From Styela clava (lineage: Eukaryota; Chordata; Ascidiacea; Stolidobranchia; Styelidae), in assembly GCF_964204865.1 (NCBI RefSeq), contig NC_135262.1, positions 11,966,001 through 12,030,000 of the forward strand: a stretch of 64,000 nucleotides of DNA, given 5' to 3'. Below, one piece after another: positions 1-64,000 of the stretch. The first letter of the stretch is position 1, and each line of letters starts with the position of its first letter. A program made the translations under genes and the position numbers. The notes below the pieces were generated by a model that was not told the DNA's origin, made no database searches, and was given only the letters and a program-made list of their open reading frames with translations.

Positions 1-1026
1 TTGGTGTTGGTTGATGACCGCTATAAATACTTATTCAACCACGGCGAAGTCCCAATTTGGTCGCCATGCAGAGACATAGGGATTTCAGTGCAGAAATCTC
101 CCATTGAAAGCGCATTACAAGAGTGTACTATTTTGAAACGGAGCCATGAATTAGCAATAATTATTAGGAACAGAGATCTAAATCTAAAAACAGTGTCATT
201 TTACGTCTAACTCATGCAGTAATTTCAGTATTCAAGTCTATTTTACTTTGCAATCAAACTATCCTGCCATTGGCCCATTACTGACTTTACAACCCAAAAA
301 GCTTAATAATGTTAAAAAAAAACTAACAACAAGCAACTACTGAAGCTAGGATTAACTTTGCAGGTTCAAATTAACAAATAGTCTACTGGCTTAAAGGTAA
401 AATGGGGTTTAATTTTACCAATCAAATTTCTGAAACCAATTACCAATGGCTACAGGCCGACCCAGATTTTTTTGATGGCTGAATTTAATAATAACTGAGT
501 AATTAAATACTAAAATCCAAATACATACTTATATAAACAGTATTCTCAACTGAAAATACTTAATTACTGAAAATATGAAAACCTACAGGCCAGTATATCA
601 AAAAATCACAGTCTGAGCAAACTGAAAATTTTGTACCCCTTGATGCATGATGTGCCAAATTTGTCACATGCCTTACCACCCAAATTTTTCGAAATGCTGA
701 AGAAATAGGTAAAAGCTGCTAAGGTAGGCCTCTTCATTGCTAAATTACCCACTACTACGAATTTTTGCACCTCCCCCATCCCAACTGACACAAGATCACA
801 ATCAAACAGGGATAGCCTATCAGCACAGCAACCCAGCGCGAAGGCTGCAACCTTCTCATGAAATTCGGAAAATTTCCTCCGTTTATCACGCAATAGAGAA
901 AATGCGTCGTGGACGCATAGTAACCAAGTTACTAAACAGCGTAACCAAGTGGAGCAATATAAAAAACAACACGTGACCAAAATAGAAGGTGTTTTCCCTG
1001 ATTGACCCGCCATGCATTAAAGGGCT
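1..1026. other. Left edge, no recognised gene
   Basis: AT-rich sequence with no gene I can recognise. The longest open frame is 135 codons on the minus strand (606-1013). It starts with a Met and has a Cys- and Leu-rich N-terminal third, but it has no paralog in the window and no motif I know. A 69-codon frame at 1-209 runs off the left edge and is equally unidentified. Either could be one exon of a host gene; nothing in the sequence settles it. Confidence 0.4.
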
Positions 1027-3433
1027 AAACATCATGTCATATAGCTAAGGTTAGTTGGAGTCCGGATAAATGATTTGCGTAGTTTCAAATATTGCAATAA
1101 ATAATACCATATTATAAATGCAGAATATTCGATATAACACCCTTAATCTTGAATTATGCTTGTTTCGTTTAGATGCATACTAACTCAAAAATCTTAGAAA
1201 ATAAGAAACTAAAAATAAATTATTGAAAATGATTCCATTGTAAAACTATCAAACGCATTAAAATGAAATCTGTCAATTCATGACAATATTCACTTAAGAA
1301 CGAATCAACAGATCTGAATCTTGTATCTGAAGACATCACAGTCGAAAACCATTAGTTATTAGTTTGATATAATATATATCAGGGGTGGCCAACAAGTCCA
1401 ATCGCCACGTCTCGAGCGGTCGATTGCGTCTGATGTTGAGTTAATTTTCTTGAAATAATAATTGTCTCGAACCAGTTGTTTGTTTTACACCAGGAAGAAT
1501 ACAGTACTTTACATGCACAAAATACAATATATGTATTTTTTTAGTGCAGGTAATTAAAATACAATCACCAATTTATTTATCTTTCAAATCCCATTGTTGT
1601 GATTTGTTATGTTGCCATGACACCCATTTTATGAATGTGCATGAAACTTTCATGTGTTTTTTAATTTTAAATATTTAAACTTAGTGTTGTTAATTAAATT
1701 TTCAATCACCACCTACATGAGTTGGTTAACTCACATTGTTATGATATTGTTTTGTTGCCACGGCACCCATTGTATAAATATGCTTGCAATTGCTGTTCTT
1801 GCTTTAGTTGAAATATGTATGTCTGAGGAAGTTTGACCGTGGTCAGACGAAACGTTACAGAAATATATTTGTGTTAGTGTGCAGCAAGACTATTTATTGA
1901 ATTACACATACGGTATTTGAGTCTGGGCAAGCCCGATAAAGCATATTGTGACGTAACGAATGCACGTTTGACCGCTGCCAGGGTTTAAAAATGGAGTGCC
2001 GAGACTGAAAAACGATCCTACAACAACTTCCGCAGCATGCGAAAGTTATTGTCTCACTCTAACACTCTAAAAGTAGTGTGATAAATTTCATTCGCAATTT
2101 CTAATTCTAAGCAAGCGAAGAATCGCATTCAGAGTACTTCGAATTGTAAATTAGATACTGAAGTTTGAGCAGTAATGTGCATTCATGGTTTGGAAATATT
2201 TATTTTTTGCTATTCAGATACATGAATACATGGTAAGGTTTCTTGAGGAATTTTCAACACTTACGACTAAAAATTAGGCAGGCCATATACTTGAATTGTA
2301 TGATTTGAATAAATTTTAAATAAATGATGAAACATTTACTTCGGGTGACTAGATTGACGGGTACTCGCATCCGAGAACCAAAAACCCGATTTGCAAAAAA
2401 AACATCTTCCTTTTGCCTGGTCGCCTTGCCAAATTTAGCACGGATTAGTTTTGTGTCAAATGTTCATTTGTTCCCGAAACCCTGAATATACTTTCGTATC
2501 AAGTTTCTTGACGCGCAACGATATCTGACTCCGACTGCGCTTTCGAACTAAAGTGCTCTCGGTTGCCTAATCCTAAATGAGTTTCTAGTCTAACAGACAA
2601 GATTAGACCATGCACATGAAAATATGAGACTATTCATTCAAGTATTTGTATACTCGTAATAGATGACACACATTCATCATCTATATTTTGCGAAGTAATT
2701 GCAATTTAAAAAAATAGAATGGGCTATTTTATCGAGGTCAAACTGTAAGCTTAAAAGAGATCTAATAGCGATAATTTGAGAGTTTGAGTTTTGAAAACCA
2801 CATGACAAAAAGTCCATAATTTCATAAATTGGATTATCTGTTAAATGACTTGTTGCTGAAACTTACGAAGTCGTGAGTTAAACTTTAAACATATATAAAT
2901 CAGCGAATTTTCAGTCAAACTTAATTTTTTTTGCATCAGTCGATATTGGAATTTTGTATTCATATCTTAGGGGAATGGTTTCAATTAAATATTTGACCTT
3001 TAATCCCAAAATGGAAAATTTGTAATATTGCATTTGGATTGCAATTTTTAGTATATTCGGATAGATTTCAACATAAGAAAGCTAAAAATGTTATTATCGA
3101 TAAAATTCCAAAAAATTGGATTTTAAATTTATTTTTTTATCGTTTTTTGGCCATAACTTTTGATATATTAAATGAAAACCAATGATGTTAATACCAATCA
3201 ATGGTATTTCAGAGACGCATACCACAATACTTGATGAGATTGAATTCTTAGAAAACGAATTGAGAATTTTGAGGTTCGCAAATGAATGTGGTTAGAAAAC
3301 TAATGATCGCATATCGAAGTTAATATAGGGTTTCATCGATTATCTCAATTTTGTGTGTTGGATGTCGCTTTTTTTGTTGTCAAATATTTTTGACTATAAT
3401 AAGTGTATTACACGTGCTTTACATTAGTTTTAG
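1027..3433 (+). repeat. Dispersed/duplicated non-coding repeat, copy 1
   Basis: This segment matches 9049-11039 in the same orientation, about 8 kb away. Shared landmarks include TAAACATCATG at the start, CAGGGGTGGCCAACAAGTCC in the middle and GTGTATTACACGTGCTTTAC at the end. It has no coding capacity and no terminal inverted repeats that I can see. The two copies differ by small indels plus two larger ones. Copy 1 has an extra piece at about 1534-1905, and copy 2 has an extra ~110 bp near 10,309-10,420. The copies flank sulfotransferase gene 1, so they may be the edges of an old segmental duplication or two insertions of one element. Confidence 0.75.
1534..1905 (+). mobile_element. ~370-bp insertion with retroelement-like tail module
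   Basis: This piece is present in repeat copy 1 and absent from copy 2, where the flanks are joined near position 9567. It holds two diverged ~100-bp direct sub-repeats, each starting with CAATCACCA. It then carries a 60-nt module (1823-1882) starting CTGAGGAAG, with a short hairpin, GACGAAACGTTACAG, and ending GTGTTAGTGTGC. The same module occurs on the minus strand at about 41,359-41,418. A CTGANGA/CGAAAC pair of boxes around a stem recalls the tails of Penelope-like elements and the hammerhead core. The family assignment is inference. Confidence 0.45.
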
Positions 3434-4386
3434 GCAAAAAAATCTAGAAATTATTGATTCATGATGGTCAGGATTTCGAAATCGCCATAAATATTAAGTT
3501 GTCTTGCGATAATTTATTGTATTAGCAACTAAAAGTATTTATATTAGCAAGTTAAAACTACACGTAGTATTTTGGTACTTCCCACCCTTAAATCGAACCA
3601 TCACCTGAATAATTAACCGTTCTTTAAAATAAAATATATTCTTTCAAATATAGTTGCCATTTCTAAAAAACTTTTACCATTACCAGAAACTTTTTCCAAT
3701 AAATGCAATATTTCGTGTTCTGATGACCGTAAGTTGCATAATTATATAATTAAAACTGGAGAACAAAGGGAATGAGGGTGGAGTTGCCGTACATAAACGT
3801 GTCCTAATTCCTACGTTGCCACAAGTCTCAGCAACCAGTTCTACCGCATTTGTTTAATTAGGAATGCTGTCGCTAAAAGAATAACATGATTTTTTGAATG
3901 TGCCACAAGTCCAGTTTGTTAAAATGGATTTCGGAGCTAATTAGATCTTTTTAATCTGAATTTCAACTGTGCGTTCAATTTTCGATTTCAAGCAATATAT
4001 TTATCTGAGTGGGAGGGGTCCAAATTAGCTCACAGTGTATAGGGCAATGGTTCCCAAACTTTTTGAAAAAATTCCATGACGGACCCCTTGCATTTTTTTT
4101 TTAATTTTAATGATTGTTGCAGCGTTAGATACAGCTCTGTAGTTAGTGAAATTGTGGTGGCTTGAATTAAACTCACTCTCTCTCTCTGTGATAGCACAGG
4201 CCCACAGCTCTGTGACACCACAATGGGGCAGGGCGATCGAAACAGATAGTAAGAATCAGTGTCCCCAGCAGTGATTGCGAAGCAGCAAAAAGCGACAAAT
4301 GTGTATTTGGAAATTTAAGCACTTTATTACTTATGGATTTAAATCGGTAAGTATGTTGATAGGAGGTATTTGTCTGTCTGTCTTTC
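3434..4386. other. Intergenic, hAT-like terminus at 4045
   Basis: No gene seen. At 4045 the sequence CAATGGTTCCCAAACTTTTT followed by GGACCCC resembles the outer end of non-autonomous hAT elements, such as the one at 61,279 in this window. I found no matching opposite end and no second copy of the possible 8-bp target GTATAGGG (4037-4044). It is therefore at best a solo or truncated end. Confidence 0.35.
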
Positions 4387-4566
4387 TGTATGTATGTATG
4401 TATGTATGTATGTATGTATGTATGTATGTATGTATGTATGTATGTATGTATGTATGTATGTATGTATGTATGTATGTATGTATGTATGTATGTATGTATG
4501 TATGTATGTATGTATGTATGTATGTATGTATGTATGTATGTATGTATGTCTGTATGTATGTATGTA

Positions 4567-4620
<54 letters not shown>
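4387..4620 (+). repeat. Compound microsatellite (TGTA)n then (TG)n
   Basis: About 185 bp of near-perfect TGTA tetranucleotide is broken once by CTG near 4549. It runs directly into about 48 bp of TG dinucleotide. All frames stay open across it, which produces spurious Tyr-Val-Cys-Met and His-Thr repeat frames on both strands. These are not genes. Confidence 0.98.
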
Positions 4621-4621
<1 letters not shown>

Positions 4622-6612
4622 TTGAATCTACTCAAGATTTTGCATGTGCATTCCTCATATCTTGTAACAGAAGCCTATTGATTTTGGGCGAATTATGTCG
4701 TTTAATTATCGAGTTATTAATTAATTAGTGATGGGACACAATGTGTCACTATGGAGTAAAAGCGCTGTTTTGGGGATCCCCTAACTTTCGATCGATAAGT
4801 TTTCGGCCTCTGACCAATATTCTCGTTTTTGTATTATCAAGCTATTAGCGGTCGCCGCGTTTGCGCATTGGTGAAAATAGCCTATAATGACGTTTTCTTG
4901 TAGCGTACTATTCAATAACTACGTGAATTCAAACTGTCTTTAAATTTTAATCTAATTGTGTTCAACTCGCAATTGCGTCCACCATAAAAGAACATTACTT
5001 TATACATAATAAGGCGACACCAAAAGACGCCCTTAAGACGCCCCCCCCCCCAAAAAAAAAAAATCAGGCCAAAAATTTTTGTATACAAAAGCGACTTATT
5101 CGCCAGGATATACAGTATATTGATGAATCTAAAATTGATCAATGCTAGAATGTACAGAACTGATTGGTTTGAAAATCTTAATATTTAATGCCTAAAACAA
5201 AAATTAATCAGGTGTCTACAAAACTAATGATATTTGACATTTAACGAATTTGACAAGTAACGAATGGAACTTTGGCAACTTCATTCACAAGTTGTGGCAA
5301 ACAGTGATTCATAGCCGGTCGTTGAAATAAAACTATTATTATGCAACTTACTAAATATTAGTTGGCAGAACAAAACAACACAATAAAGTTTTTATATATG
5401 ATCCACTGATATGATATATCGGCAAACCCTGAAAAGAAACTCAATTTCTAATAATATCACAAAAAGACTTTATTCTATCGCTCTGGAGAGGATTATCATG
5501 CTCCATATATTCTCATGGCTGCCATAATTAGATAGTGAGATATTTTGCACACTTGAAGTGATATCCCCATCAATTCGAATAATTATGGGAAATTCTTGCC
5601 AAGTACGGTAAGGCGAGCAAGATCCTTATGCACAAACTGAATTCATCCTTTATTTGGATCGATAGCTAAAACCGACTTCTCATCGCTCCTGACTAAGCAG
5701 ATACATACTATATATGACGTAATAGGTCCAGTCTGCAGGTTTGCACACTTATGGTGAAATTTACCATTACAGTATCCCAAGTTCCAGATATGTTTCTGGC
5801 GAATTATTGAAATACAATACGATAGCGAATTTTTATTCCTGTCAATCCTCAAATTCTTGTTAAAAGATAACAGGGTTTAAGAGGAGAAATCAAGATATAT
5901 TATATTTGTAGCCCCAACTTAACAAAAATAACTGCTGGATAGATAGCTGAGCCTAGAAACTGTCGGCAAAAACAAGAATCACACAAAGTTTTAGAATTTT
6001 TTGCTCAAGGGATTCCTAAAGAAAATAAAGCCCAAGGCGTCTATTCAACTAGTGGAACAATTGCTTCAAAATTTTCAGTGGGTAAAAATTGTTGTCGTAG
6101 CTTGAATTCTATTGTTTTTATTTAGTTCAACAAGCTACGAAGGCTCTACGGGATTATTTTTTGTGCGTGGTGACGCTGTCAAAATTAAAAATTGCGCTCC
6201 TGGTGGCCGTTCGCGTTTGCGATCTGGTAGCCAGTCCAAGGTGGTAAGACTACGGTACTTGTAGTCCCATACCCGTACTACTTCATTTTGGACTGCGTGT
6301 CTATATTTTGAGCATATATCTCTTGTTTTATTTGCACTCTAAGAAAAGATGAACGTTGCAGATGCAGTACAAATAAGCGATAATTTAAATGCCTTTGTGG
6401 CGGGTTGAAGCGCGCGTGCTTCGTTTCGGAATTCGTATGATAAAGTTGGGGGTTAGTTAATGATTAATGCAATTTCTGCCGGCGTTCAAATATGCAATAC
6501 ATGTTCAAACACGGTTGTAAATATATTAGGTCAAATAGTTGTAACTTGACTAGCTACTATTTTCTAAGTCGAGATTGCAGTGGACTGTGATAATCAAGCA
6601 AGACGACATAAA
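4621..6612. other. Intergenic and 5' flank of sulfotransferase gene 1
   Basis: Nothing recognisable was found: only short spurious frames and a C-run/A-run junction at 5041-5062. The last few hundred bases are the 5' flank of the gene starting at 6613. The reading frame is open upstream of that ATG back to at least 6580, but it has no upstream in-frame ATG. Confidence 0.5.
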
Positions 6613-8485
6613 ATGAAGGTGATATGTGCAGGAATGTCAAAATGTGGAACGAAAAGTATGCATTCTGCTTTAGAAGAACTCGGATTCGAAGTGCATGACT
6701 TCCCAGAAGCATATTACAATTTTGAATCGAAATATCTCAAATTCATTTCCAGAGGATGGACCTCTAGGGAGTTCCAAGTAATGTACAATAATGTCGATGC
6801 TGTGGTGGACGCTCCAACTTATTACTACTGGGAAGAATTGATGGAGGCTTTTCCGGAAGCAAAGGTTGGATATATTTACATTACTTTTGGTAATTCAGCA
6901 TTTCATATACTTGTATGAACTTGTACTCGATGAAGTTGGTTAAAATTAAATGACGTTTTGTTTTTTCTGTTTGCAAAATTAGAAGGCAGGTGAAATTATA
7001 TATAAATAGACCTTCTTTCTGAATATCTTATGATTTCTGACTCCAACAAACAAGTTAAAAGCACAACATCAATGAAATCTAACTAAAAATTTATAATCTC
7101 TCATATGCGACACGTTGCAAACGTTGACAGTTTGGTCCAGCATATGTCAATCTTTGAAAAGGCAAGGCAAAAATGCTCTTGTCTATGACTATAGGTTCCT
7201 TTAAATCACCCATATTGTAACAAGAAGATTAAATTGGGTTCCACAACACTTTCTTGCAAAGATTTCTTCAAACAAGTCAGAAAGATTTGCTAATTTGCCT
7301 ATTCAACAGGTAATTCTAATGACTAGGGACGACGAAGAAATTTGGTTTGAAAGTATTAAAAAACAGCTGCTTTCAGTTAATGGATTGCATAGTTACTACT
7401 ATCAACTTTTTTCGCCAACCTGGAGAAAATTTTGGAAATTTGCAATAAATTGTTGTAAGTAACATTAAATTCTTTTGAAAAACATTTTTCTCAATTTTTC
7501 ATCAAGAAAATTTTTTCTATCGAGGTTTGCCAAGATAAGCAGCTCTATTTTAAATAAGTTTTTTAATGATCATTTCAAAAATGCATTGGTGCAATAAGCT
7601 AAGTTAGATAATCAGAATTTTCCAATTTTCAGTTATCAAATATAAAATGGGGAAAATAATAAACATTTGCTATAATGCAACATATTCACATAAAAAATGA
7701 GATACTACATTTTTAGTTTGCTAAACTAGCTCAAAACATTCCTCATTGCAATAAATTGAATCAACCACGAAAGTTGTATTGCATTTGCGACTTGAACATA
7801 CAATATTCATTTTAATATTTAGGTAACCTTGCTTTTGGACGAGAACAATATAGTTGTATGTACTTTGGAGAGAAAGACCCCCCTAAACTCCCTTACGTGC
7901 TGGCGTATAAAAAGCACATTGCTCATCTAATTCAGGTACGTTGAATTCACAAACGGCTTATGGGGAAAATAGCAACATTTGGATGTTGCAAAATGTTTTA
8001 GTGTTATAGACTATTAATTTACTTTAATTAGATTAGTATCTATTAGATTTGCCTAAATCGCCTTGTAAACTTCTTAGTTGTTGCAGCACGCAAACAACTA
8101 TTAATTAAATGCATTGGATAAAATATCAACTCGAGGTTTCAAATATAAAACAACAAAAAAATATATTCCATGCGGTATTTAGAAAAAAACATACGAACAA
8201 ACTAAAATGACCTAACTTAAAAAAAATGAACCATATTTCATAATTCAGAGATGCCCAAAAGATCGTCTTCTAATTTACAACTGCAAAAGTGGATGGAAAC
8301 CTCTGTGTAAATTTCTTGGAAAGGACGTACCAAGAAAGGATTTTCCCTGGATAAACAAAAACTGTGAATTGGCAAACATGCTTTGGGAAATGCCAATGTT
8401 CAAGAAAGCTAAAAATGAAATGTTAACAAATTCTACTCTGTTGTTTGCTGGTATTATATTCGCTGGATATTACTTTGTAAAATAA
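6613..8485 (+). CDS. Sulfotransferase-like protein (Sulfotransfer_4 type), gene 1
   Basis: Predicted P-loop sulfotransferase of 248 aa. Such enzymes move a sulfo group from PAPS to an acceptor; the acceptor here is unknown. Exons are 6613-6864, 7310-7454, 7823-7935 and 8249-8485, all with GT..AG introns and the phases seen in the paralogs. Exon 1 starts MKVICAGMSKCGTKSMH, the 5'-phosphosulfate-binding loop. It ends in the family motif with DAPTYYYWEELMEAFPEAK. Exon 2 opens VILMTRDDEEIW, the 3'-phosphate-binding R..S region. Exon 4 carries DRLLIYNCKSGWKPLCKFLG, typical of the family's C-terminal half. The last ~17 residues are hydrophobic (LLFAGIIFAGYYF), suggesting a C-terminal membrane anchor. 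The start is the ATG shared by all paralogs. AATAAA lies at 8858. The gene looks intact. Confidence 0.87.
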
Positions 8486-9048
8486 GGTTGGAATTAAATA
8501 AGCTGCATGTGCTATTAATACAAGAGAGCTACGCCAAGATATATGGACACGTCTGTTCGCAGTACAGTATGGTTTACCGTACCGTCAGATCACAGTGTAC
8601 AAAAATATTCACACTAAGCGATGCAGTACAGTCGGACACAAAATGGCGTCCGATGCCCGCAAAACGTTCGATGAAAAGCTACTTTCAGATTTTCCACTAG
8701 GTGTCCAAAAAGGTCAAAGAACAAGAACAACAACAACAACATAATATTAAAACGATCGCTATGTACACTACGTGTCCAATAACTTGAAGGTGATTGTAAT
8801 GTATACCTCCGTTGTTAAAACACGCTTTCCTATATTTCTTGAAACATATGACACATAAATAAAACGCAAATAAAACATATTGTTACATTATTTTTCAATA
8901 TATTTCATGCAACACATATTATTCATCAAAGAAAAAAAACATATAAAGTATTTATGAAAATAATAAATTTTTCGTACCGGTATTGCAAACTGTTATTCGC
9001 TTATGTGGAAACTCCAGTAGCGCGATAGAAACGTGTGATCGGGCATGT
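8486..9048. other. 3' flank of gene 1 with TIR-like pair
   Basis: This is the probable 3' UTR of gene 1, with polyadenylation signals near 8858 and 8870. A ~233-bp stretch (8545-8777) is bounded by GGACACGT and its reverse complement. It could be a small inverted-repeat element in the UTR, but there is no convincing target duplication. Confidence 0.35.
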
Positions 9049-11039
9049 TAAACATCATGCCATATACCTAAGGTTAGGTGGAGTCAGGATAAATGATTTG
9101 CGTAGTTTCAAATATTGCAATAAATAATACCATATTATAAATGCAGAATATTCGATATAACACCCTTAATCTTGAATTATGCTTGTTTCGTTTAGATGCA
9201 TACTAACTCAAAAATCTTAGAAAATAAGAAACTAAAAATAAATTATTGAAAATGATTCCACTTTGCATTGTAAAACTATCAAACGCATTAAAATGAAATC
9301 TGTCAATTCATGACAATATTAACTTAAGAATGAATCGACAGATCTGAATCTTGTATCTGAAGACATCACAGTCGAAAACCATTAGTTATTAGTTTGATAT
9401 ATATAATATATATCAGGGGTGGCCAACAAGTCCAATCGCCACGTCTCAGGCGGTCGATTGCGTCTGATGTTGAGTTAATTTTCTTGAAATAATAATTGTC
9501 TCGAACCAGTTGTTTGTTTTACACCAGGAAGAATACAGTACTTTACATGCACAAAATACAATATATACATACGGTATTTGAGTCTGGGCAAGCCCGATAA
9601 AGCATATTATGACGTAACAAATGCACGTTTGTCCGCTGCCAGGGTTTAAAAATGGAGTGCCGAGACTGAAAAACGATCCTTCCGCAGCATGCGAAAGTTA
9701 TTGTCTCACTCTAACACTCTAAAAGTAGTGTGATAAATTTCATTCGCAATTTCTAATTCTAAGCAAGCGAAGAATCGCATTTAGAGGACTTCGAAATTGT
9801 AAATTAGATACTGAAGTTTGAGCAGTGATGTTCATTCATGGTTTGGGAATACTTATTTTTTGCTATTCAGATACATGAATACTTGGTAAGGTTTCTTGAG
9901 GAATTTTCAACACTTACGACTAAAAATTAGGCAGGCCATATATTTGAATTGTATGATTTGAATAAATTTTAAATAAATGATGAAACATTTACTCCGGGTG
10001 ACTAGATTGACGGGTACTCGCATCCGAGAACCAAAAACCCGATTTGCAAAAAAAAACATCTTCCTTTTGTCTGGTCGCCTTGCCAAATTTAGCACGGATT
10101 AGTTTCGTGTCAAATGTTCATTTGTTCCCGAAACCCTGCAAGTTTCTTGACGCGCAACGATGTCTGACTCCGACTGCGCTTTCGAACTAAAGTGCTCTCG
10201 GTTGCCTAATCCTAAATGAGTTTCAGGTCTAACAGACAATATTAGACCATGCACATGAAAATATGAGACTATTCATTTAAGTATTTTTATACTCGTAATA
10301 TATGACACACATTAAGAAAATAACAAAATGACAGTATCCATACTGAAAAGTATTTATTAGTGTTGCAGTGTATCTGATTTGTTCAGAACTCAAATCTTAT
10401 CGTTTACAAAATTATATTTTGCCAAGTAATTGCAATTTAAAAAAATAGAATAGGATATTTTATTGAGGTGAAAGTGTAACCTGAAAAGAGATCTCACAGC
10501 AATTTTTTGAGAGTTGTTCATAGTGGAGTTTTGAATACCACATAACAAAATGTACATAATTTCATAAATTGGATTATCTGCTAATGTTAAATTTCAATTG
10601 AATATTTGACCTTTCACCCCAAAATCGAAAATTTGTAATATTGCATTTGGATTGCAATTTTTAGTATATTCAAATAGATTTCAACATAAGGAAGCTAAAA
10701 ATGTTATTATCGATAAAAATCGGAAAAATTGGATTATAAATTTGGTTTTTTTTTTTATCGTTTTTTGATATATTTAATGAAAACCAATGATGTTAATACC
10801 AATCAATGGTATTTCAGTGACGCATACAACGATACTTGATGAGATTGAATTCTTAGAAAAGAAATTGAGAAATTTGAGGTTCGCAAATAAATGGGGTTAG
10901 AAAACTAATTATCGCATATCGAAGTTACTATAGGGTTTCATCGATTATCTCAAGTTTGTGCGTTCGATGTCGTTTTTTTGTTTTATTCAAATATATTTGA
11001 CTATAATATGTGTATTACACGTGCTTTACATTACTTTAG
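9049..11039 (+). repeat. Dispersed/duplicated non-coding repeat, copy 2
   Basis: Direct copy of 1027-3433. It lacks the 370-bp insertion found there, has its own ~110-bp extra piece (about 10,309-10,420), and lacks part of the 2,860-2,960 region. It has no coding capacity. Just past its end (11,039-11,125) the motif GGGACATAGC recurs about three times within 90 bp. Confidence 0.75.
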
Positions 11040-11138
11040 GGACATATCGGAATTGCGATTTTGGAAGGGACATAGCCATTTTAGTAGGGACATAGCAAGC
11101 ATATGGGACATAGCCATTTTATAACTACCCCAAATTGA

Positions 11139-14100
11139 ATACCCGGCGTCGAAGACAGACTTGCAACAGCTGCGCAGTATTGTTTTTCATTGGATCGACT
11201 TTTTATTTTTATCACGGTCTCATACATTTCGTTGTAATCCAAACTAATTCTATTTGTTGTGAATTTTTTTTTGTCTTTTAAGACTAATTAGTCACGTCAA
11301 ATGTTTTATAATTTTCGAAAGTTCGGTGCGCGTCTGATTCTGTCACTCGTCAAATGCAAACAAAAATTTTCAACTCAGCTTTTCATAAAGAGTATATTAG
11401 GCTGAAAACAAATTCGAAAATAATTATTGAAATACGAAAGAATTTTAAAACAGCAAGCTAGTCTAAACTCTTTGCTTATTGATTCTTCATAACCCTCGGA
11501 CAAATTGAAAAAATAATAATGTTTGCGTTGACAAGTATATGACAGTTATTTTTGAATTGGCCTATTAATCACAAACCTGAAATGCAAATTTATAAATTTT
11601 TCATCCCGTTCACCACAGAATAGCGAACAAAGAGAGTCAGCAGCTTAAAGTCAATATCAAGTATTTCACAAAGAGGCCTGTCTGGCAATAACAAATTATA
11701 TTTATTGTTTTTACGCTTTTATTGAAATTGCGAGCAATTAGACATCAGACGTATTAATGTTTTGCAATGCATAATATATATCTCACGAAGCACGCTATTC
11801 ACCGAAATTTAAATAAATACACTCCGAAGAACATGGAAGTAACAAGAAGCGTAGCTGCAGTTGTTAACATTTCCCTTCGAGCCTTTTTGATAATTGGCAT
11901 ATTCCACATCATGTCACTTAATTCACCGTTTCTATTAATGAACGGGAAAATTTTAGTGGGCATTGGTTTACCAAGAAACTCACACAGAGGCCTCCATCCG
12001 TTTTTGCAATTGTATATAAGAAGTCGATCTTTAGGACATTTCTAAATATAATATTAAAATAATGAAAATATTATTGCAACAATATGTTTAATGTTAAAAT
12101 ATTATTTAACTGAAAAAGACAAATTGCCCTTCTAGAATGGAAATACAGAGCATAGCACGTGGAATATATTAGCATATTTACATAAGTTACTGGTGCTGTT
12201 ATCTGCTTGAAAAAAAAACGATCGTGTCCACCATACATGTTTTAAACTATAGTTTTATTCATGCATGTGAAAGAAATGTTTTCTCATTTAAACTGTGGGC
12301 ACTAGGTTGTATTCTTGAAAAGACTTTCGCTTTGTGTATTTTCCGCAGTCTTGGCAGCCTTGCGATAAACATTTAATTTGGCAGTAGTGCAGTAGATTCA
12401 TATATGGTTGAATGATTTGTTTTTCTATCCAACATTTGATACTAATAATAATTAATTTCATGTAAGATTCCCATGCTTTATAACACTCAAGTTCTAATGA
12501 GCCAACTTGGCTGTCTAATCAATAATCTGGCATCCGTGAGTTTGCTCGCAGGTCGCCCTTTTATTTCTGTGATTTTAGTGAGCGCACCTCTGTCATTAAG
12601 GTCAGTAATTTTATTTATTTGTAAGTTCTATTTTTCGTGTTTGTTTTGTTTATTTATCTAATATTTGAAGTGATGGCCATATGAATAGATTAATTTGTGT
12701 GTATCTGCCGGAATAAACTGTCCAACTGATGACCTTTACTCCAGTAGTCAACGTCACAGCAACGAACGTTGAATGGTCTAATGTGGATCGAGCTTTTGAA
12801 GTGTTTTTGGTGTTACCCGCACATTGCATCGCACAATGGCACTCTATATTCGTAGTTGGTGATAGCACCAGTTATCACTTACGACCTATTTGCATGATCA
12901 TTTTGAAAATTCTTATCGAATTACAAATATTTTTTTCAGAATTCAGAAATAGAATTTAAAACGATCATTTCAACTTACGTGAAGTACATAAGCAATATGT
13001 TTTCTATAGGCCAGCTTGTAAGGAAGTGTCGGTGGAGCAACGTGGATAATATCAAAAATGGTTGGTGTTTTACATCCAAAAGCAAGCTTACCTACAAAAA
13101 AACACATTGAGATTTAGTATGAAGAGCATTATTTCAGTATGAAAATTAAAACCTTGTGTTATGAACAAGGTATGGATAAAAACGCTTTGTTTGTTTAATT
13201 GCTTTTGGCACATTGGGAGTAAACAAACTATTTGAATAATTTCAACTCATGTGGACAGTGTATAACTTTAGCATATAATTGTGCTATTAAACATGCATTA
13301 TAAAGTTTATCTAATATATTTTTCAACATTTGTTGAATCCAGAAGATTTTATTTATCTATTTTTATGCTCTTACATGGATGTGTCGCAAAATTGAAGAAC
13401 TTTCTCCAAGTTGACGAAAGAAATTGATAGTAGTAAGAATGCAATCCATTGAAAGAAAGTATTTGTTTTCTAATACTTTTGTACCAAATTTCATCATCAT
13501 CTCTTTTCATCAATATAATCTTAATTGAAAATGACTGAGATTTAATCAACACTTATTTTGTAAAAAAATAACATGGAAAGTTGAACATTTTTCTGGATTT
13601 CCATTGTAAGAAATGATCTGGAGATAAGTTGAAATTGCTCTCTATCATTCTAGCAATAAATCACAAGCAAAGTCGCTCTATCTTTGGGAAAGCAGATAAA
13701 GCCATTTTGCGAACTGAAGTTTCAAACCGTGATTCTTGTTTAAGTTTTCTATATCCTTGTTCATGCAATCTTTTTTTCCTAGTTTGCAAGACACTCCAAA
13801 TTGTCAGTCGTCTTTCTAAATTCTATCAATTCACTAAGGATGATAGATGAATCATTTTCACTTCTATATTAAATTGTCTGAAATAGATAATTAGTAGAAG
13901 CGTGAACAAAGTCAATTTGCTTAATTTCTTTAACATCACTCGAAATTCCTGTTCAGTACTCTCATTCCAAGTTGATAATTCTATGATAAAATATTTTATT
14001 TATGTTCAGATCGCTGATCTCGCGACTGACACTGATAACGCTACACCATTCCGTCCACATCGTTATTTACGAAACTTTATTAACGATCGAGCATGCTAGA

Positions 14101-14381
14101 ATACCATTAAATCTCTATTTACAACTGACCTTGGCATCTGGAAAAGCTTCCATCAATTCGTCCCAGAAGTAATAGGTTGGAGCATCCACCACTGCATCAA
14201 TATCTTTGTACATATGATGAAAGTCTTCTGAATTCCACCCTTCGGTTGCGCACTTTCTATAATGTTTTTCAAAATGAGTATATGCGTCTGGAAAGTCGTG
14301 TACCATATAACCAAGCTCTTCCAATGCAACATGCATAGACTTTGTTCCACATTTTGACATTCCTGCGCAAATTATCTTCAT
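11139..14381 (-). repeat. Inverted gene duplication, left arm
   Basis: This segment, with its gene on the minus strand, corresponds to 20,064-22,920 on the plus strand. Homology includes all four exons, the 3' UTR with its AATAAA, a stretch reading CCCTCGGACAA near 11,493 (reverse complement near 22,622), and the far end near 11,139/22,920. The arms are head to head with about 5.7 kb between them. Confidence 0.8.
11799..14381 (-). CDS. Sulfotransferase-like protein, gene 2 (minus)
   Basis: Predicted 250-aa paralog of gene 1. Minus-strand exons are 14381-14130, 13519-13375, 13091-12979 and 12041-11799 (252, 145, 113 and 243 bp). The nucleotide-binding loop reads MKIICAGMSKCGTKSMH. Exon 2 gives IILMKRDDDEIWYKSI. 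Exon 4 gives KCPKDRLLIYNCKNGW and ends in a hydrophobic tail (TLLVTSMFFGVYLF) then KFR and the stop. Every intron has GT..AG ends and the frame is intact, so I expect a working gene. AATAAA lies at 11723-11718. Its closest relative is the plus-strand gene at 20,064, with which it forms a head-to-head inverted pair. Confidence 0.87.
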
Positions 14382-15122
14382 TTTCTACTTTCACAATATT
14401 GTCACCACTGAAAATGTTTATTTTATTATCACTCTTGACAAACACCGAGTGGTATAATAGTTTTGGTAGTTATAGCTACATTCAATTGTACTAAAATTAT
14501 TAGAAAATCCGGAATAAATGATAAAAGATAAGTATATATTACGTGACCTTGGAAATTTGAATTTTGCTTCATGATCAGCTCCTGTTTTAGAAAATAAGAT
14601 AAGAACCTAAAAATCTTACAGTACTTTCTTAACAAGTACCAGCTGGTGATAAGTAAAACTAATTGCCGGTTTTGTTTCATTTTCCTGGTAAATCAGTATT
14701 AATTTGAAATTGTAATGATTCCGATGTTGTGTGTTTTGACATAAACGAAGCTGATAAGTAGTAGGATATTTTCAGTCTGACGGTTGTTGATTGTGTAATT
14801 CAAAATGCCTGGGATACAGAATTACCTTGTATTGAAATTATTAATTACAGAAAGTATATTTCATTTCTTTTAATTAATTGCGCATCCATCAAATCTTCTA
14901 ATATTATGACATTCATTATATCCATGTTTTATCAGAATCTTTGTAACTTGACTCAAATATGGCCTACTCCGACAATTTCTGTTTTCAACGTTCTATACTC
15001 AATCTAATATTGTATAACAAAACACTGCCAATTTTTAATTGTTACTAAACACTGTAATTTTCTTGGTGAACGCACTATTGTTGGTGCTAAACTTCAAGAT
15101 CGGTAATGCAAGCTGAGCTTAG
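14382..15122. other. Intergenic, 5' flank of gene 2
   Basis: AT-rich, no gene or repeat recognised. It contains the upstream region of the minus-strand sulfotransferase gene. Confidence 0.5.
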
Positions 15123-15262
15123 TTAAGCGTGGGTAAATTTCACATAATTCGATTTAAAATCGTCATATACTTTTGGGATTCCATGTTCTTCGAACCAGAA
15201 TTCCTCTAAAGCAGAATGCATATTTTTCGATCCATGTTTATTTGTGCACATATCAACTTCAT
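15123..15262 (-). pseudogene. Decayed sulfotransferase exon 1
   Basis: On the minus strand an ATG at 15262 begins a sequence clearly related to sulfotransferase exon 1. The beginning is frameshifted relative to the rest. The downstream frame then reads KNMHSALEEFWFEEHG and KVYDDFKSNYVKF before a stop at about 15,123, well short of the exon's usual 84 codons. No later exons are visible downstream. It is a pseudogene fragment of the same family as the flanking genes. Confidence 0.8.
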
Positions 15263-16329
15263 TTTTTGTCGTCTTACTCATACAGTCAACCGCAAGTAAT
15301 CTCAAAAAAGTATAGTAGCTAACCACAATTCAACTGTATCTAACCCAGGTTGAACACAGTTCAACTCTTTGACCTAATATTTATTTAAAATCGTGATCCA
15401 ATATGTAAGTTAAATATTTGAACGTCAGCAGAACTTTAATCAATCATTAACAAACCCTCGACATAATCATATGCTTATATTTCCGAGGCGAAGCACAAGC
15501 GCTGCCGCTCGCACAAAGTTATTTAAATTTTAGCTTATTGAATTTATCGATTATAAGCCAAAATCTAAATCCATCTATCTGAATAAGTTTTTTGGTAGAA
15601 GTAATCTCTAAGTCTAGAGCGTAATAGAAGCATATTACTAATAAAGCTGACAAAAAATTTCAGTAGCCATATGACCGAGCTAGGCCTCTGTTTGGACATT
15701 TTGCACATACATTGAGTATTATACATTACACAGTGTAATATTCATATTCATTCTATACCATTTAAAATTTGGTCATTTTTTATTTAGCTTAAATGAAGAG
15801 GGATCGATGCATTCGTCGTTTAAATGAGATTAAAAGCATAGTGAAATTATGGGACTTTTGATGACTTTCAAATCAGCATTCAAGAAAATATTCTAATGCT
15901 TAGTGTTTAAGCTTTCATAAACAAAGATTGATCTGACAATTTTTTTAATAAATCACTTCTTACCAGCATTACATCTTGCCTCACATCTTCCAAACTAGAG
16001 ATTCAATTAATCAAGTTTATTTTTTCCAATCAGTGAAAAATAAATAAATAACACAGGCACGAATTACAAGAAAATAATAAAGTACACAGCTTTACTGGGG
16101 AAGGGAAGTTACGGGGAACCAAAAATGGTTATCAAGCAGCGACACCCGAAGTACCACTGTTATTATTGGATGAACAATTAATAAGGTGAACACTAAACAC
16201 AATAAATTAGGTGAACACTAAAAACATATACGTTGAACACTTGAGATTTGGGAAAAAATTATAGAGCATGAACATAGCAGCAATACAATAATAATATAAC
16301 TTGAATACGTAAGGAAGTAAACCTCTTTT
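15263..16329. other. Intergenic
   Basis: I see no gene, repeat or mobile element in this stretch. Confidence 0.4.
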
Positions 16330-16789
16330 TTCATCTATCCATAGCCATTAAGTAGATGAATTTTTAATTTTAACTAAATGTTGCGAGTGAGTATTCTTTA
16401 ATATTAGACGGAATTTTTCCCAAAATTAGAATGCCTTAAATCCTTTTTGTAACACTCCTTGTTGCATGACTATGGATGGTTGCAATTTTTGTAAAAAAGT
16501 TATGAAATATAGGGGGTAGCATATGATTTTCAAAGCGATACATAAATTTGGCAAAAGCTTTCAGTTGTAAAACTCCACACTGCTTGTATAAGAGTGAGTT
16601 ATGAACATGCTGTGAATCTGCAGATAGCATGCAGCGAATTGCCTTGTTATGCAGAATTACTAGTGGTTTTAGCCTAGTTTTATTAGTTCCTTCCCAACTT
16701 ATAATGCCATATTTCAGATGAGAGTATATAAGACTATAGTATACAATTTTTATTGCATCGATACCGAGGATTCTAAGTAATTTATACAA
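16330..16789 (-). mobile_element. 3' fragment of a non-LTR retrotransposon
   Basis: A 117-codon minus-strand frame (16789-16436) reads like the region after the reverse transcriptase catalytic core of CR1/Daphne-like LINEs. Landmarks are YYSLIYSHLKYGIISWEG, LVILHNKAIRCM, LKAFAKFMYRFENHMLP and IHSHATRS. Past its stop, another frame continues with IPSNIKEYSLATF, the usual family ending, so it has decayed by indels and stops. The 5' part is missing, as is normal for 5'-truncated LINE copies. Confidence 0.75.
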
Positions 16790-18109
16790 TATTCCGAGTG
16801 ATTGTGAAACTAGAGGCTACCATAGCTTAAAAAACAAAATCCCTGACAAAATTTAAAGATCCACTTTGACCAATTTCGCAGCCAAAGCATTTATATCATG
16901 GTATAAATTCACGATGCATCCAAAGTAAACTAGCTGCCGTCGCTATTTCGTGTTTATATAATAAATAGGAACAAAACCAAGGGTGCGACCAAAATACAGA
17001 CAATTCAAGACATATGTGACATCACAATCATCTGAATGCGATGCAATCTGTGTTGCATAACAAAGCCTGCATGTGACAGAAAAACATCTCTGATAAAATA
17101 TATTTTGTGGATGCGCAATATCCTAAAACTCCAGGATTTGCAGCAGGGATTCAATGTACTCAAAAATTTCTGACATTTATACACTTTAAAATATTTTTCC
17201 CTGACGCAAATTTGACAATCAAAACCTGACGTATGGCAACCCTAAACTAGATATTTATGAATTTTAAGTAGCATAGCATCTAATTATATGGCTATTCTTG
17301 TTATCGTTGTCAATGCAGTGAAGATCGGGTTCCTTGTACTGTATAGGCGATATATTCCAGAATGCATTGGCTCGGCTTTTCTTTAAAAGCTATATATATA
17401 GAACCATTTAGGTCAGCAATTTTAAGTGCTCAATATCTTGACGAAATTTATTCTGTTCTGAATTTTTCTAAAATATAATAATCAAAGTCTGGGACATTCT
17501 CATTAGCCATGAACCATGCCAAATATTGTTTGGCAATAGACAGAAGTGGCAGACAGGAGATTTGGTTCAGTTGATAGACAGTGAAATTTCTGATATAGGC
17601 ACTATCAGTTGAAAGAACAGGAAACCTCCGTGATGGCCATAATTCCTAAATGGGGTGTGTTAGGAGGAAACAACATAATAACAAGACGATCCATAGTTAC
17701 AATTCATGTCCCATAAAATAGGCAATTGAATAAACTTATTAATATCTCTGTTTATTAGTGAAATGCACAATACAATATAATTTTGTGACAGTATTATATA
17801 ATAGTTATGTATGTTCGATAATATCATAAATTTTTCAAATCGTGATATTAAAAACTTTTGTTGAATCTTCGTTTTTTCAACATCCCACATAATTCTAATA
17901 ACTAACTTTGTCCTATATTTTTTAAATCAGCATGCTCAAATTTTTGTTTGTCATCAAAATCTTCGTTTCTGCTTATTTAAATTGTAAAGTTTCAAAAGTT
18001 CAATATATATTTATATGACTACTAAACAATTAAAAGTTCAATCCTTTTAGTTTACTTGCTATAAAAACATAGCCAGAAAATTTGCATCTCCCATTGGAAA
18101 ATCAGATTT
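16790..18109. other. Intergenic
   Basis: AT-rich sequence without recognisable genes. Part of it may be old LINE sequence, but I cannot support this. Confidence 0.35.
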
Positions 18110-19470
18110 ATGATCCAAACCTGTAGCCTAGTGGTTCCGTGTCTTTGAATATGGGGCCCGGAGTATTTTTTCTCCTCGTTTGAATAATTTCAAGATCGAA
18201 AACGTTATAGATAGTGACCTGTCCACAGAAATAGTCATGAAATGACGTCTTCAGCATCGCATTCCATCTTGAGGGGAATTTCTTTGTATTCCTTCGTTTT
18301 CGAGGATTAAATACAGAAAAATTACTTTGTATTTGGTATAGTTCACTAATAGCGTTTAGTTTATTATTATTATTATATTAAATATTTAAAATGTAGTACC
18401 TATATGTTTTTCTACATTACTGAAAACTGAAAACGATAGTTTTAATCATTTTCCAAACTTATGCGATATGATGAGATTGTACCATCATATGACGTTGTAT
18501 TATTTTTTTAATGACTAGCTTATCACTTAATGGAATATTCATTACTTAGTAAAATTACCAATTATTTCGGCCACCCAAATCCTGAAAGCAAAATGTTTCT
18601 ATTTTACACACATATAAATTACCCCAAATAATTATTTCTTTTTTATATCCATATGTTGAAAAATGTATTGGATACCACTTTAATATTGACAATTCAACAC
18701 TCCAGTCAAACACTTAGTTGCTTTGAAGAGAGTCTAGTACTTTTGTACAATACAATTCAGCTGGTCTTTATATTTAAGCTGTTCTGGTAGCATTGGGTTT
18801 GTGGTGTTATTCCTACCTATGCTGTACTTAATAGTGCAGCATAATATTTTTCACATGATCTATTGCATAATCATGTCTTACCTGCGTTACATCATCTTTA
18901 TGTTTACGTCATATGTTCCACGTAATATAAGAAATTACGTTAACGCACGATGGAAACTACCCATATCTTCAATAATCAAAAGAGTAAGCATAAATATAAG
19001 CTTTATTTATTTGAAAGCTCGTTTATGCGGTCAATATCTCTATTTCGCCACGTCCATTAATTTTTGGTCAGGTATAAATATGAATTGGATATGAAAATAC
19101 ATTCAAAGCTAAAAAGCTTTTGACTCAGAGAGTTGCAATATTTTTTCGTATGTACCCGTTTCGCACTTTCGTACTTCGTTCGTACTGATTTTGTACACGG
19201 AATATTTATGGGGATTTTATGCCAAAAAGCAATGTCAACATTGTGCCACAAAATTTTAAATTTCGTTTTTGCATATGCGATGTCAACATTTAAAAACACC
19301 ATGAGACTTCTCACATGTTCAATTTCTATTAATCATCCTTTAAATTCCCTCTCTAAATGAAATATTTTATTTAAAAAAATATTGATATATGACAGGATGT
19401 TAAGTTATGGAGTTTCCGAGATGATTTATTCTTTAAAAACCCAAGGTCGTTCGTAATATATATACATAAA
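18110..19470 (+). repeat. Orphan copy of the WAP-gene upstream region
   Basis: This stretch matches, in reverse, the region upstream of the minus-strand WAP genes (about 55,190 down to 53,900, and 44,250 down to 40,010 without its transposon). Shared landmarks are AATAGTGCAGCA, GTTACATCATC, CGTCATATGTTCCACGTAAT and GACAGGATGTTAAGTTATGG. Homology stops at the TATA-box position near 19,460, and no WAP exon follows. It is a relic of a third WAP locus whose gene was lost, or an upstream region copied alone. Confidence 0.7.
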
Positions 19471-20063
19471 TATAAATATTCAGTCTGTAGAATATAAATA
19501 TAGATCGTATTGTATATCACCACGCTTCAGTAACCCCAGCACAAAGTTGCGATTCGTGCAAAAATACCAAAATTACGAACGCGTTCAGCCGAGCAATACA
19601 TAGTTGTAAAATATCCCTAGGCTCTTTATACTCTTCGAATTTCATTATATTCAGTTATTGTAATGCTAAATATTATGCTTCGAAAAATGCTTATTCTAGC
19701 AGTTCTGCGTTTCAATAGAAAGACAAGATGAAGATCATGGACGATCAGGATGTTTAGCACTTACAATATTAATTCAACAATAAAATGATAGTGTTTAGTA
19801 ATCCACGAACAATGACAGTGTTGTGTCATACAATATTGAAATGAGTATAAAATGTACGGAAATTGTTAGATTATGTATCAAGTTTGAGTCGAATTATAAA
19901 GATTGTGACAAAACATAGGTTCAAAAAGAATGAATGCCATAATAATAAAAAAATTGTTAGGTGCGCAATTGACAGAAAATGCAATATACTTTCCGCAATT
20001 AATGCTTTCATAATACAAAATATATATTTTCAGCGATGACATACATCATAGTGAAATTAGAAA

Positions 20064-22257
20064 ATGAAAATAATATGCGCAGGAATGTCAAAATGTGGAA
20101 CAAAGTCTGTGCATGTTGCATTGGAAGAGCTTGGTTATATGGTATACGACTTCCCAGACGCATATACTCATTTTGAAAAAGATTATAAAAAGTGCGCAAC
20201 CGAAGGGTGGAATTCAGAAGACTTTCATTGTATGTACAAAGATATTGATGCAGTGGTGGATAGTCCAACCTATTACTTCTGGGAAGAATTAATGGAAGCT
20301 TTTCCGAAAGCCAAGGTGAGTTGTAAATAGAAAATTAACGTTATTCTAGCAAGTTGGTAAGAATATCATCTGAACTATATTGTTGCAAGAGATCAGCAAT
20401 ACGGACATTTTATAATAAAAATAAATTTGGAAATCATTAAATATTTTCTTCCTAAAATTGAGTAATATAATCGAAGCGTGATAAGCTACAACTTGAACCC
20501 AACGTCTGCCAAACGTCTGTTCTTTTCAATTTGGCAATATATCAACTAGAACATAGTATTATCAATTCATCAACATGAAATTAGTACCGACAAGAATTGC
20601 AACTGGTTTTGACGAAAATATGCATATGGACTTTCCTTAACGCCTCTATGAATTTGCCTATTTAATACAATTTAATATAGCAGTCGAAATGAATCATCCA
20701 TCATCCATAATTGCTTTGGATAACAAAGGACGACTAACATTTTAGAGTGTCTTCTCAAGCTTGGCAATCTAAGTTGCATATCCAAGGATATGGAAAACTT
20801 CAACAAGAGTCGAGGTTTGAAACTTTAGTTCGCAAAGAGGTCTTTAGCTGTTTTAAGTAATAAATAACTGTCGCATGTAAAACTGTCAAATTCGAAATCA
20901 TACGAGTGGTATTGCTCGAAGAAATACCATAGGCTTTGCTTCGGGTTTGTAAGTACTAAATTGTTGAGGTTGAAAATTGAAGATTTGAACACTTTAACTT
21001 AACAAATAGTGTAAAAATTTGTTGCTTCAATAAGAGGAAGCAATTTCAATTCTTCCCATTTTTATTTTTGTACAAAACTATGTGTAAACCAAATTTCAAC
21101 TAATTTTAATCAAAGTTATATTGATGACAAGAGATGATGATGAAATTTGGTACAAAAGTATTAGAAAACAACTACTTGCTTTCAATGGGTTGCATTCTTA
21201 CTACTATCAATTTCTTTCGTCAACTTGGAGAAACTTCTTCAATTTTGCAAAACATACGTGTAAGAGCATAAAAGTAGTTGAATGAAATCATCTAGATTAA
21301 CCAAATGTTGAAAATTGTAATAACAAATTTTGAATCTATATGTTTGCTCAAAACCATAGTTAAGTGCCAGACATTGTCAACATTGGTTGAAAATAATTAG
21401 CTAGTTTTTAGCAATAAAACAAACAAATATTATATTTATACCTTGTTCATACCACAAAATTTTAATTTTCATATTGAAATATTGCTCTTCATACTGAATC
21501 TCAATGTAGCTTTCGTTGTAGGTATGCTTGCTTTTGGACCGAAATCACCAACCATTTTTGATATTATCTACGGTGCTCCACCGACACTTCCTTACAAGCT
21601 GGCCTATAGAAAACATATTGCTCATGTAGTGCACGTGAGTAAAAATGATTGTTTTTAAATTTTATTGGCGAATTTCTGAAAAAAATTGAAACTTTATATG
21701 GAATTTCTAAACGATCATGCGAATATGTGTACAAAAATTACGATGATTTCAAAATAAAATGAACCCAACCCAACAAGTGTGAGTAGTAATTATAATTTGA
21801 TAAGTTGTGACACATCTAAGACATATATACTAGACGAGACCATTTATATTCAAGCAGATAACAACAACAATAACTTATATATGATATTCCACATGCTGTG
21901 CTCTAAATTTTAATTCTAGAAGGATAATTTGACCTATTCTGGGCAAATATTATTTTAACTTTGAATATATTAATGCATAATCTTTTTATCATTATATTTT
22001 ATTATTAAATTTAGAGATGCCCTAAAGATAGACTTCTTATTTACAATTGCAAAAATGAATGGGAGCCTCTGTGTGAATTTCTCGGTAAATCAAAGCCTAC
22101 TAAAACATTTCCGTGGATAAATAAAAACGGTGAATTAAGTAACATGATATGGAATATGCCAATTATCAAACGAGCTCGAAGGGAAATGTTGACAACTGCA
22201 GCTACGCTTCTTGTTGGTTTTACGTTATTTGGAGTGTATTTATCTAAGTTTCGATGA
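20064..22257 (+). CDS. Sulfotransferase-like protein, gene 3, with altered intron 1 junction
   Basis: Paralog of the minus-strand gene at 11,799. Exons: 20064-20315, about 21116-21259, 21522-21634 and 22015-22257. Exon 1 starts MKIICAGMSKCGTKSVH, exon 2 holds ILMTRDDDEIWYKSI, exon 4 ends in a hydrophobic tail then SKFR. The oddity is at intron 1. The only AG at the expected acceptor (21114-21115) leaves exon 2 one base short (144 instead of 145 bp). With the usual donor (20316) this would shift the frame to an early TGA. A GT four bases further downstream (20320) would restore the frame and add one residue. So this is either a gene with a shifted donor or a recent pseudogene. AATAAA lies at 22333. 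Confidence 0.72.
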
Positions 22258-22920
22258 GTAGAGTGTTTCATGAGCTGTATTTTATACATTGCAATACATC
22301 AATACTTGAGATGTCTAATTGCTCGCAATTTTAATAAAAGCATGAAAAATATATAAATATAATTTGTTTTTACCAAGTAAACATCTCTGTGAAGTACTTG
22401 GTACTGATTTAAAGCTGATGTTCTCTTCTCGTTATTCTGTAGTGAACGCCATATAAAATTTAGAAAACTTGCATTTTAGGCCTGTGGTTTAATAGCTTAT
22501 AAAGAAGATGGTGCAGACGCTCAAATCCTGAAAAAAATTTCACGCGTTTTTGTTAGCCTGATTCAAAAATAAATGTCAAACTTGGCAAACAAACTTTTTT
22601 TTAAAGTTCAGCAAGATGTTGTCCGAGGGTTATAAATAATCAATAAGCAAAGAGTTTAGTCCTTGCTTATGCATTTGTGAAAAAATGCTTGGTAGAAACA
22701 GAGGCACCCCACAAGTTTTGGGAATTAGAAGAAAAAAATGGCGTGGACAACTATCACTAAAATGCAAGAGGAAATTTACAATAAAATTATTATAAAATAT
22801 AAATTGTTGGATTACAATTAAATTTATGAGATTGACATTATACCGGAAACTAAATATAATGTCGACATAATAATAAACAATACTGCACGTATATGCAAGA
22901 CTGTCTCCAACGCCAAGTAT
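20064..22920 (+). repeat. Inverted gene duplication, right arm
   Basis: Plus-strand partner of 11,139-14,381. Exon sequences, intron edges, 3' UTR and distal flank all align with the left arm in reverse orientation. Divergence is clearly higher than between blocks A and B, so this inversion-duplication is older. Confidence 0.8.
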
Positions 22921-24988
22921 GCAATCTGTATATATTCTGGAGAAACATACCTTTTATGCAATTCGTCCTAGATTAGGAAAGTTTGGGGTACAATAGAACT
23001 TTAACAGAAATTCAGTTGTGAATAAAATATAGAAAATTTTCATATTCTTGTACTAGTTATTGAGAAATTTATGGGTTTTGTTTTTGGGTCAGTCACCCTT
23101 TATGTTAATTAATAAAATAGACTCACAATCAAACTTCGAAAGTGAATATTGAACGCTCAGATTTATAAAAAGCATTCTTGAGATCAAAAGACATACATAG
23201 ATTTGAAAATACTAATGGAGAAATCATTCAAAATTAATTGAATATTTTCATCGCGGACTTGAGTGATGGAATAATTAGACAAGTATTGGCAAACTACACC
23301 CGACCACCAACGACTGGTATTCGCCCGTTTCTTTAGGACCAGAATATACTTAAGACACGATATAAAATTATGCCTGTGTCAGATAATTTACCATCAATGA
23401 CCAATGTCATTGTAGAATTATACTCTGCATATTTCGGGTTTTACCCACCAATAAAAATAACCACTACTTAGCAATCTAATATCGGTGAGATTCTTCAGTT
23501 GATCCCAAAACAAGATACGTGTTCCTATGGTTTTTATGTCAAGCAACGTGTACAACGCGAAGTAATTCAAATTAAAGTAGTATTATAATACTCATATTCA
23601 GCCAATCTTACCAGTATATGTGGGCAAATAATATTGGCATAAACTATAAATAAAATACATATGCACTAAATGAAGTTATATTGAACCAAGTGAAATAAAT
23701 TTCGCTTACCTCATATATAGTATATGCATATCACTTGGCTATACGCATATCAATTCTATTAGAAATTGTAGTATAGTTTATAAACAGAAAATGATCAAAA
23801 TGGTTAGTCCAAATCAGTGCTGTGAAGTTGAGAAAATTATACAATTGACTCCGACTTTAAATCCCGAATTAAAAATACGTTAATTTTCCGACCCAGAATA
23901 CTAAAATGATTTCTAGACTAAATCAAATTTTGATAATGAAATTGTTGAATTATGCAAGTCTTCTTCAGTATTAAAAATCCTAAGTTAACTTAATTATACT
24001 TTTTGTAAAAATTTCGACTTTGATTATTACAATTGAAAGTCTGAAATTCTGACTCGACTCAATAAAAATTAAACATTTCGATTCCGGGTTCCGACTCCCG
24101 AGAGTTTACGACTCCGGCTCAAATGAAGAAAGTTTAATATCGATTTCGCAATTCTGGCCTCACGCGATAGTTTTAGCTTTCACCACCACCATTTTCCCCC
24201 TTCCGGAAACACTACAACAGACAAACAATTAATCAAGCAAACGAAAATTGTAAGCAACAAATATCTTTAATAAAAAAAGTTAACATTTTGAAAGTGTGCC
24301 TCACTCAATACCGGAATTGCTTTGATCATTTTCAATTTCATGAACTGAAAAGCATATACTAGTAAATTGGCTTAGCCTGAATTAAATATTTAATCATTCG
24401 CAATACATTTTGAAATAATATTCTCGAATATGTAATATCAAAGACGTTCAAATTCGATCATATTCAATAGAGATTCGAACAAGTTTATAGAAATGGTCTT
24501 GGTAAATATGCATAATAGATTTGGTAAATGTTGTTTTGATTTATTTTCTATAGGGTCACAAGTTGAGTAAAAATACACATTTTTAAATCAAACTGTTCTG
24601 CACTATTGTTAATTTTCAATCAATTCAAATATTAGTGTTTTTTGTTCTGGACAGTATGACAGCAGTCATGAACATGTAATTGCTGAATTAATTGATACCC
24701 GTGATTTCAAAGCCATATTTGTCAAACTACAATTTATTAACGGAGCAACATCACCCCTTTTTTCCCAGTCCCCAGCTTATCTTGATTTAGTAATCAGATA
24801 CTAACGTTTCAAAGCTAGAGCTGTAGAGAGGGCATATTGTACTGTATTTCCATTTCTGGATTTTCCGGTTTACGGATAAATTGGAAATTGGATAAACTGG
24901 AAACTGAAATCAAGCTCTGGCTGGGTTAAGTATCCACAGACGTAACATGGATAACATGGATTCGTCGGTGAATCAGTTTATCGACACC
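22258..24988. other. Intergenic
   Basis: The first ~660 bp belong to the inverted duplication (3' flank of gene 3). Beyond that I see no gene, and no element with recognisable ends, up to the start of block A. Confidence 0.4.
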
Positions 24989-25435
24989 ATTTCTCAATTT
25001 ACCCTTCAAAATGACGGTAAAATTTACCGAACATTTCTTATAGTGTAACTTTTTATGTTGTTTACTTCCTGTTACGTAGGGTATGCTCTATTGTAACGAA
25101 ACAATAAAGTTACACACTACTTGCTGCGATTTCGCAAACTGCAATTTCTTTATAGAATGAACTGATCTGAGTGACCTTGAGTGATGGATTCAGTATTTCA
25201 AAAAAATCAGTCAGAGATGAGGAAAAAAGATTGACATTGTCTTTATTCTTTAGGCCTACAGGCTTCCACACTTCTGAAGCATAAAGTACATATTAACGAC
25301 CACAAAAACGAATTTTATTTGAAGGCAACAACTTGTTTTTGTCTAAGTGCTCCATGTGTTTATTCCCCGATAATTTGGCGCCGTACGAACAAAAATTTTG
25401 TAATCCGCTGTCTTAGTATGGGTTCCATTATCTTT

Positions 25436-26120
25436 GAACCCGCGTACATTTGCACCCGTACATCTGAACCCGTAATTTGAACCCAGAACAATTGCACCTG
25501 TATACTATTGCACCTATGGACATTTGCACCTACGGACATTTGAACCCATACGTTTCCACCCATGGATTTTAGCACCCACATATAGATTGAACCCGCGGAC
25601 ATTTGAACCCGTGTACGTTTGCACCCGCGTACATTTGAACCCATGTACATTTGCACCCGCGGACATTTGAACCCGTGTACGTTTGCACCCGCGTACATTT
25701 GAACCCATGTACATTTGCACCGCGGACATTTGAACCCGTGTACGTTTGCACCCGCGTACATTTGAACCCATGTACATTTGCACCCGCGGACATTTGAACC
25801 CGTGTACGTTTGCACCCGCGTACATTTGAACCCATGTACATTTGCACCTGCGGACATTTGAACCCATGTACATTTGAACCCACGAACATTTGCACCCTGG
25901 ACATTTGCACCCGCGGACATTTGAACCCATGTACATTTGAACCCACGAACATTTGCACCCGCGGACATTTGAACCCATGTATATTTCCACCCACAGACAT
26001 TTGAACCCAGGTATATTTGAACCTGCGTACATTTGAACCCACGGACATTTGAACCCGCGTATATTTGAACCAACGTATATTATATTTGAACTCGCGTACA
26101 TTTGAACCCACGCACATTTT
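25436..26120 (-). repeat. 16-bp minisatellite, left MULE arm
   Basis: Tandem 16-mers of the form ACATTTGMACCCRYGK. Units alternate between GAACCC and GCACCC and form a ~64-bp higher-order unit repeated about three times in the middle (25,570-25,860). The array is less regular at both edges. Because 16 is not a multiple of 3 and the minus strand lacks stops in the unit, all three minus-strand frames stay open for about 200 codons. These give spurious repeats of Gly-Phe-Lys-Cys and Trp-Val-Gln-Met type. They are not a protein gene. Confidence 0.95.
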
Positions 26121-26308
26121 CACAAAAAATGTTTGCCCCAACAGCAAATTCCAGTCGCAAATAATTTTCATGTTACAGGCGCAAGCTCAATATTCTAAAT
26201 TTCAACACTGTTTCATTTGTAGTTAGTTTTGGTGTATATGCATTTACCCGCTTCTACGAAGCTAACGTTATATCTACATTCGTTGTTGTACGGGGTACCC
26301 AGCGTAAG

Positions 26309-27211
26309 ATGAGAACGTACAATCCTATAGTTATACATAGAAATTTGGTGCAGAAGTTTGGAACACTAAAATCGGTACGTGTGCTTGGTTCTGGGGATTT
26401 GAAAATTGAATGTTCAAACGAAAAGCAAGTTAAACTATTGTTGGAATGTGATGATATCGGCGGTAGCACAACCAACATTCCAGTGAAGACCGAATTGTTT
26501 GTAAACAATGATCAAAATACTAGAGTAGTAATTAGCGATGTGCCAACTGACATGGCCGATAATGAATTGTTGGACGCATTATCTGGACAACGTGTTGTCT
26601 TTGTAAAAAGGCTTAATAGAAAAATCGAAGGCAAGTTTGTGCAGAGTAAATCAGTTCTATTTTGTTTTAACACATGCATTGTACCATCAATCGTGACTAT
26701 CGGCTATATGCGATTCAGGACCAGAGTGTATAACCCTCCACCGATTCGTTGTTTTAATTGCAATAGATTTGGCCATGTAGCTAAAAATTGTCGATGTAAA
26801 GTTCGCTGTGCCAAGTGCGGTAGAAACCACGAATATAATAAATGTGATTCCGAAACTACAAGATGTTGTAATTGTGGACAAGAACACAGCGCCGCATATG
26901 GTGGCTGCGAAGTATATAAACGGGAACGGTTGATTCAAAAAACAATGGCGAGTACTAGACCACCGTATGAGGAGGCAAAGAACCACATTAAGCAAACTAT
27001 TTCAGAAACTGCGCAATTTTCGGCAAATGATTTTCCGGCTCTTCCCAGTAAAGTTCCTTTTCAAGGAAGTACACCTGTCCTTATGATTAGAAAGTCGAAA
27101 GATATATTGTCATCAGACAAGTCATCTCAACAAGCGCCTATTATAGGCCAATATAGTCGCCCCAATCTCTGGACCCAATACATTTTTTCGCATTTATCGC
27201 AGAAGTCATAA
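26309..27211 (+). CDS. LINE ORF1, gag-like zinc-knuckle protein
   Basis: A 300-codon frame from the first plausible ATG. It should bind element RNA and form the particle used for retrotransposition. Three knuckles lie at about residues 148-204: CFNCNRFGHVAKNC, CAKCGRNHEYNKC and CCNCGQEHSAAYGGC. The frame ends prematurely at a TAA. A shift of one base in a six-T run (27,183-27,188) opens a continuation of about 55 codons to a TAA at 27,352-27,354. That continuation has composition like the rest, so the visible stop is probably due to a lost T (mutation or assembly error). Confidence 0.85.
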   Translation: MRTYNPIVIHRNLVQKFGTLKSVRVLGSGDLKIECSNEKQVKLLLECDDIGGSTTNIPVKTELFVNNDQNTRVVISDVPTDMADNELLDALSGQRVVFVKRLNRKIEGKFVQSKSVLFCFNTCIVPSIVTIGYMRFRTRVYNPPPIRCFNCNRFGHVAKNCRCKVRCAKCGRNHEYNKCDSETTRCCNCGQEHSAAYGGCEVYKRERLIQKTMASTRPPYEEAKNHIKQTISETAQFSANDFPALPSKVPFQGSTPVLMIRKSKDILSSDKSSQQAPIIGQYSRPNLWTQYIFSHLSQKS

Positions 27212-27323
27212 AAAATACGCTAGAGGTTTCTCAAAGTGGAAAAGAATGTGATGTTTACGCTATTGTCTCGATGTCCGCTGGCGCTCAATTTGGATTCGAT
27301 GTCGACGCTGGCAACCTTAATAA

Positions 27324-28988
27324 TGCAATAAAACAACATTCAACCAAAAAGTAAAATTAACTATCATCCAATGGAATTGCCGTAGTATATACCGGAAACT
27401 AGGTGAATTGAAAAACTTTATTAGTGCTTCACACCCGAAACCTGACGTAATAGCCATCCAAGAAAGCAATCTCACACCAAAGTATAATCCTAGCATACCA
27501 GGGTATACCCTAGTACGCAAAGATAGATTGATTAGTAAAGGTGGTGGCATCTTATTTGTTATAAAAAATAATATATCTTTTGTTGAAATACCTTTACAAC
27601 TTTTAAATGGCGCAGAAGCTCAAAGTGTTAGTTTGGGAAATCTTAAGATAGTCAATGTATACGTCCCACCTGATGTTAGAATTTCTCAATATGCCTTCGA
27701 ACGATTTTTTGATCAATTTTCACGACAAACAGTCTTTTGTGGGGATTTTAATTCACATCATTTCTTGTGGGGTAGCCCAACAAACAATCAACGAGGACTA
27801 GCTCTTGCTGGAGCTATTGACAGCACAGATTTAGTAGTACTTAACACCTCTGTTCCCACTAGGATAAATTTATCCCATAACAGAGTAAATAATTGGTCGG
27901 TATTGGATTTAACAATAGCATCTCCTGATGTTGCCCATAGATGTAATACAATTGTGACCAACGAGTTACTGGGAAGTGATCACGTAATGGTTAAAACTTA
28001 TTTTAACGTAACACAAGTCGGTGACACAAGTAATTACATGGAATCATGGCGACTCGATAAAGCAAATTGGGATAAGTTCTCGGAATTATGTAAAACGCGC
28101 ATCAGTGAGAATATAGTCACAAGCGATATAAATGAATTCAATGATTTTCTTACAAATGCGATTATCTCAGCAGCAAATGAATCAATACCACGAACAAAAT
28201 CCTACACAAAAAATGGCATCCCATGGTGGAATGCTGATTGCGACAAAGCCATACGGCTAAGAAAAGCGGCGTTCCTTAAAATGAAAAGGTCGATGTCCAT
28301 CGAAAATGTGATAATGTATAAAAAACGTAGATCTGAAGCAAGAAGAATAATATTGAAGGCTAAAAGGCAGAGTTGGCATGATTACTGTAGCTCACTGGAC
28401 AAGAATGAAAAACTCAGCAACGTATGGAAAATGGTTAGGCGCTTCACTAAAAGCAAGGTATACGAACAAATCCCCGGCCTTAAACACAATGGTATAACAG
28501 CAATCGAAGATTCCGAAAAAGCTGAGCTTCTGGCGAGTTCGTTCTCGGCGGTCAGTAGCAATGAAAACTACACTCCGAAATTTCTTCAAAGAAAGATCGC
28601 ATTCGAATCCTCACATGACGTAACAATCTTCAAGGCTAATCACAAATTGGATAAAAATATCACAATGAAAGAACTCAATCAAGTTTTAAAACCAAGAAAA
28701 AGCACTGCTCCAGGACTAGACAAGATTTGCTACGCGATGCTTATAAAATTGCCCGCAGAATGTAAAGACATATTACTCAAATTGTTCAATTTGATTTTGA
28801 ACAAAGGGAGTATTCCAGATACCTGGAAACGCTCTGTTGTAGTTCCGTTTCTTAAATCCAATAAACAAAAAGACCAACCATCTTCATATAGGCCTATATC
28901 TTTAACTAGCAATTTATGTAAGGTCTTGGAAAGAATTATAGTTCGCAGACTGAAGTGGTTTGTTGAAAAAAAATGGCATATTATGTAG
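27324..28988 (+). CDS. LINE ORF2, part 1: endonuclease and RT N-terminal part
   Basis: The frame is open from just after a TAA at 27,321 and has no ATG before the endonuclease domain starts (TIIQWNCRS at about 27,360). ORF2 may therefore be made by re-initiation or frameshifting from ORF1. Endonuclease motifs are IAIQES, VFCGDFNSHHFLWGS, VLDLTIAS and GSDHVMVK, the catalytic E, D/N and SDH residues. The RT begins with KSTAPGLDKICYAML and reaches SYRPISLTSNLCKVLERII. The frame breaks in an eight-A run (28,966-28,973), where seven A would join it to the next ORF. Confidence 0.87.
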   Translation, partial: CNKTTFNQKVKLTIIQWNCRSIYRKLGELKNFISASHPKPDVIAIQESNLTPKYNPSIPGYTLVRKDRLISKGGGILFVIKNNISFVEIPLQLLNGAEAQSVSLGNLKIVNVYVPPDVRISQYAFERFFDQFSRQTVFCGDFNSHHFLWGSPTNNQRGLALAGAIDSTDLVVLNTSVPTRINLSHNRVNNWSVLDLTIASPDVAHRCNTIVTNELLGSDHVMVKTYFNVTQVGDTSNYMESWRLDKANWDKFSELCKTRISENIVTSDINEFNDFLTNAIISAANESIPRTKSYTKNGIPWWNADCDKAIRLRKAAFLKMKRSMSIENVIMYKKRRSEARRIILKAKRQSWHDYCSSLDKNEKLSNVWKMVRRFTKSKVYEQIPGLKHNGITAIEDSEKAELLASSFSAVSSNENYTPKFLQRKIAFESSHDVTIFKANHKLDKNITMKELNQVLKPRKSTAPGLDKICYAMLIKLPAECKDILLKLFNLILNKGSIPDTWKRSVVVPFLKSNKQKDQPSSYRPISLTSNLCKVLERIIVRRLKWFVEKKWHIM

Positions 28989-31071
28989 AGAACAGAGCGG
29001 TTTTAGGTGGAGGAGATCTACAACTGATGCATATCTAAAATTACACGATGACATATATAAAGCTTTACCAAGTAAAAGATCTGTACTTGGCATTTTCTTG
29101 GACATGGAAAAAACGTATGACATGGTATGGAAAGGAGGACTTTTATACAAACTATATAACATTGGTGTCACCGGGAAAATTTGGATTTTTGTTGCATCTT
29201 TTCTGACAAATCGTTCATTTCAGGTTAGAGTAGGCAGTCGTCTTTCAAGTATATTCTCATTGGAAAACGGAATTCCTCAAGGGAGCGTAATCAGTCCACT
29301 GCTATTCAATATAATGATAAACGATATGCCTAGTACTATTTCATCAGATAATGTTGGATTGTTTGCAGACGATAGCGCTCTATGGCACATTGGTCTCAAT
29401 ATTGAAGATTTAATCATTTCCTCTCAGAACTCGTTGGATTGCATTCAGTCCTGGTGCAATCAATGGGGTTTTAAGATCTCGGTCACAAAATCAATAGTTG
29501 TACTCTTCACCCGAAAGAGAAAATTACCACCAATACAACTACACATAAACGGTGTAATACTCCCAGTCAGGAATGAAGTAAGATACCTCGGAGTCTATTT
29601 CGATAGGCGCTTAAATTATAAGAGACATATCGAATATGTTGTACAAAAATGTAGTAAACGGATTAATCTGCTGCGTTTGCTTATTGGAACTAGCTGGGGA
29701 GCTAACAAATCACCCCTTTTGTCATTGTACAGATCCCTAGTTCGACCCATTATTGAATATGGTATGGAAGCCTATTTTTCAGCATCAATAAATGCCATAA
29801 GAAAAATCGAAATTATCCAATCTCAATGTCTACGCATCGCTGCAGGTGGCATGATGAGTACGCCTAAAATTGCTTTACAAGTTTGTTGTAATGAGATGCC
29901 ATTGAGTATACGACGACTACAATTATGCCTCTTATATAAGGCTAAACTGCTAACATTTGTTGACCATCCTTGCCACGAAGTCATCGAACACTCATGGCAT
30001 GAAATATTTCCCAACTCTCCAGCATTTCGTACATTTGGTATGATTGCAAGGACTTTCGATATTGACAAATTGGATATTAGTATTATTAAAGCCGAAGAAA
30101 TTCCCCCATGGTATTTGGACGAAATTAATATCGACGATGCATTATCGAATATACTTTTTCCTTGGTATACGCCCGACCAAACAAAAGCTATAAGTTTGGA
30201 ATATATAAATGAATCCTATCAATCACACGTGCATATCTATATCGATGGGTCAAAAATTGATGACAAATGCGGTGCTGCGGTTTATGTTCCATATAATAAT
30301 TCTCGTATGTGTTTTAGGCTAGACAAAGACTGTTCCTCGTTTGATTGCGAAGTTTTTGTAATATATAGTGCCCTTACATGGTCAAAAAATAACTATAAAA
30401 GGAATATACTTGTCATATCGGATTGTATGTCTGCTATACACGCTATAAATAATAACTCGGATCAAATTAGTAATATATCTTCAAATATTCAGACTTGTCT
30501 TTTTGAGTTACAGGAACAAGGATGCAAAATCACACTAATATGGGCTCCAGGGCATGTTGGCATTCCGGGTAACGAAGTCGCCGACAAAATAGCAAAGGTA
30601 TCAGCGGCGAAAGTCGATGTGGACAAAAGATTATCCCAATCACAAAACAAAGTCAAATCACAAATTCGACAATTCTGCGCTAATAAATGGGATCAACATT
30701 TTATACAAAGTGACCAAGCGTTTCATAACACGACAATTTTCCCCTCAATTGAAGACAGCATCAAAAATTCCACTTGGTCACCACGAATAATGGACAAAAT
30801 TTTATTTCGACTTCAGACGGGACATTGCCGTTTAAATGGGCACCTCCATAAAATAGGATGCCATAATAATGGACTTTGCGATTTCTGTAATGATCCAGAG
30901 ACAGTAGAACATTTTCTAATGAACTGTCGTGCATATAGAAATGAAAGACGCATACTAAAGATGAAATGCCGCGATTATGGCATTGAATTTCAACTCAAAG
31001 CTATCTTACGCGACCCTAGCATTTTCCCTGCTCTTGTTGATTTTGTGAAATCTACCAAGAGAGTACTATAG
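28960..31071 (+). CDS. LINE ORF2, part 2: RT core, RNase H and Cys-His box
   Basis: Continues ORF2 in the +1 frame; the ATG-less start is an artefact of the upstream A-run indel. RT motifs include GIFLDMEKTYD, ENGIPQGSVISPLLFNIM and the catalytic LFADDSAL (FADD at 29,362-29,373). RNase H follows with the full D-E-D-D set: YIDGSK, FDCEVFVIYSAL, VISDCMSAIHA and WAPGHVGIPGNEVADKIAK. The end has the usual LFRLQTGHCRLNGHL and a C..C..H..C box (CDFCNDPETVEHFLMNC). All catalytic residues are kept, so the element is young. The only visible lesions are homopolymer indels. Confidence 0.9.
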   Translation: MLKKNGILCREQSGFRWRRSTTDAYLKLHDDIYKALPSKRSVLGIFLDMEKTYDMVWKGGLLYKLYNIGVTGKIWIFVASFLTNRSFQVRVGSRLSSIFSLENGIPQGSVISPLLFNIMINDMPSTISSDNVGLFADDSALWHIGLNIEDLIISSQNSLDCIQSWCNQWGFKISVTKSIVVLFTRKRKLPPIQLHINGVILPVRNEVRYLGVYFDRRLNYKRHIEYVVQKCSKRINLLRLLIGTSWGANKSPLLSLYRSLVRPIIEYGMEAYFSASINAIRKIEIIQSQCLRIAAGGMMSTPKIALQVCCNEMPLSIRRLQLCLLYKAKLLTFVDHPCHEVIEHSWHEIFPNSPAFRTFGMIARTFDIDKLDISIIKAEEIPPWYLDEINIDDALSNILFPWYTPDQTKAISLEYINESYQSHVHIYIDGSKIDDKCGAAVYVPYNNSRMCFRLDKDCSSFDCEVFVIYSALTWSKNNYKRNILVISDCMSAIHAINNNSDQISNISSNIQTCLFELQEQGCKITLIWAPGHVGIPGNEVADKIAKVSAAKVDVDKRLSQSQNKVKSQIRQFCANKWDQHFIQSDQAFHNTTIFPSIEDSIKNSTWSPRIMDKILFRLQTGHCRLNGHLHKIGCHNNGLCDFCNDPETVEHFLMNCRAYRNERRILKMKCRDYGIEFQLKAILRDPSIFPALVDFVKSTKRVL

Positions 31072-31100
31072 GCATATACAAAATTTTGATTTAAATTGTC

Positions 31101-31133
31101 TGGCGCAAAAGACTCAAATTGTTTAAAGCGCCA
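31101..31133 (+). other. 3'-UTR hairpin of the LINE
   Basis: A perfect 6-bp inverted repeat, TGGCGC (31,101-31,106) and GCGCCA (31,128-31,133), encloses a 21-nt loop about 30 bp after the ORF2 stop. It is followed by TATATTACC and a CA run. A structure here is a likely recognition site for the element's own reverse transcriptase; that role is inference. Confidence 0.5.
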
Positions 31134-31165
31134 TATATTACCATACCACACACACACACGAAGCA

Positions 31166-32212
31166 AGCATTTTTGAGTGTCATTGTAGTCCCTAGTCCGA
31201 GGGATAAACGTCTCTTAACGATATAAACAACATTGTTCTGCCAAGGTCTTTTTTCTTTTGCTGTTTTTTTTACATTGATATTTGTAAATCCTTATCTCCT
31301 TCGTTAGCCGCGATCTCCAAAACAGACGATGACCTAGAAAGCGGTATTTCGTTGAAATACCTGAAACAAGGGCTAATACGGAACAAATATCTCACAGACC
31401 AATGAAGTCTTAAATGCGGGTCTTACTAAAACTAGCTTTACAGTAATATTTTTAGTGGTCAACTCCTATAAATTTGTTCTGAAATTATTGCACCGAAAAC
31501 GCCTACTATGATATCCCGCCTAGCATGAGATTTGGGAGCTCTGTGGCCACTTCATGTTTTCTTGCTAGCATGTTTACAAAATTGTTATATGTATGCATAC
31601 ACGACCACGCTTTACTGTTGAAAATGAGTGTTGTCTCAAATCAGGTTTTGCCAATTTTCCTAAAATCAATCTATATATTGAATACTATTGTCTGTATATA
31701 AATAAATAAACGCACAGATTCGTCGTTTCTAAGAAAATATGAAATTAAGATAATGAAACTATGTCATTTTTGTAACAACATGTTCATAGCCAAATGCCAG
31801 TTTTATTGAAGTATTAGTTCATTAGAATGTCAGAACAAAACTATACATAGAAATCGTAAGTCATGTAAATATGTTGAATATTCGAAAGTGAAGAAGTTTT
31901 AAAATCATTATCGTGGCCAAAAATGGTTTTTGCTGTTTACACTATTTAGAGTAAATCGAACATATTCAGCTAATATGGTCTGTTAAATATGATATTGCAA
32001 TTTACAAACGACGTCATAGGTTACGGATTACATTTATTTTAATATCTCAATAAAGTTATCACTCACAAATTTGTGTCGAATGGGCGATCAATTTTGAGAT
32101 AGAGTAGCTATGGACGTTTTACAAAATAGGAATTTATCAATTATGATACAATAGTTAAACAACAAATCAAAATAATGACGATAAACGAAATTTTACGATA
32201 TCACGATCAAAG
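31166..32212. other. MULE interior, no gene seen
   Basis: Non-coding sequence between the nested LINE and the transposase gene. This is downstream of the transposase on its strand. No repeat or ORF of note. Confidence 0.45.
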
Positions 32213-33598
32213 TCAAATAGGCTGCATTTGAGCTATTGAGTGGAGATACCTCAGCTTGTCGGTTTCAGTTCCATATGAAAAAACTTTAACTGACAACCTA
32301 ACAGCAAGTTGTACATACTTTGATCTTTGGTGGGCCGTAACTCCTACATGAGCATTTGCCGCAGTCAGTTTGTAGACCGCAATGTCTTTTCGTAGGCCAT
32401 TCAGCAAACCCCATATACTCGGATGTTTGCATCGGAACATTCCTTGTAAGGCGTTGTGAAATCCTCATACAGCGTTTGTTGTTCTTGGGGCCGAAGGCAT
32501 CATTTCAATCTCTTTGGCATAGTTCCACAACCGAGGGGGAAATCTTGCTTCTCTTGGACGTGAACCCACTTGAGGTCCACGAATGTAGGTAGATTCAAAA
32601 TATTGCAAAAGTTGATTGCATTCGGGCGAATCTTCGAAGGTGTCGCAAAGCAAGGTGAAGACCTCGGCAACCTCGTTAATGGGAACAAAAGCCAGAGCTG
32701 CCAAACTCCTAATTTTCAGATTGAAAGAGGGTAAACATTCAAACTTCTCTTTCAATCCGATAGAACCAACTTTTTGAATTTTAGCTTGTGACAGGTGAAA
32801 ATAACATCCTTTAATATCGGCCAGAGGAAATTGTGCATGGAATGCATTGATAGCTGCTATTTCAAAATCAACAATGATTTTGGTAGGGTTAGCATTTGGG
32901 AAAATGATTTTCAACACTTCCCACATCTGAACGTATGTTTCTTGTCGCTTGTCTCGTAGGAAAAATACGCATGGTGGATAGGATGCGCCCACTTTACAGT
33001 GAATTGTATACAACTGGAAGAAAATACCGGGCACCACATCAAATGTACCGTCGCCAAGATATGTGACACTATCTAGATGTGCAAGTAGTGATCGATCTCC
33101 AATGGCCATTATCCGATGACGATCCTCCGGGCCAGTGTCATGCAAAATGATATCTAAATATTCGCTCGGAATATCAAAGCTTGCACTTGTAGGATTCGTA
33201 CGTGAACAATTTTTCTGTCGCCTTACTCTGCGTATATTGGCCTCCAGAGTCGACTTGCCTGGCAAGCGCATTAGTACATCTCTTGATCTATTATTCAATA
33301 CTTCACCTAAAATATATCTTGTCGATGTATTTGATGATGTTGATGCTGCTTCTTTTAATGTTGCACGGATGATCCCAACTTCAGTCTTAATGCTGTCGCC
33401 AGAATGACTGTGATATCCTAGTTCTTTTATTACATTTTCACCGATCGTAACAACAGTCGATTTACATCGAAATTTCCTAAACTGACGGCAGCGCCAATGA
33501 GTAGCATCTGAAACCCGATCCTTTCGCTTACAATATTCGTGGCCTTTGTAAATCAGTAAGTCGTTTCCTCTTGTGGTCTTGGAAAATGTAGACGCCAT
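32213..33598 (-). pseudogene. FLYWCH-MULE transposase with one internal stop
   Basis: Minus-strand frame from ATG 33598. Residues about 5-70 form a FLYWCH-type zinc finger (GNDLLIYKGHEYCKRKDRV, HWRCRQFRKFRCKS, ending GYHSHSGD). Residues about 170-285 form the MULE transposase core: YLGDGTFDVVPGIFFQLYTI with its Asp, then CVFFLRDKRQETYVQMWEVL, TKIIVDFEIAAINAF and KGCYFHLSQA. The frame stops at a TGA (32,465-32,467) after 377 codons. Homologous sequence continues in the same frame as GFHNALQGMFRC for about 84 more codons to 32,213. The TGA sits where the family usually has an acidic residue (NAVEG). One nonsense change thus separates it from a 461-residue protein. Confidence 0.85.
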
Positions 33599-33672
33599 GT
33601 TTCAAACTTATTTTCGCAAAGGGACTTGTCATCTTCGCTGCTGCAACGTCCTGAAGAAACAGTTTGGAATTG

Positions 33673-33784
33673 TCTGCGAGGGAAAAAGGGCATTGATGCG
33701 AGGAAAAACTTTGCGCGGGATCGAACTATCTGCGAGGGAAAAAGGGCATTGATGCGAGGAAAAACTTTGCGCGGGATCGAACTA
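33673..33784 (+). repeat. 56-bp tandem duplication
   Basis: Two perfect or near-perfect copies (33,673-33,728 and 33,729-33,784) of a unit starting TCTGCGAGGGAAAAAGGG and ending GATCGAACTA. They lie just upstream of the transposase start, in its probable promoter or 5' UTR. Confidence 0.9.
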
Positions 33785-33984
33785 ACACATCAGTTAAAAT
33801 CCTTGCTCGCGCTCTTCAAGAGTCGTCGACCGTTCAAAGCACAAATCATACTCCCCAATTTTGGGTCGCATTCTACAGCGGAACATTTTGTCCATTGAGT
33901 CTTATGATATCGACAACTGCGATGACAATGACAGACGGAGTATAATATAAATATATAATATAATTTAAATATTTAGAAAATGGT

Positions 33985-35028
33985 GACCGTACATTTGAAC
34001 CCACGTACATTTGAACCCATGTGTATATCCACGGGTTTAATCTATATGCGGGTGCTAAAACCCATGGGTTAGGGCTAGTATGGGTTCAACTATCCGAGAA
34101 ACAAAAAAAATATCATAGGTGCAATAGCATACAGGTGCAATTGTCATGGGTTCAAATGTACAGCCTTCGAGTATATAGTCGAGAATTCCATGGTAATATT
34201 GATTGTTTTCGCAACGTATGCATTTGGAGAAAGAATCCTAAGTGTACCTTCCAATCCTATATACCAGGGCTACTCAACTATTTTCACCAAAGCTCCGTTT
34301 ACGAAACTTCAAAATTACTGGGGTCCGGACATTACAGAAAATTTATTTCATCAAATAAGCGAAACTTCAAATTCAATATTGAATTAAATACAAGAGCAAT
34401 GAATGGCTCGCAAATATGGACACACATGTCGCACATCGGTACCAGTACGACAAACTGTACAGCTGTGTATTTAAATTGTATCAAAATCATTTAAAACTAT
34501 AAAACGATGCTTATGCTGCTAAAATAAACAAGCAAACGCGGTCCAAATTTTATGGTCGAAAGGTCCGGATTCGGACCGCGGTCCGCCAGTTGAGTAGCCC
34601 TGCTATATACTATAGTATATAGCATGGAAGGATAAGGGTGTATATGTAAAGACGCTGATATCCGTAAATGCAAATGCCCATGGGTGTAGATGTTCATGGG
34701 TGCAAATGTCTGTGGGTACAATTGTACGCGGGTGTAAAAGTACGCGGGTGTAAATGTATGTAGGTTCAAATGTCCGCGGGTGCAAATGTACATGGGTTCA
34801 AATGTCCGCGGGTGCAAATGTTCGTGGGTTCAAATGTACATGGGTTCAAATGTCCGCGGGTGCAAATGTACATGGGTTCAAATGTACGCGGGTGCAAACG
34901 TACACGGATTCAAATGTCCGCGGGTGAAAATGTCCATAGGTGCAATAGTATACAGGTGCAATTGTCCGGGGTTCAAATTACGGGTTCAGATGTACGGGTT
35001 CAAATGTACGTAGGTTCAAATGTGCTGT
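33985..35028 (+). repeat. 16-bp minisatellite, right MULE arm
   Basis: The same 16-mer family as the left arm, in inverted orientation (units like GGGTTCAAATGTACGC and GGGTGCAAATGTCCGC). The outer 34,640-35,028 part mirrors the left arm unit by unit at its tip, including the irregular units near 34,935-35,000 (CAATAGTATACAGG, CAATTGTCC). The array is interrupted by a hAT MITE at 34,265-34,602. Confidence 0.93.
34265..34602. mobile_element. hAT-type MITE nested in the MULE arm
   Basis: A 338-bp element with terminal inverted repeats CAGGGCTACTCAACT on both ends and a perfect 8-bp target duplication CTATATAC (34,257-34,264 and 34,603-34,610). No transposase. The 8-bp duplication and CAGGG start are typical of hAT elements. 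The right duplication falls in a perfect 22-nt palindrome. Confidence 0.9.
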
Positions 35029-35333
35029 CACCCTTAGTATGTATTCAGAACTATGCAAATATATGATATAAATTGTACACTTCATTGCAGGACTACTCGG
35101 TATATTTAGTCTTTGTTCAGTGATTCATCCGGGACATTAGTGGATGTACACTGCACAGATGTATATATATACGACAACAAATGTAACAAAGGCTTGAATT
35201 TGACATATGGACGAAAATTGATATTTTGCAGTATCTATTTTGTAAATCGCAGCCTATTAAATGATTTAGAAGTAATACGACTCGTACATTTTGGAAATTT
35301 ACTTCCGAATTGATAGATAGACAAGTCTCAGAT

Positions 35334-37208
35334 ATGAAGGTGATATGTGCAGGAATGTCTAAATGCGAAACAAAGTCTATGCATTCTGCATTGGAAGAAC
35401 TGGGGTATACAGTATGCGACTATATCGACGTGTTTGTTCACTTGGAGAAGAATTACATGAAATTCACTATCGAAGGTTGGAATTCTGAATTTCTATCAAT
35501 TTATAAAGATTACGATGCGTGTGTTGCCAGTCCGGCATATTATTTTTGGGAGGAATTGGTGGAGGTGTTCCCAGAAGCAAAGGTTAGAAATCATACATTC
35601 ATTCTAAAATTGTAAACATGGAAACGTTAATTAAGTGGCTTATCACTCTCATCATCAGCATATAAAATTCAGCATATAATTCTACATCAATATTAAAACT
35701 TTGGTTTTACTTCTACTATATAGCTAAAACAACTTTATTTCATTCAGTTTTTTGTTTTCCTAGGTTATATTGATGGTGAGAGACAATGATGAAATTTGGT
35801 ACAAAAGTATGAAGAAACAAATGATTGCGAGCGGTAGATTGCGTCGTTTCTACTATTCCCTTTTGTCGTCAACCTGGAGAAAATTTGCTGCATATTTGAA
35901 TAATCCATGTGAGATTTAAAGTTAGGATATTAAGTACTATACCGAGATAAACATATTGAAATTTGAACAAAAGTCGTTATTCCACACGTTGGAGAACGAG
36001 TGATATTGATAGTTCTATAATCTGATTGTATATGAATTTATACATTTGCAGGTTATCTTGCGTTTGGGCATAAAACAACCGGTATGTTCAATTTCACCTT
36101 GATCGATACACCAGTACTGCCTTTCAAGTTAGTTTATAGAAAACATATTGCTCATGTCATTCATGTAAGTAAAATAGTTTCTTTATCAAGTACATTACAG
36201 AAAATTATATACCTTCGGAATATACAATTGTTTCAAACGGACTCGACGTGTTTGGTATCGTGCCATACATATACAGTCAACCAAGTATACAAATACATCC
36301 ATTTGGGTGATGTACAAATACTGCCAATTCACAAGCATATTTCCCGTGTTAAGAACGATCAGCTGTTGTAAGGCATTATGACTTCATAGATTGCAATTTA
36401 GTGACATTCCTAACGGCTTACAATTACATTGAAACAATATAAATATAACAATATAGACTCTCGGATTTGAATGTTAATTTACGGAACCCCTGTACAGTCT
36501 TGGTGCAACAGGTTGAAAACCACTCGTCTAAACAAAAATCTCGTGTTGGAACAATCTGTATCACATAATCATAGTTTTGAGTCACTTTGCCAGGATTAGA
36601 ATATATATAATGCTCAAAATACATTTGTCAATATTAAAATGTTTTGGAGTTATATATTAACACAGCTTTTATGTATCGTTATGGCAACATCATTTTGAGG
36701 ATTACCGCTGAATGATGCTTAAAATCATAATAATGTTTTACATCTACTACACTTATCGTAAGCAACTTTGATCAATAGCAGTGTTGGAATTTCTGTAAGC
36801 ATTCATAACGCACTAATTATATCAGGTGTTGTGGGGCAATATGACTTCCCAGATTGCGACTTCCTATATATTCGTCCATTCGCCACGAGCAGCGCACGAG
36901 TAACGACCATAAGCAGTATCAGTTATATTTTCATCTGAATATTACTATTTATGCTTTTATTCTAGCATTGTCCAAAAAATCGACTTCTAATAATCCAATG
37001 CAAAAGTGATTGGAAACCGTTATGTGAATTTCTTGGTAAACCCATACCAACAAAACCATATCCATGGATAAACAAGGATGGTGAACTAGCGAATATGCTG
37101 TGGGAAATGCCTATTTTCAAGCAAGCTCAAAGAGAAATGTTAACAAATGTCACTATATTATTAGCTGGCATTCTGTGCTTGGGAATATATGTAGCAAAGA
37201 TGAAATGA
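35334..37208 (+). CDS. Sulfotransferase-like protein, gene 4 (block A), P-loop Gly to Glu
   Basis: Predicted 249 aa. Exons: 35334-35582 (249 bp), 35764-35908, 36052-36164 and 36966-37208, all with GT..AG introns. It is nearly identical to the block B copy at 49,200. Two changes stand out in exon 1. The nucleotide-binding loop reads SKCETKSMH instead of SKCGTKSMH. A 3-bp deletion removes one Asp in the WNS(D)EFLS stretch. The loop glycine is conserved in all other copies here and is expected to contact the PAPS phosphosulfate, so activity is doubtful although the frame is open. The MULE ends about 300 bp upstream. An octamer ATGCAAAT (35,053-35,060) and a possible 5'-UTR splice acceptor near 35,089 lie between. 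AATAAA lies at 37,616. Confidence 0.85.
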
Positions 37209-38318
37209 ATGATATGTTTCATTTTTGATATTGTTTTTATTTGTTGGCGTGTTTAGTTTATCTAGTTTGAATTATTCGCCAGAAAATTGTCTGTATTGAA
37301 AGAAGTCATATTTGTAGTGGATTAAAATTCCCTTTCAATACAGTATCTCGGAAATGCAGAAAACATAATTCAGAATAACTTTAAATGATTAGATTAGTTC
37401 ATTTCGAATTAATTCACATTAGAAATTTCTACAGTGGTACATTATCTTTCCGCATTTTTATATTGTAGTACATTGATTGTTTTATAATATACAATACCAA
37501 AACATTGTAAAATAGACAAACATTTTTATCTGAATTTAGTTCTCATATTGTCTAATTTGTCGGATGTAATCGTTTACCTACATTTTGTACTGTTTATTTG
37601 CATTTGCGTATGATCAATAAACGTAATTAAGAAGTTAAGAACCTTTGTTCCCAGAATGGATATCAGATCTAGTATTAGAAATCTGATAATCATTATGTAC
37701 TTCAACAACACTTTCGATGCGATATTTCGAAATAACGAAAATTCTTAAAGTTTGTGAGTGGATATGATATTATTCACGATAGTTTCTGTTCTTTTCAGAC
37801 AAAACTGTCACACCCTTGCAGTAATATTATATTGATATAATATAAGGGTTAATTGTATAAAACATAATATTAATAAACATAATAATATAAAACATTTTTG
37901 TTTGCCTGCAACTTTGTGAAAGTGAACTTGTTTTTCTTTGTGATATCAATAATCAAAGTCCTCATAAGTTCAGCCAGAAATATATACTGGTGTTGCGGGG
38001 ATCTATAAAAAACTAAAGCTCAATTGGACCTTCAAGAAGAATCTTAGAGACTTAAAATTATGAATCTATGCTGTTAATTGGCTCCATAAATGTTTTTTAG
38101 AAGTATTGATTTTTGTTTAAGTTATAATATTATTCGAATGTAAGCGCGCAAAATATTTTCGATACTAATTTTTTATTTAGGCGATTTGTAGACTTGCCCA
38201 TATCATCGTTCTGTCACTGTAAAAATTTACCATTACCTATGGTCTATATCTACATACTAGAGCAAAGTTTAAAAATGCATGTTTCATATAATATTTTATA
38301 ATTTTTTCCACAAATTAA

Positions 38319-39893
38319 TTAATATGGTATAAATGGAGGATATTGGCACTGAGTACCACATCCATTTGAACAACAAATTAATCCTTCCGTGCAGTCTACA
38401 TTTGATTTACATTCATTTGAGCAGATTCCAACTCTGTCGTCAACTGGAGGACATCGTGGGTCTGTAACTAAATTGAAGTGAATTAATAAACAATAATATT
38501 AATAGAAGATGTTGTCATCAGTTTTTTTGTTTGATTTTTTTTCAAAACATATTTATAAACTTGGAGCTAGAGTTGTGAAAAACTTCGTAGTTTGCCACTG
38601 CTCACGTAATGCCCTTCTTGCATGCCTTTATGGAGAAATTCTAAACAATAGTTTATCGAATCTGTTTGAATTGTTTCGCCGCATTTTTTTAAATCGACAT
38701 TCTTTAAAATATCAATAAAATCTTCAAACGGGTGCTTTGTGAAATATATTTAAAAATAATTTTTTCCGAAATAATATATATAAATGATTGAGAGATACAT
38801 TACAATTTCATGTTAGGCTACATACCGTTTTTAATCAGTATTCTATACCTCGTAGTATGAGCAAATGAGAGGAAAAGTACTTAAAAACTAAATTTATGTA
38901 GAAAGAAATCTTACATGGTGGTGAGATGCATCTTTGATGGCAACCATTATAGCAACATATATCTCCATTCTTGCATTGGTCATTACTGTAGCATGATGGT
39001 GGAAGACACAATATTCTTTTACGGAGTTCTAACATTCTTGGATTTATTGGCGGGCATCGTTCATCTGAAATTTGAAAGTAAATCCATGTTTTAGAACAAG
39101 AGTATGGGACTTTTTCATTCTATATTTTTAGAAAATATTATTTCTTGTATGAGCTCAATTATAATACTGCAAGAATTTGTCAGTTTTTTTGGGAACGACA
39201 AACAAATCTAAAGACCAATGATCACACACTCTCAAACTTGATAATTTTCCATTGTCTTGGATTTCCTCGTACTTAAAATATATTTGTTTCCTATTTTAAA
39301 TTTATATCTCGATACAGATTTGGTCAACTGCCCCATTCTTTCATTTAATTGAATTAGATAAATGGATTCAAATTATTATAAATTTGAAAGGAACAATCCC
39401 ATACCAAGTGGTGCTTTTACACATTGACTTCCACAGCCGTTCGAACAACATATTCTTCCGTAATTACAATCATTGTTTGAGTAACAATTATGAATACAAA
39501 CTCCTATTTGACCGGTTGCATAAGTGGCAGGACATTTTGGATCCCATCTCGGAAATAATCTGATCCCTAAAAGATGATAAATTAACTGTTAGTAATAATA
39601 TTATATTGTAACGCTTTATAATTTAATCAGATTTTATTGTCATTTTACTTTTTTATACATATAAAGTATTTCATCAAATACAGTTTATTGCTTTAAAAGA
39701 AATTCGTATTTTTACTAGGTTAGAAGATTTCAGTTAGTTATTATCCAGCAATCATAGGATATCACATGTTTCAATAATCGGAAATGCCTTGAAATAAAAA
39801 TTGAATTAAATTAACCAATTTCTAATAGTACAAACCTGCATTGACATAGGTGAAGTATAGAGCAAAAAAGATCACACTGGCAACTTTCATCAT
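38319..39893 (-). CDS. Secreted triple-WAP domain protein, WAP gene 1
   Basis: Predicted 170-aa secreted protein. Minus-strand exons are 39893-39836, 39566-39405, 39064-38915 and 38461-38319 (58, 162, 150 and 143 bp, GT..AG introns, all phase 1). Exon 1 is a signal peptide (MMKVASVIFFALYF...VNA). Exons 2, 3 and 4 each encode one four-disulfide core domain with eight cysteines, for example CYSNNDCNYGRICCSNGCGS, CYSNDQCKNGDICCYNGC and CKSNVDCTEGLICCSNGCG. WAP proteins are typically protease inhibitors or antimicrobials; which applies here is unknown. A TATA box lies about 100 bp upstream. One domain per phase-1 exon suggests growth by exon duplication. The gene is divergent from the broken WAP gene at 44,951. 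Confidence 0.9.
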
Positions 39894-39995
39894 ACTGTCG
39901 TTGTTTTTCTTTTAAAATTTTCGAAAATCTTTGTTCAATATTGTTTCTTGAAGGTGCAATTTTCAATCTGATTTGAGAACATAAGGAAACGGAGT

Positions 39996-40005
39996 CATAT
40001 ATATA
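39996..40005 (-). promoter_or_regulatory. TATA box of WAP gene 1
   Basis: TATATATATG on the minus strand lies about 105 bp before the ATG. It sits in a ~150-bp stretch (GACAGGATGTTAAG through the TATA box) that is conserved upstream of all four WAP genes. Confidence 0.6.
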
Positions 40006-41358
40006 GGCTATATTGCGAACGACCTTGAGTATTTAATGAATAAATCATCTTGGAAACTCCATATCTTAACATCCTGTCAAAATTCAAGAGTTAATATTTT
40101 ATTAAAGAAATGATTTCATTGAAGGAGAAAATTTGAAAAGTGAATAATAGAATTGAACACGGGAGAAGTCTTATAGTGTTTTAATCGTATATACAAAATT
40201 TAAGATATCCAAATGATGCAACAATCATGACATTGCTTTTTGACATAAAATCCCCATAAATATTTCGTGTACAAAATAAGAAGCTCGTCGTGACAAACTC
40301 ATACTACCTGATTTCGATGGTGCAATTGACATCCCATTGCCCGCGGGTACATACGTACAACCATTGCAACTCACTGAGTCGAAAGCTTTTTAGCTTTGAA
40401 TAACAGGTATATTTATATACAATTAAAATTTATACCGAATACCAAAAATCAATGGACGTGACGAAATAGAGATTGTGGATTGTCTCATTGAAAAAGATGA
40501 CTTTTGACCAGATAAACCTCCTTCAAATAAATGAAGATAATATTAAGCTTACAATTTTGATTATCAAAGATATAGGTAGTTTCCATCGTGCGCTAACGGA
40601 GCATTTGTTTTTATTACGTGGAACATATGACGTGAGCATGGTGATGATGTAACGCGGGTATGATATGTTTACGTAATAGATCATGTGAAAAATATTGTAC
40701 TGCACTATTAGGCCGCGAGCCGAGGCCCTGAAAAACGCCTAGAAAGTGAGTTTCGTAGCGCACATCAGGTAACTACCTAAAAATGATTTTAAAATGTTCC
40801 TTAAAAATTTAGTAACAAATATTGCCTTGTTCCCACTTCCAAAAGTTGCACGTTTTACGGAAAAGACGCTTTTACTACAAGAAATATGTGCTACGATCTG
40901 TCCTATATTCTCTACATTTTCGGCAATGAACAATGACTTCTGCATGACGTAACAATTGAATCGGATCAGCTGTTAGCGAGCGGATGAATATTAGTTATTA
41001 CTGCTCGACCTTGCGTTGAGTTGGGCAGCCTTTCCATAGCCCTGTTTAGTTAATATTAGTTAAGTTATGCTAAGACGTTGTTGAAAAATGTATAAGTAAG
41101 TTTTTAAACACTTGTAGATCCTTACCGCGGATATGGGCCGTGAGACGAAGCCTTGAACACGCCCAGAAAATGAGTTTCGTAGCGCACATCTGGTAACTGA
41201 ATAAATTTTTCAGTTTTGTGTGAAAATGAACATACTGAACGCATTACAGCTTGTTCCACAATCCTGATGCGAAATTGAATATAAAGAGGTTCCCGGAAAT
41301 TCAATAACCATAAGTTTACAACACATACATAAGAACTATGCAATTCGAGAGCCCTACA

Positions 41359-41418
41359 GCACACTAACACAAATGTATTCCTGTAATGTTTTGCCTGACC
41401 AAAATCGGACTTCCTCAG
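41359..41418 (-). mobile_element. Second copy of the CTGAGGAAG tail module
   Basis: On the minus strand this reads CTGAGGAAGTCC, then TGGTCAGGC, then AACATTACAG and TTTGTGTTAGTGTGC. It is a diverged copy of the 60-nt module at 1823-1882. It lies inside the 2.9-kb transposon. Its central GAAA box is mutated. Confidence 0.5.
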
Positions 41419-41960
41419 TCAATCATAATTTATTAGGTAGATTAAGAAAAATATGGCATACATGTAACCAACAACAAAAAATACTTTAATTGTGTGACAA
41501 GAGTCGCGAGTGACCTCGAAAGCAGCGACACCAACAATGCTGATTCACATTAGCGAATTAATTTTATGTAATAACCACAAGCAGTTTACAACAAGAACAG
41601 CATAAAAAGCTACATCCATTTTATAGAAGCTATCAAACGTATTTATTTTTGGGCCATGAAGTCACAAATTAACATCGTGAGCACGAAAACACAAATAAAT
41701 CAGTTATTTCTCACTTGGAAATTTACCGGAAAAGTCAAGAAAATTAAATGAATGTACAATATGTACATAACATAGTGAACAGAAATATTACAATTAGTCT
41801 TTTTTTAGTTTATGTGGTTATGTATTTGAACAAAGGCAATATCATTTCTAGAAACAGGACTACGACACTAACAAATGTCCGAAAAAAATAAAATAAATGA
41901 TACTTATTAAATCAACTACAATATCTAATTCACTTTCTTCTGAATTGTTTTCGAAATCCA

Positions 41961-42356
41961 CTATCTCGAAATGTGATTTTTGCAGTCAATACAAAAACAA
42001 AAATCTGTGCAATTTAAGTTGATTTTGGCACACTTGCATATATTATTTTGACTATTTTTCTTACACTTGCAGTTTGCCAACTCAAGAACTGATTTGAGGG
42101 CCACATGCTTCGTCAGTGAATCATTGTTGGGTGATAGAGTATAATCCTTACGTTTGTCAGTGTTAAATAGACGTGCCCTGGTATCATTTACATTCTTCAT
42201 ATTCTCTTCATACAGTGAACAAACAAATTCCTCAGCTTTATTTAATAATGCCTCGTTAAGTAACCATAGATCTTCATAGTTGAGAAAAAATGAATTGAAA
42301 ACCTCAATGAAGTCTCCAACATGAGTTTGATGGGCAGTTCCAATTGCAAAAAAGTG
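41961..42356 (-). pseudogene. Transposon-borne C-terminal exon with CXC-like cysteine cluster
   Basis: An open minus-strand stretch of about 130 codons begins right after a splice-acceptor-like TTTAG (42,357-42,361). It reads HFFAIGTAHQTHVGDFIEVF, passes a VNDTRARLFNTDKRKDYTLS stretch, and ends in a cysteine cluster (CKCKK, CKCAKINLNCTDFCFC, DC) before its stop. This arrangement matches the C-terminus of a widespread uncharacterised invertebrate family. A possible upstream exon (about 42,540-42,430) does not join in a clean frame, so the gene is probably broken. Confidence 0.5.
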
Positions 42357-44385
42357 CTAAAGTATTTCAATATGAATAGCCCATCTGAGCTGTTTGCAAC
42401 TATTATGATTCTCATATACCTTTACTCTTCAAGACTTCTTGTTTAATCCATTTTATAGCACTGATAGCAGCAGGGATTAGAGCCTGCGTTAGGTCGGATT
42501 GATGAATAATTGCCGTTTTCTTTCGTAGTACAGTAGTCTATCTAAAATGAGAAAGAAAATCATATTTGGAACAGTATGAGTGAAAATGCCACTAAATACT
42601 AACTAATACCTTGAATACATAATGCATTTTATCTGATGAACTCAATGAGCGTATATATGCTCATTGCATGTAGCCTACTACAGTCCAGCAGTGTTTGCAT
42701 ACCAGTACTAGACAATATCTACACTAAATTTTGATATAGCCTATCACAGTCTGAAATGCCCTATGACAGTATGAGTATGGACTATAGACTATATTAAAAC
42801 ATCAACTGTCTGTCTACAACTTGATTTCTCACCTCTCAATCGTTTCCAATGCTACTTTTCTTTCCACTCGGGCATAACTTATCATTGCTTCCCAGGTTCT
42901 TGTCGACTCTATGAATTTAGATTTAGACCAACCGACATTAGTAAAATTGATTAATTCCTTCTCTTTCACACAACCGTGCATCACAGAAACAGCCATTAAT
43001 TTCTATTTTCAAATATGCTGTGGCCTATATAGTAGTATAAGTCTGCTGAATAGTCAAGAAGAGTCATTAAATTAATCATAAACATTTCATGCAAGCCAGA
43101 AAATATCGTTGTTTGTGACATATTATTCTAGGTCTACCCTTCCTTGGAGTTACCGCACCGTACCTGTTTAACAACGTCTTATGAGCTAGTGCTCAACTAA
43201 AATTGCTATTTATGGTAAGGATATACAAGTGTTTAATATCTTACTTATATTTTTCAACACCTCCTTAGAATAACTGAACTAATAATAACTGAAAAAAACT
43301 ATGGAAAGGCTACTCAACGCAAAAGCGAGCAGCAGTAGTAGTACATCTGATATTCATCCGACCACTGGGGATTCACCTACAGCTGACTAATTTGATTGTT
43401 ACGTCATGCATGAGTCTGCGTTCATTGGCCCGTGATACCGGAAAAGCAGAGAAAATAGGACAGATGGTAACACATAATTACTGTAGTAAAAGCGTCTTGT
43501 AAAACGTTGTAAAACGTGCAACTTTTGGAAGTGGGAACAAGGCAATATTTGTTACTAAATTTCTAAGGAACATTTTAAAATCATTTTCAGGTAGTTACCT
43601 TATGTGCGCTACGAAACTGAAAGATAAATGGCCTCGGCTCGCGGCCTATATTAATGAACAAGGGTAGAATAACAATAACTCCATGTTACTAAAAACGCTT
43701 TGAGTGGCAAAAATGATTGGCGACTTCTTCTAGGACTGAAGGGTCATTCTATTTTAGTAAGCGACAAACTGGGTGTTAAAAAGATATTACACTGCTATAT
43801 GGTGGGTAAAATTTCATCCGACCATATTTCATAAAAAGTGGAAAATTGAGAAATTCCTTGTTTTCAGTTTACAGTGTACAATTGATTGTATTAGCTAATG
43901 CTTCAATCAAGTAATCTAGAAAAAATATATGTACTACATATTATTAAATATGTAATATAATACCATTACAAAACTAAACGATATTAAAAAACTATATCAA
44001 ATACAAAGTAATTTTTTTGCATTTACACCTCGAAAAAACAACACCCTCAGCTGCGAAGGAATTCATATCCGCATGGGAAGCGATGCAAAAGACCTTATAA
44101 CAAGACTATTTAGGACCTTAGGTGGACAGGTCACGGTATAAAACGTTTTCGAGCTTGAAATAATTTTTGTATCCTATTCAAATGGAGAAAAGAAATACTA
44201 CGGACCCTCGGCTGGGTGACACGTACCCGATAGGCCACAGGTTTGGACAAGAAATGTGATATTTTGATGGGACATGCAAATTTTCTGGTACTGTCTTCAT
44301 AGCAAGTAAATCAAAAAGATAGATTTAAACAAAACTTTGTTCATCAAAACTTATATTTATTATGATAGAAAATCATATAAATGTA

Positions 44386-44735
44386 CTAACTGTAAGTGAG
44401 GACTCCAACGCACAATTAGGCATGAATCAAAATCACAGATTCATCTAATACCAATCCTTTAATAGAAATGAAGAACATTTGGATGAGTTTTTGAAATAAT
44501 TCGGGCTGGTTTGAGTCAGCACTCACTTCCAACAGAGAAAAGGAAAACTTTGGACGTTTACATGCGCTGATAGACAAAAAGCCTCACTTGACTACATAAT
44601 AGGTGATTATGAATAGTGCTAAAAATTGCGAATCTTATCACTTCAGAGAAAGAATCTCGTCGAATCATCGCATAATCATATTTAAAATCAAATTCAGACT
44701 ACGAGCAAACAAGTTGAGCACATCGGCAACTACAA
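44386..44735 (+). pseudogene. Degenerate LINE endonuclease fragment (block A copy)
   Basis: Frames here read NAQLGMN, a RNEEHLDEFLK-like stretch, RLHALIDKKPHL and SSNHRIIIFKIKFRLRANK. These correspond to the GDFNA, NENG and SDHR motifs of a LINE endonuclease. Stops and indels break the frame. The same fragment is longer in block B (56,830-57,700). The homology ends at a ~1.2-kb deletion that reaches the WAP promoter. Confidence 0.65.
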
Positions 44736-44834
44736 CTTTTCTTTTGAAAATTTTTGAATTATGACAGGATGTTAAGTTATGGAGTTTCCCAGATAATTTA
44801 TACTTTAAAAACTCAAGGTCGTTCGCAATATAGC

Positions 44835-44844
44835 CTATATATAT
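44835..44844 (+). promoter_or_regulatory. TATA box of WAP gene 2
   Basis: TATATATATG, 107 bp upstream of the ATG, in the conserved WAP proximal region. Confidence 0.6.
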
Positions 44845-45171
44845 GACTCTTTTCCCTATGTCCTCAATTGAGTTAGAAAGTTGTATCTTCAAAAAGCAAT
44901 ATTGAACAAAGATATTTGAATCTTTGAGAAAGAAAAACAACGACAATATAATGAAAATTGACAGTGTAATCTTTTTTGCTGTATACTTCGCCAATGTCGA
45001 TGCAGGTTTGTGCAATTAGAAGTTGTTTTATTCGAATTTAATTAGTAATTCTATTCAATATTATTTCGTGCTTATTCATCATCTTTTAGGGATCCGATTA
45101 CTTCCGAGATGGGATCCAAAATGTCCTGTCACTTATGCAACCGATAAAATAGGAATTTGTATTCATCGTTG

Positions 45172-45387
45172 GGTGCTCCCGAAGTATGCTCACCAAGATG
45201 GCGGACATCGGAACGTAACATGGGTAATTTTTTTCCAAATTTCCTTATTTTAGTCCTATTATCAGTTCGAAGACTAGCCAAGAGCCTCCCGTAGTATTCA
45301 TACCTAAAATTATGGCCTAACCCTAACCTAGTACACATGTTACATTCCGATGTCCGCCATCTTGGTTCGCATACTTCGGAAGCCCCC
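45172..45387. mobile_element. 216-bp MITE inside a WAP exon
   Basis: Terminal inverted repeats of about 50 bp (GGTGCTCCCGAAGTATG on the left; the right end is similar, with CTTCCGAAGTATGCG). The 8-bp target duplication CATCGTTG is perfect (45,164-45,171 and 45,388-45,395). The intact paralog at 58,586 has a single CATCGTTG. The inverted repeats contain CCAAGATGGCGGAC, which resembles a YY1 site. No coding capacity. Confidence 0.93.
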
Positions 45388-46210
45388 CATCGTTGTTACT
45401 CAAACAATGATTGTAATTACGGAAGAATATGTTGTTCGACCGGATGTGGAAGTCAATGTGCAAGAGCACCACTTGGTATGTGGTTATTCTGTTTACATTT
45501 TTAGTTCCACTGCGTTCAATTATACTAATCTTATTATTATTCAATTAAATCAGAAAATGGGGCTGTTGACTAAATCTGTATCGAAACAGAAAATTAAAAT
45601 ATAAACCAAATAATTCAAGTACGAGACTTTAAATGATCATATTGGCTTTTACTTTCGACGTGACAGCGCATTCCAGCAATAAAAAAATCCTGTCATTGTA
45701 CAAGGAAATCCAACATAACGTAAAGGCATCAAGTTTTTGAAAGGATCATTGGTGTTAGAACTTATTTGTAGCTCTTAACAAAACTGACACATCTTTGCAG
45801 TATTATATTCAAGCTCCTATAAAAAAAACAATCATCTCTCAAAAGCTGGTATAAAAAAAGTCCATAGTTTTGTTCTGATTCGAAAACATAGACTTACTTT
45901 TATATTTCAGATGAACGATGCCCGCCAATAGATCCAAGGATGTTGGAACTCCGTCCAAGAAGATTGTGTCTTCCTCCATCATGCTACAGCAATGATCAAT
46001 GCAAGAATGGAGATAAATGTTGCTATGATAGTTGCCGTCAACGATGCATCTCACCACCATGTACGGTTTCTTTCTACATTTTTTTCTTTCTACAAGTTTT
46101 GAATAATTTTTACATTTCAAGTTTTTCACCTATTTCCTCATACTACGATGAATAAGAACCCTGGTGACAAGCATTATGTACATGAACTTGTAATGTAGCT
46201 CCCAATTATT

Positions 46211-46212
<2 letters not shown>

Positions 46213-46249
<37 letters not shown>
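46213..46249. repeat. (TA)n microsatellite in WAP intron 3
   Basis: About 18 TA units. The block B copy at 59,621-59,638 has only about nine, a clear length difference between the duplicated blocks. Confidence 0.95.
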
Positions 46250-46253
<4 letters not shown>

Positions 46254-47119
46254 TCGGAAAAGTTCGTTTTTTTATAAATCTTTCACGAAGCACCCGTTCC
46301 TATGCGACACTATGGCAAACTATACGAGTAATGGTAAACTACAAAGTTTTTCACTATCCTAGATCCAAGTGTATGAATATATCTTCATAAAAATCAAACA
46401 AAATAAACTTATGACGAGATCTTTATTTTATATTATTGTTTATTAAGTCACTTTATAATTTAGTTACAGACGCGCGATGTCCTCCAGTTGAAGACAGAGT
46501 TGGAATCTGCTCAAATGAATGTAAATCAAATATAGACTGCACAGGAGGATTGATTTGTTGTTCAAATGGATGTGCTACTCAGTGCCAATATCCTCCATTT
46601 ATACCATATTATTGAATTTGTGTAAAAAATAAAAAAAAATATTATGTAAAACTTGCGTTCTCGAACTTTGCATTAGTATGGATACTATTGGCAATGGTAA
46701 ATATTTACAGTGGCAGTATGATGATACGCGGGAGCCTACGAAATCGCTCGAATAAAAGATTATCGCTGAAGGGATTTTGCGAGCATACATTAGTATATAT
46801 AATATTACGGCCTAAATGAAAAACAATGCCTCCACAAAACATCTATGGGACCTATTAGTAGCAGAGATTCATAATTTTTACAAAGTCATCTTATAAATGA
46901 TTGTTGTTGAACGTCTGATTAGGCTTCAGTTTTTCAATGGCCCACGCAAACGAAGTATATATTTCTGGTGGAATTTATGAGGTCTTTAGACAATTGATTT
47001 TTCTAAAAGAAAAATTTATTGGAGGTGTGAAAAACTGTTGCAAAGTATCAGTGAATGTGCTAACGTATAGAGTCCAGGATCCAAAACATCATTATGTGGT
47101 TTCAAAGCGCCATCTATCA

Positions 47120-48010
47120 GAGGGTGGTCCAAACCCAGGCCCGGCTTCATTATCTGTTGCCCGCGTCGCCATTGCGGGAGGGTAAACAAAATTTGCATTT
47201 GGTGTTGTTTCGTCATAAAAATAACCAGAAAATTCTTTTGACATAATGTTACATCACTAATGTCATGGAATTGACTAGTGTTATGGATAGCTGAGACAAC
47301 TAGCGAAGTTGAATAATGTGCTTGGCAAGTCTAAATTGTTAACAGGCTTTCTATCTTTTTGGTCGGGAATATATGCTAACAAAATAGGCTTCATAGAAAA
47401 CTGAAAATCGATTGCAGAATCTAGTAGCCTAGGTCGACTATGCCTGATAACTAAATATTATTGTTATGGCCGAACAATATAATTCCTGCTGGGTGTTTTT
47501 TTCAACCAGCCTAAACAGTACTACAAAAAATTCTGTCTATTGGCCTGAAAATTCAGTAATTACTCTCCTGTATTTCAAATTTGGTAAAATTCGGTATTCA
47601 ATCAATCCGCAGTTGTTTATTTTGTAAACAAGAGTTTGAAAAGAAAGCTGACCAATTCAACCAGATTTTTGACTGGACATGAGAAGAAAAATACCACAAT
47701 ACTTGTTTGATATGTCTGCAAGTTGTGTCGGTGACAATCTAAAACCCTTTTTTTTCCTTACGGCACTTTCTCCGTTATGAAGAGTTCGAAATTTTACACT
47801 AAATGTAGTTATAGTAAGATTTTTTGTACGTTGTAGTGAGTTTTTGGGTGGTTTTAGCTTGAAAAATGACAAATAATGTTCTATGTGTTTGGACAATAAA
47901 AGTGTTTGTTTCGTATTGCACTGTTTGCCTATTCTTAACACTTTTCTGACCCGCGAACACATCAAGAATAATAGTGTGGCCCGCGAGGCCGTCAACATTG
48001 GACCACCCTG
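47120..48010. mobile_element. Non-autonomous hAT-like element
   Basis: Ends GAGGGTGGTCCAA (left) and CAGGGTGGTCCAA (right, inverted), flanked by an 8-bp target duplication with one mismatch, ATCTATCA (47,112-47,119) and TTCTATCA (48,011-48,018). A 120-codon minus-strand frame (48019-47657) runs through it but matches no transposase I know. The insertion sits at the downstream edge of block A homology (compare 60,090-60,175). Confidence 0.8.
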
Positions 48011-48018
48011 TTCTATCA

Positions 48019-48476
48019 CATGGCTTTATCGCGTAGTCACGACGGTCCTGAAATGTGCTGCAGTGTGTTATGCAGTTTTTCAAAACATTTTTTTTAGTTC
48101 ACTTTACTTTATGCACTTTACAGCTATTAGAATTGCCACACGTTATTCATGTTGATAAATTTCATTTTGACTAATCCATTTTTACATGGGGGAACTGACT
48201 CTGATGACCGTGTGGTCGTATCGCTCCCCCAGTTTATACCGAAAACTTTGCGTATGTTATTATTGTGTGTATGTTTGTTATTGTTGCAACTCATAGCGCT
48301 CGTTTTTCTGGTTTTCGAAAAAATAAATCTCTCTCCGTCCTCATAAACCAGAGAAATGTCTACATTATTAAACTGAATTATTTGAACAGAATTATTTGCT
48401 TTTTTTTTTTGGGGGGGGGGGATTTTTTATATTAAACTATAAAATTCAGCAATGCGATACACTGAAACTCGGAAAG
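48019..48476. other. Junction between blocks A and B
   Basis: Unique sequence between the hAT-like element and the start of block B, with a poly-T/poly-G run near 48,402-48,421. No gene recognised. Confidence 0.45.
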
Positions 48477-49199
48477 TTTCTCAATTTACCCCCCAAAATG
48501 ACTGTAAAATTTACCGAACATTTCTTATAGTGTAACTTTTTATTATGTTTACTTTCTGTTACGTAGGGTATGCTCTATTGTAACGAAACAATGAAGTTAC
48601 ACACTACTTGCTGCGATTTCGCGAACTGCAATTTCTTTATAGACTGAACTGATCTGAGTGACCTTGAGTGATTGTTTCAGTATTTCAAAAAAATCAGTCA
48701 GAGATGAGGAAGAAGGATTGACATTGTCTTCATTCTTTAGACCTACAGGCTTCCACACTTTTGAAGCATAAAGTACATATTAACGATCACAAAAATGAGT
48801 TTTATTTTAAGGCAACAACTTTTTTTTGTCTAAGTGCTCCATGTGTTTATTCCCCGATAATTTGGCGCCGTACGAACAAAAATTTTGTAATCCGCTGTCT
48901 TAGTATGTATTCAGAACTATGCAAATGTATGATATAAATTGTACACTTCATTGCAGGACTACTCGGTATATTTAGTCTTTGTTCAGTGATTCATCCGGGA
49001 CATTAGTGGATGTACACTGCACAGATGTATATATATACGACAACAAATGTAACAAAGGCTTGAATTTAAAATATGGACGAAAATTGATATTTTGCAGTAT
49101 CTATTTTGTAAATCGCAGCCTATTAAATGATTTAGAAGTGATACGACTCGTACATTTTTGAAATTTACTTCCGAATTGATAGATAGACAAGTCTCAGAT

Positions 49200-51124
49200 A
49201 TGAAGGTGATATGTGCAGGAATGTCTAAATGCGGAACAAAGTCTATGCATTCTGCATTGGAAGAACTGGGGTATACAGTATGCGACTATATCGACGTGTT
49301 TGTTCACTTGGAGAAGAATTACATGAAATTCACTATCGAAGGTTGGAATTCTGATGAATTTCTATCAATTTATAAAGATTACGATGCGTGTGTTGCCAGT
49401 CCGGCATATTATTTTTGGGAGGAATTGATGGAGGTGTTCCCCGAAGCAAAGGTTAGAAATCATACATTCATTCTAAAATTGTAAACATGGAAACGTTAAT
49501 TAAGTGGCTTATCACTCCCATCATCACCATATAAAATTCAGCATATAATTCTACATCAATATTAAAACTTTGGTTTTACTTCTACTATATAGCTAAAACA
49601 ACTTTATTTCATTCGGTTTTTTGTTTTCCTAGGTTATATTGATGGTGAGAGACAATGATGAAATTTGGTACAAAAGTATGAAGAGGCAAATGATTGCGAG
49701 CGGTAGATTGCGTCGTTTCTACTATCCCCTTTTGTCGTCGACCTGGAGAAAATTTGCTGCATATTTGAATAACCCATGTGAGATTTAAAGCTAGGATATT
49801 AAGTACTATACCGAGATAAATATATTGAAATTTGAACAAAAGCCGTTATTCCACACGTTGGAAAACGAGTGATATTGATAGTTCTAAAATTTGAGGAATT
49901 GTATATGAATTTATACATTTGCAGGTTATCTTGCGTTTGGGCATAAAACAACCGGTATGTTCAATTTCACCTTGATCGATACACCAGTACTGCCTTTCAA
50001 GTTAGTTTATAGAAAACATATTGCTCATGTCATTCATGTAAGTAAAATAGTTTCTTTATCAAGTACATTACAGGAAATTATATTCCTTCGTAATATACAA
50101 TTGTTTCAAACTGACTCGACGTGTTTGGTATCGTGCCAAACATATACAGCCAACCAAGTATACAAATACAGCCATTTGGGTGATGTACAAATACTGCCAA
50201 TTCACAAGCATATTTCCCGTGTTAAGAACGATCAGCTGTTGTAAGGCATTATGACTTTATAGATTGCAATTTATTGACATTCCTAAAGGCTTACAACTAT
50301 ATTTAAACAATATAAATATAACAATATAGACTCTCGGATTTGAATGTTAATTTACGGAACCCCTGTACAGTCTTGGTGCAACCCAGGTTGAAAACCACTC
50401 GTCTAAACAAAAATCTCGTGTTGGAACAATCTGTATCACATAATCATAGTTTTGTGTCACTTTGCCAGGATAATATATATAATGCTCAAAATACATTTGT
50501 CAATATTAAAATGTTTTGGAGTTATATATTCAATCAAGTAAAATACTTACAAACACAGCTTTTATGTATCATTATGGCAACATCATTTTGGTGATTACCG
50601 CTGAATGATGCTCAATATCATAATAATTTATTACATGTACTTTTACACTTATCGTGAGCAACTTGGATCAATAGCAGTTTTGGAGTTTCTGTAAGCATTT
50701 TTAACGCACTAATTATATCAAATGTTGTGGGGCAATATGACTTCCTATATATCCGCCCATTCGTCACGAGCAGCGGATTGTTAATGCAACGTTACCAACT
50801 GACTAGTAATTAATTGTAGCGACCATTAGCAGTATCAGTTATATTTTCATATGAATATTACTATTTTTTCTTTTATTCTAGAATTGTCCAAAAAATCGAC
50901 TTCTAATAATCCAATGCAAAAGTGATTGGAAACCGTTATGTGAATTTCTTGGTAAACCCATACCAACAAAACCATATCCGTGGATAAACAAGGATGGTGA
51001 ACTAGCGAATATGCTATGGGAAATGCCTATTTTCAAGCAAGCTCAAAGAGAAATGTTAACAAATGTCACTATATTATTAGCTGGCATTCTGTGCCTGGGA
51101 ATATATGTAGCAAAGATGAAATGA
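49200..51124 (+). CDS. Sulfotransferase-like protein, gene 5 (block B)
   Basis: Predicted 250 aa with exons 49200-49451, 49633-49777, 49925-50037 and 50882-51124 (252, 145, 113 and 243 bp). The PAPS loop is intact (AGMSKCGTKSMH). Other family landmarks are ASPAYYFWEELMEVFPEAK, VILMVRDNDEIWYKSM and NRLLIIQCKSDWKPLCEFLG. The hydrophobic C-terminal tail is TILLAGILCLGIYVA, then KMK. Compared with the block A copy it keeps the loop Gly and the extra Asp, so it is the better candidate for the working enzyme. It retains the original upstream region that the MULE displaced in block A. An octamer ATGCAAAT is at 48,919 and AATAAA at 51,516. Confidence 0.9.
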
Positions 51125-52218
51125 ATGATATGTTTTATTTTTGATATTGTTTTTATTTGTTGGCGTGTTTAGTTTATCTAGTTTGAATTATTCGCCAGAA
51201 AATTGTCTGTATTGAAAGAAGTCATATTTGTAGTGGATTAAAATTCCCTTTCAATACAGTATCTCGGAAATGCAGAAAACATAATTCAGAATAACTTTAA
51301 TGATTAGATTAGTTCATTTCGAATTAATTCACAGTGGTACATTACCTTTCCACATTTTTATATTGTAGTACTTTGATTGTTTTATAATATACAATACCAA
51401 AACATTGTAAAATAAACAAACATTTTTATCTAAATTTAGTTCTCATATTGTCTAATTTGTCGGATGTAATCGTTTGCCTACATTTTGTACTGTTTATTTG
51501 CATTTGCGTATGATCAATAAACGTGATTAAGAAGTTAAGAACCTTTGTTCCCAGAATGGATGTCAGATCTAGTATTAGAAATCTGATAATCATTATGTAC
51601 TTCAACAACACTTTCGATGCGATATTTCGAAATAACGAAAATTCTTGAAATTTGTGAGTGGATATGATATTATTCACGATAGTTTCTGTTCTTTTCAGAC
51701 AAAACTGTCACACCCTTGCAGTAATATTATATTGATATAATATAAGGGTTAATTGTATAAAACATACGTTAATAATAATAAACATAATAATATAAAACAT
51801 TTTTGTTTGCCTGCAACTTTGTGAAAGTGAAATTGTTTTTCTTTGTGATATCAATAATCTAAAGTCCTCATAGGTTCAGCCAGAAATATATACTGGTGTT
51901 GCGGGGATCAATAAAAAACTAAAGCTCAATTGGACCTTCAAGAGGAATCCTAGAAACTTAAAATTATGAATCTATGCTGTTAATTGGCTCCATAAATGTT
52001 TTGTAGAAGTATTGATTTTTGTTTAAGTTATAATATTATTCGAATGTAAGCGCGCAAAATATTTTCGATACTAATATTTTATTTAGGCGATTTGTAGACT
52101 TGCCCATATCATCGTTCTGTCACTGTAAAAATTTACCAATACCTATGGTCTATATCTACATACAAAGTTTAAAAATGCATGTTTCATATAATATTTTATA
52201 ATTTTTTCCACAAATTAA

Positions 52219-53790
52219 TTAATATGGTATAAATGGAGGATATTGGCACTGAGTACCACATCCATTTGAACAACAAATTAATCCTTCCGTGCAGTCTACA
52301 TTTGATTTACATTCATTTGAGCAGATTCCAACTCTGTCGTCAACTGGAGGACATCGTGGGTCTGTAACTAAATTGAAGTGAATTAATAAACAATAATATT
52401 AATTGAAGATGTTGTCATCAGTTTTTTTGTTTGATTTTTTTTAAGACATATTTATAAACTTGGAGCTAGAGTTGTGAAAAACTTCGTAGTTTGCCACTGC
52501 TCACGTAATTCCCTTCTTGCATGCCTTTATGAAGTAATTCTAAACAATAGTTTATCGAATCTGTTCGAATTGTTTCGCCGCATTTTTTAACATCGACATT
52601 CTTTAAAATATCAATAAAATCTTCAAACGGGTGCTTTGTGGAATATATTAAAAAATAATTTTTTCCGAAATAATATATATAAATGATTGAGAGATACATT
52701 ACAATTTCATGTAGGCTACATACCGTTTTTCATCAATATTCTATACCTCGTAGTATGAGCAAATGAGAGGAAAATTATTTAAAAACTAAATTTATGTAGA
52801 AAGAAATCTTACATGGTGGTGAGATGCATCTTTGATGGCAACCATTATAGCAACATATATCTCCATTCTTGCATTGGTCATTACTGTAGCATGATGGTGG
52901 AAGACACAATATTCTTTTACGGAGTTCTAACATTCTTGGATCTATTGGCGGGCATCGTTCATCTGAAATTTGAAAGTAAATCCATGTTTTAGAACAAGAG
53001 TATGGGACTTTTTCATTCTATATTTTTAGAAAATATTATTTCTTGTATGAGCTCAATTATAATACTGCAAAAATTTGTCAGTTTTTTGGGAACGACAAAT
53101 AAATCTAGAGACCAATGATCACTCACTCTCAAACTTGATAATTTTCCATTGTCTTGGATATCCTCGTACTTAAAATATATTTGTTTCATATTTTAATTTT
53201 ATATCTCGATACAGATTTGGTCAACTGCCCCATTTTTTCATTTAATTGATTTAGATAAATGGATTCAAATTATTATAAATTTGAAAGGAACAATCCCATA
53301 CCAAGTGGTGCTTTTACACATTGACTTCCACAGCCGTTCGAACAACATATTCTTCCATAATTGCAATCATTGTTTGAGTAACAATTATGAATACAAACTC
53401 CTATTTGATCGGTTGCATAAGTGGCAGGACATTTTGAATCCCATCTCGGAAATAATCTGATCCCTAAAAGATGATAAATTAACTGTTAGTAATAATATTA
53501 TATTGTTACGCTTCATGATTTAATCAGATTTTATTGTCATTTTACTTTTTTATACATATAAAGTATTTCATCAAAAACAGTTTATTGCTTTAAAAGAAAT
53601 CCGTATTTTTACTAGATTAGAAGATTTCAGTTAGTTATTATCCAGCAATCATAGCAAATCACATGTTTCAATAATCGGAAATGCCTTGAATTAAAAATTG
53701 AATTAAATTAACCAATTTCTAATAGTACAAACCTGCATTGACATTGGTGAAGTATAGAGCAAAAAAGATCACACTGGCTACTTTCATCAT
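52219..53790 (-). CDS. Secreted triple-WAP domain protein, WAP gene 3
   Basis: Block B partner of WAP gene 1, 170 aa. Minus-strand exons are 53790-53733, 53463-53302, 52962-52813 and 52361-52219. The signal peptide starts MMKVASVIFFALYF. Three eight-cysteine WAP domains follow, one per phase-1 exon. All splice sites are GT..AG and the frame is intact. It is very close in sequence to WAP gene 1; differences are mostly synonymous or in introns. Confidence 0.9.
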
Positions 53791-53892
53791 ACTGTCGTTG
53801 TTTTTCTTTTAAAATTTTCGAAAATCTTTGTTCAATATTGTTTCTTGAAGGTGCAATTTTCAATCTGATTTGAGAACATAAGGAAACGGAGT

Positions 53893-53902
53893 CATATATA
53901 TA
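53893..53902 (-). promoter_or_regulatory. TATA box of WAP gene 3
   Basis: TATATATATG on the minus strand about 105 bp before the ATG, within the conserved proximal region. Confidence 0.6.
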
Positions 53903-55200
53903 GGCTATATTGCGAACGACCTTGAGTATTTAATGAATAAATCATCTTGGAAACTCCATACCTTAACATCCTGTCGAAATTCAAAATTTAATATTTTATT
54001 AAAGAAATGATTTCATTGAAGGAGAAAATTCGAAAAGTGAATAATAGAATTGAACACGGGAGAAGTCTTATAGTGTTTTAATCGTATATACGTATACAAC
54101 GTATAAACAAAAATTAAGATATCCAAATGATGCAACAATCATGACATTGCTTTTTGACATAAAATCCCCATAAACATTTCGTGTACAAAATAAGAAGCTC
54201 GTCGTGACAAACTCATACTACCTGATTTCGATGGTGCAATTGACATCCTATTGCCTGCGGGTACATACGTACAACCATTGCAACTCACTGAGTCGAAAGC
54301 TTTTTTAGCTTTGAATATCAGGTATATTTATATACAATTAAAATTTATACCGAATACCAAAAATCAATGGACGTGACGAAATAGAGATTGTGGCTTGTCT
54401 CATTGAAAAAGATGACTTTTGACCAGATAAACCTTCTTCAAATAAATGAAGATAATATTTATGCTTACAATTTTGATTATTAAAGATATAGGTAGATTCC
54501 ATCGTGCGCTAACGGAGCATTTGTTTTTATTACGTGGAACATATGACGTAAGCATGGTGATGATGTAACGCGGGTATGATATATTTAAGTAATAGATCAT
54601 ATGAAAAATATTGTGCTGCACTATTAATAAACAAGGGTGAGAATAACAACAACTCCATGTTACTAAAAAAGCTTTGAGTGGCAAAAATGATTGGCGACTT
54701 CTTCTAGGACTGAAGGGTCATTCTATTTTAGTAAGCGACAAACTGGGTGTTAAAAAGATATTACACTGCTATATGGAGGGTAAAATTTCATCCGACCATA
54801 TTTCATAAAAAGTGGAAAATTGAGAAATTCATTGTTTTCAGTTTACAGTGTACAATTGATTGTATTAGCTAATGCTACAATCAAGTAATCTAGAAAAAAT
54901 ATATGTATTACATAATATTAAATATGTATTATAACAACGTTACAAAACTAAACGATATTAGAAATCTATACCAAATACAAAGTAATTTTTCTGCGTTTAC
55001 ACCTCGAAAAAGAACACCCTCATCTGCAAAGGAATTCATATCCGCATGGGAAGCGATGCAAAAGACCTTATAACAAGACTATTCAGGTGGACAGGTCACA
55101 GTATATAACGTTTACGAGCTTAAATTAATTTTTGTATCTTATTCAAATTAGGAGAAAGAAATACTACGAACCCTCGGCTGGGTGACATGACCCCCTAGGC

Positions 55201-56671
55201 CATAGGTTCTCAAAGTGCTCCGTACGGAGCCCCAGGGCTCCGCAAGAGAAACCCAGGGGCTCAGCGAGCTATTCGATTACTTTTCAAAATACTGACTTGG
55301 CTAATTTAAAAATGTTTCTAGAAGCAAAAACTGCTTTGATAAAATTTTACAACAATATAGCCTCCAAACATGGCAAAGGGGCGGACTTAAAAAATGACAT
55401 TATTTATAAGCAGGAGCGCAGCCAGGATTCTTAAGAGGAAGGAGGTTCAAATTTGGAATCGGAAATTTACGCGCAACATTTTTGGCGATTCAGGAAAAAG
55501 ATAACGAGATTTCTGTTGCGTAAAATATATAATTCATGACCAATGCGAACATTTAAAGTGTCTTGTCTTAATAATTTGATTGTGCTCATCGTTACTAACG
55601 CTCGATTCGAGATTACTATTAGGATTACTAAAATAAAAGAATACTATTCTAAAATAGCATAAACTGCGTGATAAACTGCCAACTATAAATGAATTGGAGT
55701 CGTATTTTTGCGATCTTGGGATTTGTTAAACCTGATTGGTTCTTTCGCACTCGAGATTATTTTTAAGCAAGATATCGCCGTTTGAAAAATCACAAGGTCT
55801 TGGCAAAATACGAACGATTGAAATTTATCTTAGTGCATGCGGCTCCGTCGGTAGTTTCAGAGTGAAAAAATGGTATATCGCGCGCATAATTAATTGACTG
55901 TGTTTCAATTTCGCAGTTACCACGATGAATAACCGTGGAAAACTCAACATAACATCAAATTTTGTGATTTACATTGTCTATAGAAGCGTTTTTATTCTGA
56001 CGTGAGTGTGCTGAAACAAAACGTATAGTGTTATCCTTCATTTTAAGTTTTAGTTCTAATATTTTAGAATGCCACTTTTTTAATTTATTTGAATTGTGGA
56101 TTTACCTCTTTATTAGCTATTATTTCTAGCATTTCGTCGCCGATGATTATAGTTTGGTAACATGTTTTTCACATTAAACTCATAATTCCCCACGAGAACG
56201 AAAAAGCAATTATCGTCGTCATTGTGGAACAATACATGTATATGCCGAAGGAAATTTTCGATTTAGGGAGAATAAACACCGGCGTGAAGATGTTTGAGGT
56301 TTAAAAACACGCCATGCTGACGAAAACAATCGGCGATTGTAACAAAATGCAATCGCGCACGATATTAGCGGCCTTTTAAGTCTTCCAAAAATGTCAAGAG
56401 GGGAAAAGATTCGACCCCTAATTTATTAATATGTTTGTCATGTGTCAAATTTACAGCTTTATAATATACAATTTATCTTTGAAATTTAGATTTATTTATA
56501 ACTTGTATTAACCCTATTAAAAGGGTTTGCCATTTAAATTGAGTAAAGTACGTTTAACTTACTCAGGAATATTAATCGGAAAGTAACAGTTTTAACATTT
56601 ATTTTGGGGCTCCGTGAATAATAGTCAACCTTTTCAAGGGCTCCGCAACGCCAAAAGTTTGAGAACCCCTG
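55201..56671. mobile_element. 1.47-kb non-autonomous hAT element
   Basis: Ends CATAGGTTCTCAAAG (left) and CAGGGGTTCTCAAAC (right, inverted), with a GCTCCG-rich sub-terminal stretch. A perfect 8-bp target duplication CCCTAGGC flanks it (55,193-55,200 and 56,672-56,679). Block A has no insertion at the matching site (about 44,216). No transposase frame is present. Confidence 0.92.
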
Positions 56672-56829
56672 CCCTAGGCCACAGGTTGGGACAAGAAATG
56701 TGATATTTTGATGGGACATGCAAATTTTCAGGTACTGTTTTCATAGCAAGTGAACTAAAAAGATAGATTTAAACAAAGCTTTGTTCATTAAAACTTATAT
56801 TTTTTATGGTAGTAAATTATATAAATATA

Positions 56830-57700
56830 CTAACTGTAAGGGAAGTCTTCAACGCACAATTAGGCATGAATCAAAATCACAGATTCACTTAATATCAATC
56901 CTTTAATAGAAATGAAGAACACTTGGATGAGTTTTTGAAAGAATTCGGGCTGGTTTGCGTCAGCATTCACTTCCAACAGGGAAACGGAAAACTTAGGACG
57001 TTTACATGCGCTGATAGACAAAAGCCCCACTTGACTACATAATAAGTAATTATGAATAGTGCTAAAAATTGCGAATCTTACTTCAGATGAAGAATCTCAT
57101 CGGATCATCGCATAGTCACGTTAAAAATCAAATTCAGACTACGAGCAAACAAGTTGAACCCATCGGCAACTGCAACGCGTATAAAAACTTTGTCAAGGCT
57201 CATATGGAACCTACAGAATTATCGATTACAAAAAATGTAAAAGTAAAAGGAAAATTGCCCAGGAAAAACGTAATAATTCGGGATAAAAAAAAAAAGGAAT
57301 TTGCAAAAATAATAAAACACCACCTCCAGCAGAATCAACATCAAAAAGCATGAAGATGCTCAGAAAGATCTTGAAGCTACAAACCTCGAAAAGCAGCGGA
57401 ACTATCTTCACTCTGAAATTTCCACAGAAAGCAATCAATCATCACTTGAATGGAAAACTGTCAATTAAATTATTGGTATGCAAAGAGTTACCAAAGCTAA
57501 AATCAAAGCTTAGAGTCAAGAAGATCGTTTGAATAAGTGGAAATGTAATTTTCAAGAATCAACTTGGTAAAGATATTCCCATACAAATCAATCGCGAGCA
57601 TGAATAAGTAATAAAGACCGGGCCATTTAATGAAAACGAATTGGAAATTGTTCTGAAGAAACTAAGAAACAAGAGACATTAAGCATATTTAATCAATTTC
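56830..57700 (+). pseudogene. Degenerate LINE: endonuclease to pre-RT region (block B copy)
   Basis: Reading through broken frames: NAQLGMNQNHRFT, NRNEEHLDEFLKEFGLV, HFQQGNGKLRTFTCADRQK, a SDHR-like SSHSHVK and IKFRLRANK. Then comes a linker with SSLEWKTVN, QRVTKAKIKA and QEDRLNKWKCNFQ, ending FNENELEIVLKKLRNK. This order matches the endonuclease and the linker before RT in RTE/Craft-like LINEs. It ends before the RT core. It is co-duplicated with the WAP cassette and lies between the two WAP genes. Confidence 0.7.
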
Positions 57701-58474
57701 AAATTTTATGCAATAAGATGGGATGAGAGTTGACCATATAGCGGTGCAATATCTTTTAACACCCAGTTTTGACACGTACTGGAATGTGGGAAATAAAATG
57801 AACATTCAGTTCTAGGAGAAGTCGCGAATCATTTTTTCATATGAACTCGTGCGTAAACATAACATACCCGCGTTACATCATCAACCTATTTACGTCATAC
57901 GTTCCACGTCATAAAAAATGCAATACTAGCGCATAAGCATAAATATGAGCTTCATTGATTTGAAAGGAGGTTTACGTGGTAAAAATCAATCATTTGAATT
58001 TTTCTTATTAATCTTTAATCGTGCTGCTGAAAGAAATTCGGTATGAATATAGTTTGTATATAAAATTACCGGATATTCAAAGCTAAAAAACTTTTTAACT
58101 CAGTTAGTTGCAATAGTTTTACGTATGTACCCGCAGGCAATAGGATGTCAATTGCACCATCGAAATCAGTAGTATAAGTTTGTCACGACGAGCTTCTTAT
58201 TTTGTGCACGGAATATTGATGGGGATTTTATGCCAAAAAGCCATGTCATAATTGTGACACCAAACTTTAAACTTTGTTTTTGCGTATGCGATGTGAACAT
58301 ATTAAAATATCATGAGACTTCACACATGTTCAAGTTCTATTAATCATCCTTTAAATTTTCTCTCCAAATGAAATATTTGCTTTTAAAAAATATTGGATTA
58401 TGACAGGATGTTAAGTTATGGAGTTTCCAAGATGATTTATTCTTTAATAACTCAAGGTCGTTCGCAATATAGCC

Positions 58475-58484
58475 TATATATATG
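58475..58484 (+). promoter_or_regulatory. TATA box of WAP gene 4
   Basis: TATATATATG, 102 bp upstream of the ATG, followed by GACTCCTTTCCCTATG, which is shared with the other WAP genes. Confidence 0.6.
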
Positions 58485-58585
58485 ACTCCTTTCCCTATGT
58501 CCTGAATTGAGTTAGAAAGTTGTATCATCAAGAAGCAATATTGAACAAAGATATTTGAATCGTTGAAAAAGAAAACAACGACAAT

Positions 58586-59997
58586 ATGATGAAAACTGCC
58601 ATTGTGATCTTTTTTGCTGTATACTTCGTCAACGTCAATGCAGGTTTGTGCAATTAGAGGTTGTTTTATTTAAAGTTGATTAGTAATTTTATTCAATAGT
58701 ATTTTGTTGTTAATTCATCATCTTTTAGGGATCCGATTACTTCCGAGATGGGATCCAAAATGTCCTATCACTTATGCAACCGATCAAATAGGAATTTGTA
58801 TTCATCGTTGTTACTCAAACAATGATTGTAATTACGGAAGAATATGTTGTTCGACCGGATGTGGAAGTCAATGTGCAAGAGCACCACTTGGTATGTGTTT
58901 ATTCCGTTTAAATTTTTAGTTCCACTGCGTTCAATTATACTAATCTTACTATTATTCAATTAAACCAGAAAATGGGGCTGTTGACTAAATCTGTATCGAA
59001 ATAGAAAATTAAAATATAAACCAAATAATTCAAGTACGAGACTTTAAATGATCATATTGGCTTTTACTTTCGAAGTGACAGCGCATTACAGCAATAAAAA
59101 AATCTTGTCATTGTACAAGGAGATCCAAGATAACGTTAAGGCATCAAGTTTTTGAAAGGATCATTTGTGTTAGAACTTATTTGTAGCTCTTAACAAAACT
59201 GACACATCTTTGCAGTATTATATTCAAGCTCCTATAAAAAAAACAATCATCTCTCAAAAGCTGGTGTAAAAAAAGTCCATAGTTTTGTTCTGATTCGAAA
59301 ACATAGACTTACTTTTATATTTCAGATGAACGATGTCCACCAATAGATCCAAGGATGTTGGAACTCCGTCAAAGAATATTGTGTCTTCCTCCATCATGCT
59401 ACAGCAATGATCAATGCAAGAATGGAGATATATGTTGCTATGATGGTTGCCGTCAACGATGCATCTCACCACCATGTACAGTTTCTTTCTACATTTTTTA
59501 AGTTTTGAATAATTTTTACATTTTAAGTTTTTCACCTATTTCCTCATACTACGATGAATAGGAACCCTGGTGACGAGCAGTATGTACATGAACTCGTAAT
59601 GTAGCTCCCAATTATTTACATATATATATATATATATTGTTTCGGAAAAGTTCGTTTTTTATAAATCTTTCACGAAGCAGCCGTTACTATGGGATACTAT
59701 GGCAAACTATACGAGCAATGGTAAACTACAAAGTTTTTCACTATCCTAGATCCAAGTGTATGAATATATCGTCATAAAAATAAAACAAAAGAGAGTCATG
59801 ACGAGATCTTTATTTTATATTATTGTTTATTAATTCATTTTAATTTAGTTACAGACCCACGATGTCCTCCAGTTAAAGAGAGAGTTGGAATCTGCTCAAA
59901 TGAATGTAAATCAAACATAGACTGCACAGAAGGATTAATTTGTTGTTCAAATGGATGCGGTACTCAGTGTCAATATCCTCCGTTTATACCATTTTGA
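58586..59997 (+). CDS. Secreted triple-WAP domain protein, WAP gene 4
   Basis: 170 aa with exons 58586-58643, 58729-58890, 59326-59475 and 59855-59997. The signal peptide starts MMKTAIVIFFAVYFVNVNA. Domain 1 has CYSNNDCNYGRICCSTGCGS, domain 2 CYSNDQCKNGDICCYDGC and domain 3 CKSNIDCTEGLICCSNGCGT; each has eight cysteines. It is the intact version of the MITE-broken gene in block A. It is divergent from WAP gene 3 and related to it as the other arm of a large palindrome. The exon 3 donor is GTACAG, weaker than the GTAAGA of the minus-strand genes. Confidence 0.9.
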
Positions 59998-60175
59998 TAG
60001 ATTTGTGTGAAAAATTATAAAATATTATACGCAAAATGCATTGTTAAACTTTCTCTAGTACGAATATCATTTTCCACAAATAGTTCTAAGATATCAGTGA
60101 ATTTGCTGACTTATAACGTCTGGGATACCAAAACATCACTATGTGGTCCCATAGCGTCATCTCGCAGTTGAAACG

Positions 60176-60844
60176 ATGCAATCAATGATTTGTAAAAATT
60201 ATGGTGATCAACTAACTCAAAAATGCTTTATCATCTGACATGAAAGATTATAAAGAAGCAATTTTTTTGCAATTTGACCTAAGAAATGAATAATAGTAGT
60301 GGTGTAAGCCCATGAAACTATTCATCTGATTCTTTTCACTCTTGTATCAAATTTCAACCTTTTCTTTCACCATCCATGTAACCTAATGTGTCAAAAACTA
60401 AGTAACATTAAAGTAACCATATGAATATTTTGTAAAATGAATTTCAGATTAAATGGGTTTTATGTTAAACTTCACAATTTCAGTAAAAACGGAATCAATA
60501 ATGACAATTTCGTATATATGGAAGTCGGACAGGTGCCTCGGCCAATACGCAAATTAAAATGTTAAATATATTAGTATAGTTGAATTGCAAATAATTAAAT
60601 AAACGTATATAGAATTTACTCTGCCAGCCAATTAACAAAAATCTGTAAACACATTGCTTATGTAACGCAAATTTTAGTTAGTCAATTTATTTCAATATTC
60701 TGATGATAGTGTTAGAAGATCAACGTCCAAGATTATGCATGTGTGAGGGCTAGTTCTTGATTTTGGTGTATAATTCCAGACCTCTCGATACTAACAATTT
60801 CTCATTGTTACGTTATGAAGAATAGTAATTGTATCAAACATTTA
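60176..60844. other. Intergenic
   Basis: No gene, element or repeat recognised. Confidence 0.4.
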
Positions 60845-61078
60845 TTTCCGGAAACACTTCCATCCAGTCCTCCCGAAAGTAATACACTGAACTGGCAACA
60901 ACTGCATCGAAATCTTTATACATTGATCTAAATTACCCCGAACTTCCGTCATCAATGGCGCAATTAGTATGCAAGGGGCGAAACCCGTCAGAAAAATTGC
61001 ATACTGTATAACTAAGTTCTTCTAGTGCAGAATTCATAGACTTCCAGATTTGGACATTCCTGCACATTTCACTTTCAT
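60845..61078 (-). pseudogene. Decayed sulfotransferase exon 1
   Basis: On the minus strand an ATG at 61078 opens MKVKCAGMSKSGS, then hits a stop. Recognisable exon 1 pieces follow in other frames (SALEELSYTVC, a MYKDFDAVVASSVYYFRE stretch). Several indels and stops make it a pseudogene. No further exons are seen downstream on the minus strand, towards 60,200. Confidence 0.82.
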
Positions 61079-61278
61079 TTTCATTCTATTTTGTTTTGTT
61101 TACCATAATATTGATCGAAATAAAGACTCCAAAATAGAAGAATAAATGGAACTTCAGAAGCTGAAGCAAAGAATATTGCTTCAGCTTCATTCAAACATTG
61201 CTGATTTATAAAACATAGTCAAAAAAGTGCACGTCAGCAAAAAGCTATAAATTAAATTTTGTTAGTACAAGTCTAAGA

Positions 61279-61804
61279 CAGCGGTTCCCAAACTTTCCGC
61301 GACTCCAATTTTCGTGAAAATTAAAATTATAGATATTCGCGATCCCATAACAAAGAAAGCTCAGCAATTATCAGTGGGATACAATGAAATAAGCCTAGTG
61401 AGTCCAACTCTCGATTATATATCAACTATTAACTCCTAGCAACGTGTCTTCACAGATCTCATTTCAACATGAGAATCGAAGATAAAAAAATTTTAAAAGT
61501 TAAACCATGGCTGTCAAAATCGTGCAAACTCGCAGAAAAAGTAGTAAAAAAACTCTCCACCCTTTGGTTTTACTCAAATTATGGAATAACCCTCAATCTA
61601 GAAAACGACAACTCAAAAAAGGCAAGAGATTATTGGCATGTAAATGTCATTTATTATTTAAAAAAAATAGCAAATTTTACTTTCGCGCCTTCAAATCCGA
61701 GGAACTTATTTGCGTCGTATTTTAAGTTCTGCAGATATTAGGCAACCCCGGAAAATCTTCAAGCCACCCAACTCGGTGTCGCGACCTACAGTTTGGAGCC
61801 ACTG
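61279..61804. mobile_element. 526-bp hAT-type MITE
   Basis: Starts CAGCGGTTCCCAAACTTTCC and ends in TTTGGAGCCACTG. It is flanked by an imperfect 8-bp target duplication, GTCTAAGA (61,271-61,278) and GCCTAAGC (61,805-61,812), 6 of 8 matching. A 90-codon frame inside (61,469-61,741) is not related to a transposase. The imperfect duplication suggests an old insertion. Confidence 0.75.
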
Positions 61805-61940
61805 GCCTAAGCAAAGGGCATTTGTGAGAAAAATCTTTATCAAATATTTGTAGATTTCGTGTCACTTAACCAGAACTGGAGTATATATAACACTAATAAT
61901 ATATGCTTTTTCAAACAAACAAAATACTAATATATATTAA

Positions 61941-62736
61941 CCCTTTTTAAGCCTCTAGCCCTGCCCATTTTATGGGTATTTTTAAACTTATTTTTTATGT
62001 CAACCATTAATCCCTAAAGCTTTATTCATGGGTTTTTAAAAGCCTCTGCTAGAGTTCTATTCAGCAATATATCTTTAAAACACACCCCTCGAAAAAAATT
62101 TTTGCAAAAAAATTTCAAAAATTTCTAAAAAAAAAATTGGACTTTGAGATATTCTGTGTACAGTAGAGGGTTAATAATTAATTCCTAATTAATTAATTTT
62201 TTCTTCAACGTTTTCGTCAAGTTTTTCCTAACATAACAATACCAAAACGACTATTATAGCATAAATGGTTATCACTCTGAAATTCACAATTGTATTTACA
62301 GTATTGTCAAGTTCAAGGTCAAATTACCGATACTGATGACGTCACAGCTCTTATTATTACTGCACAGACCACCCCCAATGCAAAAAAATTAAATTTTTTC
62401 GACGGAAATGCGCGTAGAACGGCGTAACCAATCTCATACGCGCATTTACGCGTTAAAATTACCATTAATTTTACGTTTTTTTTACATACAAAAAATCTCC
62501 ATACCTCTGCCAACTATGGAGCATTCGAAATCATATTTATCAAAACAACACAGCGCCAGGGATGGTCAGGGATAGTTAGTATGACTGAAAATACATGCTA
62601 AAACAATAATAAGTCGTTATAAAGGAGTATTTCCTGTCTGAAGGGAGTCACATTTTTCAGACGTCTGACAGGTGATTTTGAAATCCAGGATATTTATAGG
62701 ATTCGCACTTTGCGTCACGGCTGGAAGGTAGAAGGG
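61941..62736. mobile_element. piggyBac-like non-autonomous element
   Basis: Bounded by TTAA on both sides (61,937-61,940 and 62,737-62,740). The terminal repeats begin CCCTTTTTAAGCC on the left and CCCTTCTACCTTCC on the right (inverted). TTAA targets with CCCTT termini are the piggyBac signature. There is no transposase, and the interior is A/T-rich with homopolymers. Confidence 0.7.
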
Positions 62737-63201
62737 TTAAATATAAAATGGAATTTTATAAATGTTGGTTGTGAATGTTGAAATCAAACTAATTTAAATT
62801 CGGAATGATCGTGCCCCCGTGTAACACTTCATAATATGATTTTTGAAATGAACACTTCGGTAAAAATTATCGTCATTTGTGTATTTCGTGTTGTGAGTTT
62901 CTGGACCGAGTGAAAATATGCGGCTCGCCAGACTTTTAGTGCGGCTCTTCTCGCTAACATAAATTATTATCCAAATTTCAACTAAGAGAAAAACTTTAAT
63001 GTAAACTCTTTTAATTTCGTAAGTCGTAAAGAAGTTTTCGTCAATGATTAAGACAAATTATGTTTTAGTATGAAAATCGCTGTAGCGTTGAATTTAAGTC
63101 AGTCAAGTCAGCAAATCTTTCGTCACAATGGACAATGTTTATTGATGCGTCGGCGGTATTGCAGCTTAATTGCGGTTAGTTAGTCTAAGTTACTGTGCGA
63201 T

Positions 63202-63450
63202 ATGTCCTCAATTAAGAAACGAAAGTACGAAGATGAAAACAGAGTTGTCAAGTCAGAGTGGGAAGAAGAATACGCATTTACCAGTCAGAAGAATAAACCT
63301 TTGTGCATAACCTGCCATAAGCTACTAAGTCAGAATAAAGTCAGCAATGTTAAACGGCACCATGAAACAAATCATGAAAACTTTTTACGAGACTAACCTT
63401 GTAAATCAGCTACAAGGAAACACAAATTAAATGAGCTCAAATTATGCATA
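63202..63450 (+). pseudogene. hAT transposase N-terminal fragment (BED zinc finger)
   Basis: The frame starts MSSIKKRKYEDENRVVKSEW and contains a BED-type finger (CITCHKLLSQNKVSN, then KRHHETNH). It stops at a TAA in place of a codon near 63,394. Homologous sequence continues in the same frame as PCKSATRKHKLNELKLC. This is the start of the hAT transposase family that includes GTF2IRD2-like and ZBED proteins. The rest of the transposase is missing, and 3' sequence of the element may run to the poly-C tract. Confidence 0.8.
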
Positions 63451-63613
63451 TATTTGAGCATAGCTGCCTTGTTTATCTATTTATTGTTATTAGACTCTTG
63501 TGTGAATTTCTTTTCTGTTCATGGTATTTTGATAATAATGATAAGTTCACAAATTCTGCGGTACTTTTAAAGTTCTGACTTGCAGCATGCGGCTCTTATA
63601 CTGAAAAATTGTG

Positions 63614-63638
63614 CCCCCCCCCCCCCCCCCCCACCCCC
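63614..63638. repeat. Poly-C tract
   Basis: About 19 C, one A, then five C. A homopolymer this long is a likely place for sequencing or assembly error. Confidence 0.9.
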
Positions 63639-63797
63639 GACATAGCCAAACCAAACTTTCTAAAATTATATAGATCTTATAACAAATGAATGATACACAA
63701 GGTCGTGCGCGTCACAGATAAGCGATCAAATTTATTTATGTATTGATTTTAAACGTTACACACCCTAAACATATCCCTGATCTTCCAATTAGAAATC

Positions 63798-64000
63798 TTA
63801 CAACAAGCATTTTATTAAAATAATATGGTATTCATTTATTTTTGCTACATATATTCCCACGAACAGAATGCCAGCTAATAATATAGTGACATTTGTCAAC
63901 ATTTCTTTCCGAGCTCGCTTAAGTATAGGCATTTGCCACAGCGTATTCGCTATTTCACTATCCTTGTTTAACCACAGATATGGTTTTGTTGGTAATGGTT
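63798..64000 (-). CDS. Sulfotransferase-like protein, gene 6, last exon (partial)
   Basis: Minus-strand exon 4 of another copy, cut by the right edge of the window. It reads PLPTKPYLWLNKDSEIAN, LWQMPILKRARKEMLTN and the hydrophobic tail TILLAGILFVGIYVA. Compared with the paralogs a base is missing around the usual KMK-stop. The frame therefore runs about 12 codons further and ends at 63,798. The upstream exons lie outside the window. Confidence 0.82.
   Translation of the reverse strand, partial: PLPTKPYLWLNKDSEIANTLWQMPILKRARKEMLTNVTILLAGILFVGIYVAKINEYHIILIKCLL

Follow-up and report, generated by a model that had tools for sequence, protein, structure and literature searches.

A probable foldback-type Mutator-like element with long arms of 16-bp units in Styela clava

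Results

We analysed a 64,000-nucleotide stretch of Styela clava DNA (contig NC_135262.1, positions 11,966,001 to 12,030,000; hereafter the window). A 9,612-bp element spans positions 25421-35032 and is bordered on both sides by the 9-bp duplication CTTAGTATG. It carries two arms of short tandem units, a transposase gene and several later insertions, and a related segment without the element lies further downstream (Table 1).

Table 1. Features of the element copy and of the related empty site (window positions)
Feature	Position	Strand	Basis
Left target duplication CTTAGTATG	25412..25420	+	Triple occurrence in window, flank alignment, comparison of copies
Left tip GGTTCCATTATC, unlike right tip	25421..25432	+	Identical in 17/17 full-length copies examined
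Left arm, 44 units of ~16 bp	25433..26139	+	TRF, unit strings, comparison of copies
Non-LTR retrotransposon (LINE), later insertion, 7-bp duplication ACGAAGC	26263..31157	+	Domain search, duplication at ends
Transposase gene, 377 aa, FLYWCH finger and MULE domain	32465..33598	-	Pfam, frame comparison
56-bp perfect tandem duplication, upstream of transposase start	33673..33784		TRF; doubled in 10/17 copies
Remnant of the family's own ~0.2-kb MITE, nested; tip GGTGACCG kept, other tip lost	33982..34161		Sequence comparison
MITE, presumably hAT-like, 8-bp duplication CTATATAC	34265..34602		End sequence
Right arm, about 20 units of ~16 bp, inverted orientation	34699..35020	-	TRF, unit strings, comparison of copies
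Right tip GGTGACAGCAC (read inwards)	35022..35032	-	Identical in 17/17 full-length copies examined
Right target duplication CTTAGTATG	35033..35041	+	Triple occurrence in window, flank alignment, comparison of copies
Paralogous segment with related empty site, single CTTAGTATG at 48899-48907	48477..54626	+	Flank alignment, empty-site query

Besides the two borders, CTTAGTATG occurs once more in the window, at 48899-48907; the mean in shuffled sequences was 0.46, and three or more occurrences were found in 0 of 100 shuffles. A chance repeat was ruled out by this count and by the TRF arrays. When the two flanks were joined and aligned to the window, they gave a single continuous match to 48477-51947 (94.0% identity across the junction). 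In separate alignments, the flanks 24990-25420 and 35033-40710 were each 95.1% identical to 48477-48907 and 48899-54626, respectively. The joined flanks revealed neither array nor scar at 48,899. The original prediction had proposed a MULE with 9-bp duplications whose empty site is kept in a paralog, to be doubted if the second flank lacked a clean single CTTAGTATG. Its first part agrees with CTTAGTATG at both borders and the MULE domain in the ORF inside, and its second with the continuous junction match, the ~95% identical flanks and the one clean, uninterrupted copy of CTTAGTATG. With a 501-bp empty-site query, both sides of the junction matched only in the two window blocks, and no third paralog was found, among the 40 matches listed (the best 40 of 649 candidates).

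The likeliest history is insertion of the window copy into one member of a duplicated pair of segments. The second block may instead have lost its copy, because excision of Muta1 is often precise: with 8-bp flanking duplications, 25/29, 27/31 and 24/27 events were reported as precise (PMC5225508), so precise excision can occur in MULEs. The single site at 48,899 would then be the product of excision, and the insertion would be older than the duplication. A scar-free site fits both readings alike, but insertion after duplication needs one event and zero excisions, and we regard excision as unlikely.

In the arms, TRF found three periods within 25433-26119 (16, 32 and 127 bp) and a 16-bp period over 34669-35023. 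A 64-bp (four-unit) period is visible in the unit strings, and genome matches are likewise spaced 64 bp apart. The predicted arms of 16-bp units in opposite orientation with a 64-bp period were thus recovered by TRF, unit strings and match spacing. In the left arm of the window copy the outer ~170 bp stand in fixed order and the inner part is variable, with the four-unit period; in its right arm four outer units are absent from their usual positions. The two tips are unequal, a feature absent from the original prediction.

Three later insertions account for about 5.4 kb of the window copy: a LINE, a remnant MITE of the element's own family, and a MITE that we take to be hAT-like from its end sequence. 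All three were likewise absent from the original prediction. The LINE contains a zinc-knuckle ORF, endonuclease, reverse transcriptase and RNase H, and its ORF2 is split into two overlapping frames at 28960-28988; it had no match among the ten longest alignments listed per copy for the other 16 full-length elements. In copy L026, such a MITE lies at the same place as the 33982-34161 remnant, with the opposite end kept.

Pfam searches of the 377-aa minus-strand ORF identified FLYWCH (PF04500) at residues 5-65 (E 2.3e-11) and the MULE domain (PF10551; E 1.4e-8, 35.5 bits against a cut-off of 27.6), in agreement with the predicted MULE transposase gene inside the element. This pairing of an N-terminal FLYWCH finger with a MULE domain is a feature of the Phantom family. 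The window frame ends at residue 377, just short of the likely catalytic glutamate, a truncation also missing from the original prediction. Elsewhere in the family the transposase reaches 462 aa in one open frame. In the longest frame (L021), the putative DDE triad, placed by motif position without structure, is D183, D245 and E379, comparable with D214, D283 and E419 of Muta1. Our motif filter for transposase frames passed over a 450-aa frame of L025/L042. Selection on the transposase appears barely visible, because dN/dS was ~0.75 in the longest frames (five rows, two of which are the same copy). In the genome, the transposase gave 113 matches in 76 merged loci; a few were only 50-70% alike and many loci were damaged. 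One scan for relatives in viral contigs yielded 10 stretches that matched the pattern and 0 that were confirmed.

The genome search for copies with the same ends, proposed with the original prediction, was carried out on 20 fetched stretches. Both tips were present in 16, giving 17 full-length copies including the window copy, and the left tip only in 4/20. The same two unequal tips were identical in 17/17 full-length copies, which had been selected by tips with up to two substitutions allowed. Target duplications, within the ~8-11 bp expected of MULEs, flanked 16/17 copies: 9 bp and exact in 11/17, exactly 8 bp in 5/17, and none in 1/17 (L010). In a tree of the 17 cores, several nodes are weak and the 56-bp duplication fits imperfectly, as L019 and L021 carry the duplication yet group with copies lacking it. 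Because the core tree does not follow it cleanly, the duplication serves as a descriptive marker only.

The 34 arms of these copies are long inverted ends with internal tandem repeats that vary between copies, as in foldback elements. Array length, which the original prediction had suggested comparing, was variable, with 24-60 units in left arms (median 37) and 20-41 in right arms (median 30). Within each arm, an outer block of ~180 bp keeps its units in a fixed order and the inner array changes fast. We scored the order of the outer units on seven diagnostic units at fixed positions in the 34 arms and found all seven at the same positions in 26/34. In copies with <1% core divergence, inner array lengths already differ and the outer block is mostly unchanged; in all five such pairs the left arms differ by 2 to 20 units. 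The predicted satellite-like expansion and shrinkage is therefore confined to the inner portions of the arms; in the outer ~180 bp, 26/34 arms keep all seven diagnostic units in place.

Arms might also be kept alike if foldback pairing let the left and right arms of a copy convert each other, and some unit variants are indeed common to left and right arms within a lineage (e.g. unit 'e' in L009). In the outer 330 bp of the 34 arms, however, left-right identity within a copy (0.9484) was close to that between copies (0.9478; permutation p=0.30). This result speaks against within-copy conversion for the outer 330 bp, and we consider such conversion quite improbable.

Many short derivatives have the same units as the full-length copies and closely similar tips. 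A MITE of ~0.2 kb is present in an estimated 2,000 copies in the 377-Mb genome. Both tips (≤2 substitutions each) were found in 16/16 MITEs fetched; six had enough flank on both sides, with an exact 9-bp duplication in five and a single mismatch in one. One further MITE, next to L018, is flanked by an exact 9-bp duplication. Arms-only elements also occur: L067 (748 bp) has both tips and, read by eye, the exact duplication CTTAAGTAT on each side; L065 (458 bp) has both tips, the left with one base changed, and an imperfect duplication.

The original prediction held that such an element could seed satellite DNA and named free 16-mer satellite without MULE ends as evidence against its reading of the element. 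The 64-bp repeat had 235 matches in the genome, and we grouped the first 100 of these into 81 array clusters. The longest run of the 64-bp repeat in these matches was two, and 78/81 clusters lay within 12 kb of a transposase match. The other three were the short two-tipped elements L065 and L067 and locus L066, which shows one tip, its far end lying outside the stretch examined. Free satellite was thus not shown among the 81 clusters listed, and these pattern searches and clustering leave a free-satellite reading unsupported in the part listed. Nor do they support seeding, in which arrays that had grown within copies would leave them and give rise to free satellite DNA. The unit number of inner arrays does change quickly, and in the published foldback element Tetris of Drosophila virilis internal repeats became satellite (PMC4079207). 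The short runs, the proximity of the listed clusters to transposase matches and the apparent dispersal of units via MITE copies nevertheless make seeding very improbable here.

A pre-existing 16-bp satellite, with a MULE inserted into or between its blocks, would make the arrays host DNA rather than element ends, and in isolation they do resemble minisatellites (TRF). However, the target duplications lie outside the arrays, the same tips cap them in 17/17 copies, and the order of the outer units is the same in left and right arms and from copy to copy. No array stands at the empty site, and the 81 listed clusters show no free one. We find this origin scarcely credible.

Discussion

Sequence comparisons make it very probable that the element is a cut-and-paste DNA transposon of the Mutator (MULE) superfamily, of the foldback type. 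Counted against this are L010 with no target duplication, the 4/20 stretches with the left tip only and the imperfect duplication of L065. By analogy with known systems, binding of FLYWCH to the 16-mer, with the arms as binding arms, is plausible. Transposase from less damaged copies would bind the units of both arms via its FLYWCH finger, pair the ends and cut at the two tips. Any DNA with these tips and some units could then move, which would account for both the arms-only element of 748 bp and the MITEs, estimated at 2,000. The fixed-order outer units beside the tips may form the functional end, and inner units would gain and lose copies quickly, probably through slippage or unequal exchange. 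The window copy would have inserted into one of two duplicated segments and then been hit by the LINE; as its own transposase frame stops short of the catalytic glutamate, any movement would have to be in trans.

A further proposal, to which we give only a small chance, is that the arms form two compartments. The fixed outer block would be the end recognized by the transposase. The inner array, in which units are gained and lost much more rapidly than the element's sequence diverges, would hold transposase near the ends and tune mobility, so that copies compete by array length. Because inner array length differs at <1% core divergence while the outer block is mostly static, the family offers well-suited natural material for studying the role of repeat number in ends of this kind.

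The TU elements of sea urchins are foldback elements. Among the closest likenesses is that to Tm1 (Tm1-A) of Meloidogyne root-knot nematodes, as far as described in PMC3169594. Tm1 shares the FLYWCH and MULE transposase (496 aa), arms of tandem units in variable number (~14 bp per unit), outer tips that differ from each other (7-bp motifs A1 and A2), target duplications mostly of 9 bp (8-10 bp in 45/53), an empty paralogous site, many short MITE-like derivatives and nested insertion. It differs in its unit and tip sequences, in its arms of 1-9 units versus 20-60 here and in its longest element of 2.6 kb. The same account gives one transposase copy per species examined versus 76 matched loci here, and seven predicted exons versus one open frame; the last histidine of the FLYWCH finger is missing in Tm1 and present here.

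Muta1 and related MULEs of Aedes aegypti, termed type 2 Foldback and proven to transpose in yeast, share a FLYWCH-DDE transposase, a terminal motif followed by subterminal tandem repeats (12 bp with a 3-4-bp spacer) and derivatives with variable repeat number, according to the portions of PMC5225508 cited here. Their insertions show the same mix of duplications as our copies, 8 bp in 21/60 and 9 bp in 39/60. Unlike here, the Muta1 terminal motif is a 10-bp imperfect palindrome, its 145-bp TIRs hold 9 repeats versus 20-60 units per arm, and those portions describe no 64-bp higher-order period. Members of the Phantom family (group 20) likewise have 8-10-bp duplications and, in some cases, FLYWCH; its aphid members carry a minisatellite after the transposase ORF, and family TIRs measure 18-613 bp (PMC6446971, in part). 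Tetris shares the foldback structure with internal tandem repeats in its TIRs, but its repeats are ~220 bp, it is apparently non-autonomous and its link to real satellite arrays is shown, whereas none is shown here among the 81 listed clusters (PMC4079207, in part).

The combination of features is therefore already known from Tm1 and Muta1, and a foldback-to-satellite case is already published (Tetris). The element family leaves the picture of the superfamily unchanged and adds to it a large, well-populated foldback-type MULE family, represented in a single genome of 377 Mb by 76 transposase-match loci and an estimated 2,000 MITEs. What is new is a member of this known kind with longer arms, of 20-60 units compared with 1-9 in Tm1 and 9 in Muta1.

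The insertion and its empty paralogous site

An exact 9-bp duplication lies on both sides of the element at 25421-35032, and a third, single occurrence is found at 48899-48907. The flanks are ~95% identical to this third site over 431 bp on the left and about 5.7 kb on the right, and the junction there is continuous. The original prediction, which had named both the direct duplication at the borders and one uninterrupted site in a paralog, was thus right on both points. Forty matches to a 501-bp query over the junction were listed (40 scored of 649 candidates), and only in the two blocks of the window did they extend to both sides; the left 200 bp of this query are part of another, high-copy repeat. 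Because Muta1 of Aedes aegypti can excise precisely (PMC5225508), the empty site favours insertion after duplication, short of proof. Several segments of the window are 91-95% identical (35033-40710 and 48899-54626; also 43649-46684 and 54622-60066), so that we read the neighbourhood as a local segmental duplication cluster.

Features of the window copy and its surroundings
Feature	Position	Description	Basis or distribution
Left tip		GGTTCCATTATC	differs from right tip
Right tip		GGTGACAGCAC	differs from left tip
Non-LTR retrotransposon (LINE) insert	26263-31157	7-bp duplication, (CA)n end	comparison with other copies
56-bp perfect tandem duplication	33673-33784	upstream of transposase start	doubled in 10/17 copies, single in 7/17
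hAT-like MITE	34265-34602	ends CAGGGCTACTCAACT, 8-bp duplication CTATATAC	comparison with other copies
TGTA microsatellite	4387-4617	about 58 copies, 98% matches	

Minus its inserts, the window element measures about 4.2 kb, with 44 units in the left arm and 20 in the right. The LINE encodes a zinc-knuckle ORF1, endonuclease, reverse transcriptase and RNase H, its ORF2 being broken into two overlapping frames. Comparison with other copies also revealed a nested MITE of the family itself, one end of which is gone. The other MITE presumably belongs with hAT, judging from its end sequence. Both MITEs, but not the LINE, are common to the window copy and its sister copy L026, and were therefore probably present in the common ancestor of the two. 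The state of the 56-bp duplication fits the tree of the core imperfectly, which may reflect exchange between copies or weak nodes.

Full-length copies and their transposase

We searched the genome (376.6 Mb, 379 contigs) with an arm query and obtained 47 matches (40 scored of 1,947 candidates). Both tips, allowing up to two substitutions, were present in 16 of 20 fetched stretches; together with the window copy this brings the full-length elements to 17, ranging from 3.7 to 9.6 kb. In each of them one end bears the left tip and the opposite end the right tip, both exact, and no full-length element with two like tips occurred in 21 stretches. Target duplications were exact at 9 bp in 11/17 copies, exactly 8 bp in five (read off the printed flanks) and absent in one. 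The proposed check for other copies and their duplications thus added 16 full-length elements, with duplications in 16/17 overall. The remaining four stretches showed the left tip only. Two of these, L022 (contig C16, about 2.32 Mb) and L023 (about 2.26 Mb), hold the same element copy within a segmental duplication, their identity being 99.6% across 7 kb, flanks included. A third similar arm lies at 2.19 Mb of C16.

The predicted MULE transposase gene was found inside the window copy as an ORF that encodes a MULE domain and, at residues 5-65, a FLYWCH finger. The longest frame of the family, 462 aa, is that of the full-length copy L021. From motifs, its DDE residues are likely D183, D245 and E379 and the zinc ligands of its finger likely C37, C45, H63 and H65. 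Residue 377 is the last of the window frame; the longest frame runs on from there with the likely catalytic glutamate. Transposase matches in the genome filled 113 rows (109 scored of 178 candidates), which merged into 76 loci; nine near-complete matches among those scored are stop-free, with open frames of 446-465 aa. Start-to-stop frames of at least 440 aa occur in five distinct insertions (L021/L030, L025/L042, L036, L038 and L046). Constraint on the transposase appears weak, because dN/dS of the frames compared is about 0.75 (five rows, two of them one copy).

Fixed outer units and variable inner arrays

Scored with up to one substitution each, seven diagnostic outer units stand at positions 42, 70, 86, 102, 132, 148 and 165 in 26/34 arms. 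The eight exceptions are the window copy's own right arm, which lacks four outer units, two left arms with shifted units (L018L and L019L) and five arms with one or two units unrecognised (L011R, L013L, L015R, L016R and L024R). Over the outer 330 bp, the left and right arms of one copy resembled each other no more closely than did arms taken from different copies (p = 0.30).

In the inner array, unit variants D-C-A-B recur at 64 bp, the higher-order period of the original prediction. Array length, which was to be compared between copies, did vary (24-60 units on the left, 20-41 on the right), although the right arm has 37 units in each of L009, L010 and L012. Since the left arms of five pairs with <1% core divergence are already 2 to 20 units apart, the inner arrays, by these comparisons, evolve faster than the core. 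The predicted satellite-like expansion and shrinkage therefore holds for the inner arrays but not for the outer units, with their set positions.

Short derivatives and the search for free satellite

The family also includes a MITE of 0.17-0.2 kb, whose tips, GGTTCCATTA and GGTGACCG, are closely similar to those of the full-length element. Among the rows listed, two of its segments match the outer arm block, one of 46 bp at 93% and one of 38 bp at 97%, each running inwards from the left tip. With a two-ended pattern we obtained 3,179 matches in the forward direction, against 0 in the reversed control; by our own count, 50 listed forward matches represent 32 places, which scales to an estimated 2,000 or so copies. 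The MITE is far commoner than the full-length element. All 16 MITEs fetched had both tips, with lengths of 203 bp (8), 187 bp (6), 202 bp (1) and 170 bp (1); the 187- and 203-bp forms are one unit apart. Where both flanks were long enough, the target duplication was an exact 9 bp in 5/6 and had one mismatch in the other. Ten had too short a fetched flank; five of them retained four bases of the second flank, which matched the first in 5/5. By eye, a second MITE relative of 92 bp is nested in L021 at about 5232-5324, with GTTTCAAAG on both sides.

A 28-base two-unit pattern had 3,931 matches in the genome and none in the reversed control; the 100 listed form dense clusters inside two full-length elements or, by eye, are MITE-like. 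A 72-base pattern had 235 matches, of which the first 100 form 81 clusters of at most two matches each. No free 16-bp satellite was demonstrated among these 81 clusters of assembled DNA. The suggestion that the element seeds satellite DNA found no support here: 78/81 clusters have a transposase match within 12 kb, and of the remaining three, two proved to be short elements in which both tips are present, while one tip is visible in the last.

Comparison with known elements

The account best supported by these data is ordinary cut-and-paste transposition of a MULE whose ends are of the foldback type. The FLYWCH finger would bind the 16-mer, the arms of an element could pair with each other, and the MITEs might be mobilised in trans. 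Tetris of Drosophila virilis is the published case of a foldback element that feeds a satellite (PMC4079207). Tm1 of Meloidogyne (PMC3169594) combines nearly all features of the present family: its transposase is of the FLYWCH-MULE type, each arm holds 1-9 tandem units of ~14 bp, the tips are unequal, as here, and the target duplications mostly measure 9 bp; an empty site in a paralog, a nested insertion and MITE-like derivatives are described as well. Beside this structural match, Muta1 supplies functional evidence. It transposes in yeast, its insertions have 8-bp (21/60) or 9-bp (39/60) duplications, and it also moves derivatives with different TIR lengths (PMC5225508); it is the closest tested model. 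The present family is the same kind of element as Tm1 and Muta1, differing in its arms, which are longer than those described for either (PMC3169594, PMC5225508).
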